Shown here: positions 1 to 64,000 of the stretch, piece after piece
Numbering within the stretch: position 1 is the first letter of the stretch
Layout: every line of letters starts with the position of its first letter
Assembly (NCBI RefSeq): GCF_050947875.1
Contig: NC_134570.1
Location: forward strand, 103,278,122-103,342,121
Source of the DNA: Dermacentor variabilis
Lineage: Eukaryota; Arthropoda; Arachnida; Ixodida; Ixodidae
Length of the DNA stretch: 64,000 nucleotides
Direction of reading: 5' to 3'
Notes under the pieces: generated by a model
The model's database searches: none
What the model was told of the DNA's origin: nothing
What the model saw: only the letters and a program-made list of their open reading frames with translations
Translations under genes and position numbers: made by a program

Positions 1-1690
1 GCTAAACGGAGACGTCTTGAATATAGCAAGAAATTTGCACTAAAATGTCATATTCTCCTTTCAACAATAGAAGTACACAACCTTCAGGGCGTGCATAGAA
101 AGAGTCACATCGCATTAACTGCAATGACATTTTTGCACATTGCACGTTGCATCATTGCAAATCGCCAGAAATACAGTGAACATGATTGTGATGCATGTCA
201 CTTAGAAATTTCTAAGGGCTTTTTAGCACAAGTACTTGAGAAAAGCTAAGAAGATAAAAATAACCTAAAACTGTGCGTTTCCGTTGAACTGTGACTTACC
301 ACTCAGTAAAGAACTGCAACCAGCTCTTCAATAGTTTAAATTCAAGTACTTTACACTGATGATGGTACTGGCTTCGTCTGCACGTAAGAAATTATGGCTA
401 TTGAAGGTGAATATTGTACCTTATCAAGAAACCTTGCTTCTAGCGCTCATCAAACCACAGATTTTATAACAGTATTGTTACCGAGGCCAGGACGAAGGCC
501 CAAGAAGAGGACCACCAAAATATGTCCTTTTTTGATATGCAGACTTATTTCTCGCACAATCGCCTGCATGGTACTACGAACAAAAAAGGGTACTCAAACA
601 GGAACACCTTAGAAAAGAAGGGTGCAAAAACTGTAATTAGGGCAAAAAAAAATGCTCGCTGCATTTCACTCTGTAAAACATGCACACATCTCAATATTGT
701 GAATGGCGTGTTCCGATGTGAATGACGTGTTATTCGTTAGAAGGTCTGTCAAAAGCCAAGCAACTTCGGAGAAGTTTTTGACAAAACGGCGAAACTACGG
801 ACACAGGCCGACTAAGCAGCGCACGTCAGATGTAGAACTTGGTGCAGGGAAACTGCAAACGGCATGAACTCTTTTCGGATCAGGTTGTACACCGGTGCGT
901 CAACGAGGTGTCCCAACACAAACGCCGGTTATATCCGTTAATTTTCGCGCTTGCTTCCTGTTTGGCTGTTGCCTCGGCTCTCTCCCTTAATGGATTGCAT
1001 AATTCCTGAACTGCTTCCGACTCTTGTTTGCAGTTGCCAATTTTGGACGTGAATAGTTGTAAGGTTAGCGAGAAAACATCCGAGTTAACGGGTGACATTC
1101 ATATTGGTTATGTGTTTAACCGCTACTGCAGGGTTTTATGATGGACGCTGTTTCACATGATTTTATTTTCGACCTATTCTAACCCATAGCGAGAGTATAT
1201 GCTTCCGAGGATCCACCAGCGTCGCGGCAATGCGTCACTCGAGGAAATAATGAAGCAAAATGAAAAGGTAAACGCAACTGGCGTTTTCTCCAACAGCACT
1301 TCGTTCCACGAGCATACAGCCCAGCTGGCTACGAACCGAATACATTTCCTTGTCCCTGGATCAGTCTAAAAAGAGAAGGTTCGACTAACGAAGCAACAGT
1401 GAAGCGTGTGACCGTTGCTAAAGATGGTGACAACTGAACGCATCTCGAGTTGATAGCGCGGGCTCCGAAGCGATGAGAAAGCGGGCTTTCGCACCTTAGG
1501 AGATGCCAATAACTACCGTCATCCAAAAGGAGTGAAAAAAAGGTAGCAGAATGTTGACCGCCGAATACCTGTCTAGTCTCAAGATTAATTGGGCGTTGCT
1601 TTAGGTATGTGTGTGAGGGGCGGTGGCGTAAGCGGGTGAGGGGGTGGTTATGCCGCTTAATTTCAGGGGAAAGGGAGACCCCACCCTCAC
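1..1690. other. intergenic, no gene recognised
   Basis: Only short ORFs of about 120 codons or fewer, in both strands and without recognisable motifs. No splice-paired exon, tRNA or repeat was identified. A small G-rich/C-rich inverted pair sits near 1634-1697 (GGGTGAGGGGGTGG against CCACCCTCACCC). Confidence 0.5.
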
Positions 1691-2249
1691 CCACCCCTGG
1701 GGTACTTGTTTGTCTTATGCTGGATATATTATTAGAGAAGTCTTCCAGCCAATCACAAACATCATTTATAAATGGGAATGTTTGTGAACTTGGCCCCTGC
1801 TTGTTTTGTTAATTCGATGCCTTCGCAATGTACGAGTGCATCTTAAAGAAGATCACGTTACCTAATATATTCTGTAGAGGCGCGCAGGACCTTTATATTT
1901 TTAAAATCTTTTTTGGTGCGACCTGATGAACGATTCTCCGCTTTCCTGTGGAGGACACAGCGTAACAGTAAACGGGCACGATGAAATTGACAGCATGTGC
2001 GTTCTAGTAAAGAGATAGCAAGAGAAAAGGACACGGGAGGCAGCCAAGTTGAGAAATCTAAATGTAGAGATGGCTACGTCGTAATGGAGGAAAATAAAAA
2101 GGTCGAAAGGAAGTGGAGGGAAGAAGAAATAGTAAGCTGTCAGCATAAGCACAACGAAAGCAAGTTACAGTGACTGCTGTTTTTCATTGAGTTCCGATGC
2201 TCTTAAAAGACACACTTATGTTTTAGAGCAACTTGGGCAGCCAGCACAT

Positions 2250-2440
2250 TTACGCTGGCAAAAATCCTCGATTTCTGGGCACGTACTCCCAGAAATCTCC
2301 TACACTATGATTGTTCGCAAGAGGAAGTTCCAGCCAGTCCTAATGGAGGGCGTATTATTAGCCAAGGTGGCAGGCCAATGAAAAAAGAAAGCATTGACTA
2401 ACGTAAAGCTTTGTGAATTCAGCCCCTTCTATCCTTAGAA
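2250..2440 (+). repeat. degenerate copy of a dispersed repeat family
   Basis: This stretch resembles 29598-29725: both have an 'attgttcg/actgttcg' segment, then 'cagtcctaatg', then 'ttattagc' or 'ttgttagc', then 'ggccaatga', and end near 'gtgaattcagcccc' or a similar string. Another partial copy lies at about 1725-1812 ('ccagccaatca' to 'gtgaacttggcccc'). The family also supplies 29865-30430. By eye the copies are roughly 70 percent similar. No coding capacity is seen, so this is probably a non-autonomous element. The class is not assigned. Confidence 0.45.
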
Positions 2441-5237
2441 GACGGCGGTCAAGCTTGTCGATGGTTGTGCACAGTGCTTTTCATTATGCATTCAAATAAA
2501 CAGAATAACACGGACGTGATGCAGTAGTTTAACGACATAACAAAAACCACATTCTGGATCTCTCGCTATTGAGATAAGGAAGGAGTACGCACTTACGAGT
2601 GATATACTGCAAGATGTAAGATAGACAATGCACACGGGGAGAAGCTACAGGCAAAAGAGGAGACGGGACGAAGCGCTGTCGCCACGGCAACTTCTAAGCT
2701 CACGCGTGTTTTTGTCAGCTTGCTTTTATTTGCTAGGCTCTGTTAGTTTGCCTTATCATAAGACCGTGTGCTCATTCGATTTTTCCGTAGCCTTCAGATT
2801 TCGGCGTGTGCGCTTGCCCGTTGGCATGTGTATATGTGTTCATCGCCAATCATTAAACTTTCTTTAAAATCAGTGCTTGGCTATGTCTCGTTTTTTACCC
2901 TATGATTTCCCCTGGGCGCTGCTTACCTTCAGTCATGGATTACCAACATGTCCACTTGGATATCATTTCACGCTACTGTAAGCTTTAGACGACATATCAC
3001 ATTAGCGTCACCTGGTGGTGAGCCTTGCCAAAGGGCAGCTTTACGTCGGGATTTAGGGAACAAAGTTGCTGATATGTAACGTCTACCGAATTGTATTGGG
3101 CCAACGTAAGCTCACATCGATAAACTCCTCGGCAAGGACCCCTCCGAAGGGTCTAGACTGCGCATTAGCTATGCGGACTATATCCTCGTAGAATGCGTTA
3201 CAGCTTTAGAGCAATACATCACACATTGATACCGTCTGGGCGTTCGCTCTTCTGATTGTCGCACGTACCCGGCAGCTTTCGATCCATGGCATGTCGATTG
3301 TAAAAGAAAAGAAGCATGCAAGCACTAACTAAATGCAGGGCAAAGAGAGCGTAAAGTACTGGCAGTGAGCCAGCCTCCTACGGCAATGAAACAAAGCATA
3401 CCTCCTACCTCCTAGAAAATTCAGTCTTAATGAAAAAATTTCTGAGAAAATGCCTAGATATCATTATTTGTATTTATTTCTGGTGAGCTGATATGCCGCT
3501 CTGCATTTCGAACTTCATACTGGCTACGGTAGCACGAAGGACGAGGCCTAGGGCTTCCCCCCCCCCCCAACCCGGGGCGCTTGGTAATCTTTTGTGCCTA
3601 TAATCTGCTGCAACCATCCTGTTTTCCATTCACATTTCGTTGCTCATGTGCTTCCAATTGTGGCCACTTAATACCTTCCGTTTTCCTGTGACGGCAGTTA
3701 TTATTATTTTGCTATTACCCTGCGGTATGAAGGCCCATGAAAGGAGCGACCTGTATTCAGCTTTTCTCAACTGTTTTACTGCCATATGTCTAGTTTTAAG
3801 CACGCGGAATAGATATCTATTGTATTGCTGAGCCGTGAATTCACCACTGTGGAAGACTGCGCAACACCCCAGATCTTTGCCTTGATTTCAGCTTCGCGAA
3901 ACAACTTTGACGACAACATTCAACGTAAAAGACCCTGAAGTTTCTGAATAGGGCCATTTGCTACGACGGCACTTTGAATCCGCTAACACTGTACTTTGCA
4001 ATGCTGTCGCGCATCTAGAGCATAATATTATTATTACATATTATTATTAGCACTACGTTGCGCAATCATTGCAATTGTGTGACTTGTGTAAGAAAGTTTC
4101 TTGAAGGTTACGCGCACTTTTTTATGAAGGTGGTTTGCATAAAAGAGTAAAAAACCGCCTCGATGCTTGTCAGTGGTATTCGTAAATCTGGCCTGAGATC
4201 TATGTTTCAGTAAAAAGCGCCTGTGACAGCAAGAGACCTGGGAAACTTGATGCAGAATGTGGGCTCTAATTACTTCGACAACTTTTGTTGAAATTCACAA
4301 CTCCCGCAACAAAAGCTAGAATTTCAGGTGACCTGTTCGAATCAGTGACAAAATACATTGACGCTAAACCTTAGTAGAAACATCCAAAGGGAACAATATT
4401 TTCTTCGCCTAGCCATTCGACGCTCATTTGAGTTGTGCGCTGCATTGTTGACAAACATAGGCCCATGAAGAAGCCATAGTGCAGACTCGAAAACATTCGT
4501 CTGGATAATCATAGTAGCCCACTTAATTGAGGTGTTATGACACACGCATGTTCACTTGCGGTTAACCGCGGAACAGAATGGCATAGAGTTGTCGCAACGT
4601 ATCCCGCCGCCATCATGCTCGCGGAACAGCGATATCTGCAGCTCTTTTAGATACGTACTAGCGCCTGAATTTCCGCCATGTGTGGTCAGCAAGTGCCTCT
4701 TAATTGTTTCTAGATTATTGAATATTACACCACAAGTGTTAAGAAATAGTTTTTTATTTCTGCGAGGAATTCTTCAGCCTTGGTCGTCGCATCGCTTTGA
4801 CCAGACAAGTGCTGCACAATGCTACTTTTGCTGCACATTCTGGCACCTATAATGTCCCAGGGGGTGAACGCAAGCTCCGATCATCTCTGTAAAAACAAAA
4901 CAAGCATAAAATCACAAACAAGTTTAGTGATCTGCCACACCTTCATGGCGAACAAGCACTAAATCTATACTGCATATCAGTAGGTGGGGTTAGGTAAGTA
5001 CACGCAGACCTCAAACCCTTATGAGCGTTATCGTTAGAAGAATGCGTGAAAGATTTTGTCTGTTATAGCGTTGACAAAATTCAATATCTTAGGCGCAACC
5101 ACAGAATATATGCTGTTTGAGAACACACTTCTTTTATGTGCTGTACATGCACAGATTACATGCATCGTTGAGCGAAGTTACCTATCAAGAAAATAGGTTC
5201 GTCTCTCGTCCAACGGGAGTATAATCTTGCGTTATGT
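2441..5237. other. intergenic, low-complexity patches only
   Basis: No gene recognised. A run of 12 C lies at 3557-3568 and an AT-rich 'attatt' stretch at about 4022-4050. The 3' untranslated region of the minus-strand gene at 5238-6899 should lie at the right edge, but no canonical AATAAA is visible within about 230 bases downstream of its stop. Confidence 0.5.
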
Positions 5238-6899
5238 TCACGTCCATCCCCGTGCAGGACATACTGTAGGCGACTCACATTTTTTGACGTGACCGACGTA
5301 GCCAAAGGCTTCCAATCCGTAGCCGTAATTGAGTCCGTACGGGCTGAGGCCATAGACGTACCGTAGAGGGTTGTAGTTGTACCGGTGGCTATAGGTGTAG
5401 CCGGTTGGATAGTAACCGTGTGTGTAGGCGGGAACGTGATGAACGACACCGGTCACGGCTGTGGGCACGGAAGCGTGGACAGTATGAACAGCCGTCGCAG
5501 CGGGAGTGTAGGTTGAAACCTTGGCAACAGTACGTGGCACGCCGGGATTCGTGGTCTGGTAGCTTGTCACCCGGGTGGCCTTGGAAACGGCAGGAGTGTG
5601 GTGGATGGTAGTGGCCACGGCCGGAGCCGCCACCACCGCAGGAGCCGCCACCACTGTCCGTGTCGCGAAAACTTTTGTGGATGCGGGAAGTGCGGGCACG
5701 GCTACAAACCCGGCAAAAGCACTGCTGGCCAAGGCCAGGAGCAAGTACGAGTGAACCTGAAAAAGATCGGCATTCAATTTGGCAGCCACTACGTCATACG
5801 GTTCCTGCACCGTGTCTGTTTGGAAGTTGCTAACATTGGACTTAGGAAATTGCGGCTCTCAAAATTTACTGGCGTAAAGAAGTAGTTATATGTTTATAAA
5901 AAATGTGAGAAGTGAACTTCTCGTGGAAGAAACCATGCACCTAACGCGTGATGAGCAGAGAACCTTGAGACCGGTGTAAGCTGCATAATTGCTTAGAAAA
6001 AAAGTTACAATGCATGAATCGTAGTACACAATATTCGCCGAATTTGTGTCGGATGTAGCAGCCAAAAGATTGGCTATTTGCAAGAGAGCTTCAGGGTATT
6101 CTACGTATGTAATAAACAAAAAAGCCTTTAACTTTAATGAATGACTTCAAGAAAAATGTACGCGGCTTTAAATAGTGTCCTTGAAATCGAACGCCACAAA
6201 GTATGGAAGATCCATTCCCTTCTGTTCAAGATTACACGGAGTACATTCGGCGTGAAATGTTTGCGCGCAGTGGGAACTGAGAAGCATCTGAATACTTGCA
6301 CAGCCAAAGTACCGAGCCTAGAATTTGTATTGCCAGTTTTTACCGGTATATGAAAACAACAGATTGTTGTACAATTATATGGCTGTGGTAACAAGGCGCT
6401 CCGAGCTTCGACATTTTCTGAAATCTTGTGTCCCGAGTGTCGTTTGCGCCCTACAGGTTCCCACAAAGATCTCTACAGGGAATTCCAGCCCCGCCATCGT
6501 TCAACAATAATAGGATTTATGATTAGCCCTTAGATAAATCTACGTGCTTGTAATTTTAAACACTCATAAGCCATAATTGCTTCTTCTTGCTTTTATCTTT
6601 CGAAATTTCCAAGCACTCATTTCTAAGCGCACGTGCGTAATCATTGTAAAGTGTAGCTCAATTTGAAAAACGCAAAGTTGTTTCAAGCCAGAAGCATGAA
6701 GTTAGCTGACTACATGCACTATCATTCCTACGCCGGCGGAACCGCGATACTCGCAGCTCTTGTAGACATTCGCGCCAGAGTTTTAGTTATTGTAGGAAAA
6801 ACTCTATGCGTTGCGCAAGCCCTGCTAAGAGGAAAAGGATGCGACCACGGCTCCGCTAATAGCTTCTAAGAACAGAGAAAGCTTGCTTACAGTGACCAT
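5238..6899 (-). CDS. secreted Tyr/His/Val-rich cuticle-like protein, subfamily A, two exons
   Basis: Predicted join on the minus strand: exon 1 at 6891-6899 (ATG GTC ACT followed by donor gtaagc) and exon 2 at 5238-5756 (acceptor ttttcag), phase 0, intron 1134 bp. The product is about 175 aa. It starts MVT-VHSYLLLALASSAFA, a good signal peptide with cleavage likely after AFA. The mature protein is low-complexity: Val/Ala-rich, then a conserved core (HHTPAVSKATRVTSYQT, PGVP.TVAKVSTYTPAA), then a Tyr/Gly-rich tail ending YGLEAFGYVGHVKK plus a variable end. No Rebers-Riddiford chitin-binding motif is seen, so the cuticle role rests on composition, export and architecture. The ORF-internal Met at 5810 is intronic and rejected as the start. 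The C-terminal end is uncertain, because a possible donor (AAT|GTGAGT) follows the VKK codons. Closest relative in the window is the gene at 12170-13218. Confidence 0.75.
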
Positions 6900-6965
6900 T
6901 TTGTTGGTTGGCTGAAGTTGCCTCTGCAGAAGTGACTCGAGTGATGGTGAGGTGGCGGCTGGCTT

Positions 6966-6973
6966 CTTATATA
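6966..6973 (-). promoter_or_regulatory. TATA box of the 5.2-6.9 kb gene
   Basis: Reads TATATAAG on the minus strand, about 67 bases upstream of the predicted ATG at 6899. The other three family members have a TATA box at the same distance (about 63-75 bases), which supports both the box and the nine-base first coding exon. Confidence 0.65.
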
Positions 6974-7789
6974 CCTGCCTAAGGCAAGACTAACGAGCTC
7001 TTTTTTTGTTCTTGCTTGCAGCTTCAACAAATAAATGAAAAAAAGAAAAGGAACTTGGGATGTAACCATTAAAATTCTGCGAAACAAGCCCATAGTCACT
7101 GAAGTAGAACATTGACCTAGGAACCAGTCTGTTTCTATGTGGAATTTCAAGCGCATTACACTCTGCATATCTTGCCGGTCTTTCCTGGCCACTTATCAGC
7201 GCAGCGAACTTGACATACAAGGCGCTCCGAGTGTCTGTGTATTGCAATGAACTATTAATTCCTCATTTCCGATGAGATGTCCGTTCGCGTTAGCGAAAAA
7301 AGAAATTCTTCTGCTCCCCTACATGGCAGCGCATTCTTAAAGTATAGATTTGCAATCCGGGAGCGCTGAGTTAATTCTTGCCGACGTCCGGAGTGGGTCG
7401 CCACCCTGAGAGATGAAAATCTCCCCTTAAGTCCTTTAGATGGTTATCAAGTCGAGTCCGGCCTTTTGAAAGATTCAGTAGGATGGAGACATTCGCACAT
7501 TTTTGTGGCTTTCGTTATTCTCTCGTCAGAAAATTTTTAAGCATTTCCGTATTGTTTTCGATCTAGCCACATGCTGACCACTCTTCTCGTCAAGAAAGGT
7601 TGCGTTTCTTTTTCTCCGCAATTTTTCTATGGCGTCAGTCGCCTTAATAGTTGTTCAGTAGTCGGTTGTCATTTCAGGAAAAAAGACAAAATTATGGCAC
7701 TTGGCAGTACGTTCTGACATGGAATAAAAGATAACGTCAACGTGCGAAGACTAGATTAGGTGGGAACTAGTTAGAATTAGTAGCAAATA
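6974..7789. other. intergenic, nothing recognised
   Basis: Upstream region of the minus-strand gene at 5238-6899. Overlapping short minus-strand ORFs at 6887-7247 have no recognisable motif and lie across the promoter, so they are not called. Confidence 0.45.
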
Positions 7790-8384
7790 TACTGCGACAA
7801 GACAAAATTCCATGATCATTTCCTCGACGCTTAGAGACATTCTCCCATCGTCTTCGACTGAACGTGGTATACACGAACAATTACCTACAGCGCATAGGGC
7901 TTACCACTAACCGCTACTGTGATAACTGTAGCAACTTCGAGACAGCGAAGCACATATTACTAGAACGCCCCGCGTACCGCGAAGAGAGAATTGTTTGAGC
8001 AAAAAATGGACGTAATTTGACAAGATGCGTTAACATTACCCAGCATATTAAGTCGAACGCCCAGCCCTTCAAAACAGTGGCGGGTTTTAGATTTATTGTA
8101 CAGGTACCTGTCAGAAATTAGTCTAATATTAGGAAAGCTTACAAGATTGAACATTTCATATACAAAAGCCTAAATTTACCCGCCATGTCACCTGTAAGTA
8201 TTAGTATCAGGTCCACAAGCGCCTTTCATGTTTATTTTGATTCTCTTTTTTCCCGCTCTCCTCTGGAATCCTTTAATCCCATTCCCCATCCTTATACAGA
8301 GTAGCATGCCAGGGGTTGTGTACGCTCCGGCAAAAATCTCTGTTTTCCTAATAAAGAGTCTCTCTCTCTCTCTCTCTCTCTCTG
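7790..8384 (+). mobile_element. 3' remnant of a LINE with a C-terminal zinc-knuckle region
   Basis: From 7864 one frame reads a C-terminal LINE-like segment with TTNRYCDNCSNFETAKH then ILLER. This is the Cys-x2-Cys-x7-His-x4-Cys motif typical of the end of RNase H-bearing non-LTR retrotransposons, with the last Cys replaced by Arg (CGC). A stop follows at about 7996. The untranslated part runs to 'cctaataaagagtc' and a (TC)n tract, a plausible 3' tail. It is 5'-truncated and decayed. Related fragment: 22600-23546. Clade not assigned beyond the I/R1-like group. Confidence 0.6.
8359..8383 (+). repeat. (TC)n microsatellite at a LINE 3' end
   Basis: About 12-13 uninterrupted TC units directly follow 'aataaagag'. 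The position suggests it grew from, or is, the terminal simple repeat of the preceding LINE remnant. Confidence 0.85.
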
Positions 8385-8389
8385 TGGGA

Positions 8390-11300
8390 CAAGATGACTT
8401 AGAGATGCAAAAGCACAGGCCAGAATCACGATACTGAGTTATAATTAAATCTACGTAAACAGGGAGCTGTCGCAGATGTAACATTTCCGTGTGCGCACGT
8501 AGGAAGATCTTGAGGCTTTCATCGCAGGGAGAGTGATCGGCATACACATATATGTCATACCATGGAATAGCTGTGAATATTACGACAGCATCCAATGACA
8601 AGGAAATCGCTGCAACAGACCACATGTGCACAACCAGACAACTCAAGAACGTTGGTAATCATGTTGAAGATGTATTACGTGTTCCACGCCTTAATCAAGA
8701 TTCATGAATTCATGCATATATGAAAGCATTCCTAAATCTCGTTTCCACTCTTTTTCTTGGTCGTATATTTGCGCATGATGGCAGGTCCCACAGTGTTGTC
8801 TTTTTTTTTAAATAAAGAACAGGGTAAAAGAAGCGCATCTAAGGCTGTATTTTTTTACGTACTGGTACAAACTATTTTCTTGTATGTACCAAAATAAAGA
8901 CAAGGCGACTTAGCGATTTAGCGTTCGTGTCATCATTAGGCTCCATATTTTCAGACTACCGCTGTAGTATCAGCGAGAAATCTTTCACTTTGCAACAATG
9001 TAAATTCTAAAAATTCTGGCAGCAATTTTCGGAGTAATTGTCCAGAATGTACATCAGAAGTGTCTTCCAATGCAATGTAGAAAGCCGACAAAGACGTCAT
9101 GTTTGGTTGTCGGGTTTGAATATCTTCTCAGTTGACTTTGTGTGAGCAGCGTGCTCTATAGTATCAAATATGTCTGTGTCTACACGGAGGTAACAGCTAC
9201 AGTCGACGAGATAAAATAATTAGAGTGGCATCGGAAGTAGGCCTTTGCTATAAAGAATGCAAAATAAGTGTTACAGAGTGTGTCATACCTTTTCACCACG
9301 AAGTAAAATGGGGAAACGTTAAGCCAGTATTAAACCTCCGCATTTTGGAGGAAAAGTTCGTTCACGGCTTGCGGCAACTGCAGGTTACACCGAAGAAAAT
9401 ATTCTTGGCCCAGTTGCTGTATACGAATGAGTTAAGGTTTCGGCTCGGGGGTAGAGTGCGAAATTAATTAAAGAGCGCCAGTCAAGACAAAGCGAAGACA
9501 AAACACAGAATTCTGGCTTTCAAAAAGAATAATTTCGAAAAAGTTGCAAACTTATATACTACAAGAAAAAGCGACAATAATGTCGCACGATACAGAGACC
9601 ACATGATCACACATAAAGAACTCTGAACAAGAAAAGAAATAAGCTTGTCAATATTCAGTGAACATGAGTGTCTTCAACAGGAACCTATTTACCCCTCCAA
9701 AGACTTGTAAAAAAGGATGAAACTATAAAATTGCATGGACATAATGTCCGTGTCATCGCGCTTTTCTTTCTTTTGTGCTCGTTAGTGTGTAGCTGCACTT
9801 AATCCTATATTTCACGAAGTAACAAACAAATTGTTTTCTCCAGTCATCTCAATTGTAGAGCAACAAATCCTCTAGATGAAAGTGCGCGACCAGGCACAGA
9901 ATAAATCAATGGGTGTCAAAAGGCAGTTATTGTAGCACAGGTTTCTATTATGGTGTTGGCTCCCTATTTTGCAGATATTTTAATAGAATGTGGCTAACAG
10001 GATGGAGCGATTAAAAAGGGCATACTGAAAACAAAAGATGGCCCTGAATGCCTGCCGGAATTGTTAGTACGATTCTCCAAAAGTGCTTGAAGCAATTGTT
10101 CACGTGAACGCGTACATTTCTCCGTTGCCAAGCCCATGCCCATGGCGTGCCTTCTATGTCTTTTGTTGCATCAAATGTATCTTATGATCATAAGTCAATG
10201 CGGTGAAATAACCGCAGGTTTTGCTATTTACTTTCGTTGCTAACTTGCATCCAAGTTTCCCGCGTTTCCAACTGGTTTAGCAACAAGCGATGACCGATTG
10301 TCGCGTGGACCAACCGGGACATTGGAGATCGATTTGCACGGCAACGCACCGTCGCTACCACTAAACGCCTCACTCCGAGACGCCGTGTAAAGCCGTTCGA
10401 ATCGCAATAGTTCAGCCCATCGTGGTGAGCTTTCGACCCCGCCAAGTGAAAGTTGAATTTCATTGCAAGCTATTTCTCTTATGCCGCTAAAATAGGCTCA
10501 CCGCCCCCGTAAGACAGAACCGTACCTACTTTTATTTTACACCTTTTCTTTATCAAGCAATCATGCTTGTTTCCGGTATGTCACTCTTTAGACAGCCGAA
10601 ACTTGATAGCACAATTTAAAGGCAACTATAGCGTGTACGATTATTCTAGACAGCAATTTCTTGCTTAAGACTGCGGGTAATGTCAAGTTCAGTGTGAGGA
10701 GCGAAGGCCACCTCCTTCATTACTATGTATCACGTTATAGCGCATGCGCATATCTTTCTGCATCGGCTTTCTATCAGCAAAGCAAACCTAATAAAATGCC
10801 TTCGCAAGGTTTCTCTGTTGTAATCATGAGGAGTAGTTACGTTAATACACGGTTTTATAGACACAGCTAGCTTTTAGTGTGTACATTCGCTATGAACTGG
10901 CTTTCGCAAATGTATCATTTAGGGCGGCATCGATCACACTTGAATTTGTGCTAATGAAAGACTAGGAGAGGCTGCCTCCAAAATATTGTGTGATTACTCG
11001 AGCAGATTTGTCTACACAACAAGCGAGAAAAAATAAACTGCACATCGCTAGCAATCTATTCAGCGGTGGTATAACTATCAATGTGGTTGGCGAGGACACC
11101 GTCTAGGCCAATTATATAAAGTCTTGCTACAAACGGCGAAGAGTAACTGATGCGAGGAGTAATATATCATTGCTGCTATGGGCTTTTAGTTTAAAAACAT
11201 CAAAACTCTCTTTTTTCCTCCTACACAAAATCTGAACCCCAGGCTTTATGTCCCACAGTACAGACAAAGCAGACCCATATATACAGTTCTGAAGTTCCAA

Positions 11301-12088
11301 TGGACAAGCCAAATGCAACGTCTTCATATTCATTTTCTTATATTTCCTAAAGTATTTATTCGCCTCACAAGTTCACCGAGATCGCTCAAAGGTAGCAGAG
11401 GAAATTTCTGTTATGTCCTAGGATACGAGTTTCTTCTTCTCGTATTGAAACAAGACAATGTCGTTGCGTGGGCTTTAGAAGCAAAATTTTAAAGTAGAAA
11501 AATAAACTTTAAAGTAGACAAACTAAGCTGAAAATTTGTTTCCGTTTGTGTTAAAGAGGAGTGCCGGCAAGCTAAAAGTAGACGAACGCTGCAGTCGAGG
11601 TAAAGAAAATATGGTTGATAAGAGGCGAACGCCGAGAGCCTCGAACATGCACGAATGCTAGGCAGCTGCTGAGTGCCCACACTGCGATAATGATCGCCCT
11701 TAATGGATGAGCTGCGGTTGTTGTGTCCGCAGCCACTCACTCACCCAGAGTGTATAACTTGCCAGCTGTGCCTCATTAAACCTCATTTCCAAGCGTCCTT
11801 GTCCCTTAGCAGAGACACCGTAGAGGTCACTGAACACGAAGAGCACAACCTTTGGCCCGAAAGTGCCCACACTCGCCTTTGAGGGGTTGCGGCTGAAGTG
11901 GCTGTTTACTTATTCGTACATTTCTTTCGGAAAGACGACCTGCACAAGTTAATTCAAGAGAGCTTGCATCTTGGGGCCTCGCTGCAGTTCAATTACATGA
12001 AGCCGCTCCCCTTACTTGTTTTGCTTTGCTGTTTTGCTTCTTCCCCAACTTCACCCAAAAATACTTACGAATCGCGGCCCTCGGCTGG
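8390..12088. other. intergenic, nothing recognised
   Basis: 3.7 kb of AT-rich DNA with only short, motif-free ORFs (the longest, such as 9225-9467, are about 80 codons). No exon pair, repeat match or RNA gene was identified. The right end contains the proximal promoter of the gene starting at 12170. Confidence 0.45.
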
Positions 12089-12096
12089 TATATAAA
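12089..12096 (+). promoter_or_regulatory. TATA box of the 12.2-13.2 kb gene
   Basis: TATATAAA, 74 bases before the predicted ATG at 12170. Transcription would start near 12120. Same arrangement as in the three paralogs. Confidence 0.7.
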
Positions 12097-12169
12097 GGTC
12101 TATCGACCGTTTCCACGACAGCAATTCATCCTTTTACGGACTCTGCAATAGCTCACCAAAACAACCACC

Positions 12170-13218
12170 ATGACCACCGTAAGTTCAATCTCGTTCTAGT
12201 TTTAGTTCTGCCTTTCTCGTTCGTCGGTCAAATTCAGCGTCAAATGGTAAAATTCTTCTTTTGCAAACCCCAAGAGGCATTCAGCATTAAGGGTATTTTT
12301 TTTTTATGACTGAGCATATGTCAGTCTTTTAGTGCAATTGCTTCTTCTCTTAGAATTTCAACGCCAGTACGTCACATGGAGTAATCATTTGATGCCTGCA
12401 GGCATCTCATATTCATCGGAATTTCTTCGTAGAATTAAAATATTTAAGAGAGGCCTTTAGCAAGCCTGCCGAAATTGCGAAACGGGGATTCCTTGGAGGA
12501 GTGTTTAAAAACATCCAGGTCATTTGAACACGTTTACTCAAAGGTGCGTCGATTTAAGTTATGTCGAGGTAAAAAACACTTTATCTTGCCCTTACTCCTT
12601 TCTCCAAATCTTGGTGTCCACAATGAGCGCAGTCGCCTAGTCGCTGCGTCGATTGACATTCCTATTTTACTTTTTTTGCACTGTCAGCTCTTCCTCGTCA
12701 TTGCTATGGTCGGCACGGCCTTCGCCGGACACATTCCAACACACGCGGTGCCGGTGGCATCTCTGGCCACGACGTACCATCACTCCATCGTCGCGGCACC
12801 GGCTTACGTAGCCGCCGCAGTTCCCGCCGTGTCCACCACCGTCCACCACACTCCAGCCGTGTCCAAGGCCACTCGAGTGACCAGCTACCAGACTACCCAG
12901 CCCGGAGTGCCGCACACAGTGGCCAAGGTATCCACTTACACCCCAGCTGCCACGGCCGTTCATACTGTCCACGCTGCGGTACCCACTGCGGTGACCGGTG
13001 TTGTTCATCACGCTCCAGCCTACACGTATGGCTACTATCCTGCACGCTACAGCTATGCCCACCGCTACGGCTACCACCCGCTTCGCTACGGCTACGTCCA
13101 CGGCCTTAGCCCATATGGTCTCAACTATGGCTACGGACTGGACGCATTCGGCTACGTCGCACCTGTCAAGAAATGTGAGAGCACTGCCTTTTGCTTCTTA
13201 CCATACATTAAGCTTTAA
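12170..13218 (+). CDS. secreted Tyr/His/Val-rich cuticle-like protein, subfamily A, two exons
   Basis: Exon 1 is 12170-12178 (ATG ACC ACC, donor gtaagt). Exon 2 is 12688-13218 (acceptor ttttgcactgtcag), phase 0, intron 509 bp. Product about 179 aa: signal peptide MTTLFLVIAMVGTAFA, Ala/Val/His region, conserved core (HHTPAVSKATRVTSYQT, PGVPHTVAKVSTYTPAA), then a Tyr/Gly/Arg-rich tail. The unspliced ORF would start at 12475, but that 5' part is intronic and lacks coding character. Close to the gene at 5238-6899 in core and tail (LSPYGLNYGYGL.AFGYV). A GTGAG directly after the VKK codons is shared with that gene, so the last 11-12 residues may instead be intron. No RR chitin-binding consensus seen. 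Probable role is a structural extracellular or cuticular protein; this is inference. Confidence 0.8.
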
Positions 13219-13239
13219 AAAATTTCGACTACTGCCTAA

Positions 13240-13245
13240 AATAAA
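13240..13245 (+). terminator. polyadenylation signal of the 12.2-13.2 kb gene
   Basis: AATAAA 22 bases after the stop codon. A second AATAAA is at 13359-13364. The closeness of the first to the stop favours either a very short 3' UTR or use of the second site. Confidence 0.55.
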
Positions 13246-13364
13246 TTCTGCTTGCGAGTTCTTTGCATAAACTTGGATTCGTAAGGGCAGTAAGGATTGT
13301 AACCGAGCATTTTCTGCGCTACTATCATTTGTCGTTACCAACAAAGAATACGCAGTCCAATAAA

Positions 13365-14340
13365 TATTATTGATGGTGCGCAGTGCGGCCGCTTGCAAGA
13401 ACCTGTAAATACCAGTTTCTCCTAACATTAAGAGAAAAGTATTAGACCTGCAGGTAACGTTAAGGGAGCTCAACGTGTTGGTTATAGAGAATGATGTCAT
13501 TGTCTTCTTCACAGAAACTCAAAGCCAGCACCTAGGGACAACGTCACCTTCCGTGGAACAGAAGGGAAACTCGAGAAGCGACTGCTAATGATGCGGTGAA
13601 AGTCCCAGTACAGTTTGTTGTTCTGTGTGTGTGTCGTAGGGATGAGTTCCTCAGAAAAATAAACAATATTTCCTCAGCCATCTGCATTTCGGATCAGCCG
13701 ACCTTGAGCATTTACTACCGCCGTCCTAGCTGATTACCATTTAATACTTTGCCTCGCGTGCCCAATCACTGATACTTGTGTCGAAGTTGTCAAACATTAC
13801 TCAAGCAATGAAAAAAAAGAGAGAGAGAGAGATAGCGTTTACTTAATATACGCAGGCGACACTTTGATATATGTATCCGCGACTTTTCTTTACACCTAGA
13901 AGTAGCTCCGCCACTTCTTTTTTCAGGCGTGAGTGGTCTTTATTCAGCAGCGGCAAATGTGTCAACACAAAAATGTGAACAAGAGTGACCGTATAATTCC
14001 TGTACATTAATCAGATAGCTCTGCTGAAAACCCTGAATAAGCTGCGTGGTTGTCTGTGAATACTCTTAGTATGCAAAATGTTATTTAAGTAACCTGTCCT
14101 AAAGACCACCCATGTCATAAATGGAACCTGTGGGCATGTAAAAATTCTTTGGCACATCGTTGGATGCATTTAGAAGGCAGTTTTTCGGCAGGCACCACTT
14201 TGCATGGAAGTTTAACTCGGCATCTACTATATTTCCCTTCTATAGGCCTTTTCGTCGGCTTGTGGTCATCGTTGAGATATCACTCACAAAATTTGTGGAT
14301 GTGCCTTTAAAAGCTTGCCCTGACATGTGTGCGTGGGCCC
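13365..14340. other. intergenic with a short (GA)n tract
   Basis: No gene recognised. An A-run followed by (GA)n lies at about 13810-13832. Confidence 0.45.
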
Positions 14341-14832
14341 TATAACGTAAAGCTATTCCAATATGTTTTTATTCCGCTCTCCTGACGTCAGATTTGCGTA
14401 ACCACCGACGCAAGCATCGGGCGGTCACCCGCAGGGTTGTCTGAACAGACCAATCAAACGCTCTCCTCGTTCACAGGAGGTAACTTTTGTTTACTTGAAA
14501 AACGAATAACATTGCCTACACTGAGTGGCTTGTCTTATCTAATTGGCTGACAAGAGGCGACTCTCAAGTGGTGGGCGATTACATGGAGCCGGGCAACTGC
14601 ACTCAACATGGACAAGCGTAAGAAGAGGGTGGTGCCGGCGTCTGCGATTGGTCCGCTGTCCCTTACTTAGCTTGCAGTGGCTTGTCGAAAATCGCGGCGG
14701 CATGCAACGGAAGCTTATGAATGACGCTAAAACGGATCATCAGCAAAGAGGAGCTGGCAGAACGAGGTCGTAAACGTGCTCAAAAACGTTACTATGCCGT
14801 GTAAGAAGGTTTATTAGACGCAAATAAACCCA
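14341..14832 (+). repeat. dispersed repeat, uninterrupted copy
   Basis: About 480 bp that align over their length with 50512-51001 in the same orientation. Shared landmarks are 'aaagctattccaata', 'ttgcgtaacc', 'cccgcagggttgtctgaac', 'aacgaataacattgcct', 'ggtgccggcgtctgcgattg' and 'cgtaaacgtg'. The copies differ by many substitutions and small indels, so they are old. This copy continues past the point ('tttatta') where the second is interrupted, reading GACGCAAATAAACCC. No ORF is conserved between the copies. Confidence 0.8.
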
Positions 14833-14983
14833 TGCTCTCAATAAACCCAGGTTTGAGTAGCCAGTGCCTGAGCGATCGGCGGCAGCCATCTTTTATTCCT
14901 TTTGGAACGGGGCAGCCTGCGACTATTCAGAAGAAAATTCAGTTTTGTTCGGCATATTAATGCACCTTTAACGCGTACACGTC

Positions 14984-15280
14984 CCTTTGACGCGGTGAAT
15001 TTTTTCGGCTTCGTGACGTAGGGTGACAGACAGATGAAGAGGGTGCAGCCCACAAATTTTTGACCAATAGCTGAGGGATAACGGCGAAATGACGTCAAAT
15101 CAGGAATAACTACTTATCTTTTGTTCAGTCAAATCATGCATAATCAGTGTGTACACGTCATATCAGATGGGGAGCTATCGCGGATTTTGTGACGTCGCGT
15201 GGCAGACAGGGGAAGTGGGGGTGGTGCTAAAAAGTTTTTGACGAATCGCAGAGGGCTGATTGGAGAAGTGGAATAGAAAA
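14984..15280 (+). repeat. diverged direct duplication
   Basis: Two related segments, about 15010-15090 and 15185-15270, share the order 'gtgacgt', 'gacagacag' or 'ggcagacag', 'tttttgac', 'gagg'. They may be an internal duplication of the same dispersed element that begins at 14341. Confidence 0.4.
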
Positions 15281-17504
15281 CTTTTGAATAGTTTTACGTT
15301 ATAGCGCCCCATGTCACATGTGTCGGGCACCAGTCCAGGCCCCATGATAGGCTCGTGGGAAAAGAAAAGTTCTTGCCGAAAGCTTTTGTTACCGCTGACA
15401 CATTAAAGTTCCTTCGAACAGTTCAAGGGGTAAATGTCCTTAGCCTTTTCACACAATGTAAACACTACCTGAGTGAAGCTGTATTTGTATTTGGAGAATA
15501 AGTTCGTTTACAAGAGGCCCCAACTTTGCAAAACAAGATCCGCTGCTATTCGATTGCTGTCTAGAAATTTACTGAGGAATTGAGCGCAGAAATGACGGGG
15601 AACAAATAAGTCAAACGTACCCATACTCTACTCTCAAGTAATAAACTACCAATACGCTTAACCATATATGGTATTCACATGAACGGTAAGCGCATTACGT
15701 GCGATTTCAGTCGCGCAGTTAATTAAACCATAATTCATTATTCCTCACAGTGAGCAACCAGCCACAGCGCTTACTTTTGAATATTATAACCAAAAAAATT
15801 TTGATGCGAAAAGCATGAACAACAAAGTCAGAGACGGTCTGTATAATAAGGACAAACTCCATGTTAGTCAAAGGGCAGGAGTTGGGATTTGCAATCTCTG
15901 ACGAAACGCACGACCAAAGTTTATTCGTTAATTACGCAGCAAACGACAATATTCTTGTCCAAGCTGCACAAAACGGAGACAAACTCTGCAATAGTAAATT
16001 AGCTCGTATACTCGATTTCCAGACCTACCGTCTCTCAGCTAAACTCAAGCACTGGCTTGTCTGTGTTGACGGTATCGGCGGCTGGCGATACAAGCTTGTT
16101 TTATTGAGCTACATGTCAAACTGTTGACTTTCTTCAGGCTGTATTTCTAAAATATTTGACTCGCATTCTCAGCGTCTTTGACTAGCCATGCGGGCTTCCA
16201 AATGCGAAACTCGTTACAATTGATTAAAAATTGTTGTTTAATGTAACCCTGGTAGACCTTTACGGAACGTGTCATGCGTTATCAAGCGGCTGCTGAAACA
16301 GAGTAGCTATACCGCAATATTTGCTTGAAATTTCAGTGCATTGCTGACCTATGCACTATCTGAATATTTGACTGAAGAAATTGTCCTAAGGACCTCAGGT
16401 CGTCTCAAAATACATGGTAGAAACAGTTGTTCTTAGAACAAAAATCCGCCAAATAGGCCACGATTCATGCTTTGGTGACCAAGTTCCGTCTTCGGCAAGC
16501 CGCTGCATACTGTTTAAAATGAGCCAAGCTATGCACAATGACGAGGTACGTTTTTGTCTGCCGTAATAATTTTCTGAATGAAAGTGCAGCGCTGATCCAC
16601 CATAAACTATAGCCAACGTCCCCTTCTCCCTCCTTAGTTCATACAATGTGGTTCTTGGCATTCACAATACATAGTATAGAATGACAAACACGGCAAATCG
16701 TCGAGGAAATACGTAATACTGTGTTCTTGAAACATTACAAGTTCATTTATTTCATTAGCAGCAATTCTTGTTGACTGATATACAAACTTGTCTTGAGAGC
16801 GCGTCGGCATTTGAGTAACTGTTCACAAAGATGACTGAAATGTAGCTTTCTGATGAAAAGATCTGGACAGTAGGCTCTGTCTGCGCAGCAAACACAAAAA
16901 AGTAAAACATAACTGTTTTCATTTATTCCACGCTATGCAACCAAAGTACGAGTGGCATTACATTTGTATATGGAAAATAATATCTTATACCAAGGGCATC
17001 AGGAATACAAAACAGGCGCTTCTACTGCTGTGTCGTTTTCCTTAGAATAATATTGAGGAAAACAGGGCTGGAGCTCGGCCGCACAAGAAGCAAAGCGGAC
17101 ACAAAGTTAGTGGGTCGTCGTCACATATCTCTGTTGTACTAGAATTATCCGCCAGACAGCCGAACTATCCAGCATACTGGATAGTTGCTGGATAGTTGCT
17201 GGAAATGGCTCCTTGATTGCGACGAAGACGCTTATATAGTATTAAAGAGCAGTAGCTAACAGAATGGCACATGGGACGAAGAATGGCGCATTGCCTTCTA
17301 TAACCAAAGCTAGTATATGCGGCGACGTTAGCATGGTTATATAGGGTATGTGTCCACGTAACTTTTACAGGTAAAGTTGGGTTCACTCGACACCTGTTAC
17401 AATTATCTTCGGTTAGCGAACGATGTCTTCCTAAAGTTTTTTTTTTTTAAGCCAGCCCTCATTGTCAGTAGCTATTCATTTGACACATACAAAAAATAAC
17501 CGAC
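15281..17504. other. intergenic, nothing recognised
   Basis: Only short ORFs without motifs. It contains the expected 3' region of the minus-strand gene at 17505-19563. A run of 12 T at 17438-17449 (A on the coding strand) lies about 60 bases past its stop. Confidence 0.45.
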
Positions 17505-19563
17505 CTAGCTTTTCTGGGAGTAACTAACGTATCCGATGGTGTCCCGCTTCCGTCCGTAGCTGAATCCGTACGGGGTCGCACCATAGGTGTAAGGGTAGCG
17601 AAGAGGTTGGGGCTCGACGCGGTGGCTATAGCGGGGCAAGTAGGTATAACCGCGCACGTGGACACCACCGGTCACCGCGACGGGAACTGCGGTGTGGACC
17701 CCGTGGACGGCCGCGGGTGTGTAGCTAGACACACTTGCCACACTATGTGGGACTCCCGGTCGAGCAGTCTCGAAGCTGGTCACACGCGAGGCTTCGGAAG
17801 CAGCCGGGGCCTGATGCACGGCGGTAGACACCACGGGTGCCACGTAAGGAGCTGCTGCTACGCCGACATCGTAGCGGTGGCTGTAGCGTGGCAAGTAGGT
17901 GTAACCAGGTACATGTACGGCACCAGTCACGGCGGTAGGAACCGAGGCGTGGACAGTCTGGACGGCAGCGGGAGTGTAGCTGGAGACTACAGCCACAGTG
18001 TGCGGGACCCCCGGCCGAGCAGTCTCAAAGCTGGTTACACGCGAGGCCTCGGACACGGTAGGCGCCTGGTGCACGGCGGTAGACACCACAGGTGCCACGT
18101 AAGGAGTGGCTGCCACGCTACCATCGTAGCGGTGGCTGTAGCGTGGCAAGTAAGTGTAACCGGGTACATGGACGGCACCAGTCACGGCTGTAGGAACCGA
18201 GGCGTGGACAGTCTGGACGGCAGCGGGAGTGTAGCTGGAGACTGCGGCCACAGTGTGCGGGACCCCCGGCCGAGCAGTCTCAAAGCTGGTCACACGCGAG
18301 GCTTCGGACACGGTAGGCGCCTGATGCACGGCGGTAGACACCACGGGTGCCACGTAAGGAGCTGCTGCGACGCCGACATTGTAGCGGTGGCTGTAGCGTG
18401 GCAAGTAAGTGTAACGAGGTACATGGACGGCACCAGTCACGGTGGTAGGAACCGAGGCGTGGACAGTCTGGACGGCAGCGGGAGTGTAGCTGGAGACTGC
18501 GGCCACAGTGTGCGGGACCCCCGGCCGAGCAGTCTCAAAGCTGGTCACACGCGAGGCTTCAGACACGGTAGGCGCCTGGTGAACGGCGGTAGACACCACA
18601 GGTGCCACGTAAGGAGTGGCTGCCACGCTACCATCGTAGCGGTGGCTGTAGCGTGGCAAGTAAGTGTAACCGGGTACATGTACGGCACCAGTCACGGCGG
18701 TAGGAACCGAGGCGTGGACCGTGTGTACGCCAGCGGGTGTGTAGCTAGATACTCTCGCCACGGTGTGGGGTACTCCTGGTCGAGCAGTCTCGAAGCTGGT
18801 CACACGCGAGGCTTCTGACAACGTCGGGGCGTGATGTACGGCAGTAGACACAATGGGTGCTACGTAAGGAGCGGCTGCCAGGCCGGTTGATGGCACGCCG
18901 ATGGTGGCGACGCTGTGGCCAAAGGCCGCACTGGCCAGGGCAATGATGAAGAAGTACTGCAAAAATCAATGAGAAGTTTGGTTACCTGTAGAGGAAGCAT
19001 CATGAGGGGTGTGTTCGTCACCGAAACACTCATGTTGGACCTGCGTGGCGTGAGAACTACTCTGGCTCTATGGGATAGTGCTCCTTGTTTGAAGTGCTTT
19101 TAGGAGGTGGCAGGACTTGCATTGATGGCTCCCTCAGAAATAGTAACTTTGCTACAAATCTTTCAGGCGTTGTGAAACGAGCCATGGTAAACATTTATTG
19201 TCAGTAGCGCAATGAAAATTATGGGCCTTCAAGGTGGCACAATCTCGCATGCTGTGTGAATTGTTCTGGCGAAAATCCACGCCCTCAAGACGCCACCTGA
19301 AGTCAACTAATATAAACAAACTCTTCTCCGGCACTCATTGCAAGTAATTTTTACTCAATGCAGCTGGTCATCGAGAAACACGGTAGGGGCTTGATAGAAA
19401 GCATCCGTAGACTTCAATCATGACGTTTTTTTTTTAAATATATCATGGGCAATATATGTTCACAGCGGTATCAGTCGCAAATAATTCACTCGGTGTCTTT
19501 ACTAAACATACCGATGCCAGATGAAAAGAAGTAAGGAATATCAACCAAACTTACGGCTTTCAT
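17505..19563 (-). CDS. secreted cuticle-like protein with five 85-residue tandem repeats, subfamily B
   Basis: Exon 1 is 19555-19563 (ATG AAA GCC, donor gtaagt) and exon 2 is 17505-18956 (acceptor tttttgcag), phase 0, intron 598 bp. Product about 486 aa: signal peptide MKAYFFIIALASAAFG, a short linker, five repeats of 85 residues, then a Tyr/Pro/Arg tail (QPLRYPYTYGATPYG). Each repeat carries PYVAPVVSTAVH, SEASRVTSFETARPGVPH, SSYTPA and GYTYLPRYSHRY. Without splicing the frame has no ATG near its 5' end; a TTG would be the first usable codon, which supports the two-exon model. The single-unit paralog is at 32182-33153, with the same head and tail, so this gene arose by internal expansion. Likely a structural matrix or cuticle protein, inferred from composition and export; no enzymatic motif is present. 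Confidence 0.8.
17607..18881 (-). repeat. five in-frame 255-bp tandem repeats
   Basis: The string [c/t]acgtaagga recurs at 17841, 18096, 18351, 18606 and 18861, a spacing of exactly 255 bp (85 codons). Units 2 and 4 (in coding order) begin GSVAATPY, while units 3 and 5 begin VGVAAAPY, an alternating A-B pattern. Units 2-4 are nearly identical. Units 1 and 5 are more diverged, as expected for array edges. Confidence 0.95.
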
Positions 19564-19625
19564 GGTATGCTTTAGTTGTAGAAGCTCCTCCAACATTGAT
19601 CTGGTAGAGGGACCACCTCGAATCT

Positions 19626-19634
19626 CCTTTTATA
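19626..19634 (-). promoter_or_regulatory. TATA box of the 17.5-19.6 kb gene
   Basis: TATAAAAGG on the minus strand, 63 bases upstream of the predicted nine-base first coding exon. Confidence 0.7.
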
Positions 19635-21185
19635 CAACTCAGCTACACACTTTACAAAAAGAAAATTGTAAAGGAAACTTTTGTACGTAGACGTGGAGCT
19701 CCTGAAGGTAAGGGTGAGACAGGCATTTCGAAGTGAGAGAGTGTAAGATGATCTGATCATCATGAGCGACACACGTGGCTGTGAAAGGGCGAAAGAGATC
19801 TCTGTGATTTGGAATATTCAGTGCGAGTTGTATTTTGCCAATAAACTCTTAACGTTGTTGTTCACAGAATAAATAAAAGGAAAGGTTTCGAACAGAATTT
19901 ACGTCTTTACTTCGTTTCAAACAGATTCGGCTTCGCGGTAGTTATGCATCGAACTTAATGTCAAGGACGCATGCACATTAGAGTTGATCCCATAACATTT
20001 AACGACGAACATACCGGAGCAGGCGCGCGGTAATGGAACGTGCTCGAAGATAACATTTACAGTTTAGCCTTTCTAGCTTTAAATTTCGTTGCGTAGATAG
20101 TGCTGGTCTCGTATTGGAGTGTTGCGGTGGACGTGTCCCAGATGTCGCTGATAGCCTACGGGGACTTCTCGTACGAAGTCGGCGTCTAATTGCACCTAAG
20201 TTTAACGCCTGTCGGCAATGCTTTCTCGTCTATTTTAGGCTTTTTCTTAGCATGCCTGCAAAGTAAGGTGTACCGCGCTAACTGTTGTTGTAGACTTGGT
20301 GAAATGCGTAGCACCATTTGCTCTGTGGGTTCGGAGGCATTTATTGCGAAGAAGCCTGACAGTGAGCATGGTCTGTTTCAACGACGCTGCAGCTCCGAAA
20401 GATTTCAGGACGGGGATGAAAACGCTGTAAAAATTAGAATGTTTCACGAAAGCCCTTTGCACAGGGTATGCACTGACACTCAAATGCCACTACCAAGCTC
20501 AATTGTACAGGTAGCCGCTACAAAAGTGTATATGAATTCCACCCGCCCGTGAGCTTTCCTTGTGCCAACGACGAGTGAGACAGTTTTATCAATCACAATT
20601 TGTTTGTAGCGAATATCATCAGTAGACTTGAGCCCACATTTAAATTAGATCTTTGCCGTGGGTATTTCTTGTCAACACAAACTACAAGCTTTCTCCTTTC
20701 ACCGTGTGGCATGGTAAGGCTGCTTTTTAAGTGGATGCATAATGTGCAAGATGTCTTTTACGGGCTATCAAGCTTTCAAAGTATTCCAAGAATATCTTTC
20801 GCTACGGTTGGATTTCCGTTTTGTACTTTGGCTGCATAATTGGTTAGCTTCATATCGTTGTGACTGATTTATACATGTCTCTTCCACCCATACGATGTCC
20901 AAATTAAGTAAAGCTAACCCCAGACCTCTCTGACGTTCACTGCGAAGCTGTCTATAGCTAGGATCCGTGATTTTATGTGGTTCTCGCAGGAATAACTTTC
21001 CCCAAAAAGTGAGAGTGAAAGCCAACAACTAAAGCAAACACATATTGCCGCTCGCGTCGAAGCTCGGTTCAACGGCCACCTGTGCCTTACACGGCGCTCC
21101 GTTGCAGCTGCTTCTCTGTGAATGCATGACGTAGTGCGTGACGTAGTGTGCATCTGATAAGGCGACCAAGGGGAATTTTAAAGCG
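19635..21185. other. intergenic, nothing recognised
   Basis: Overlapping ORFs on both strands at 20190-20552 (120 codons +, 78 codons -) have no motif I recognise and are not called. Confidence 0.4.
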
Positions 21186-21722
21186 AAAGTGTATAAGGCT
21201 CATGTCCGGGGTATAGTGGCGTCTGCAAGCAAAAATTATCATTCTCAGCAACGTCTCGAGGGTCGTCAGCTTCTTGGTTGGCGACCCTTGGCGCAACCGC
21301 ATGAACACGTGCCACTGTTCGCGCGTTGGTCATCGTTGTCTTCTTCCACAGCTAGCTCCGTTGTGCAAAAAACTATCATCATCACCAATGGCTCTTTCGA
21401 GCACGGCTGACGTCACAGCTCTATAGGTGACCGACGTAATTGATCTGTTTCCTTCCTCGGGCACAATTGTATGGCTTCATTGTGCAAAAAACTGCCATCA
21501 TCAGCAATGCTTCGAGCGTCGTCGTCTTCTTCCACAGCTGGCTAGTTGCCGCCCCTCGGAGCAACCGCGCGAATGCACTTGTGACACTGCTCAAGCATTC
21601 GTCGTCATCGTCTTCCACACCTGGCTCCGTTACCGCTCCCTGTCGGTCCCTGCGCAGTAGAAGCCCACTGCGCGCTGACGTGCGTCCTGCATGACCTTTA
21701 TTAAAGTTTGTCCAATTCAATC
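21186..21722 (+). repeat. GC-richer segment with an internal diverged duplication
   Basis: Two related stretches, about 21235-21405 and 21478-21640, share 'gtgcaaaaaact', 'catcatca', 'gtcgtc', 'cttcttccacagct' and 'ggctccgtt'. An ATTAAA near 21700 follows. This could be part of an LTR or another non-coding repeat; no partner copy is visible in the window, so the class is left open. Confidence 0.35.
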
Positions 21723-22599
21723 ATTCCAGGCTAGAATTTCACCTATCTTCTGTCACCGTGACAGGGAGGCCGCGCTCACGGTGGTATGATCTTGTGGTAT
21801 GGGTATGGTATGTTCAAGAGGGTACGAGCCAGAGCCATTCATTGTCTTGGGTGAATTTAATAACAGAGGTGATACGCAAATGTGTTTTGCGACACGATGA
21901 CCACAGATTAGGAGAATAAGTTCGTACCTTTGTTCGAAATTTTGTGTCACCTCTGTGTCGTGCGCTAAACAGCTCCTTTGGTAATCCACCTTCATAGAGT
22001 GCAATGGCTCATGAACTTTATTATATCTGAAACGAGGTCGATATGATTTGCACAGTTCACACGAATTGTGATGATATTGAACAAGCTTCGACTAGACATA
22101 AATACGCCACACCCTTGTGAGCTACTGATGCAAGGTCCACTCATTGAGACCGTCATCTATATATCCCATGATGAATTCTCAAGTTCACCATTTCCACGCT
22201 AATTTTTACTCATGCAAACCCAGAAACTAGTTCCAAAACGCTGAGTTATGGACCAGCCGCTGTAACCTTGTAACCTCAATATTGTTCCAAGTAATCTTGT
22301 CCCGAAAGCGAACGGACACAAGTGACCCTTAAAGAGACAAGTGGGACCGACTTCAAAAAGCTTTTCGTTCGCAAGTAGTCTATTCCACGGGCTGGCTGTC
22401 TTCTCTAAGACAATGCTCTGAATCAGGATTGTCTGGAATATGATCTTATGCACAAATATTGCGTAAGAAGCTTTTGTGAGTACAAGCCCCACTTATTTTC
22501 ACCCTAATTTGTTTCTTTTATTACTCTCACGCCTCTGCTGCCCAATCTTTCAAATTTACCAGCATCACAACTAATAAGCCAACGAAGTTACGACGCAGC
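21723..22599. other. intergenic, nothing recognised
   Basis: No coding motif or repeat match. The right edge probably contains the truncated start of the LINE remnant that follows. Confidence 0.4.
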
Positions 22600-23546
22600 G
22601 ATACAACAGGTACTATTGACGAACACAACATCGTCGATGCATCATGCGTTAACATCTGCAAAGTCTATACGGATGCTGCCATTCTCCCAGACGGCGGAAG
22701 GACATCATTCCTGAGTACTACGCATAATTTCATCAGCGGCCACCAGCGCTATTTATCTACGGAAGCCAGCGCTCTAGTAATGGAACTTCAAGCCATCCAC
22801 GACACTGTGCAAGATGCGACATCTAAGCTGCCTACCATCAAGCAACTAGATATCTTCACTGATTCTTTAGCGGCTATTCAGGAACTCAAGAAGGTTGATA
22901 AGGCGATGGAAATCTGCGAGAGAATACACACTGTGAATAGTAAGACAGCTACTTCCTTCAAGGTACACTGGATTCAAGGCCATTCAGCGAACCCTCACAA
23001 CATTGCTGCTGACCAGCAGGCACACTGCCCTCCTAATCCTGATCCTCCACCTATTCCCCTCCCACCCCAACCCCGTAACTCGCTGCGAGCCCGTAAAAAA
23101 GGTTCTCCGGCAGGTCACACGCGCTCTTATCCCACCATGTGTCTGCTCCCTCCCCCTTCACCTTACTAGGGCGGAGGAAGTTGTGCTTAGGAGGCTTCGG
23201 GCCGGGGTGGCCCTTACACCGGCTGTTGTCTCAAGGTGGAACTGGTCGCATTTACCACTGGCTGCTACGTGTCCATACTGCTCCGTTCCTGTGGTGGAAT
23301 CAGATGCATACCACCTAATATGGACATGTACGGGTTTACAATCGGAACGCTCGCGTCTCCTACTGCAAGCCGGCCTCCGCTACAGTGTGACAACCAGCTA
23401 TGACCGCTGGATACATGACAACAGATTCCACAAAACACTGCTTCAATTCATACACAACACAGGCCTCACAGCACACATATAATACAGATATACGCTCCAC
23501 GAATTATGCCTTAAGGGCAAGCCTTCATCCCAATAAAAAAAAAAGT
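22600..23546 (+). mobile_element. 5'-truncated LINE: RNase H and C-terminal zinc knuckle
   Basis: One frame across 22650-23030 gives an RNase H domain with its catalytic series visible: VYTDAA (Asp), EASALVMELQA (Glu), IFTDSLAA (Asp), WIQGHS (His) and NIAADQQAH (Asp). Near 23010-23040 the frame shifts, and the frame of 23003-23482 carries the C-terminal part, including TCPYC and DAYHLIWTC (Cys-x2-Cys...His-x4-Cys). It ends at HI-stop (23480) and a short 3' region ending in an A10 tract near 23536-23545. There is no endonuclease or reverse transcriptase upstream, so this is a 5'-truncated, frameshifted copy. RNase H plus zinc knuckle fits the I/R1-like groups. Confidence 0.7.
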
Positions 23547-24105
23547 TATTTCCTACAAGCCGGAACACGTACGCACATTAATATAAAATTTTATTTATGT
23601 CCTCAAAGTTCACATGAAGCAATTAATTGGGATGACGTGTGCAGAAAACGTGCCGAGTCAACGGCTCTAGCCACGCAAGAGCAACGAGCAGGGTGGGTGA
23701 GAGGCCGTTTGTTCTAAACAGTAAAACAGGCACACGATTTAAGAGCCCGTTGATCCATGGTACAAATCTAGACCGAACACACAGCAAAAATATTGCCTCA
23801 GCAAAATTATCCATTTGTTCTCACGTGTCTACTTTACGTGTCTTGTTTTTCGTGTTGTTCTAATTTCGTGATCCAGCATCACTTGTAGCCATTTCATGTG
23901 GGACATAGTGCAAGCATTACGGCAGAAGCAAACAGGCAGCGCACTCGAATGCATTAACGGGCCGATCCCGTAAACAATTCGCGTTCGCATGCACAGTTCA
24001 TGTTAAACTCAAATGGTCTGAGGACAGTCAAAGGAGTTGCAGCGCAATGATAACAGAAAAAAGAAGCTAAGGGGCTATTTCTTTTTGAGGTCGGACGAAA
24101 TACAA
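23547..24105. other. intergenic, nothing recognised
   Basis: Sequence between two LINE-related segments. No gene or repeat recognised. Confidence 0.4.
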
Positions 24106-24195
24106 CAGGCGGTGCAGCGGTGGCGTAGGGGTAGAAAATCCGCTTCGCATGCAAGAGGACCGTGGTTTGAATCCCGGTGCCGCGCAATTATCCAC
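24106..24195 (+). repeat. tRNA-like SINE head (alanine-type)
   Basis: Box A-like TGGCGTAGGGGTAGA and box B-like GGTTTGAATCC lie at the usual spacing. An approximate acceptor pair (GTGCAGC at 24112-24118 against GCCGCGC) has one mismatch, and the anticodon-arm sequence gcttcgcatgc resembles tRNA-Ala(CGC). The D and anticodon stems do not fold well and there is no clean tRNA end, so this is a tRNA-derived SINE head or LINE 5' region rather than a working tRNA. Ticks are known to carry a tRNA-derived SINE named Ruka; whether this is a copy needs an alignment. Confidence 0.5.
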
Positions 24196-24474
24196 CGGAT
24201 TAAAAGAAAAAAATCCGCGTGTTGATAAAATTCCATAAACAGGTCTGGAGTGTGGTCTGATACCGGTGACCAGAACTGATAACGCACTCCCTCACCAGAG
24301 CAGCATTGGCCACCCTGGTGCAATACTTGGCCACAACCTCCTATATGAACACCAGAATCAAACCCCGGCCCTCAGTCTCCCGCAGCTGCGAAGCACCTGA
24401 CCGCGGCGGAAGTCAGACCTGCAACGCAGCAGAGGGTGCTAAGAATCTCTGGTTCCGCACAGGCCGCCATTGGA

Positions 24475-26990
24475 ATGTGAACCTGGCAACGTTTAACGCT
24501 AGAACGTTATCTAGTGAGGCGAGTCTAGCAGTGCTATTGGAGGAATTATAGGACAGTAAATGGGATATAATAGGGCTCAGTGAAGTTAGGAGGACGAAAG
24601 AAGCATATGCAATGCTAAAAAGCGGGCGCGTGCTGTGCTACCGGGGCTTAGCGGAGAGACGAGAACTAGGAGTCGGATTCCTGACTAATAAGGATATAGC
24701 TGGTAATATACAGGAATTCTATAGCATTAACGAGAGGGCGGCAGGTGTTGTGAAACTTATTAGGAGGTACAAATTGAAGGTCGTACAGGTCTACGCCCCT
24801 ACATCTAGTCATGATGACCAGGAACTCGAAAGCGTCTGTGAAGACGTGGTATCGATGATGGATAAAGTCAAAACAAAAAACAGTATACTCATGGGCGACT
24901 TCAATGCCACGGTAGGGAAGAAGCAGGCTGGAGACAAATCAGTGGGGGAATATGGCATCGGCTCTAGGAATAGCAGGGGAGAGCTATCAGTAGAGTTTGC
25001 AGAACACAATAATATGCGGATAATGAATACCTCCTTCCGCAAGCGGGATAGCCGAAAGTGGACGTGGAGGAGCCCGAATGGCGAGACTACAAATGAAATA
25101 GATTTGATAATCTGTGCTAACCCTGGCATCATACAAGATGTGGACGTGGTCGCCAAGGTGCGCTGCAGTGACCATAGGATGGTAAGAGCTCCAATTAGCC
25201 TAGACTTGAGGAGGGAACGTAAGAAACTGGTACATAAGAAGCCGATGAATCAGTTAGCGGTAAGAGGGAAAATAGAGGAATTCCAGATCAAGCTACAGAA
25301 CAGGTATTCGGCCTTAACTCAGGAAGAGGATCGCAGTGTTGCAGATAATAACAACAATTTTATGGGCATCATTAAGCAGTGTGCAATAGAAGTCGGTGGT
25401 TACTCCGTTAGACAGGATGCCAGTAAGCTATCGCAGGAGACGAAAAGTCTGATCAAGAAACGCCAATGTATGAAAGCCTCTAATCCTGCAGCTAGAGCAG
25501 AATTGGCAGAACTTTCCATGTTAATCACCAAGCGTAAGACAGCTGACATAAGGTAGTGTAATATGGATAGAATTGAACATGCTCTCAGGAACATGTTCCT
25601 CAGGAACAGAGGAAGCCTAAAAGCAGTGAAGAAGAAACTAGGAATAGGCAAGAATCAGATGTATGCGTTAAGAGACAATGACGGCAATATCATTATTAAT
25701 ATGGATGAGATAGTTAAAGTGGCTGAGGAGTTCTATGGAGATTTATACAGTACCAGTGGAACCCACGACGATAATGGAAGAGAGAATAGTCTAGAGGAAT
25801 TTGAAATCCCAGAACTAATGAAAGCCATGGAAGCGATGAAAAGGAGGAAGGCAGCTGGGGAGGATCAGGTAACAGCAGATTTGTTGAAGGATGGTGGGCA
25901 CATTGTTCTCGAAAAACTGGCCGCCCTGTATACGCAATGCCTCATGACTTCGAGCGTACTGGAATCTTGGAAGAACGCTAACATAATCCTAATCCATAGG
26001 AAAGAGGACGCCAAAGACTTAAAAATCATAGACCGATGAACTTAACGTCCGTTGCCTACAAAGTATTTACTAAGGTAATCGCAAACACAATCAGGCACAC
26101 CTTAGACTTCTGTCAACCAAAGGACCAGGCAGGATTCCGTAAAGGCCAATAAACAATACACCACATTCAAACTATGAATCGGGTGATAGAGAAATGTGCG
26201 GAATATAACCAACCCTTATATATATCGTTCATTGATTACGAGAAAGCGTTTGATTCAGTCGAAACCTCAGCAGTCATGGAGGCATTGCGGAATCAGGGTG
26301 TAGACGAGCCGTATGTAAAAATACTGAAAGATATAGAGCGGCTCCATCGCCACCGTAGTCCTCCATAAAGAAAGCAACAAAATCCCAATAAAGAAAGGCG
26401 TCAGCCAAAGAGATATGATCTCTCCAATGCTATTCACAGCGTGTTTGCAGGAGGTATTCAGAGACCTAGAGTGGCAAGAATGGGGGATAAGAGGTAATGG
26501 AGAATACCTTAGGAACTTGCGATTCGCTGATGATATTGCCTTGCTTAGTAACTCAGGGGACCAACTGCAATGCATGCTCACTGACCTGGAGAGGCAAAGC
26601 CGAAGGGCGGGTCGAAAAATTAATCTGCAGAAAACTAAAGTAATGTTTAACAGTCTCGGGAAGACAACAGCAGTTTACGATAGGTAGCGAGGCACTGGAA
26701 GTGGTGAGGGAATACATCTATTTAGGACAGGTAGTGACCGCGGAGCCGGATCATGAGACTGGAATAACCAAAAGAATAAGAATGGGCTGGGTGCGTTTAG
26801 CAGGCATTCTCAGATCATGAACAGCAGGTTGCCATTATCCTTCAAGAGAAAAGTGTAGAACAGCTGTGTCTTACCGGTACTCACGTATGGGGCTGAAACC
26901 TGGAGGCTTACGAAAAGGGTTCTACTTAAATTGAGGACGACGCAATGAGCTACGCAAAGAATGATAGGTGTAACGTTACGGGATAAGAAA
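24475..26990 (+). pseudogene. RTE-type endonuclease/reverse transcriptase pseudogene
   Basis: Endonuclease motifs in order: NARTL (about 24493), GLSEVRR, VQVYAPTS, MGDFNATVG, NEIDLIIC and CSDHRMV (about 25165). Reverse transcriptase motifs: KRRKAAGEDQ (about 25840), DQAGFRKGQ, FIDYEKAFDSV (motif A, about 26225), GVSQRDMISPMLF (motif B) and FADDIALL (motif C, about 26525). Lesions seen: in-frame TAG at 24549 and 25554, a frameshift near 26035, TAA at 26149, a frameshift near 26335, and another near 26685. The frame after 26690 (EYIYLGQVV) still matches the family's thumb region. The protein would nick DNA and prime reverse transcription of the element's RNA; this copy cannot. Confidence 0.8.
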
Positions 26991-27056
26991 AGAGCAGATT
27001 GGGTGAGGGAACAAACGCGAGTTAATGACACCTTAGTTAAAATCAAAAATGGGCTT

Positions 27057-27075
27057 GGGGGGGGGGGGGGGGGGG
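27057..27075 (+). repeat. G19 homopolymer
   Basis: Nineteen consecutive G inside the RTE-like LINE. Such runs are assembly-error prone and could be over- or under-called. Confidence 0.9.
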
Positions 27076-27304
27076 CGGATACCTAATCAGGAGGGAAGAT
27101 AACCGATGGTCATTAAGTGTTACGGACTGGATTCCTAGGGAATCGAAGCGTAGCAGGCGGTGGCAGAAAGATAGGTGGGCGGATGAGATTAAGAAGTTTG
27201 CAAGGACAACATGGCCACAATTAGTACATTACCGGGGTGGTTTGAGAAGTATGGGAGAGGCCTTTGCCCTGCAGTGGGCGTAACCAGGCTGATGATGATG
27301 ATGA

Positions 27305-29597
27305 GATACAACAACACCAGCCGAAAGGTAAACCCATGCTTCTTCTGAAAAAAGGCTTTCACGGAGCACCGCATGACGAGTTCTTGCCATTTACAAGGTA
27401 TTATGGCAATATCACGATGCTCATTCTTTGGTATTGCGTGTAACAAGTGCATCAATATTATCTTTCATTACATGGGGAATCTATAGTCGGTGACAACCTC
27501 AATATTATAAACAAGGCCCTTCTGCAAAAACGCAGCATACCTATCCTTCATCTTTGAGAGCGCCAAGCCAGGAGGAGTTCATTCACATTCATATACGATC
27601 AACAAGGGTCGTTTTTTATCTCTGATACCAAGCTGTAATACGTGTTTAAAACAGCATTTTTTCGGTACCCATCTGTGTTTTTGTCATCGCTTTCAGGATG
27701 AAACATGAATGTCTAGAAGGAAGCATATGGTTGAACCTTACCTCTAACAAAGATAGTGTTTTTGTTTGGAACAAGGAGCTTTTATTTTCTAGTTAGCCCC
27801 GCATGTACACTTAGCAAGAAAAGATTGCGGGGCACTACATTTCAGAAAAAGCTGAATATCTCCGCAACCTCACAGCGCTGTCTTGTATTTACGTTTCAGA
27901 ACTCGACTAGAATATGCTAAGAAGATTGCCGTACGGAGTTTTACTGGCTATCGCTATAGGTGGCTCGGGAATTGAATGTTTTTGGCGACCCCACAGTCCT
28001 TAAACTTTTGTCGCCAAGAGTACATTAGCAGAGCAACGTCAGTCAAGTGTGAGCTGGTTTCAGCTGGCCCTGCTCTCTTTCAGCGGTGAAGGGCAGGCGC
28101 GCAACATTTTTGTGTTTGCCGCTTGTTTGTCACCGATTTTAGCCGCTCAGGCTAAGAAATCAGCCTTTCTTCGTCGTACATAGCGCTCCCGCGCTTGAAG
28201 CACCTGGTTCTAATCATCCGTGAATGCATGCGCAAAGAAGCTTTTCTCAAGGCATCTGCCTTCTACCACTAGCTCATGCTTTTACCGCTAGTCTAACGGC
28301 GGTGGCAGGAGCTGCAGGAGCAATGCGTGGTGGCAGACGCCCCGCCGCAACGGCAATAAAGAGAGCCCACATAACAGGTCTTTCAAACGTATCCCCCTCC
28401 CCCCATCTCTATGTCTCTCGCACGCACGCACGCATGCACGCTGGTTTCTTACCCGAGGAATGCGCGTACAAAAAAAAACGAGGAGAGCAGATAGGAAATG
28501 GGAGGCGGTACGCATCGCGTAGTGCGCGCGAAGGCAGCCACGTCCTCGGGAAATGGTTATCCGAGGGGTATTAACAGCTGTCGTAAAACGATGTAACCGA
28601 CGACTAAAAATCGTGGCCTCACTGTGCGAGCGCGCGCGGGTTACTGCTCGGCGTCAATGTATGTAGCGGCGGCGCTCGTCCACCCCCCGCCCATCACTTT
28701 AGCGAGCCAATCACAGCTAAGAGAGTTGGACTTTCAGTGAGCTCCATGGCTGCGTCTATAACCTTTTTCTCGTTTCTAAAGTTTGTATGCGTCAATGAGT
28801 GTTTCAATCGATTCAAAGTGCAAGCTGTCATGAACGAAGGGGAACGCGTGCTTACATTCAAAAGTGGCCAATCCAGAGACTTATCCATACACCACTTCTG
28901 TGGTGAAAAAAATCCGTAGCACGAAGACATAGAAGTGAAGTACGTTTGAGGTTGCTGTGGAGTAATGTAGGAAGTCTACGAGTCGACAGTATTTGGGAAT
29001 CATTCTAGTGTAAGATAACACAGGTTCTGTTGCTACCTGTTGTTGAGCTAGTGATTTCGAGCTTTTTACTGTGCAGTAAGACGCGAAATAAGCTGAACTA
29101 ACACGAGCGCCATCCAAATAATATAGGCATACTTGGCAGAATCACAGATGCATTGGTACGTTAGTTATCGGAGACATATCACATTAAAAAGAAACACGAC
29201 CTTTGTATCAGTGATACGTGTGCGGCTCTGCGCTTATTGGATTTTGTTACCAATAGGCAATTTCAGAATTTCTCTTTGCCAATTCTAACTCCGTGATCTT
29301 ATTGCCAAGTGCCAATGTACTTGCGCACGTTCGCACCTTTTCTACGGATATGAAGCTTTCTACTATGAATGAACTTGGCAGGAAGTGACACTTACTTTAC
29401 CTTGTTTCGCGTCCTATAACTCCGTAATATTCGGGTGTGGTTCCTATGTGGAGTGTTGGCCCGAAGCAGGCAAGTACCCGCTTACGCCATCCTCGCCGAC
29501 CCTAATCTAAGCGGCGTCTAACACGCTTCCTGACACGTGCATGTTTCATTAAAAGAATAACAAATATTATTGCATTTTATCTTATCAAGTAATCCAG
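27305..29597. other. intergenic, nothing recognised
   Basis: No gene recognised. A CpG- and C-rich patch at about 28290-28690 includes short 'cgcacgcacgcacg' repeats; it could be a regulatory island or a repeat, and nothing in the sequence decides. Confidence 0.4.
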
Positions 29598-29725
29598 GGG
29601 CCCTATTCAAAGAATTTTTCTTATTCTAGAACTGTTCGGGAGAGAACATTTCAGACAGTCCTAATGCTGGACTTATTGTTAGCGAAGGCGTCCGGCCAAT
29701 GATAAATTGGGCCCCAGGCTTACAA
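29598..29725 (+). repeat. dispersed repeat copy
   Basis: Runs from 'gggccctattcaaagaa' to 'gataaattgggcccc'. Same family as 2250-2440 and 29865-30430 (shared 'cagtcctaatg', 'ttgttagcgaaggcgt', 'ggccaatg'). Confidence 0.5.
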
Positions 29726-29864
29726 GATCCGCATTCACGAAATAGCTTTCACACTTGATTTGTTGATCACTTCAAAATTAGGAAAATCGTGATGGCGACC
29801 ATGCCTTTAGCGAAGACAACCGGTCAATGAAAAATAGCACTTACAAACGAAAACATTTATTAAT

Positions 29865-30430
29865 GAAGTCCCAGGGTCCATAATCGAAAAAAAAAAACGT
29901 TCTTATGACAAAACTTTTTTGTAAAAGCCTGTTGCAGCCTATGGCGATGTTGGACATGTTATTGCTTAAGAATAGTAAGCTTTTCGGCTAGTTGGTTCGC
30001 CATATCTTGCAAAGGGGAGTGCAGAAGTGGTTCAGGAAAAGGAGACAAGGCAGGACAGACGCTCAATTGCAACCGACTTTATTTAGAGATAACAGACCAC
30101 CAGGAGTATTTTTGAGCAAGAACCGACTTCCAATTATATTGAACAAAAGCCAAAATTTCGCAGAGATCTTCCTTTATATGTTAGGATACAACCTTTTCTA
30201 AACCTTAAATTTGGTTCAACATAATTCGATGCCAGCGCATGCGCATAAGCGCTCCTGCATGATGGCCTACTTTCACGGAATACACAAAGTGGGAAGTAAG
30301 CGGCTTTCCTATTTTGTCTCCTCTTCCCGAACCACTTCTGCGCTTCCCTTTGCAAGATATTAGTGAAAGCGTCGGGCCAATGGCAGATAGCACTTACCAA
30401 CAAAAATATTTGTGAATTCGAGCCTAGGAA
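29865..30430 (+). repeat. dispersed repeat copy split by an inner element
   Basis: The left half (about 29870-29965, 'ccagggtccataatcgaaa' to 'ggacatgttattg') and right half (from about 30360, 'ttagtgaaagcgtcgggcc' to 'gtgaattcgagcc') match consecutive parts of 29598-29725. About 390 bp of unrelated DNA sits between them, so an element inserted into this copy. Confidence 0.5.
30003..30360. mobile_element. short element with about 50-bp inverted ends
   Basis: 'atatcttgcaaaggg' at the left edge and 'ccctttgcaagatat' at the right edge are inverted matches. The match extends inward to 'gcagaagtggttc..g' and 'gaggagacaa' with few mismatches. The inside has no coding capacity. This fits a MITE-like non-autonomous DNA element or two head-to-head repeat ends. 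It sits inside the split repeat at 29865-30430. Confidence 0.6.
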
Positions 30431-31095
30431 CTAGTTTCTTGCAGAAACAGCCGTTTTCTCAACATCTTCTAATATTGAAACAGAGATGTCCAGCGATATG
30501 TTGGGTTGCTCGTCCATGTGGAGGCGACTATCGAGCGAAAGGTTAAGGCTCAGAGAGTAGCCAATGACAGGGTTGCGTCGGATGACGTACACGCAGCATT
30601 GATATGCGCGCTTCTTTAGCGTTGTGTCTTCTTAGCCGCGTTGGTGACCGCGGCTGATATTCCGCTACAGCTATTATGCGCCGGTTCCTGCGGCTAGCAT
30701 CGGCGTCGGCGTCCTACCTCGTAATCGAACGAACGAGCACAGCGCAATTGAAACAACTAGAAACGGGCAATTAGAAACGCGAGAAGAGTGCGAGGAAGAA
30801 AGCGAAGGAGGAGGGTATGGCGAAAGCGTGAGAAGATATGTCTAATGCCGAGTTCGAGGGGCTCTCGGAGACGATGGCTACGAGATGGTGCCGCAGCAGC
30901 GCGCGTCGTTTGGGTGGAAACAAAGCGCTGCAGGAGCGGAGGTTGTCTGCGGCACCGGCAGCTATCAATAGCGCCAACGCGCCACCCACCCACTGCTTCT
31001 GGTGTCCTCCCGATTAGCGTGGCAGTCGCGCCACGCTTAGCTGCGTTTGCAACGAGCCGCACGAGACAGACTCTCCGCGCCAGCCACTACATTAC
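30431..31095. other. GC- and CpG-rich segment, unassigned
   Basis: From about 30590 to 31095 base composition becomes clearly GC- and CpG-richer than its neighbours, and overlapping ORFs are open on both strands (30788-31102 +, 30757-31062 -). No protein motif is recognised in either. It could be a repeat or a promoter-associated island. Confidence 0.4.
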
Positions 31096-32108
31096 GGAAT
31101 GAAAACGCGCGTACAGCGGCACTCATATTTCGCATTAGGAAATCTTGCAGTCGTCGGTGAATTTTTTCCCTTGTCACTTTGGCCAGCTACAATGCGCCTA
31201 TACAAGTTAGTCGCATTATTCAAGGAACAGCGCTTAAACATCTTGCGCTCATCGGAATGTAGTCGTGAAACTTGGGAATAGAACTCCCACCGTAGTACAC
31301 ATCTGTAGGACAAGTGTACCCAAACACGTCATAGAATTTTTACAGTTAGGGGCCCTTTTACGTCGCAGACAAGACTATTGTCTTACCACTGTGCCCGCGC
31401 TCAATGTAAAACGGCAGAACTTAGGACTGCGGTAGCTCTAGCTGCAAAATGCTGGAGTGTACATTGCCGCACATGCCACGAACACAGAAAGAAAATTCTA
31501 GGCAGCCACACTCGTCGCCTAGACCTTGAGAGCGCTTATCAACTTGTATGGAAACTGAACTTCACTGCATGTGTTCGTCAACTGTTAGAAGCGTAAATCT
31601 ACCCAAGGTCAGTCTTATCTTGAACCCTCAAAAGCGGGCGCACGCATTCATCGTATGTGATTTTTATGGCTTGCTTGGTTGCGGCTACTTTGTATGCATC
31701 CCTCCCACGGACAGCACAGAGTGAAGAGGCCGTCGATGACAAGCAGTTCATTTACCGTGAAGTAAAACAAAAAAGAAAGCTTTATTTAAGGTATCTGCTG
31801 TAAGCACCGTGTTGCGCCCGTTTATTTTCTGCTTTTTATGGTCATTATTGTTGTTTTCGTGCGGAGCGCAAGGATTTTTAACTATCGAGCTTGCTTATCG
31901 CCGAGGCAGGGCAGAATCTATGCAGCTTTATTTACATTTAGTTGACTCATCCTCTATTCCAGATGATTAGTCAATCGTCTGTTCATCCAGGTGTCTCTAT
32001 AACGCGACACTTTCGGCTCACCTTGCCCCCTCCGCTCACGACCCGAGGCACCTTTCTCCTGCTGCTGATTCTTTTTTCTAAACTTTGCTTTAGCGCCTCA
32101 ACCAAACG
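31096..32108. other. intergenic, upstream of the 32.2 kb gene
   Basis: No gene recognised. The right end is the upstream region of the gene starting at 32182. Confidence 0.45.
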
Positions 32109-32116
32109 TATAAAAG
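32109..32116 (+). promoter_or_regulatory. TATA box of the 32.2-33.2 kb gene
   Basis: TATAAAAG, 66 bases before the predicted ATG at 32182, matching the position of the box in the three paralogs. Confidence 0.7.
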
Positions 32117-32181
32117 CATGTGCTTCACGGTCGCTCTAGCAGATCTTCCTTGGAAGGCCTACAATCAAGAAACCGTCAACC

Positions 32182-33153
32182 ATGATAACCGTAAGTTCCG
32201 CAAAGACCTGTCATTTCCAGACATCCAGCACGAGCATTTCTCGCCTTTGAGCAGTCAGTTTGTCGGGCAAATTTCAAGCGTTCTTTCACTGGCTTTCGGT
32301 GCAACAGCGCTCGGACTCCGACTAACTGGAAAGGGGTTTTGAAGAGCTTCCTGAACTGCGTCCTCGCACATTTGCATGAGCTGAGTATACCTCGTTTATG
32401 AAGATGCTGATTATAAGGTTTATCATGCTAGAGTAAGAGCCGATTTGGAAATCTCACAATATCGCCCATCGGGCATGATTTCGTCGGTTAGTGGAAGCTA
32501 ATAGACACTTTTGACAGCTTGCCTACAGCATATTAGGCGAGAAAGTACTACACGATTGTTTAGAAGGTAGAGGGGAGGGGGGTGAGGGCAAGTGCATAAG
32601 CATGCAACTTTGTCACATGTAGTAGTTTTTCCCGATAACATCGCCGCTTGTGTGCGAGAGCCACTTGTGACCACAACTTTTCTCTCGCTGCATTTTTCGG
32701 CAACAATACGTCTCTCCATCCATGTCGCAGTTCTTCCTCGTCACTGCCCTGGCCAGTGCGGCCTTCGGTGACAGCGTCGCCACCATCGGCGTGCCACTGG
32801 CAGGCCTGGCAGCCGCTCCTTACGGGGCACCTGTCGTGTCCACCGCCGTGCACCACGCACCAACCGTGTCCGAAGCCTCCCACGTGACCAGCTTCGAGAC
32901 TCCTCAGCCGGGAGTCCCACACACCGTGGCGAGAGTATCGAGTTACACGCCCACCGCGGTCCGCGCAGTCCACGCCCCGATTCCCGCAGCGCTGACCGGC
33001 GCCGTACACGTGCCGGGTTACACCTACTTGGCGCGCTACAGCCACCGCTACGATGCCCAGCCGCTGCACTACCCATACGCTTACGGTGCGACCCCGTATG
33101 GAGTTGGCTACGGACAGAGGCTTGGCACCGTCGGATACGTCGGATACACATAG
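32182..33153 (+). CDS. secreted cuticle-like protein, subfamily B, single repeat unit, two exons
   Basis: Exon 1 is 32182-32190 (ATG ATA ACC, donor gtaagt). Exon 2 is 32731-33153 (acceptor ccatgtcgcag), phase 0, intron 540 bp. Product about 143 aa: signal peptide MITFFLVTALASAAFG, one copy of the 85-residue unit (PYGAPVVSTAVHHAP, SEASHVTSFETPQPGVPH, SSYTPTAV, GYTYLARYSHRY), then tail AQPLHYPYAYGATPYG and end VGYVGYT. A start at the ATG at 32722 would give an almost equal protein, but the conserved TATA, the nine-base exon and the splice sites favour the spliced form. It is the single-unit counterpart of the five-unit gene at 17505-19563. No chitin-binding RR motif seen. An ATTAAA at 33440-33445 is the first plausible polyadenylation signal. 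Confidence 0.8.
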
Positions 33154-35374
33154 AAATGCCAGGTGCAACTTTTGTTTGGTATCTGTCAAAGAAATAGTTA
33201 CTCATTGTCCATAACCGATACCGTGAAGCCCCGAATTTTTCAGTGATAACCGTGCAGGCACTTAGTATGTAGCCACCCAAACTTTATCCTGTTCAGTCAG
33301 TTCTTGTTTAATGGATGTGCAAATGTAAGGTTCAGAGTGTGATGCAAGTCAATGAATTGCCCTATCCATTTTTGTTTAGCATCATTGCCTATGCAGTGCA
33401 ATATTTATTTCGGTAAATTTTGTTCACTCGATTATTTTTATTAAAGTGTACGAATTGGGCATACATGAAGTGAAATTTGAAGCCGACCCCTAATCACTAT
33501 CACTGTCCAAATAATTGAGAAATTATTAATTGCTCTACCATTATGCAGTATGTCGCGTTCCAAGATATTGTGATTCCACAGTATTCTGATCCCACTGTAT
33601 GCGAAATACGGGCTCCTGTCTGAGTAACATACACACATATTCCCAGAAGCGACGAACACATGTGTTGTATTTCCTGCTTGTAGCTGACGCAGCGGCGGCT
33701 CTTTCTTTTAGTCTACGGAGCACCCACTTGTTAAGTACAAGTTACCGATGCTCATTTGAGCGCTTGAAGCCTTAAGTCATGGAACCTGATAACATGACTT
33801 GAAGACTGCAGCATCGGCATTACACGACGCGTACACATATAAGCAGACGCCGGTATCTTGTGGGGAGAATGTTGTACGTTTCATATGATTAGCGTTAAAC
33901 AGCATGCAAACTTTCCAATAACAGCATTCAGCTTTTGCATTCGATGCGCTGCTCCGGGCAAAAGTCTACGAGCTTGAGAATCAACACATTGATGTCTATT
34001 GGCACAAGAGCATAATATCTGGTTCCCTTATTGTACATTGTGCTGCAGTGAAACATATGTGGGATATATACGCAAAATTCACTGCGGTATCTCCAGTATG
34101 ACATTCGTCAACAAATAGCAATAATGCGTTTTCGTTTTCTGTCGTGTTCTCTTTTGCAGATTCATAAAGTGGAAGGAGGATCCCCGCGCAATCAACAGCT
34201 TGCTAGCTTCTCAGGCGACAACCACTCCGCACGAAGCATTGCAATAAATATTTGATGTCAAATATGTGTCGTCATATCCGCTATGATCTCAAATCGTTAT
34301 TGCTCGTCCTGCTCACAGCTTTGATGAAAATGCTTATGAACAGGCCTCATACAAAAAGCCGAAAATATAGCCCTCCCCCCCCCCCCCAAGAGAAAAGATA
34401 AGCCTGGTCGGGGCTTACTTGCTGCACTTTTGTCAAGAATCTTCCCTTAAAATAAGTTAGCAATGAAGAGCGAAACGGGCAAATGAAAAAAAAAAACATG
34501 GGTGCTGACTGACAACTCATTGTTTCATTACAACGACGGCATTATTACACACACATACAAATACACATGGCGCATACGAGTGGCACCCGTCATCAAAATC
34601 ATTTTCCATGTTCTGCGAGACCAAAGAATTTTGGCTTACACGCGAGGCAGAATCTTTATGTTCATGATTTGAAGGGGCTATTATTTCAAAATAGAACCTT
34701 GGTTTTCCTGAAGCCAATGTTTTGTTTCTGTTCCTTTATTGATTTCAAGTACACCATGCGTACAAGGCATAAACAAGACCAAAACTTGCAGTTCGGATAG
34801 CAGGAACGATACCAGTGAAGCGCCACCTTGGTATTGCTTAATGCATACACAAGGATTGCTTATGTTTTATATCTTCCTTATACCTCGGCACACATGTTCA
34901 GGCTCGTACGCATTATAGAGAAACAGCAACTTATAACAAGTATTTTATTCCAAAGTGGAATTGATTACATTTCCCATATACTGCCCCATGAAAATAATAC
35001 AAGAATTACTATAATGTAATCGGCAACGTCTACGTTACTTCCCTTCCAAACTTTATTAATGTTGAGGAAAAAAATTAAACAATCAGAAAGTTCTGAGCCC
35101 TTCCACTATGTGAAGATGGTAGACCAGAGATGCTTTATTGCTCAAGAGCTATAATAAGTTCTATATGCTGGTTATGGTATATTGGTTTAACAAAAGGACA
35201 AACATAATTTCGTTGTTTGCTTCGTCTTCATCTTTTATTTTTATTATTATGATTACTATATTTAAGAATTTATCTTCTCCACTTTTATTTGCTGCTGCTG
35301 TATTTTCATTTCTTTTTTTATTTTTTCAACTTTACCCATATACACTGATGTCCCTATACCCATTGTCATAGAAT
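33154..35374. other. intergenic, AT-rich
   Basis: No gene recognised. A C13 run lies at 34375-34387, and AT-rich 'ttattatt'-type tracts at about 35230-35330. Confidence 0.45.
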
Positions 35375-35562
35375 AGCTAGAAAGAAAACAACGACGACGA
35401 ACGCGCGAGTAGTGGCGCTCGCGCGTTTGCGCGGTTCGTACCCAGATTTTTTAACGGTCCTTTTTGAAAAAGTTCTACAAAACATATTTTTAAAAACATC
35501 TATTACCCTTGTGCCTGGGACCTCCTTGGGTCCCACGCGTGACAAGAGTAGTTCAAGTAGTT

Positions 35563-35890
35563 CATCATTGGCAGCGGCGACGGCACAGTGAACACCTATT
35601 AAGCGCGTTTTTCTGCTTGTGCAGCTTTCGGTGCTGGCCACCGGACATCGCGACACGTGCAAGAGCAACAAGGTCACCTGAGTCATCAAGTTTTCGATGC
35701 TGGCCGCCTGACATCGCGACACGTGCAAGAAAAACGTCACCTGAGTCATCGCGGTACCTGCGACCCTAGCGGCTGAGGCGGACACCAGAGTTCGTCGCTA
35801 CTTAAGGCGTGGAAGCTTCGACAGGCGGCATCATTGGCAGCGGCGACGGCACAGTGAACACCTATTAAGCGCGTTTTTCTGCTTGTGCAG
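35563..35890 (+). repeat. duplicated block in LINE 5' UTR
   Basis: A 62-bp block at 35563-35624 is repeated exactly at 35829-35890 ('catcattggcagcggcgacg' to 'ttttctgcttgtgcag'). Between them a second, shorter pair ('tgctggcc.cc.gacatcgcgacacgtgcaag') occurs at about 35632-35670 and 35697-35729. Repeated promoter monomers are known in some LINE 5' UTRs. Each 62-bp block ends in a polypyrimidine stretch plus CAG, like a splice acceptor. Confidence 0.85.
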
Positions 35891-36003
35891 GTCAGTATTT
35901 CTGTGCTTGAGCACTTTACCTTTGGTTTTGTTGCTTTGCTGTCGCTGCTGCCACATATATTCCGTGCCTTGTGTAAGCGTAGTTTTAGGAAGGTTCTGTT
36001 TTC

Positions 36004-36832
36004 TTGCATGCGTGTTTCAAGGCTGTTTTCACTATGCCCACTTGTGCTGAGCTCGCGAAAAGAATCGATGAACTCGAATCAAATTTAGGAAATGGGATCG
36101 GTAAACTTGAAGAAGACATAGCAGTCAAGCTAATGGTAAGATTTAAGGCTGCTGGCATAGATTTTGATGAAATGAAAGAACAGATCCGTAACCTGGTCTC
36201 GAGCGTTGAATTTCTCAACGACATGGTTGAAAAACTGCGCTCAGAAAACGCCTTGCTCGTTAGTGAAAACAAAGAGCTGAAACTGCAAAACACCTCACTC
36301 ACTACTGAATGCCATGAAATCAAGTTGGAAAACAGTACTCTCTCTCGCAAACTGTCTGATTTAGAGCAGTATTCAAGGATAAACAATGTAGAGATCAAAG
36401 GCATTCCGTGCACTCAAGGTGAAGATTGCAACATAATCATTCAGACAATCGGAGATAAAATTGGCTGTCCTGTCTCACCCATCGATCTGGAAGTCGTTCA
36501 CCGCGTTCCAACCAAAGATGAAAGCAAAAAAAAACGTGATCACCCGGTTCTACTCTCGAACAAAGAAAGCAGACTTCGTCAGCAAGGCGCGAAAAGCGAA
36601 GCTTTGCCTCAGTGACATCGGCTTCTCTGGACTAGTTCAGGACACTGAAGTGTATGTCAACGATCACTTGACATCGCAGAACAAAGCACTATTATCTAAA
36701 GCCCTGTCATTAAAGAAGGCTAAGAAATGGAATTTCCTCTGGACAGATAACTGCCAGATTAAAGCCCGCAAGAGCATCGGTAGTAGGGTGTTTCGCATTG
36801 CTAACGAATCTGACTTGGCTGTATTTACTTAA
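36004..36832 (+). pseudogene. LINE ORF1, coiled coil and RNA-binding type, one frameshift
   Basis: The first segment (36004 to about 36530) has heptad-like Leu/Glu/Lys repeats from about residue 10 to 110 and then LEQYSRINNVEIKGIP, the signature at the start of the RRM-like domain in ORF1 proteins. At an A9 run (36526-36534) the frame is lost: the continuation (KKNVITRFYSRTKKADF to SDLAVFT-stop at 36832) is in another frame, as if one extra A were present. The intact protein would bind element RNA and form particles. The A-run could be a real mutation or a homopolymer sequencing error. Confidence 0.75.
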
Positions 36833-36889
36833 TACAGCTCTGTACCTTGGGAAACTTTTCAGAAACCCTCGCTAATAACAAAAACAAAC

Positions 36890-39750
36890 ATGTCCGCGTA
36901 TTTTTCAACTAACCAATTAAATGAACTAAAAACTAATAGTTCATGCTCGGCCGTTCATTTCAACGCACGAAGTTTGCGGAAACACTATGACGACTTTAAT
37001 TCCCTTCTGTCAACGCTCTCTTTTCGATTTACCATCATTAGCTTTACTGAGACTTGGCTCTGCAATGACGACAAAAACTTATTTTCCTTCCCCTCTTACT
37101 CAGCCGAATACTGTCATAGACAAACTAGCAGTCATGGTGGTGTGGCCGTTTACATATCATCACATCTTAGCTATAAACGTCGTCATGACCTCGACTTAAA
37201 GCTAACTAACTGTGAATCTGTTTGGTTAGAATTCAATCATCCTTTTCTTCAGGCTGATAACAGAAACTTTATTTTTGATTGCATTTACAGATCACCGTCT
37301 TCATCTTACATTGACTTTTGTTCTGCCCTCGATCAATCCCTAGAGAAACTATCATTTAATAACAAGAATGTAGTTATTATGGGCGATATCAATATAAACC
37401 TTCTGGATGACACTTCCCCTACCTGCTCCCTTTATAGCAACTGTTTTCAGAGTTACGGTTTTGAATGTTTGGTAACGCTACCTACTCGTTGTAATAAGAT
37501 AAATGAGGGCACACTACTAGATCATGCGCTAAGCAACATGACGTCACCGCCAGAGGCTGGTATCCTTGATGTCGACATAACAGACCATTATCCTATCTTT
37601 ATTTTCCTCAACTCAGAGCCGCAGTCACCCACTATTTCATACTTCAGCTACGTACTGAACAAAGACGCCTTTTTGGAATCTGTGACTACAACTGTCTGGT
37701 CTGCTGTCCTTGAAAATAATGATCCGCAAGAAGCTTTTTCTCAGTTCTCCGCAATTTTGTTATCATTAATCGATTCACATATCGTCAAGAAAAAATGCAA
37801 GAAAATCCTCTCCCTTCCTCAAAACCCTTGGTTAAATGCTAGCATACTAGCCAATATGCGGAAACGTGACAACCTATATAAAAAAACTAAAAGGCAACCT
37901 TTTAATGTCGCCCTCTCTGCACGATACAAACAATTTTGCAACGCACTCAACAGCAAAATAAAGAATGCGAGGAAGACCTACTATGAGCACAAACTTAGTC
38001 AGTCTGGCAGCAACTCGAGGCAAAAGTGGCAAGTTTTAAATTCATTTTTGCGCAGAAATGAACAACTCTCATTCATCGATACCATCACAAACGATCACAT
38101 TACATATGATCAACCAGTTCAGATAGCAAGAGCGTTCAGTGATGCCTTTTTTCCGGACAAACCAGTCATCAGTAGCCGTCCTTTGTCACTGAATCGTGTG
38201 CCGCATTCATTTTTTCTTTACCCTACAACTCCCCATGAGGTTCTTGATGTCATTCGCAAGCTGAAAGTAACCAGTGCCGGTCTTGATAATATTCATCCTA
38301 GTAACATAAAACTAATTGCTCATCTCATATGTGATGTTTTATGTTTTATTATCAATTTAATATTCAGGACCGACATTTTTCCATCTGGCCTGAAACGAGC
38401 AAAGGTAATTCCAGTTTTTAAGAGAGGCGATCGTTCTTTACTAACAAATTACCGCCCAATATGTATACTTCCATTCTTTAGTAAAGTGATTGAAAAGTTG
38501 ACTGTTACTCGATTAACCAATTACCTGTCTAAATTTAATATTCTTTGCAATTCTCAGTATGGTTTTCGTCCTGGCTATTCAACCGACCTTGCACTTATCT
38601 TCCTAACGGATCGCTTAAAAGAAGCTATTGATAAAGGGTTTTTTGCTGGTTCAGTTCTTATTGATTTTACGAAAGCTTTTGACACTATTAACCATCACAT
38701 TTTGTTTTTAAAGTTGGAAGCTCTAGGCATAACTGGGCCAGCGCTAATGTTACTACGAACCTACCTGTAGGATAGACATAACATAGTTAAAATTTCTAAT
38801 GTTTTTTCAGAAGCCAAGGTTACTAACCTAGGGGTACCGCAGGGTTCTATTCTGGGACCTTTATTATTTTTATTTACATTAACGATCTGCCTGACTGTCT
38901 AACATCCTCACAATGTGTGTTGTACGCCGACGACACAACCATAATTAACTACGATAAAAATATTTCGTCCTTAGTTACTAAACTAAATAATGACTTGGCT
39001 AAGGTTACAAACTGGTGTATAGATAATAATCTTGTTATTAATCCCTCGAAAACCAAGTTTATTGCATTTAATTCCCCCCAGAAACCATTTTGTTCAGTTC
39101 CGTTGCTGATTCTTGGTTCCCATTTAATCCCTTCTAGCACTCATTGCTCATTCTTAGGGGTAGAACTAGATTCTAACCTCAAGTTTCATCATCATATCTC
39201 GAATATCAAAAAGAAAGTTGCTTACGGCATTCGGTTATTAATTAGAGCCCGCCAATTTTTTAACTGTTCTACACTTGTGTCACTATATTACGCTTTTATA
39301 CACTCACACATTAACTACTCGTTAATATGTTGGGGAAATACATACAATACTCACCTCAGTTCACTTCAAACTTTGCAAAACCAAGCAATTAGAATAGTCA
39401 CCTCTAGTCCCTATAATACTAGCGCTCTCCCATTGCTACACCGTAATAACATTCTGTCTGTCAAAAAAACTGTGATGTATAATCTGGGTATATTTATTTT
39501 TAAGTTATTGAATAATGAAGTTCCTGCATGTAAAATTCCTAAAACCTGCCTGATCAACACTAATGTCACTAGATTTGCTTTGCACAATAATCTAATTTTA
39601 CCTCAAGTGCGCACCAACTATGGCAAACAATCAGTTCATTTTTCTGCCTTTTCATTTTGGAATTCCATACCACTTTGTGTCAAAACTTCGCGTTCAACAT
39701 CCGTATTTAAAAAACACCTCAAGAACTTTCTTCTAACAGAAAATATTTAA
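36890..39750 (+). pseudogene. LINE ORF2: endonuclease and reverse transcriptase with two lesions
   Basis: Begins 57 bp after ORF1. Endonuclease motifs: HFNARSL (residue 24), FTETWL (about 52), GGVAVYIS (about 83), YRSPSS (about 133), MGDININLL (about 164) and ITDHYP (about 230). Reverse transcriptase motifs: AKVIPVFKRGDR, NYRPICILPFFSKVIEK, QYGFRPGYSTD, LIDFTKAFDTI (motif A), GVPQGSILGPLL (motif B) and VLYADDTTI (motif C, about 38920). A TAG at 38768-38770 interrupts the frame after motif A, and a 1-nt loss in the T-rich stretch at about 38866-38872 shifts it. The rest runs cleanly to a stop at 39748-39750. Otherwise intact, about 950 codons. Confidence 0.85.
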
Positions 39751-40261
39751 CGTTAACTTCTTTTTTTCTTCTTTTTTTTTCTCTTTTTCTTCACCCTTAT
39801 TACTTCAAATATTCTGCTATTCTGATACCTTTCTTTTTTATTAATAGTCATGTGTATTTCAAAGTTGTTTTGTTTGTTGTTTCTACTGTTGCATTTATGG
39901 TCATGTATATTTGAAATTCTTTTTTGTGTGTGTGTCTTGCACGTTTGGGTAAAATTACCTTTACCGTTCAATTCGTTTAGCTCATTTGGTTTTACTGCAT
40001 TTGCTCCTTGCTATTGTATAATTTCCTTCGTTAGATTTCTTGTAACTAACTCGTAATCTTGTTTTGCATTCTCCAGTACTTACTTTCTTCCATGTTTGCT
40101 TATATATGATTTTAATGTAGTTCAATTCGTTGCTTTAGAAAGCGCATTTTTATAAATAACAGGAGGTCCCGATACAGTCATTGACTATGGGACCTCCTTC
40201 TGTATATTATTTGTTTTTACAACCTGTAATCTATAATGAATAAAATCAATTTCAATTTCAA

Positions 40262-41277
40262 AGGGCGCATTACGGGCACCCGAGCCTACAGGGTTATGTG
40301 CCTTTGAGCTTGTACCCTTTATGCACTATCAGCAGGATTTGCCCACATGATGACTTGTTGTTGTCTGCATCTCGGACGCACTTCTCTTTTTCAGATCCAA
40401 GCCATAAACAGCTTCACTGTAAAAATTTGTAGGGCAACTTCACTTTTAAGTGTGGAACGCAATAACATTCAAAAATCCCTGACTGTTGTAACGCTTCCCT
40501 GCAATCGCAGCTTTCTTACGGATGCGTGCAGGCGAGCGAGATGGTGTTGTTGCAAGGAACCGAGTACGTCGCGCAGCTATGTGAATGGTAGAAACACTAG
40601 ATAGGGGCTTGTGTTTGATTGTTCGCGTAACAGAGTGAAGTTTTCTGGTAAATAAAAAACAAACTCTGACGCTATCATGCCTGTATGTTGTGTTTACGCT
40701 GCACTTAACGAATTTTCTGACACATTTTACTTTGAAGAATTGCATTAATTCAACAACGGCTCCGTACCACGCGCAGGACCTACGTGGTTCTACTTGGGAA
40801 TGATTTTTCGCGCCACGACGTCCGACGCCGACAACGGATCTTTTTCCGACGCGGGGCCCTTAACGCTACCGCGTTATTAAAACAAGCTTGTCTGGCTCTA
40901 TCAGTGCGACCTGAGCTGCCATTTGGACGTTGTTTACCTTTATTAGCAATTGATTTTCAAAATTTTCTTCGACCATATACTCTTGTTTTCAATTCGCAGA
41001 TACAAGTCAGCAGCAAGGCTTAAGACTTGCTCGATGTGCGCGTTGCAGGAAAGACCGGTGTTGCAAAATACGAGCACATTGTGCTCGAGATCGATTACTA
41101 ATCAGAAAGGCTCGCTTCTGGGTCCTTCATGAAATGCAGCTCTTAGTTATTGCTGGGGCTCAGAGAATGCGTTAAGGTTAGAGCTAGAAAGTCACCCGTA
41201 GCTGATTTTCTGGCACCAACGTCCGATGTGGCCATTGCTGTCTAGTCAGAGCAGCGCCGCTTTAGGTCATCGGTCAT
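40262..41277. other. intergenic, nothing recognised
   Basis: No gene or repeat recognised between the LINE end and the hairpin at 41278. Confidence 0.4.
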
Positions 41278-41434
41278 GTGGGCCGCTATCTTGTGGGCGT
41301 TCGAAAAGCCAATGTTCGGTTTCGCCTCACGCGATTGGCCTAGATTGGCCCAAGCCATCCTATCGGCGTCTGGACAATTGCGTGAGGTGAAACCGAACGT
41401 TGGCGTTTCGGAAACGTACAAAATAGTGGCCCTG
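41278..41434. repeat. fold-back repeat (hairpin)
   Basis: The arm at about 41278-41341 and the arm at about 41371-41434 are inverted matches, with core 'gttcggtttcgcctcacgc' opposite 'gcgtgaggtgaaaccgaac' (one mismatch in 19) and flanks 'gccaa' and 'ttggc'. The spacer is about 29 bp. A MITE-like fold-back is likely. Both strands are open across it only because of the symmetry. Confidence 0.7.
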
Positions 41435-44400
41435 GTTGAGCGGTCAGATGAGGGAACCAACACTAACTGTGGGGGTTGCAGGTAGGAACATATGCATGCG
41501 AGGCTTCGCAACCACTTGCATTCTGCTGCAGTTCCTGTATCATTGAAGGATCCAAGGTTCCTTCGATTGTTACAGCTTGTCTGGTCAATAAACTAATTCG
41601 TGATATGCGATTCGTTACTGGAAAAGTAATTGAAATACAGTGACTGTTACATAGTAATGAAAGTAATCAATCAATTACAACATTACCCAAAAGTGTTACA
41701 TGTGTTACAAAAGTGTTACATTACCCAATTTATTTACATGTAATTCGTAACGAGCAAGCCTACATATTGTCTGGTGCGGCGCTACAGTGCTTTTAATATA
41801 GAGGTCTGTGATTTGCAAATACGTCCCAGTATGCATACAGAGTGACGTGTAACGTGTATAGCAATAAATTAAAACCATGTTGTCAGAATATCTTTGCCTA
41901 TCGCTCTTTCTTTGAGGCGAATTTGCGTTTGCCTGGTCCTACAGAAGAGGAAAGGTTCACGGCAAGTTTTTTGTATGTACACCCTACACACTAAATGTAA
42001 TGAAATCGGGAACGTGCACATTATTCTGAAACTTCCATTCGCCGAAGTACTGCTGGCATAAGCTAGTAAATAATGAGAAGGCTGAAATAAGCGGTAAATA
42101 AATGAGAAGGCAGAAATTGTTTGCTTTATTCTACAAAAAAAGTTTGCTTGCAGTTTTGCACCCAAAAAAGCATTTCAAGCTACAGTTAAAATATAGGTGA
42201 TGCCCGAGCAGGATAATGGCAGGATACTTGAGCTGCGGGGCAGAAAAAGAACACAGAGAATAAATTCACGGATATGAACAATTTTCGCAGTGTCACTCTC
42301 ACTATGCGACCATGCGCTTTAATTTGAGCACCTGTTAGAAATGTTTGATGTTGAAAAAATATATCATACCAAAATATCCCAGTGGGCGTCTATGATTCGA
42401 TGGTCAAGGCTTACCAGATTTTCATCACCCGGCAGCTTTGGTGCTTTTATGCTACGACCTGTGTCGGTCGCAAGGAGAGTTATGGAAGAAGGTAAACCAG
42501 ACGGAATAGAAGCATGAAGTCAAAGTTCTTAACGTTGTTAAATGAGATGCTACCAAGTTCCATCAGAGAGAACGACGCCATGCTTCAATGATAAAAGACA
42601 GCTGATGCTGTGAAAGATGCACGGAGCTCTTTGTTGATAAACTGTGTGAAACTGAACTTTCGGTTAAGTTCCAGTAAGGGACTTCGTTTATTTCCCATTA
42701 TTACAGGTAAAATGCGATTTCTGAGAAGATGAAGAAAAATACACGTTCCCTATCAGGTGCAAAATTGCTGATAGCTTTATCGCTATTCCCACCAACTCGA
42801 TCATACGTGTTCATGTCTAAACACCTAGCTTCGTGAACTTCATATCTGTGAATGCGAGGAACATGACCACCTCAACGCGAGCGCAAGCCACAATTTCACA
42901 AGAGCAGGAAGCGCAGGTATTTGTAGGTAGAATACCAGCTCTGGTTCTCGAAAAGATGAACACATCCTAAAGGTGTCTTTGCGTGAATCTGGCACGTTCT
43001 CATGATGTTTCCATGCAGGAAAACAATGAATTATAAAAGAAATCAAGTATGCATGCTCCGAGCTACGCACAGCGGTACTTATAAAGTGAAGAAAGGGGAG
43101 CGATCTCACGTGTTGGCGCAGTTCAACAAAACTTTTTTTTAAGAAAGAACTAAATGCAAAATACTTCCGCTGCTCATAAATTTTTATCCCATACCATTTG
43201 TGCAGTTGTCTTAGACTTCTATTTTTTTGCTTTTGTTTCTCTGTGCGCCAGCACTCAGGCTGTAGCGTTGTTGCTCGGTACACTGAAGAAAATATTGACT
43301 TGTTATTATTATTATTTTTTCTTCACAAACACGCCTTTTATTCAACTCCCTCTGTGCAAGTTCGTGGATCCTGGAGCAACTTCGCGCAGCCCTGTTGCGC
43401 GGCAAGTGACCGCCAGCACGAGCACCGACTCTCCACAACGGTGCGGCTTCATGCAAATTAGTGATGTATTTTAACGCGACTACATTAAGAGCCCCGTGCC
43501 GCAGAAAATCTGGCGTAGGCGCCGGCGTAAGTTCAACTTGGCTCACCCCCAAATTTCAGTTGGCCCACTCCTACTATTGGCTTCCTCATGCGCTTTTCAT
43601 GGAACCCTACGTATCCCCATGAGAATTTTCTTGGGTCAACCTTTCTTTAATTTGATTTCGATTGTTATATGAAAATAAAGCTTTAAGGTAAAGCTTTAAA
43701 TAAAGCTTTAAAAATAAAGCTATAAAGCTTCCAATGATCTTCATTTACATTACTATAACGATTATATGTTTTAACTTCGCCAATTACGCACTTTCCTGCA
43801 TACAGGGCATTACACTTTTCGCGTGACGGGCTGGGGTACTGGCCAAAGAATAGTTACGCATTAAAGAGTTATGCATTTAACCACATGGACTATGCGTTTC
43901 CACTACCACACATAAGTAGTCTTAAATGTCTCTGCAGAATTTTTTCCAGTACATTTTTCTATTTTTATCCATTAATGTTGTAGCACTTTGGTTTAATTAT
44001 TTATTTTTTCTAAACAAATCATGTGTGGGTTGGGGGGGGGACACAATCCATCCTTTTCTAGCTTATCGTGGATGGCATAGTTTAATTGTTGTTGCCTTGC
44101 CTTGCCTTCTTTCTTTGTTGCACTTTCCATCGTGGTGATTCAGCCATTATTATGGCAGTTGCTGCGTCGTACGCCTACTCAGTAGTGCATCATCTTCGTG
44201 CAATATTTACTAGTATCTTACAGTGCGTACTTTTTCGTGTTTTTAGTTCTCATTTTATTTGTACTTTCTTTACTGACTGTATTGACCTTGCACGCAAATG
44301 CGTTGTCCTATTAAAGCTTTATTTACGTTGATGCTTGCTTTGTCTTGTTGTCTAGCGCTTATTCCACGTTGATATTACCGTACGTTCCCTTTACTGAATG

Positions 44401-44436
44401 CCTTCCTGAAGGTTTGCGAGGTATTCTTCAATAAAT
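41435..44436. other. intergenic, AT-rich, simple repeats only
   Basis: Repeated 'gtgttaca' and 'attaccc' words occur at 41690-41740, a four-fold 'ataaagcttta'-type tandem at 43678-43732, and a G9 run at 44032-44040. No gene recognised. Confidence 0.45.
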
Positions 44437-44440
44437 ATAT

Positions 44441-44567
44441 TGTTACGGTTAATGTTAAACCGGCTTTATTTAAGGGACGAGATTGATGGTGAAGTCAAGA
44501 TGGCGTCCCGAGGCTGCACACGCTAACGTCTTCTTCCTCTTCTGCTCGCCCGGCTCATGCCGTAGCA
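44441..44567 (-). repeat. 3' LTR
   Basis: 127 bp, TG...CA. Differs from 49511-49637 at two positions (gaggctg against gagactg, atgccgtag against atgctgtag). Contains AAATAAAG near its 3' end on the coding strand. Very short for a gypsy-class LTR. Confidence 0.92.
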
Positions 44568-44607
44568 ATCCCCGGTTGCCAGACGAAGCCCGCTGGGCAA
44601 GTCCAAA

Positions 44608-47600
44608 TCACTCGGAAAGCGCAGGGTGAAACCGCTTAAGACGGGCAACATGTACTAACTGGGTCCGGCTAGACCGACGACCAGCGGACGTCAAGCGTGC
44701 CACCACGTACGTCAAGTCACTCAAGCGATCTACAATGGCGAATGGGCCCGTGTACTGGGGTAAAAACTTTTCGCTTAAGCCACGTTTACGTTCCGGAGTC
44801 CACAACCACACAAAGTCTCCTTTAGCGTACGAGACAGACTGGTGTCGGCTGTCATAGCGCTCTTTCGATCGGTGTTGCGATGCCACAGTACGAAGGCGAG
44901 CGATACGCCGGGCTTCTTCGGCAAGACAAAGCGTCTTGGCAACAGAGTACTCGCTGTGAAAGTCAAACGGTAGTATAGTGTCAATGCAGCTTAGCGGTGA
45001 ACGTGCGTAAAGGAGATAAAAAGGACTGTAATCGGTCGTCTCATGCTTTGCAGTATTATAAGCATTGGTGATGAATGGGAGTACGTCATCCCAGTCCTTG
45101 TGATCGGAAGATACGTACATGGCCAGTATGTTAGTTAGAGTTCTGTTCGTACGTTCTACAAGCCCATTTGTCTGAGGGTGATAAGGCGTTGAATGACGGA
45201 ACTGCGAACTGCAGAGTCGAAGCAGTTCTTCTACGGCGTCCGCAACAAACTGACGACCGCGATCGCTAATGATGACACGGGGGGGACCATGTCGAAGAAC
45301 AATGAATCGAAGCAAAAACGTTGCAACGGACACAGCTGTTGAAGATGGTACGGCCGCCGTTTCCGCGTAACTGGTCAGATGGTCGACACATACGATCACC
45401 CATCGGTTGTCGTTAGATGATCGGGGAAATGGGCCCAGAAGATCGATACCCACTTGTTCAAATGGCAGGCGAGGCGGCGGCAGAGGTTGGAGAAGACCTG
45501 GCGGAGCGGTCGTAGGGCGTTTGTAGCGTTGACATTGTTCGCAACTGGCGACGTAGTGCTTGACTGTGTCCCGCATTTTGGGCCAGTAAAAACGCTCCTG
45601 TGCCCGGTTCAAAGTTCTGATGAATCCTAGATAGCCAGAGGTCACATCGTCGTGCATGGCTCTCAGTATGTCCGTTCGCAGACTCTGCGGCACCACCAGA
45701 AGGAAGCGTGCGCCTTTAGCTGAACAATTGGTCTTGTAAAGCAGGCCGTCGCGGACACAAAATCGGCCAGTGGCTCCAGGACGCGATGCGGCTACAAATA
45801 GAGGTTCCAAACTAATATCATTTTCCTGCTCTGCTTTGAAAGTCGTCGAGTCTGGGAATGTAGAAGAAATGGGAGCAAAACAGTTATCAAAATTGTCTGC
45901 GTCACACTCCGTCGTCATCAGAGGAAGGCGGGAGAGACAGTCCGCATCTGCGTGGCGACGCCCGGACTTGTAGAAAATAACGAAGTCGTACTCCTGCAGT
46001 CGAAGAGCCCAACGTGCCAGTCGTCCACTCGGGTCACGGAGATTCACCAACCAGCATAACGCGTGGTGGTCAGTAACGATAGTGAACGGGCGTCCGTAGA
46101 TATAGGGCCGAAATTTGTGGACAGCGAAAACAGCTGCCAAGCATTCTTGCTCGGTCACAGTGTAATTGCGTTCCGCCTTAGTCAAAGAGCGACTAGCATA
46201 AGCCACAACGTGTTCAGCTCCGTCATGACGTTGCACTAGTACGGCACCGATGCCGATGCCACTGGCATCAGCGTGCACTTCCGTAGGTGCGGATGCATCG
46301 AAGTGACGCAATACGGGCCCTGACGTTAGTAGAAATTTTAGCTGGCGGAACGCGTCGTCGCAAGCCGATGTCCAGTTGAAGGGGACGGCTTTTTGGAGAA
46401 GACATGTTAGGGGGTACACCACGTCAGCGAACCTTGGGATGAAGCGCCGAAAATACGAGCACAGGCCCAAGAAACTACTCAACTCCCGCACTGACTTCGG
46501 TGCCTCGAAGGAGCTGACTGCCTCAATCTTCCGTGGATCTGGCCTCACACCGTTTTTGTCGACCAGATTCCCAAGTACTAACGTCTCCGTTTCCCCGAAA
46601 CGACATTTCTTGGAATTTAGGATCAAGCCGGCTTGTTTGACACAATCCAGAACAAGACTGAGACGGCTGTTATGCTCACTCAATGTGCTGCCAAAAATCA
46701 CCACATCATCGAGGTAGCACAAACAAATTTCCCATTTAAGTCCTCGGAGGATAGTATCCATGAATCGTTCGAATGTTGCTGGCGCGTTACAAAGGCCGAA
46801 CGGCATAACGTTAAATTCATAAAGACCATCTGGTGTCACGAAGGCCGTTTTCTCCTTATCGTCTGGGTGCATGGGTATCTGCCAATACCCTGATCGCAAA
46901 TCCAGTGATGAAAAGTAGGCAGCGGAATGTAAACAATCGATGACATCATCAATTCTAGGAAGTGGATACACATCCTTTTTGGTGACTGCATTCAGTTTCC
47001 TGTAATCAACGCAAAACCGCCACGATCCATCCTTCTTCTTTACTAAGATTACTGGTGCTGCCCACGGACTAGAGGACTCTTGAACAACACTTTTCCGCAG
47101 CATGTCTTTCACCTGTTCAGCAATAACTGTCCTCTCTGTTGCAGAAACGCGGTAAGGCTTTTGCCGAATGGGATGTGCTGATCCGGTGTCAATTCTGTGG
47201 CGAGCACGAGAACGAGGGAGTGAAGCCTGCTTGTAGCCTTGTGCGAAATCGAATACAGAAAGATGTGCCCACAAAACTTCTGCGAGAACGTGGCGCTCAT
47301 GTGAGGGCAGCGCCTTGTTGATCATCCATAGGATCTGCTCTTCAGAAGTGCTTTGGTGAGGATCGCTAGTACGAGACTGCTCCTCCTCGCTTAGAACTGT
47401 AATGGAGCTGTAAGCAATCTCGTCAAATTCAGCGAGCTTCATATCACGCGGAAGAACAGCAGGGACGCAAGAACAATTGAAAGCCCACAAATTTGAGACG
47501 CCATTCACTACTCTCACGACAGAGCGTGGTACGAGTACATCTTTCTTTGCGCAGCTCGACGTAAGTGGCTGGAATTGCGCGTCAAACGATGAAAGGTCGG

Positions 47601-48141
47601 CAGCAGCGAAGTTGACAAGGATACGTGACAGCGACCAAGGCGGTACCAGCAAATCTTTCGAAACAACACAATAGTTTTTCACTGGTAAGGATGTGTCGGC
47701 AAGGGTGGCGAGAAGCGCGCTATTCAAAGTATTTTCGCCTGTGCCACAGTTAACGGATGCACCACAATCCTGAAGAAAGTCAATCCCGAGAATCACGTCG
47801 TGAGTGCACCGCGGTAGTACGAGAAATTCTGTTATAAGATCTTCTCCTCCGAACAAAACACTTGAAACACAAATACCAAGGGGAACTAGGCACTCTCCAC
47901 TGACACCACGAAACGTCACACCACCATTCCACGGGAACATAACTTTCCGACCCAGTCTCTCTTTGAATGTCACACTCATGACGGAAACGGTAGCACCAGT
48001 ATCGACTAATGCTGTTGCAGGTATACTATCAATTAACACACGCACTTTGTTCTTCACCATCATAATAGGCAGAGGAGTATTTCGCAGAGACGCAGACTGT
48101 CCGGCGACCTTACCTCCATCGGTCGCACCGGCTAGTTTCCC
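44608..48141 (-). CDS. Ty3/gypsy pol polyprotein, intact
   Basis: Numbered from the Met at 48063, 1151 residues: protease DTGA (21-24), reverse transcriptase with DLRSGYWQ (388-395) and YLDD (450-453), RNase H with HADAS (597-601) and TDHHAL, a zinc-binding region (H804, C841, C844) in which the expected second His is Tyr811, and an integrase core with D874, D934 and E970. A GPF motif (1106-1108) follows. The pol frame is open upstream of that Met through the slippery heptamer, so it is most likely made as a gag-pol fusion by -1 frameshifting, not from its own start. It cleaves the polyprotein, copies the RNA and integrates the DNA. The H-to-Y change may weaken zinc binding. Confidence 0.9.
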   Translation of the reverse strand, partial: GKLAGATDGGKVAGQSASLRNTPLPIMMVKNKVRVLIDSIPATALVDTGATVSVMSVTFKERLGRKVMFPWNGGVTFRGVSGECLVPLGICVSSVLFGGEDLITEFLVLPRCTHDVILGIDFLQDCGASVNCGTGENTLNSALLATLADTSLPVKNYCVVSKDLLVPPWSLSRILVNFAAADLSSFDAQFQPLTSSCAKKDVLVPRSVVRVVNGVSNLWAFNCSCVPAVLPRDMKLAEFDEIAYSSITVLSEEEQSRTSDPHQSTSEEQILWMINKALPSHERHVLAEVLWAHLSVFDFAQGYKQASLPRSRARHRIDTGSAHPIRQKPYRVSATERTVIAEQVKDMLRKSVVQESSSPWAAPVILVKKKDGSWRFCVDYRKLNAVTKKDVYPLPRIDDVIDCLHSAAYFSSLDLRSGYWQIPMHPDDKEKTAFVTPDGLYEFNVMPFGLCNAPATFERFMDTILRGLKWEICLCYLDDVVIFGSTLSEHNSRLSLVLDCVKQAGLILNSKKCRFGETETLVLGNLVDKNGVRPDPRKIEAVSSFEAPKSVRELSSFLGLCSYFRRFIPRFADVVYPLTCLLQKAVPFNWTSACDDAFRQLKFLLTSGPVLRHFDASAPTEVHADASGIGIGAVLVQRHDGAEHVVAYASRSLTKAERNYTVTEQECLAAVFAVHKFRPYIYGRPFTIVTDHHALCWLVNLRDPSGRLARWALRLQEYDFVIFYKSGRRHADADCLSRLPLMTTECDADNFDNCFAPISSTFPDSTTFKAEQENDISLEPLFVAASRPGATGRFCVRDGLLYKTNCSAKGARFLLVVPQSLRTDILRAMHDDVTSGYLGFIRTLNRAQERFYWPKMRDTVKHYVASCEQCQRYKRPTTAPPGLLQPLPPPRLPFEQVGIDLLGPFPRSSNDNRWVIVCVDHLTSYAETAAVPSSTAVSVATFLLRFIVLRHGPPRVIISDRGRQFVADAVEELLRLCSSQFRHSTPYHPQTNGLVERTNRTLTNILAMYVSSDHKDWDDVLPFITNAYNTAKHETTDYSPFYLLYARSPLSCIDTILPFDFHSEYSVAKTLCLAEEARRIARLRTVASQHRSKERYDSRHQSVSYAKGDFVWLWTPERKRGLSEKFLPQYTGPFAIVDRLSDLTYVVARLTSAGRRSSRTQLVHVARLKRFHPALSE
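48101..48141 (-). promoter_or_regulatory. -1 ribosomal frameshift cassette between gag and pol
   Basis: On the minus strand: heptamer G_GGA_AAC (48141-48135) in the gag frame, immediately followed by the gag stop TAG (48134-48132). Then comes a hairpin: CCGG-TG-CGACC (48131-48121), loop of 11 (48120-48110), and GGTCG-CCGG (48109-48101), nine base pairs with a TG bulge. GGGAAAC is a known functional slippery heptamer in some plant viruses. Slipping back one base continues in exactly the pol frame. The three-base spacer is shorter than usual. Confidence 0.8.
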
Positions 48142-49505
48142 AACGGCGGTGGTGACGCAGCACGTCGCCGTGGTGACGGTGAACGGCGTTGGCGACTGGT
48201 TGGGGGCGTCAGGCTACGGTCTGAAGCTGGCGAGCCACTCCTTCTACTATATTGACGGAAGGTATTCCGGGGTGGCGCGCCTGTGGTGTTTGCACTATCA
48301 GGGTCTGTCGGCCAACGGTCGTCATAACTGTCACGTTCAAAACTAGGCCAAGTTGGTGGTGGGCCATATCTTGTCTGTCGGCGCCGGCGACAAAAACGAG
48401 CAATGTGTCCCGAGGCGCCTCAGCTGTAACACACAGGGGATGCGCGACCGACGTTGTAAACCTCGGGGTCAATCCTGGGACGCTGCGAATAATAAATGCG
48501 ATCTTCCGAATTCCGATTCGTGGTGGTAGCTCGACGAGTTCGTTGATCGTGCGTCACGTCGTCGGGAAAGGTACGTCGGTGCTGTCGCAGCTGATCTACT
48601 CGACACTCTGCAACGCCTGGCATGGCAGACAATGCGGACACAGCAGATGCATGTTCTTGAGGTTGGTTGGGAGCCCACCCAACCTGGTCGACATTCGCCC
48701 CTTTGGTGTGTCTTTCAAGTTCTTCGCGAACAATTTGCCTTATAGTTGCCGCAAGGTCTAGTTGAAAACTGTAGTTGTCATTGTCTTCAACGCTTGCCAC
48801 CGTTGTCACATTTGCTAACCTGCCGAACTTAGGCGTGATACGGCGCAGCTTCAAGGCCTCAAATGTGCGGCAATGCTTGATGAGGTCGGCGACCGAGGCG
48901 AGACTCTCCTTTCCAATTAAATAATTGTACACATCCTCGGCTATGCCTTTAAGAAGGTGTCCAACCTTGTCCTCTTCGGACATTCGAGGATTGACCGTTC
49001 TGCAAAGCTTTAGGATTGCTTCAATGTACGTAGTACAGGTCTCACCTGGGACTTGAGCGCGCTGAAGCAATGTCTGCTCCGCCCGCTTCCTTTTCGTGGT
49101 GGAATCGCCGAAGCACTCAGTAAGGTGAGTAACGAAGCTGTCCCACGTTGTGCAGATATCTTCATGGTTCTCGAACCACACTAGCGCAGTGTCTGTGAGG
49201 AACAGAACCACATTGTCGAGCTGAGCCATGGAGTTTCAGCCGTTGTACTTGCTCACGCGCTTGTAGTGGGTGAGCCATTCCTCCACGTCCTCGCCGAATT
49301 TTCCTGAGAAAGGGCGGGGCTCCATCTGATGCATCCAGGCGCCGGTTGTTCGAACTGGAGCTGCCAGAGAAGGCTGTTGGTCACCGCTGTGGGACATCGG
49401 GATCTCAAGTGGTGTTGGGGGCAGTCGAGCGAGGCGTCGGCTCCGGCGTGGTGCTTGCTGCAGCAGCTCCGTCGTCTTGGTCGAAGTACCCCGCACCTCC
49501 ACCAC
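48132..49505 (-). pseudogene. gypsy gag, two in-frame TGA codons
   Basis: One reading frame runs from about 49505 to the TAG at 48132-48134, broken only by TGA at 49236-49238 and at 48420-48422. The first usable ATG is 49397 (MSHSGDQQPS). Family features: MEPRPFSGKFGEDVEEWL, a capsid-like helical segment (ALVWFENHEDICTTWDSF, SEEDKVGHLLKGI), then a zinc knuckle C-Y-S-[TGA]-GASGHIARFC in which the second Cys position is the TGA, and a basic Arg/Ser-rich end. The first TGA follows KYNG. Gag would form the particle and bind RNA; both TGAs would end translation early, unless they are read through. Confidence 0.8.
49489..49504 (-). promoter_or_regulatory. candidate primer-binding site
   Basis: TGGTGGAGGTGCGGGG begins six bases inside the 5' LTR on the coding strand. 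TGG at the start is expected for a site pairing with the CCA end of a tRNA. The matching tRNA was not identified. Confidence 0.4.
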
Positions 49506-49510
49506 AAAAC

Positions 49511-49637
49511 TGTTACGGTTAATGTTAAACCGGCTTTATTTAAGGGACGAGATTGATGGTGAAGTCAAGATGGCGTCCCGAGACTGCACACGCTAACGTC
49601 TTCTTCCTCTTCTGCTCGCCCGGCTCATGCTGTAGCA
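49511..49637 (-). repeat. 5' LTR
   Basis: 127-bp partner of 44441-44567, flanked outside by ATAT. On the coding strand it starts TGCTACAGC and ends CCGTAACA. Confidence 0.92.
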
Positions 49638-49641
49638 ATAT

Positions 49642-50511
49642 TTTCTCAAAATGTAAACTAAACCTGCCGTACGCAGACACGCCGAACGGATGCGACGCAC
49701 GGATGAAAGACACGCGGATTTTTCAGTTCCGTACAATCAACATTCCCATTGGAAAACAAATATCTGAAGGACATTCGGGAAAGATCCGAACGTCCGGAGC
49801 CGAAAGCGGACGTCGAAAGGACGTTCAGAAGACTAGACAGTCTGGGCGATATTTTTGTCAAAAATGAAACTCCTATCGACTTCCGCACAAAATCACCCGC
49901 GGACGTATTACCACGTATAATTTCGAATTGCAAGAGGACATACTAGGAACAATGCCTGCGCAATTTTGTTACGTGCGCTGGATGCACATCGTGTACTGCA
50001 GAAAGGCACGCGGGCTGTTGTGCCTGGCTGCTCTGCTTTCTAGTAAGTAATTTTACCATTTTTAACAAATTGTTCAACAGTGCGGATTATTCAATTAGAG
50101 GACGTGTTGCTATCTAAATTTGTCGACTTTCACTTTGTGGGGCCCGCTGTAAATGTACATTGTGTACCACCTTCGTTACGAATCGCACCGTTACACAAAT
50201 ATCGTACGAATGCATACATATTAATTAGTATGATTTAATGTATCCGAGACGTGTTCGTTAAACACTACAGAAAGACGACATGTTGAAACCCCCGCTGTCT
50301 TAATAAACTGCGTGGCAGGGCGCCGAACATGAATCGTGTCCTTGTGTCAGTGAGATGTTTCTGTAGCACAATCAAATTGTGACCTAAGAATTCATCGTCG
50401 ATATTATACCTATCTACATGAATGAACATACAACTCTCCCAAAAATTGCAATTGAGAAACCATGGACACTGGTTAAACAGGTTTATTCAGGATAATGAAA
50501 ATTTGAGACCT
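49642..50511. other. intergenic, nothing recognised
   Basis: Flank of the retrotransposon. A short open stretch at 49749-49946 has no recognisable motif. Confidence 0.4.
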
Positions 50512-51001
50512 TATAACCTAAAGCTATTCCAATACGTTTTTATTCCTATCACTTGGCGTCAAGTTTGCGTAACCGCCGACGCAAGCATGTGGCGATCACC
50601 CGCAGGGTTGTCTGAACAGACCAATCAAGCACTCTCCTCGTTCATAGGAGGTCACTTTTGGTTGCAAGAAAAACGAATAACATTGCCTGCACTGAGCTGC
50701 TTGTCTTATCTAGTTGGCTCACAAGAGGCGAGGATCACGCTGAAGTGGAGATGGACTCGATGGGGCCGAACCACTGCACTGAAAATTGATAACCGAATGA
50801 AGAAGGTGGTGCCGGCGTCTGCGATTGGTCCGCTTTCCCTTACAGCTTGCGATGGCTGGTCAAAAATCTAGCGCGGCATGCAACGGAAACTTAAGAATGC
50901 CGCTAAAACGGACCTTCAGCAAAGATGAGTCGGCAGAACGAGATCGTAAACGTGCCTAAAGTGCTCGAAAACGTTACACGGCCACGCAAAAAGTTTTATT
51001 A
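50512..51001 (+). repeat. dispersed repeat, copy interrupted at its right side
   Basis: Second copy of the repeat at 14341-14832. The match proceeds to 'gttttatta' at 51001 and then stops abruptly where TACACTGTAAAA begins. The expected continuation (GACGCAAATAAAC in the other copy) is matched by TATGTAAATAAAC at 63988-64000. Confidence 0.8.
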
Positions 51002-51003
51002 TA

Positions 51004-51260
51004 CACTGTAAAAAATTTCCGTAATTTTACGGAGGATTTCTGTCATTATACGGAGAACTGCAGATAAAAATACGGAAAGTATGTCATATTTCAAAAATAC
51101 GGCAAAATCTGCCGTTAATATACGGAAAGTGCTTTCCGTTTTAAGCTTTACGGACATTTTCACTGTAATCATATAACGGCTATACACTGTTTTGGACGAA
51201 ACAGACAGAATTCCGTATTTCGTATTTAGATATTTGCGCTGGATGTCTTTCACTGTGTTG
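51004..51260 (+). repeat. left terminal and subterminal region with TTCCGT/ACGGAA motifs
   Basis: The inverted terminus is followed by at least ten TACGGA, TCCGTA or CCGTT words in both orientations. It ends in a 27-bp string (51228-51254) that recurs exactly at 52934-52960. Confidence 0.7.
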
Positions 51261-51437
51261 ATCGAACATCCGTATTATTGTGAGAAAATTTAAGCTGTCT
51301 GAATGAGCGGTCGTACTCACAAAGTTTCAGCTAACAATATTTTATTGAACACGCAAACTGTACGGATTATGAAGATGCGTACAAAATGTGAGAGCTAGCC
51401 TTCTACCAAAAGCCGCAATAACAGATTGTATAAATAT

Positions 51438-51483
51438 GCGACCGGAATAGAAGATGCGTATACGCATCTTCTATTTCGGTCGC
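51438..51483. repeat. 46-bp near-perfect palindrome without a spacer
   Basis: GCGACCGGAATAGAAGATG continues through CGTA|TACG to CATCTTCTATTTCGGTCGC. Arms of 23 bp, one mismatch, no loop. It could extrude as a cruciform. Confidence 0.9.
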
Positions 51484-52599
51484 AGTTTGCCGCGCATATG
51501 GGCCTTGTAACGCTGATCATATGCGCAAATATATGCGCGTTCTGGCAATGTTCTCAAATTAAGCGCTTTGCAGTTAATAATACAGCATATATGTTTAAGG
51601 GAACGAAGAGCCGTGGGCATACGTGCATACGTAAACAAGCTTGCGGCACTCAGGTGCTGGTGCACTGGGACTGACATTGGTGCTCTACGCCAAAAATTGT
51701 ACGCACTATAAATCAGTACCGAAACGCAGGGAGTGGTATAATGATCGTAACTGCGTTTACATTTAGCAACAAATGGTCTCGAAGGAGACTGGCGACCTAT
51801 AGATCCAAGCACAACAGTCGGATGAAATTTTCGAATGCGGCAAACAATTAACCCAAGTGTGAAAGGGCATTGCTGAACTGCAATGTAGTTGGTTTAACTC
51901 ATTCCCATAATATTTACAAAATAAATCGTCTCTGACAATAACCACCCATTCATTGAGACAAATCGACTACGCACAATCTTCACTGTTCATGTGTTAATTC
52001 TTGCGGTAAGATGTAATCGCAAACATTTGGCGCTTCATCTTGAAACAAGACCGGTAAGCGCGCTCATTGTTGTACGGCAGAATAAAGAACACGAACATGC
52101 CCCGACATGTGTGCAAACTACTGGAAGGTGAGTGAAGATGAAGGACCTATTACCGTGCTAGTACTGTGTGTACAGTCCAAAAGAAGAATAAAAAAGACGG
52201 AAAAGAATGCCCAGTGCCGAGATGTAACGATTCAAGCTTTATTACTTTTCGACCTAGAATGCAACAGCATTAGTTCCATGTGCTTTATACATGGGTAAAT
52301 GTTATGACAGAACTCATTACATGCACCAACCAGCCCAAATTATCACTATACTGGAGCTTATGGACGCATAGCAGTGCACTGCTTTGCACTTCATTGCCGC
52401 ACAGGAGTTTGCTATCCCCAGTAGCGAACGGTTTGGTTGACCTCCCTGCCTTTCTGCTTCTTGCATTCTCTCTCCGTTTGTATAAAACGCACTAACTTGC
52501 GGGAGAGAAAGCGTTTTTCTACTTTAGAATTCAATTAATTGTCAAGCAATTGTTTTGCGGTTCCAGTAACTAAAGTAGAAATGCGAAAACGAAACCGAA

Positions 52600-53099
52600 T
52601 CTGTTCTGTTCTCCGCGCTCACAGAGTGCGGCACCAGGGGGCAGCGCGCGCTGCGCGGCCGTTAGGAGTGGCTGACGGAAGTGCACATGTGTAGTCAGCC
52701 GGAATTTTTCGTGTCGTGTTGTAAAAGTTGTTAATTCGCCGTAAATATCTCTTGATTTGTACTCAAGAGTGGAGCAAGACCCCAAGGAAGAGAGATTGAC
52801 GCATCGGGAGCGAAGAACAGAAACGATGCATGGTTACGCTGCTTGGGTCTCGGCACGTTCGAATTGGCAAAGTTCCGAATTTGTCGCTGTGTGGTGTACG
52901 CTTGTGCGCTCGTCATTTGCCGCCATCGCGCGGAGATATTTGCGCTGGATGTCTTTCACTTCGTGTACAAAACTCAGCACGCTGCGGCATCGAAGAAGTT
53001 GTCCTGTGTTTGGGTGCACGTATGCGCTTGGACACGGATAGCCTGCTTGCTCTCAACGGGTGTTCAACAGTCTACGCGCGCTCGTAACTTGCTCATGAG
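52600..53099 (+). other. CpG-rich candidate promoter and first exon
   Basis: GC- and CpG-rich compared with its flanks. It ends in a strong splice donor, CATGAG|GTAAGC, at 53099/53100. One frame (52843-53099) is open and ends with two bases that complete an Arg codon with the first base of the next candidate exon (53845). No ATG starts that frame, so exon 1 may be untranslated or the match accidental. Confidence 0.35.
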
Positions 53100-53844
53100 G
53101 TAAGCCCATTTTAATCTTATTTGGTTTGCATAACGTAGGTGTTAAAATGATGTGTGGTAAGCCGGTGTCGCGAACAGAAATATTGTTTCAAAAGATCACT
53201 ATGCAACGTCTTAGGGCAAAAATGACGCATGAATGGGGAAAGGGATCACCCTATCTTTTCAGATCGATTCCAGTGGTAGCGCGATCGGCTCGATCGCAAT
53301 TTCCGTGAGGTACTACTAACTTTTTTCTCACTCGGGTTAAAAGCGTAGAAGAAAACTGCGTTCAGTTGCGCACTTGTATTGACGCTTGTATTGGCTTGAG
53401 AGCATACTGTATCCGATAGAAGAACTTCTGTTAGAATACGGAAATAAACGTTCGAGGCAATAGCAGTGGCTCACTACCTGTGATCGTTACTTTCGTGCTT
53501 GGGTGCACGTTTGAATTTTGACCTGAAAAAAAAGTTCTTTGGCTGCTCTGCTGTGTTTCGTTGGTGCAACTTTTTTCAGTGCAGCAAGACGTGTTGCTTC
53601 GAATGATGTCTGGGCAGTCAAGGCATTCGTGTCAGTAAGCAAGCAGTAGACGGGGTATCAGTGCGAAAAAATTTGGACATACAAGAGAAACGAGTGGTAT
53701 CATCATATACTCTTTTATGTTACGAATAATTCCGTTGTATTATTAAAGCGGAGAGTGGATATGCATGAAAGTCAGATTGTGTTGATACTCAGCAAAAACA
53801 AGGTAACTTATCATTACTAATCAATCCTTTTCTTTTACTGAAAG

Positions 53845-53938
53845 GCATGTTGCTGTTGTTCTGCTCAAGCTGAGAAGAGGTCTGCTGCCTGCAGTGGGCC
53901 CATCTCTCTCAAGTTATCGCAGTATTGTAGCTCTCAAA
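53845..53938 (+). other. candidate internal exon
   Basis: Acceptor ttttcttttactgaaag and donor CTCAAA|GTGAGT enclose 94 bp. The frame set by the upstream candidate exon is open across it (HVAVVLLKLRRGLLPAV...). No known domain. Confidence 0.3.
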
Positions 53939-54229
53939 GTGAGTGGATTTTTTTTTCTCTTGGCTATTTGCTACCTGAATCATGAACATCTACTTAGATG
54001 TGTAGGTGATCACTGTCAGTGACATTGGAGTGCTGGTGGACAAGCACTTCTTTATGATTGCAACGCATATGACAGAGTGCAGCTGTGGCAGTATGTGAAG
54101 GTGTTAATCTATAAGCCAAATTAGGTTCCTTGAAGTAATATATTTGAGCCACAGAGCATGTTCATAAAGAAAAACCTATATTTGCCAGGACTAACGCTTA
54201 TCAAAATTCGCCCCTAGTTTTATCTATTG

Positions 54230-54716
54230 CTGATTGGAAGTCGTTACCTGCAAACATTGTCTCGCTTATGGAATCATCATCATTTCATGCAGCGCTGCTA
54301 ACCTTTTTAGACTGTGTCAACCTGTCCGAACCCACATTCCCTTGAATATTTACTTAAACAGTGTGTTCAAGTGCTTGGCATTGTATAAAATTCATTCCGT
54401 TTCATCTTATATCTGTCTGTGTAGGCTGTTTACCTAAATCATTATTCGATTGTATCCTTAAACTCGTGTTCTGAAGGGTACTGATTGTTTGCATCACATT
54501 TTAGGTTCTTATGCGTGCTTCACGCTACTAAACATTGTATAAACTCCATTACCCTTCTCTTCCTTTCTTTCTTTTGTTTGCTTCTGCTAGATGTTTTTTG
54601 TGGTTCCTAATGCCTTCATATATTTACATTGTACAGGTTTCACTCATGCGTGAACTTTTCCGTCCCCCCCATGTAATGCCCTAACGGGCCCTTAGGGTAC
54701 TCAAATAAATAAATAA
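54230..54716 (+). mobile_element. LINE 3' UTR remnant with AAAT tail
   Basis: Ends 'gtaatgccctaacgggccc' plus 'ttagggtactc' (a small hairpin) and (AAAT)n near 54701-54715, the appearance of a CR1/jockey-like LINE 3' end. No coding part remains. Confidence 0.45.
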
Positions 54717-55063
54717 AGAAATATATTGATGACATTGGATTGTGGTCTAGCAGGCAAAATGCTAAACAAGGAGAAGTAATCTTAATTTGCACTTGGTAAG
54801 ATGTGCATGCAACTCAGGCTGTTATACATAAAATGGGACATTTGTAGATGTCTTCTACAATGCTGCAGTCCTGAATAACTTCAGAGTTAAGTGATACCAC
54901 TATAATTTCTCTGTAAAGCATGCAGCACAGTTTTGCATTGGGGGAGGCTGGCATCAACAGGCGTCTACTTACTGTGAAGTTCAAATGAGGTGTTACTGTT
55001 AGGGTGACTATATATAATTTATGGTTTAATTCTAATCTTGTATGAGGCAGACATAGTTTACCT

Positions 55064-55198
55064 ACTTGGTTAAACAATAGTGATGTAATATCTATGTATA
55101 CAAGTATTACCCATTCATTTATGCCATTTGGACAATGACCGAAATGCATGGGTAATACTTGTATACATAGACATTACATCACTATTGTTTAACCAAGT
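55064..55198. repeat. fold-back repeat, 57-bp arms
   Basis: Arm 55064-55120 (acttggttaaacaatagtga...) and arm 55142-55198 (...tcactattgtttaaccaagt) match inversely with two mismatches. Loop 21 bp. Confidence 0.9.
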
Positions 55199-55570
55199 CG
55201 TGCCCCTGCATGCTAAATTTTACAGGGCTATTATTAAGTAATGTCAACTTTTGTTGTAACATTAAGGCACCTTTTATATTATTACAGATTACCACCATTG
55301 TGTACCATCCTAGTGTGATATTTACACTAAATGTATTTGACATTGCTATGAAACCCTGCACTGTGGTGCATCATGAAATTTTTTTTATAGTTTCTGGCCT
55401 CGGAATGCACTTCACGTTATATTCTTGTTTGCAACAAAATTATATGGCAGTTTTCTCACCTTATATTTTGCGGCACTTGAAACTGCGGTGAGCTAAACCA
55501 CTGGGCAGCAATACTGGAATCGCACTGCATGTGGAGCTGTCTTCAAACACACACAAGGAATACATAATTG

Positions 55571-56306
55571 CTTTTTTAGTGCAAAACAACGGACACAAGA
55601 AAGATGACAGAACAAGGCGCTACTCTCAACTGGCATCACTTTATTGCATCCCTCCTTTGTAGACAGCAGAATGTAGAAGAACATGCGCTGTGAATACCGT
55701 ATGCAGGAACCACCAACATCTGATCACAAGAGCACACTCATGTGACAGAATCCAAAAAAAAAACATATTGAGCACTGTACAAGGTTAAAGAAAGCACACT
55801 AATGCACTGTGACCCCAATGACTGCATGAAGAAAGCTTCCGATAACTCTCTGGCGGTGGTATCCCGGCTCTTTTTCAAAATCGTAGTATCACGAAACATT
55901 GCGAACATAAGCGATCCATACCAACAGGCACAGGTTCCCATTTGGCTCAACATTGTAAAACATGGAAGTGCAAAGCCATGTTTCGTGATACTACAATTTT
56001 GAAAAAATGCTGTGATACCACCGCCCGAGAGTTATCGGAAGCTTTCTTCATACAGTCATTGGGGTAACAGTGCATTAGTGTGCCTTCCTTAACCTTGTGC
56101 AGGGCTCAATATGGATTTTTCGATGCCGTCGCATGAGTACGCTCTTGTGATTGGTTGTTGGTGGTTCCTGCACATGGTGCTCACTGCGCATGTTCTTCTA
56201 GAATCTGCTTTCTATAAAGGAGTGACGCAATAAAGTGATGTCAGTTGAGAGTAGCGCCTTGTGCTGGGGGGGTCGTTTTGTGTCCATTGTTTTGCGCTTA
56301 ACAAAG
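55571..56306. repeat. large inverted repeat, about 329-bp arms
   Basis: Arm 55571-55899 and arm 55978-56306 are inverse matches along their length, with spacer 78 bp. Shared landmarks: 'gtgcaaaacaacggacaca', 'aaggcgctactctcaac', 'aggaaccaccaac', 'cacactaatgcactgt', 'gaaagcttccgataactctc' and 'gtagtatcacgaaacat'. By eye about 80 percent identical. ORFs on both strands inside are products of the symmetry. Confidence 0.85.
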
Positions 56307-57305
56307 TATTTATGGATTCGCACCAACTAGCCTGCCAACTCGTGTTGAACGCAAGGAAATGCGGCTTTGCCTTTTTTGACTGTGTTGCGGGCACTTCTGA
56401 AGTACTGTCTGTCCAATAACCTTGGTGGCATGGAAGTGCCGTCCACTTCCATGCGTTGCTTTCTTTTTCATTGTGGCATCACTTCACATTATAATCATGA
56501 TGTGTATGTACTTTTTCTAAGAGACCCATATTCCTATCCTTGTGTTATATTTGCTGTCGCATTATTGATGTGCAAATGACCAGTGCTCCAAGTTCCATTT
56601 TATTGCAAAGTAAACTACTGGTACCTAAACAGTTCTGTATATCAGAAAACCAAAGCCGAACTGCTGAACAGTACCAAGTAGCAGCCTTAGTGCAGTGTCA
56701 AGTAGTCAAATTTTATTGGTCATGCACAGGCGCACAGCGTACCTCTTTATTACTTGCTGAACAATTAAACTGTGTGGAAACTGAGTATTTATGTTGCTTC
56801 AACCACATAGTATTGGCCATTGCTCCTGCCCTCAGCAAATGTGGAAGATTATCATGGCATTTCTTTTTCTAACTCTTTTTCCTTACTACAGTGGGATTAC
56901 TGCATGCGTAAGTAGGAAACGGATCACATAGGCAATCAAAAGCCAACAATGTGTAAACTTGTAACATTGATTGTACAGTTTGATGACCCAGAATAAGTAG
57001 ATATACACCATAAATGATTGACAATTAACTTTTACTTGACACAGGGCTAGAGCATACAGTAAGCATACTGTATGCTCATACGGTGTCGCATCAATTTAAA
57101 TTTTAGTGTAGCTTTACAGTCTACGCTTCTTTTGTTGCATTCTGTCAGAGGGATGGTAATGTTTCGCGTGTATAGCAACTAGACTGTCTGTATACAGTAG
57201 TAAAAATGTGCGAACTGAATTTTTTAAGGACTTGATAGAATGTGTAGAAGAATAAAGCCGTACAATCAACGCACAGTGATGTGACTTTCTCTGCACATGT
57301 TGCAG

Positions 57306-57444
57306 GTTCAAAAAGTATGGCGGAAGCTGTTGCCAAGGTTCCGACCGGAAAAGAAAGCCAGTATAAAAGGGTCCACACCACTGATCTCTACTACAGGGGA
57401 TGGACAGCACATCGAGCGCCCTTGACTGAAGCCAACCTGGTCCC
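57306..57444 (+). other. candidate exon
   Basis: Acceptor gcacatgttgcag at 57305 and donor TCCC|GTAAGT at 57445. In phase 0 after the candidate exon at 53845-53938 it reads VQKVWRKLLPRFRPEKK and reaches TGA at 57423; a second frame is open throughout (MAEAVAKVPTGKESQYKRV...). Function unknown. Confidence 0.3.
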
Positions 57445-58895
57445 GTAAGTTGGTGCTTCACAACTTTGCAGCAGCACTTTGTTTGCATGGGTGTGTGGCA
57501 TTTCTTCCCCTAACATGCCTGCCTGATGTGCCATAAGCTACCCAAGCAGTGTTTCAAGTTGTCCAGAATTTTTTCATTGCAGTGTCTACAGTGTTGCTAA
57601 CATAAGTGGCGTCCAATGGAAACACTGGTAAATGAGAAAAACTTGATGTAATAGAACACTATCGTGTGTACGGGTTCAGGTTGTCATAAAAACGCATAGC
57701 ATACATGTAGAGACCTCCTAAAATGTGAAAAACCACAAAGAAAAGTTTTTCGGCAGCAGTATTATCTGATCGCACGCACTAGTTAGTCCACCATATGCCC
57801 TGCTTCCAGGACAAGCGACTGCATGACACCGCATTTCCACTGGCTTCACCTGCATCAGGTGCGGTTTGCTGCATCCAGCAAAACATATTAGAAATCAGTG
57901 GTGCACAATGTTTTCTGTCCCCTTTCTCGACGCCTACTGAACACATAGTAAACTGTTTCCAAAGCAGAAAAAGGGAAAGGGCTCTGAACACATTGTATAT
58001 TAAAGTGGCTTCTACTGGGTAACGCAAGTACTGTGGCTTAGTAGATTTTCACCAGGCAACCTGGGAGCCCGAAAAGGCTGCTGTTTACTTGCAAATGACC
58101 AACATGTGAGCATGTTGAAGTTCTTTTTTTATTCTCATCGCTTATTTAGCTAGTGGAGACAACTTTCACATCTGGAGAAGAAGCCTTGGAAGCATGAAAC
58201 ACTTCACAAAACCAGCTTCAATATATCATGTGTCTGCATCAGAATTTCATGGCTGTATGAGTGAACCCTCTGGTTAACATGTGAGACTGTCCATGATGTT
58301 TGCCATGCATTATCCACTTTATTTACAGGTCAACCCTATCTTGAGATTTAAGCTGATGTTGCGTTTAGAGAAATTATGGCTGAGAGCCAGCTTTTGAGAA
58401 TGCAGATTGAGCTCGACAGATTAAACGCCAGCACAAGTTGTTGAGGATTTCAGATCAAGAATCTTCAAAGGCCAGTTCATTTAGTGGTGTTAATATTCTG
58501 CTCAAAGTTGTTGATTGTTACGTTCACACGGTGTTCAAGCATTGCGGTAACAACTTCACTTGAAGTACATAGCAAGGGTGTATTCGACGTAAGCTGGTGG
58601 CCTTTTTCTGCGTTTTCAAAAACTGGTTTCTTGTTCAGTTTAAATTTTCAAATTTCGTATTGTTTATTAGGTGTTGTGTCCTATTTCCTTTTCCTGCAGC
58701 TTCTTAGTTAAACATCTGAATAGTGAACAGAACATGACCTTTTGCTTGATTTTCTAGATTACACGCCCTCGATGCAAAACAATTTCACTTCAAAACTGCT
58801 TGTACCGTACTGAAAGAAAAACTTGAAGCAGCCATAGCCATTAATAACACGCAAGAGATGATTATGAAAATTGTAATATTGTTTTATGATCTACA
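57445..58895. other. no gene recognised
   Basis: Exon-like islands occur (for example around 58060-58107 and 58340-58445, the latter with AESQLLRMQIELDRLN), but phases could not be chained into one model. Confidence 0.3.
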
Positions 58896-59200
58896 GGGTG
58901 TCGTAACTATCATGCACCAAGATTTAGAAATATGTAAATGCAATGTAACTAGACAGAATGAAGGTAATGTTGTTTGCCATCGCTTGGAGATACTCAGATT
59001 ATTTTTTGCATTCTGCCTAATTACGTAATTCTTAATTAGTTAATAAATATCTCAAATAACTAAATGAAAAGTGTCAATGAAAAGTTGTAGAGCAATATGA
59101 AAGCCTCCGGATACACTTTTCTGTTACTGTTACTCATTGTGTGCTACATAAAAGTTTTTCCAAGGAATAAGCCTGTGAATACATGTAAAGTGTCTTGAGT
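58896..59200 (+). repeat. possible dispersed element beginning ACAGGGTGTC
   Basis: From 'ctacagggtgtcgtaacta' through AT-rich 'aattacgtaattcttaatta' to 'gcctgtgaatac'. A TA-flanked CAGGGTGT start looks like a transposon end. No second copy in this window, so the assignment is tentative. Confidence 0.3.
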
Positions 59201-60775
59201 GGCCAGTCATGTGTCAATTTTATGGTGCAAAGCCACGAATGCAACTTAAATGGGTTCTTTTAAGAAAACGACTTAGTTCAAAAAATTATCCTTCTTTATG
59301 CAGCCTGTGGAGACAAGGTTTTTTAAGACATGGCCATGGCCCTCAAGGAAGATGCCGAGGCCACAGGCAGTTCCTCCAGTGACCATGAAAAGGTCCCCTG
59401 TGGCACAAGTCTAATTTGGCACCTCTACCTTTCTCCTGCAGCTTTTCTGTCTACTTAGCTAACCAGGTGGGTCAACGATTGCAAAGAGAAAAAAGGATCA
59501 ACAGCTTCAAATGTAGAACTTGCTCAAGCTCAATGCATTTTTGGTGTGAAGTTTTTCCCTTATCATTTATGAAAAAACGGGTTATAAGTATATGATATGG
59601 TCTTCATACGGACACCTCTTTCCCATAGAGAACTATCAGTAAAAAAAGCAGCTTATGAAGGCTTGTATATTAGTTAGGATGATGTGGCATAGATAGGATA
59701 ATGATTATGAATGTTTCTGGTGAAGGTAGTGGTAGTAGAGTGAATAATCAGCTTATATATAGATTAAAAGACATTTCGTTCTAATGCCAGAATTTTAAAT
59801 CATCCCAAATAATTCTTGCATTTGATAGTCTATGCACATTGAGCGGCAGTGCTTCTTGATGCTTGCTTCTTGCTGACATCATTCTTATGCTGCATAATTC
59901 ACCTGTTTAAATTCCCTATTTCTCCCGTTCAAGCAACTTGACATCATCATAACAAACCTTGTAGATGAGTTCCAAAAACTTGCTGATGAGATTAGAGGGC
60001 GGCGTGCATCCCAGGCTTAGATATGCATTCAAGAGCTTCATACCTTGCAAATGTTAGAAATACTCCTGCTAAGCAAGTTCCTGGTGTCATACAAGGGTAT
60101 TTGCAAATACGAATTTGCCTAAATTAGGAAAACAGTCAATCTAAAACATGTCAAGCGATGTCGCTGACAATACACACACACATTTCAACTGAAGTAAATA
60201 CAAATAAATATAGCACCAAATGCAGAATCATTGGCATGGTGCCATTCTTTCAGTGGAATAAAATTGTCCTGTGTTGTAAATCTGGAATCATTTATAATCC
60301 AAGCTACTAAATACCTCATAAGGGTTGTGACATGAAATACGCATGTATTTATTCCTCTTTTTTTTTTACTTTAAGACACGATAATGCATAAACAGCAGTG
60401 AAAGAACTGAGATCACAGTACTTAATACTTTATATTGCTCCAAAAATCCGTTTCTCTGCCGATCACAGCATTTGACACTAACAATTTTGTGACAGAAAAT
60501 GTGAGACAGAAGGCACATAACACTTAGGGTGGTGCTTTTCACTTCGATTGTTTGGGAACGAAACCCATACTGTACATGTTATGGCCCTACGTGTCGTTAC
60601 CTTTGAACAAAAGAGGTAGGGGGTTTGCGTTTTGCAAAACTGCATGCAGGTTCTTACTGTGTGCAATTAAAATTAGAGACCTTCACAGCTGATACTAAAT
60701 GCATTCTCCACAGCTTTAGGTTATACAGGTGCACTACTTTACACAGAACACACTCTTTTACCTCGTCACTGCCCA

Positions 60776-61040
60776 CACTCTTAGGCAGAGTTACACCCTT
60801 TGAAGTGCCCCTTCTGCCACACAGCGATAATTGTCATCTGCCTTGATGCGTTTCCTTTCTTTAACGCTGCGAGCCCTGTACTTTCCAGTAACAAACGGCA
60901 TGCGCGTTATCAGCATGATAGCATGCCTGACAGGAAAGTAGCGGGTGTGGCGTTTTCAAGAAAGGAAGTGCATCAAGGGAGATAACGATTATTGTGAGGC
61001 AGAAGGGGCACTCCAAAGGGTGTAACTTTGCCTATGAGTG
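60776..61040. repeat. fold-back repeat, arms about 85 bp or more
   Basis: Arm 60776-60862 ('gttacaccctttgaagtgcc', 'ccttctgcc', 'ccttgatgc', 'cctttctt') pairs with arm 60957-61040 ('aagaaagg', 'gcatcaagg', 'ggcagaagg', 'ggcactccaaagggtgtaac'). Weaker pairing continues inward toward about 60910. It looks like a MITE-like fold-back. Confidence 0.85.
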
Positions 61041-63646
61041 CAGCTGGTGATTCAGATTCTTCAAAGGTGTTTCATTGTATGGGATGGCACATCGCACTTC
61101 ACTTATTTGCAGAATATTGCATTCCAATTGTGTCATATGAGATAAATCCATTAGAGAGATGTAAATTGCCCTAAATTTATTACAACTGTGTACTGGTAAA
61201 CTGGCAGCCGCTTCCAGTGCTTGTGGAAAAACAATTGTAACTGTCATATTATATGTAACTGCTAGTGCACAGGCATCGGCAGCAGCAATGGTTAGGGTAC
61301 TCTTGTTTCTTCTATTCTGGGGTATGCATCCTCCACCAGAAAATAGTTTTTTTCCTCTTCCTCTTCTACCACATTGGAACGTGAAATGGGGTGTAATTTG
61401 TAGGGAATACTCTTGCATAAACTTCATGAGCATTTCTTCTTGTCTGTGCCACAGATCATTGTTGCTAGGACTGTAAAAGCAGGGTGCCTGTTTACAGCAC
61501 CCGTAGGGAACAATCTGTGAAGCTTTAACGAACAGTAAGGATAATGAGTAATCGAATAATTTTTAGTAATCTTCAACAAATTTAGCACTCTGCTTTCCAC
61601 TGTGGTGTTTTTCAAACTCTAATGTTTGCACAAGGTTTGACTGCAGGATGTCCTTTTGTGTTAAAGAGTGCACTTATGCGCATAACACCTCATCGGCAAC
61701 ATGCTGCTGCACAGAATGTCATTAGCTTTCGTATGCATTGGTCACTATCTCACAAACGGGCTGCTCCTTTGTTAGTTGGAATGTAGCATTAATGGAAAGC
61801 ACATTTGATGTCATAACAAAAAGAATTGTGCCCTCTTATCCCATAATTCTCCTCACTTGATGTCTAGTGTTATAATAGCATGGTTGACACCATGAGAGTC
61901 AGTGTGGTGTATAATTATGTCTATGGTGGGTTGGGGGGGTGTACAATAACTTAAGCAACTTTTCCAGACGACTTGAATCAGTATTGTGGAATGCTGTTTT
62001 TTTTTCACTCACTGTTGCCAAGTTTCACCTTGGTTGTGGCAACAGGTATAATGTAGATCGCTAGCGCTCCTGCCAACACACATAATGTGCAGGCATCTGT
62101 GTTGAAAGAAAGACCAGCTAATGGTTTGCCAGGAGCTAAGGTCCATTTAGATCATTAAATTTTGAGCTTACACCAGTGGAAATAACTGGTGATGAAAGCA
62201 CACCTAGGAAAACTGCCCATATTTTCTTTCATTGTAATAATGCTGAAGCTTTGAACCGCATTTGAACTGACTTGTTTAAAAAATGACCCATTTCCTTGTT
62301 CAAGTAAGACAAAGGTTCCACAGGAAGACAGAAACTTGAAGCCGTCAACAGCAGCATGAATATAAACAGCGCTCGGCGTTTTGCAATCTTGCACCTGGTT
62401 ATCATATTGTCCATCCCATTTTTTTTCTACAGGCTGTTCTTTACTGTTTTGTGGTAATGCCCAGTTTAATTTTAATGTCCCTATTTTTTAATATTTGGTT
62501 AATATATCTTTTCTTCATCGGCTTTCAACAAAATATATATTCATAATGTGCCTTCATTTACCATTTACAGTGATCTTAACCAGATGCATCTTGATACAAA
62601 ATTTATTTTCCTTAATTCTTCGTTTCCCTTTTCCAAAAGTGCAAGCTGTTTATCTTGATACCTATTTTCTCTTCTGGGAAGATTAGGTCTACTGGTATAA
62701 TGACTGCTTACATGTGTACATCGTTTTCTATTATGGTCACCCCTACTCGTAGCAAGTACTGACAACAGTGCTCATACCCACTCCATCACAATCGCCACTG
62801 CTAAGCACACCCTTCCTTCCTTTATTTTAACACTTTGGCTTCTCTTGACCTATTATATACACCAATTTCTTCTCCCCCAATGAGGCTAGGGGCCAGTGAG
62901 CTATGCACAATCCAAAACAACACAGCCAAGGAAAACTTTGCTACCCTAATGACAAGCACCTATGTCGAAATGTTGGCTACAGCAGCATCGCTTGTTTCAA
63001 CAATGTTGGTCTACTTACATGTTTTTCTAACACAAAAGTTACTGCTTTGTCGTGTTCTGTGATTATACGTTTTTGCCGCTTTCTTTAGCATGGATATTCA
63101 TGAATACTATTTGTTTCTTCTAACAGCAGCAAGTTTATCCTTGCAAGCATTTGGGGTCAAGAACAACTTTCACCAGGAAGAAGTGCAAGACGACTGATTG
63201 AAGAAAATAAAGTTGCTTCTGTGATCTAAGAACTTGAGGACTGAAATGTTGCACATTTTTGTATATATGCTATGCAGTGCATTCATATCACAAAGTGCAA
63301 AATGTTTTATCTCTGCAGCCATGTCAGTGTGTTGACAAGACAATTTTCTCAATGGTGACCAGCTGCTTTGGCTGTGAGCTACCTTCATTGCATTTGCATT
63401 AAAGAGATGTACTATCGTGCACAAAAGTACCCTGGAAGTGCGAGCGTTGACCAAATTGCATTTCTGTTCAAGACCGCTGAAAACAATGGCTCAAGTATAC
63501 ACATTCTGAACGCAGATGGTAGCACGGCTGATCCCAGCAAATAGTGCACCATAAAAATCGGTCGACTCTCGCACGTCCTAGGCAAATTTGTCCTCGATGG
63601 CACATTCTCCGAACAATAGATTTGCTCTGCAAGAGGAAATACGGGA
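61041..63646. other. no gene recognised
   Basis: AT-rich interior of the 13-kb element. Short ORFs only. A G7 run lies near 61933. Confidence 0.4.
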
Positions 63647-63914
63647 AGCACCTGTACTTTAACAGATATAGTACAGATATAGCATACGGAGTCTTTCGTT
63701 TTCTGAATACAACAAGCACCTGTATTTTAACGGTTATAGTACAAATTCAGCATACAGTGTGTTCCGTTTTCTGAATACGAGAAGCACCGTACTTTAACGG
63801 TTATAGTACAGATTCAGAATACAGAGTCTTCCGTTTTCTAGGTACAGAAGCACTCGTATCTTGTATTACGGTCTCTCTTTTACAGTTATCCGTTCTACGG
63901 AAATGACCGTTCTT
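63647..63914 (+). repeat. 68-bp tandem repeat in the right subterminal region
   Basis: Units begin 'agcacc' or 'agcact' at 63647, 63715, 63783 and 63849 and share 'gta.tttaac.g.tatagtac', 'cagcatac' and 'ttccgttttctga'. Period 66-68 bp, three full copies and a partial. Confidence 0.85.
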
Positions 63915-63954
63915 AATTTACGGAAGAGTGTTCGGTCACAAATTACCAGCAAAT

Positions 63955-63987
63955 TTTCTGTAAAGTAAGGAAATTTTTTTTACAGTG
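63955..63987 (-). repeat. right terminal inverted repeat
   Basis: As inverse complement: CACTGTAAAAAAAATTTCCT then TACTTTACAG. Pairs with 51004-51035. It is flanked by TA at 63988-63989, and the following TGTAAATAAAC resembles the interrupted dispersed repeat. Confidence 0.75.
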
Positions 63988-64000
63988 TATGTAAATAAAC

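Follow-up and report, generated by a model that had tools for sequence, protein, structure and literature searches.

Insertion site of a 13-kb element

The window analyzed here, 64,000 bp of Dermacentor variabilis DNA, contains a dispersed repeat that is interrupted by almost 13 kb of other sequence. This arrangement raises the question of what the intervening DNA is and how it is moved. The initial annotation had described it as a single large CACTA/CACTG-type transposon, possibly non-autonomous, inserted into the repeat with a TA duplication. Reading the sequence confirmed the positions given for the inverted ends: the left end consists of TA followed by CACTGTAAAAAATTTCC at 51004, and the right end of GGAAATTTTTTTTACAGTG finishing at 63987, then TA. 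The element (51004 to 63987, forward strand) is 12,984 bp long, running from CACTG to CAGTG, and is delimited by end reads, flank matches, copy comparison, and empty-site alignment. The two copies of its 2-bp target site duplication, TA, lie at 51002 to 51003 and 63988 to 63989.

The interrupted host repeat, 970 bp in length, has its left half at 50512 to 51003 (forward strand) and resumes at 63990 and beyond. An uninterrupted copy at 14338 to 15309 (forward strand), recognized by self-match and flank alignments, represents the empty site that had been proposed near 14341. The left flank of the element matches 14338 to 14779 at 84% over 451 columns. The initial annotation had suggested extending the sequence past 64000, where a failure to match 14832 to 15300 would speak against the insertion; no such failure occurred, and the sequence read past 64000 (L009) carries on the interrupted repeat, matching 14856 to 15309 at 82% over 456 columns. 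When 51004 to 63987 and one TA were removed and the flanks joined, 796 of 986 columns matched the uninterrupted repeat at 14338 to 15309, with 34 gap columns; there are no gaps right at the junction, and the first gap starts approximately 20 columns to its right. The element thus entered the repeat as one insertion, bounded by CACTG ends in inverted orientation and flanked by a TA duplication.

Ends and family structure

The left terminal inverted repeat, CACTGTAAAAAATTTCCG (51004 to 51021, forward strand), and the right terminal inverted repeat (63969 to 63987, reverse strand) were read directly. In the genome, a 19-bp version of the left end has 132 exact matches and a common variant of the right end has 36, with 0 matches for the reversed-pattern control in each case. 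TTCCGT/ACGGAA words are dense at both ends, as had been claimed: the combined count is 5 in the left 300 bp (51004 to 51303) and 4 in the right 300 bp, versus 35 in the other 63.4 kb of the window (0.17 per 300 bp). The right subterminal region (63638 to 63987) combines these words with a 68-bp tandem repeat (63638 to 63853). Close to the left end is a palindrome (51437 to 51484), seen as an inverted self-match; of the 10 left ends sampled, which were hand-chosen from 100 listed exact left ends, all outside earlier copy matches, 7 have 26-bp inverted matches at its position.

In this family, paired exact ends usually lie approximately 12.29 kb apart; the copies are for the most part colinear inside, and near-identical ones occur. 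With 100 of the 132 left ends listed, 20 of the 36 exact right ends have an exact left end on the same strand within 60 kb; the other 16 have no partner among the left ends listed, and none of those left ends lies within 60 kb of a right end in the opposite orientation. Eighteen of the 20 pairs span 11.7 to 13.1 kb (13 of the 18 are 12,270 to 12,310 bp apart), and the other two span 5.4 and 14.2 kb. The genome search for copies sharing both ends that the initial annotation proposed returned same-strand pairs of mostly similar span, rather than the unrelated, closely spaced partners that it had named as evidence to the contrary.

All ten copies compared with the element, which were drawn from its better matches to the genome, align along its length: seven stop no more than approximately 10 bp short of its right end, one reaches 12,658, one reaches only 9,418, and the tenth matches up to the edge of the sequence read (11,508). 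In the multi-copy alignment, copies differ by up to approximately 7%. Over 1.45 kb, five of the ten sampled left ends share 99.3 to 99.7% pairwise identity; one of these near-identical copies was read from end to end and measures 12,286 bp, with TA on both flanks. Both ends were read in eight copies, and in seven of them the 2-bp duplications agree: four are TA and the others are CA, AA, and TT, the last in a copy with a decayed right end. The eighth is flanked by CA and TA. At 13 of 19 left ends of the family, the preceding dinucleotide is TA, versus 6.2% of dinucleotides in the window. This count omits L040 (14 of 20 with it), a different element among the ten sampled exact left ends: it has only 27 bp in common with the family before other DNA begins, and neither the right end nor a transposase was seen in the 15 kb read after those 27 bp. 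L039, considered as a separate element, is instead the same element carrying a 6-kb insert.

Several other copies have features of their own. An older relative, c2_175M (mostly 82 to 86%), matches piecewise over positions 1 to 9077 and no further in the 14 kb read, which leaves full length in the oldest copies unestablished. One copy, c9_6.39M, is rearranged, with a 1.4-kb segment inverted. Some copies on C1 are approximately 38 kb apart (1991626, 2030381, and 2068726).

Classification and source of the transposase

We consider it probable (approximately 0.78) that 51004 to 63987 represents a single copy of a giant CACTA-like (CMC-type) DNA transposon from a Dermacentor tick, non-autonomous and moved in trans. 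The empty site and the end pairs uphold the single large transposon of the initial annotation. Of the features that define CACTA/CMC elements, we found the termini (CACTA/CACTG...TAGTG/CAGTG), a target duplication within the 2- to 3-bp range (2 bp, matching in seven of eight copies), and a short subterminal motif in both orientations, but in the copies examined we found no tnp2-type DDE transposase. Because none was seen in those copies, we name the element CACTA-like and non-autonomous; the evidence for its kinship with CACTA (CMC) comes only from its ends, its subterminal words, and its target duplications. Tc1/mariner elements duplicate strictly TA, whereas AA, TT, or CA is duplicated in three of the eight copies here, which argues against a strict-TA enzyme of that group. 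Transib, hAT, and piggyBac elements make 5-bp, 8-bp, or TTAA duplications rather than the 2-bp duplication of this element. Under our preferred reading, a transposase encoded elsewhere would bind the subterminal TTCCGT/ACGGAA words, pair and cut both ends, and paste the element at TA-like sites, a cut-and-paste reaction in trans.

A search with the CACTA transposase P0033 indicated that CACTA-type transposases are common in the genome (71 rows; 55 of 653 candidates scored), and several of their frames have no stops. Comparing the 55 transposase places with 188 ends, both among those listed, we found none within 80 kb of each other (the nearest are 82.5 kb apart), and the 9 kb around each of three CACTA-type transposase genes contain no CACTGTAAAAAATTTCCGT end. 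We identified no autonomous relative with a DDE transposase, which the initial annotation had proposed as a further search. Because no listed CACTA-type transposase lies near the listed ends, a CACTA-proper helper becomes less likely, and our confidence in the preferred reading is slightly lower on this account.

Instead of CACTA proper, the helper might come from a different lineage whose 2-bp duplications favor TA (Mirage, ESTA-like, or new), a possibility that we regard as real but doubtful. In addition to the lack of a P0033-type transposase within 80 kb of an end among those listed, the 2-bp duplications and the TA at 13 of 19 left flanks point in this direction. Part of one published paper describes CMCT lineages as having mostly CA..TG termini and 2- to 5-bp duplications, with ESTA using TA (PMC12730594). 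However, animal CACTA elements of the TRC kind likewise make 2-bp duplications, according to a portion of PMC4298943.

Coding content and the five-exon unit

In the copies examined, which are part of the family, we saw no transposase. In element-matched segments, the window copy has no open frame longer than 176 aa, and the longest frames in 14 fetched copies, one of which (c10_38M) is partial, are 111 to 213 aa. Of the 25 open frames with at least 80 aa in the window copy, 20 were scanned with Pfam, and none gave a match above cut-off (three sub-threshold matches, E 0.011 to 0.12); nor did one frame of the young copy and three of c2_175M. Pfam scanning covered a minority of frames in most copies. 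A tblastn search with P0033 against the window copy and the young copy gave nothing below E = 0.4. Frame lengths, Pfam, and P0033 agree, for the copies examined, with the earlier remark that no transposase is recognizable and with the suggestion of non-autonomy. An Rfam search gave no match, and codon periodicity over eight copies reached a chi-square of at most 11.5, below the null 95% point of 13.6. From this and the exon-variation alignment described below, we omitted c9_6.39M, c3_200M, c1_11M, c43_43.36M, c2_175M, and c10_38M.

Long frames in or next to copies were considered as transposases and rejected. Those in inserts of c3_200M, c1_11M, and c43_43.36M and those next to c4_217M are part of sequences that carry reverse transcriptase domains. 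For a 332-aa frame that follows the final matching segment of c11_117M, the only hits are to RING and lie below threshold.

The element contains a five-exon unit, on the forward strand, whose exons are matched by 32 predicted Dermacentor protein entries described as "uncharacterized"; the D. andersoni and D. albipictus proteins among them presumably lie in the same transposon. The exons, located by tblastn, are exon 1 (52830 to 53099 is the matched portion; GT donor at 53100), exon 2 (53845 to 53938; AG/GT splice sites), exon 3 (57306 to 57487; 3' edge approximate, donor not settled), exon 4 (59304 to 59466; 3' edge inferred from AACCAG/GTGGGT), and exon 5 with an AATAAA signal (63127 to 63211; signal at 63206 to 63211). 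When 26 predicted proteins were compared with four exons picked by eye (57305 to 57446, 58330 to 58440, 58758 to 58965, and 59939 to 60020), they matched only the first, and 58758 to 58965 contains a stop common to seven of eight copies. Inverted self-matches also revealed a large internal hairpin (55572 to 56304; arms of approximately 330 bp in pieces), seen in other copies too, and a 265-bp hairpin (60776 to 61040). A nested insert of 578 bp (54142 to 54719) is shared by the window copy and c11_117M; alignments of 11 other copies are interrupted at this point, and c9_6.39M is uninformative. The spliced unit, the recent near-identical copies of approximately 12.29 kb, and the finding that the host repeat is itself a TIR element go beyond the initial annotation.

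It is improbable that the element is autonomous, with the five-exon unit or unrecognized exons encoding a very divergent transposase. Its GT-AG splice sites, its AATAAA, and its prediction as Dermacentor proteins favor this idea, exon 3 comes close to codon-position bias (p 0.058), and CACTA transposases differ in exon number, according to PMC4158355. However, the predicted products are 102 to 233 aa long, none of five scanned with Pfam reached cut-off, and the protein models disagree on the reading frame of exon 3. The exons also vary like the rest of the element (135 of 792 sites versus 2157 of 11467, p = 0.24), P0033 is without a match at the threshold given above, and we saw no conserved reading frame in the unit. 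The unit is probably transcribed, but it resembles a passenger transcript, either non-coding or decayed, rather than a source of transposase. It is scarcely credible that the 13-kb block arose by segmental duplication or recombination instead of transposition: some of the C1 copies could be local duplications, but the exact empty site refutes this origin for the window copy, the 2-bp duplications differ by site, and ends and spans are uniform across contigs.

Length retention and comparison with known systems

Shrinkage is the usual fate of non-autonomous DNA transposons. The present element, which is 12.3 kb long and has no recognized transposase, retains its length in copies up to approximately 7% apart, and near-identical copies exist; because of these two properties, the family is a test case for length retention in trans-mobilized elements. 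We think it unlikely, if conceivable, that the element has long been parasitic on a CACTA-like transposase and that its own spliced five-exon RNA or body hairpins serve it, for example by titrating silencing or binding transposase, and avert collapse to a MITE over repeated rounds of copying. Part of the 24% of unclassified repeats reported for D. variabilis, in a passage of PMC12341941, may be assignable to this transposon family.

A literature search, largely outside subscription journals, yielded no paper that we recognized as describing the tick element. Like MITEs and other non-autonomous DNA transposons, the giant CACTA-like transposon that we favor has defined ends, many copies, no transposase, and movement in trans. 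MITEs, however, are a few hundred bases long, whereas the tick element is 12.3 kb, and we did not see a deletion relation to an autonomous element. Mirage, of the CMCT clade, has a TA duplication, and both Mirage and ESTA resemble the tick element in their CA..TG termini and TA duplications. ESTA has been reported from fungi, with transposase and TET/JBP genes, in part of PMC12730594, and neither was seen in the tick element.

With CACTA/En-Spm (CMC) elements, the tick element shares CACTG ends, short inverted repeats, subterminal words in two orientations, and 2-bp duplications, the last as in the animal TRC type (PMC4298943, in part). It differs in being approximately 12.3 kb long with no recognized gene, in having no transposase in the copies examined, and in its TA-biased target. 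Large retrotransposon derivatives are also long, not necessarily coding, and mobilized in trans (PMC6431247, in part), but they have LTRs and use an RNA route, whereas the tick element has inverted repeats. The enlarged En/Spm families of Chondrus crispus (16 to 20 kb; same source, likewise in part) are, like the tick element, CACTA-type and above 10 kb, but unlike it they carry four to five ORFs.

Insertion of the element into a host repeat

The window corresponds to C3:103278122-103342121 in a genome of 2.48 Gb. The initial annotation had claimed a large element with inverted ends, and we found both of them, CACTGTAAAAAATTTCC at 51004 and GGAAATTTTTTTTACAGTG at 63987, with TA beside each. 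It had also called for the sequence after 64000 to be compared with an uninterrupted, empty-site copy of the host repeat that the element splits. Using L009, which runs past the window end, we found that the right flank matches 14856-15309 of that copy, as proposed; the left flank matches 14338-14779, and both matches are on the + strand. When the flanks were joined minus one TA and set against the uninterrupted copy, 796 of 986 columns aligned and 34 columns held gaps; at the junction, TTTATTA[TA]TGTAAATAAAC sat column by column on TTTATTA[GA]CGCAAATAAAC. The insertion is therefore 51004-63987, 12,984 bp long, and is flanked by a 2-bp duplication. The repeat that it split, approximately 970 bp long with ends CTATAACGTAAA... 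(window copy 14338-15309), is a TIR element in its own right; one transposon has thus inserted into another. Outside the element, the window also holds a direct duplication of 129 bp, 98% identical (44441-44569 and 49511-49639).

Among eight copies of the element read at both ends, the 2-bp duplications agree in seven (TA four times, CA, AA, and TT), and the eighth has CA on one side and TA on the other. Of 19 left ends in the family, 13 are directly preceded by TA, a count that leaves out the unrelated locus L040 (14 of 20 if included); TA makes up 6.2% of the window dinucleotides.

Copies and ends of the element family

Ten copies fetched from elsewhere in the genome could be aligned to the window element, seven of which extend to approximately 10 bp from its right end. 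Identity among eight aligned copies was 93.1 to 98.6%. One fetched copy, c9_6.39M, additionally carries a 1.4-kb segment in inverted orientation; inserts interrupt c3_200M and c1_11M. A divergent copy, c2_175M, matches piecewise over element positions 1-9077, mostly at 82 to 86%, with no element match in the other 6 kb read.

Of ten left ends sampled, five agree with one another at 99.3 to 99.7% over 1.45 kb, and one of these near-identical copies measures 12,286 bp over its full sequence, with TA on both sides. Three others (L036, L041, and L042) are less similar copies of the element, and L039 is a copy broken by an insert after 135 bp. The last, L040, has the same 27 bp as the element's left end and is otherwise a different sequence; therefore, this terminus occurs in at least one sequence besides the element. 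In L040, read together with L048 and L051, no right end was found within 15 kb, and we noted Tc1-like open frames by eye.

Searching with the left kilobase gave at least 42 match rows (40 of 397 candidates scored), and 40 of 441 candidates were scored for the right kilobase, so both totals are lower bounds. An initial round of pairing placed a left end within 60 kb for 19 of the 40 right kilobases, with the closest lying 7.6 to 38 kb away. Exact matching found 132 left ends (19 bp) and 36 right ends, the latter in one common form that differs from the window copy's own; reversed-pattern controls gave 0 for each. Among the 100 of 132 left ends listed, a same-strand left end lay within 60 kb of 20 of the 36 right ends, an opposite-orientation one lay within 60 kb of none, and 16 right ends had no exact left-end partner. 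The initial annotation had set closely spaced, unrelated end partners against a single element; among the left ends listed, 18 of the 20 pairs span 11.7 to 13.1 kb (13 of them 12,270 to 12,310 bp), and the remaining two span 5,405 and 14,152 bp.

Internal structure and coding capacity

A protein search returned 26 proteins, and a further one that used a predicted protein as the query returned 31, for 32 in all; every one is "uncharacterized" and from Dermacentor (andersoni, variabilis, and one albipictus). Segments of the 26 fall in five places in the element, collinear and on the + strand, with GT-AG at the exon junctions read (the donor of exon 3 is tentative) and an AATAAA. The frame of exon 3 differs between predicted protein P0017 and predictions P0028 and P0031. 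Exon variability is similar to that of the rest of the element (135/792 versus 2157/11467 sites, p = 0.24). From the splice structure and isoform labels we infer that the five-exon unit is probably transcribed, the proteins themselves being predictions. In P0023, from D. andersoni, element exon 3 is fused to an N-terminal part of unrelated sequence that by eye is rich in cysteine; this looks like a possible exonisation into a host gene.

The window copy and c11_117M have in common a 578-bp insert ending AATAAATAAATAAAG (54142-54719), at which the match to 11 other copies is interrupted, suggesting a nested insertion, perhaps of a retroposon, that moved together with the element when it transposed. 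A hairpin (55572-56304) is located between exons 2 and 3, with arms of approximately 330 bp, 85 to 90% complementary in pieces; inverted self-matches occur at this position in other copies too. A palindrome at 51437-51484, approximately 435 bp inward of the left end, has an inverted match in seven of ten sampled left ends.

The longest stop-to-stop frame in the window copy is 176 aa, compared to 99 to 187 aa in 20 two-base-block shuffles; the longest frames within element-matched segments of 14 fetched copies are 111 to 213 aa. Pfam gave no family at the cut-off for 20 frames of the window copy, a young copy's 201-aa frame, or three frames of c2_175M, and Rfam gave no match in the element. Codon periodicity across eight aligned copies was below the 95% point of the null.

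CACTA-type transposases in the genome

The transposase profile PF02992 matched eight places (best E 9.8e-6) and 0 of 14 control genomes. One place, L044, has an 825-aa open frame, P0033 (Pfam E 9.2e-08), in which zinc-finger-like motifs were seen by eye. Two more transposase places are 98.4 to 98.8% identical to that of L044 or to each other over 7 to 9 kb. Searching the genome with P0033 gave at least 71 rows at 31 to 100% identity (55 of 653 candidates scored), several with stop-free frames. Loci L044, L049, and L050 and the places from the P0033 search, in sequence that stops short of the element ends, form a diverse CACTA-type transposase population.

Among the 55 transposase places (52 from the P0033 search and 3 from the PF02992 search) and 188 element ends listed, no transposase place lay within 80 kb of an end, the nearest being 82.5 kb away. 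A rich CACTA-type population thus exists, with none of it tied to the element ends. Three transposase sequences have only an 18-bp exact stretch in common with the element (element positions 12259-12276, E 0.005), which may be chance.

Comparison with known CACTA-type elements

In the literature, 2.48% DNA transposons and 24% unclassified repeats are reported for D. variabilis (PMC12341941), CMCT lineages and large elements are treated (PMC12730594 and PMC6431247, respectively), and an animal CACTA of the TRC kind is described with 2-bp duplications (PMC4298943); the main text of PMC13105059 contains none of the words "transposon," "CACTA," and "CMC." For the element studied here, we observed insertion, duplication, uniform ends and spans, and nearly identical copies. 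In CACTA-type elements, transposase binds the subterminal words, cuts at both ends, and inserts the element at a new site. By analogy, the subterminal words of this element would serve as transposase binding sites, and an enzyme encoded elsewhere would cut it at both ends and insert it at TA-like sites.
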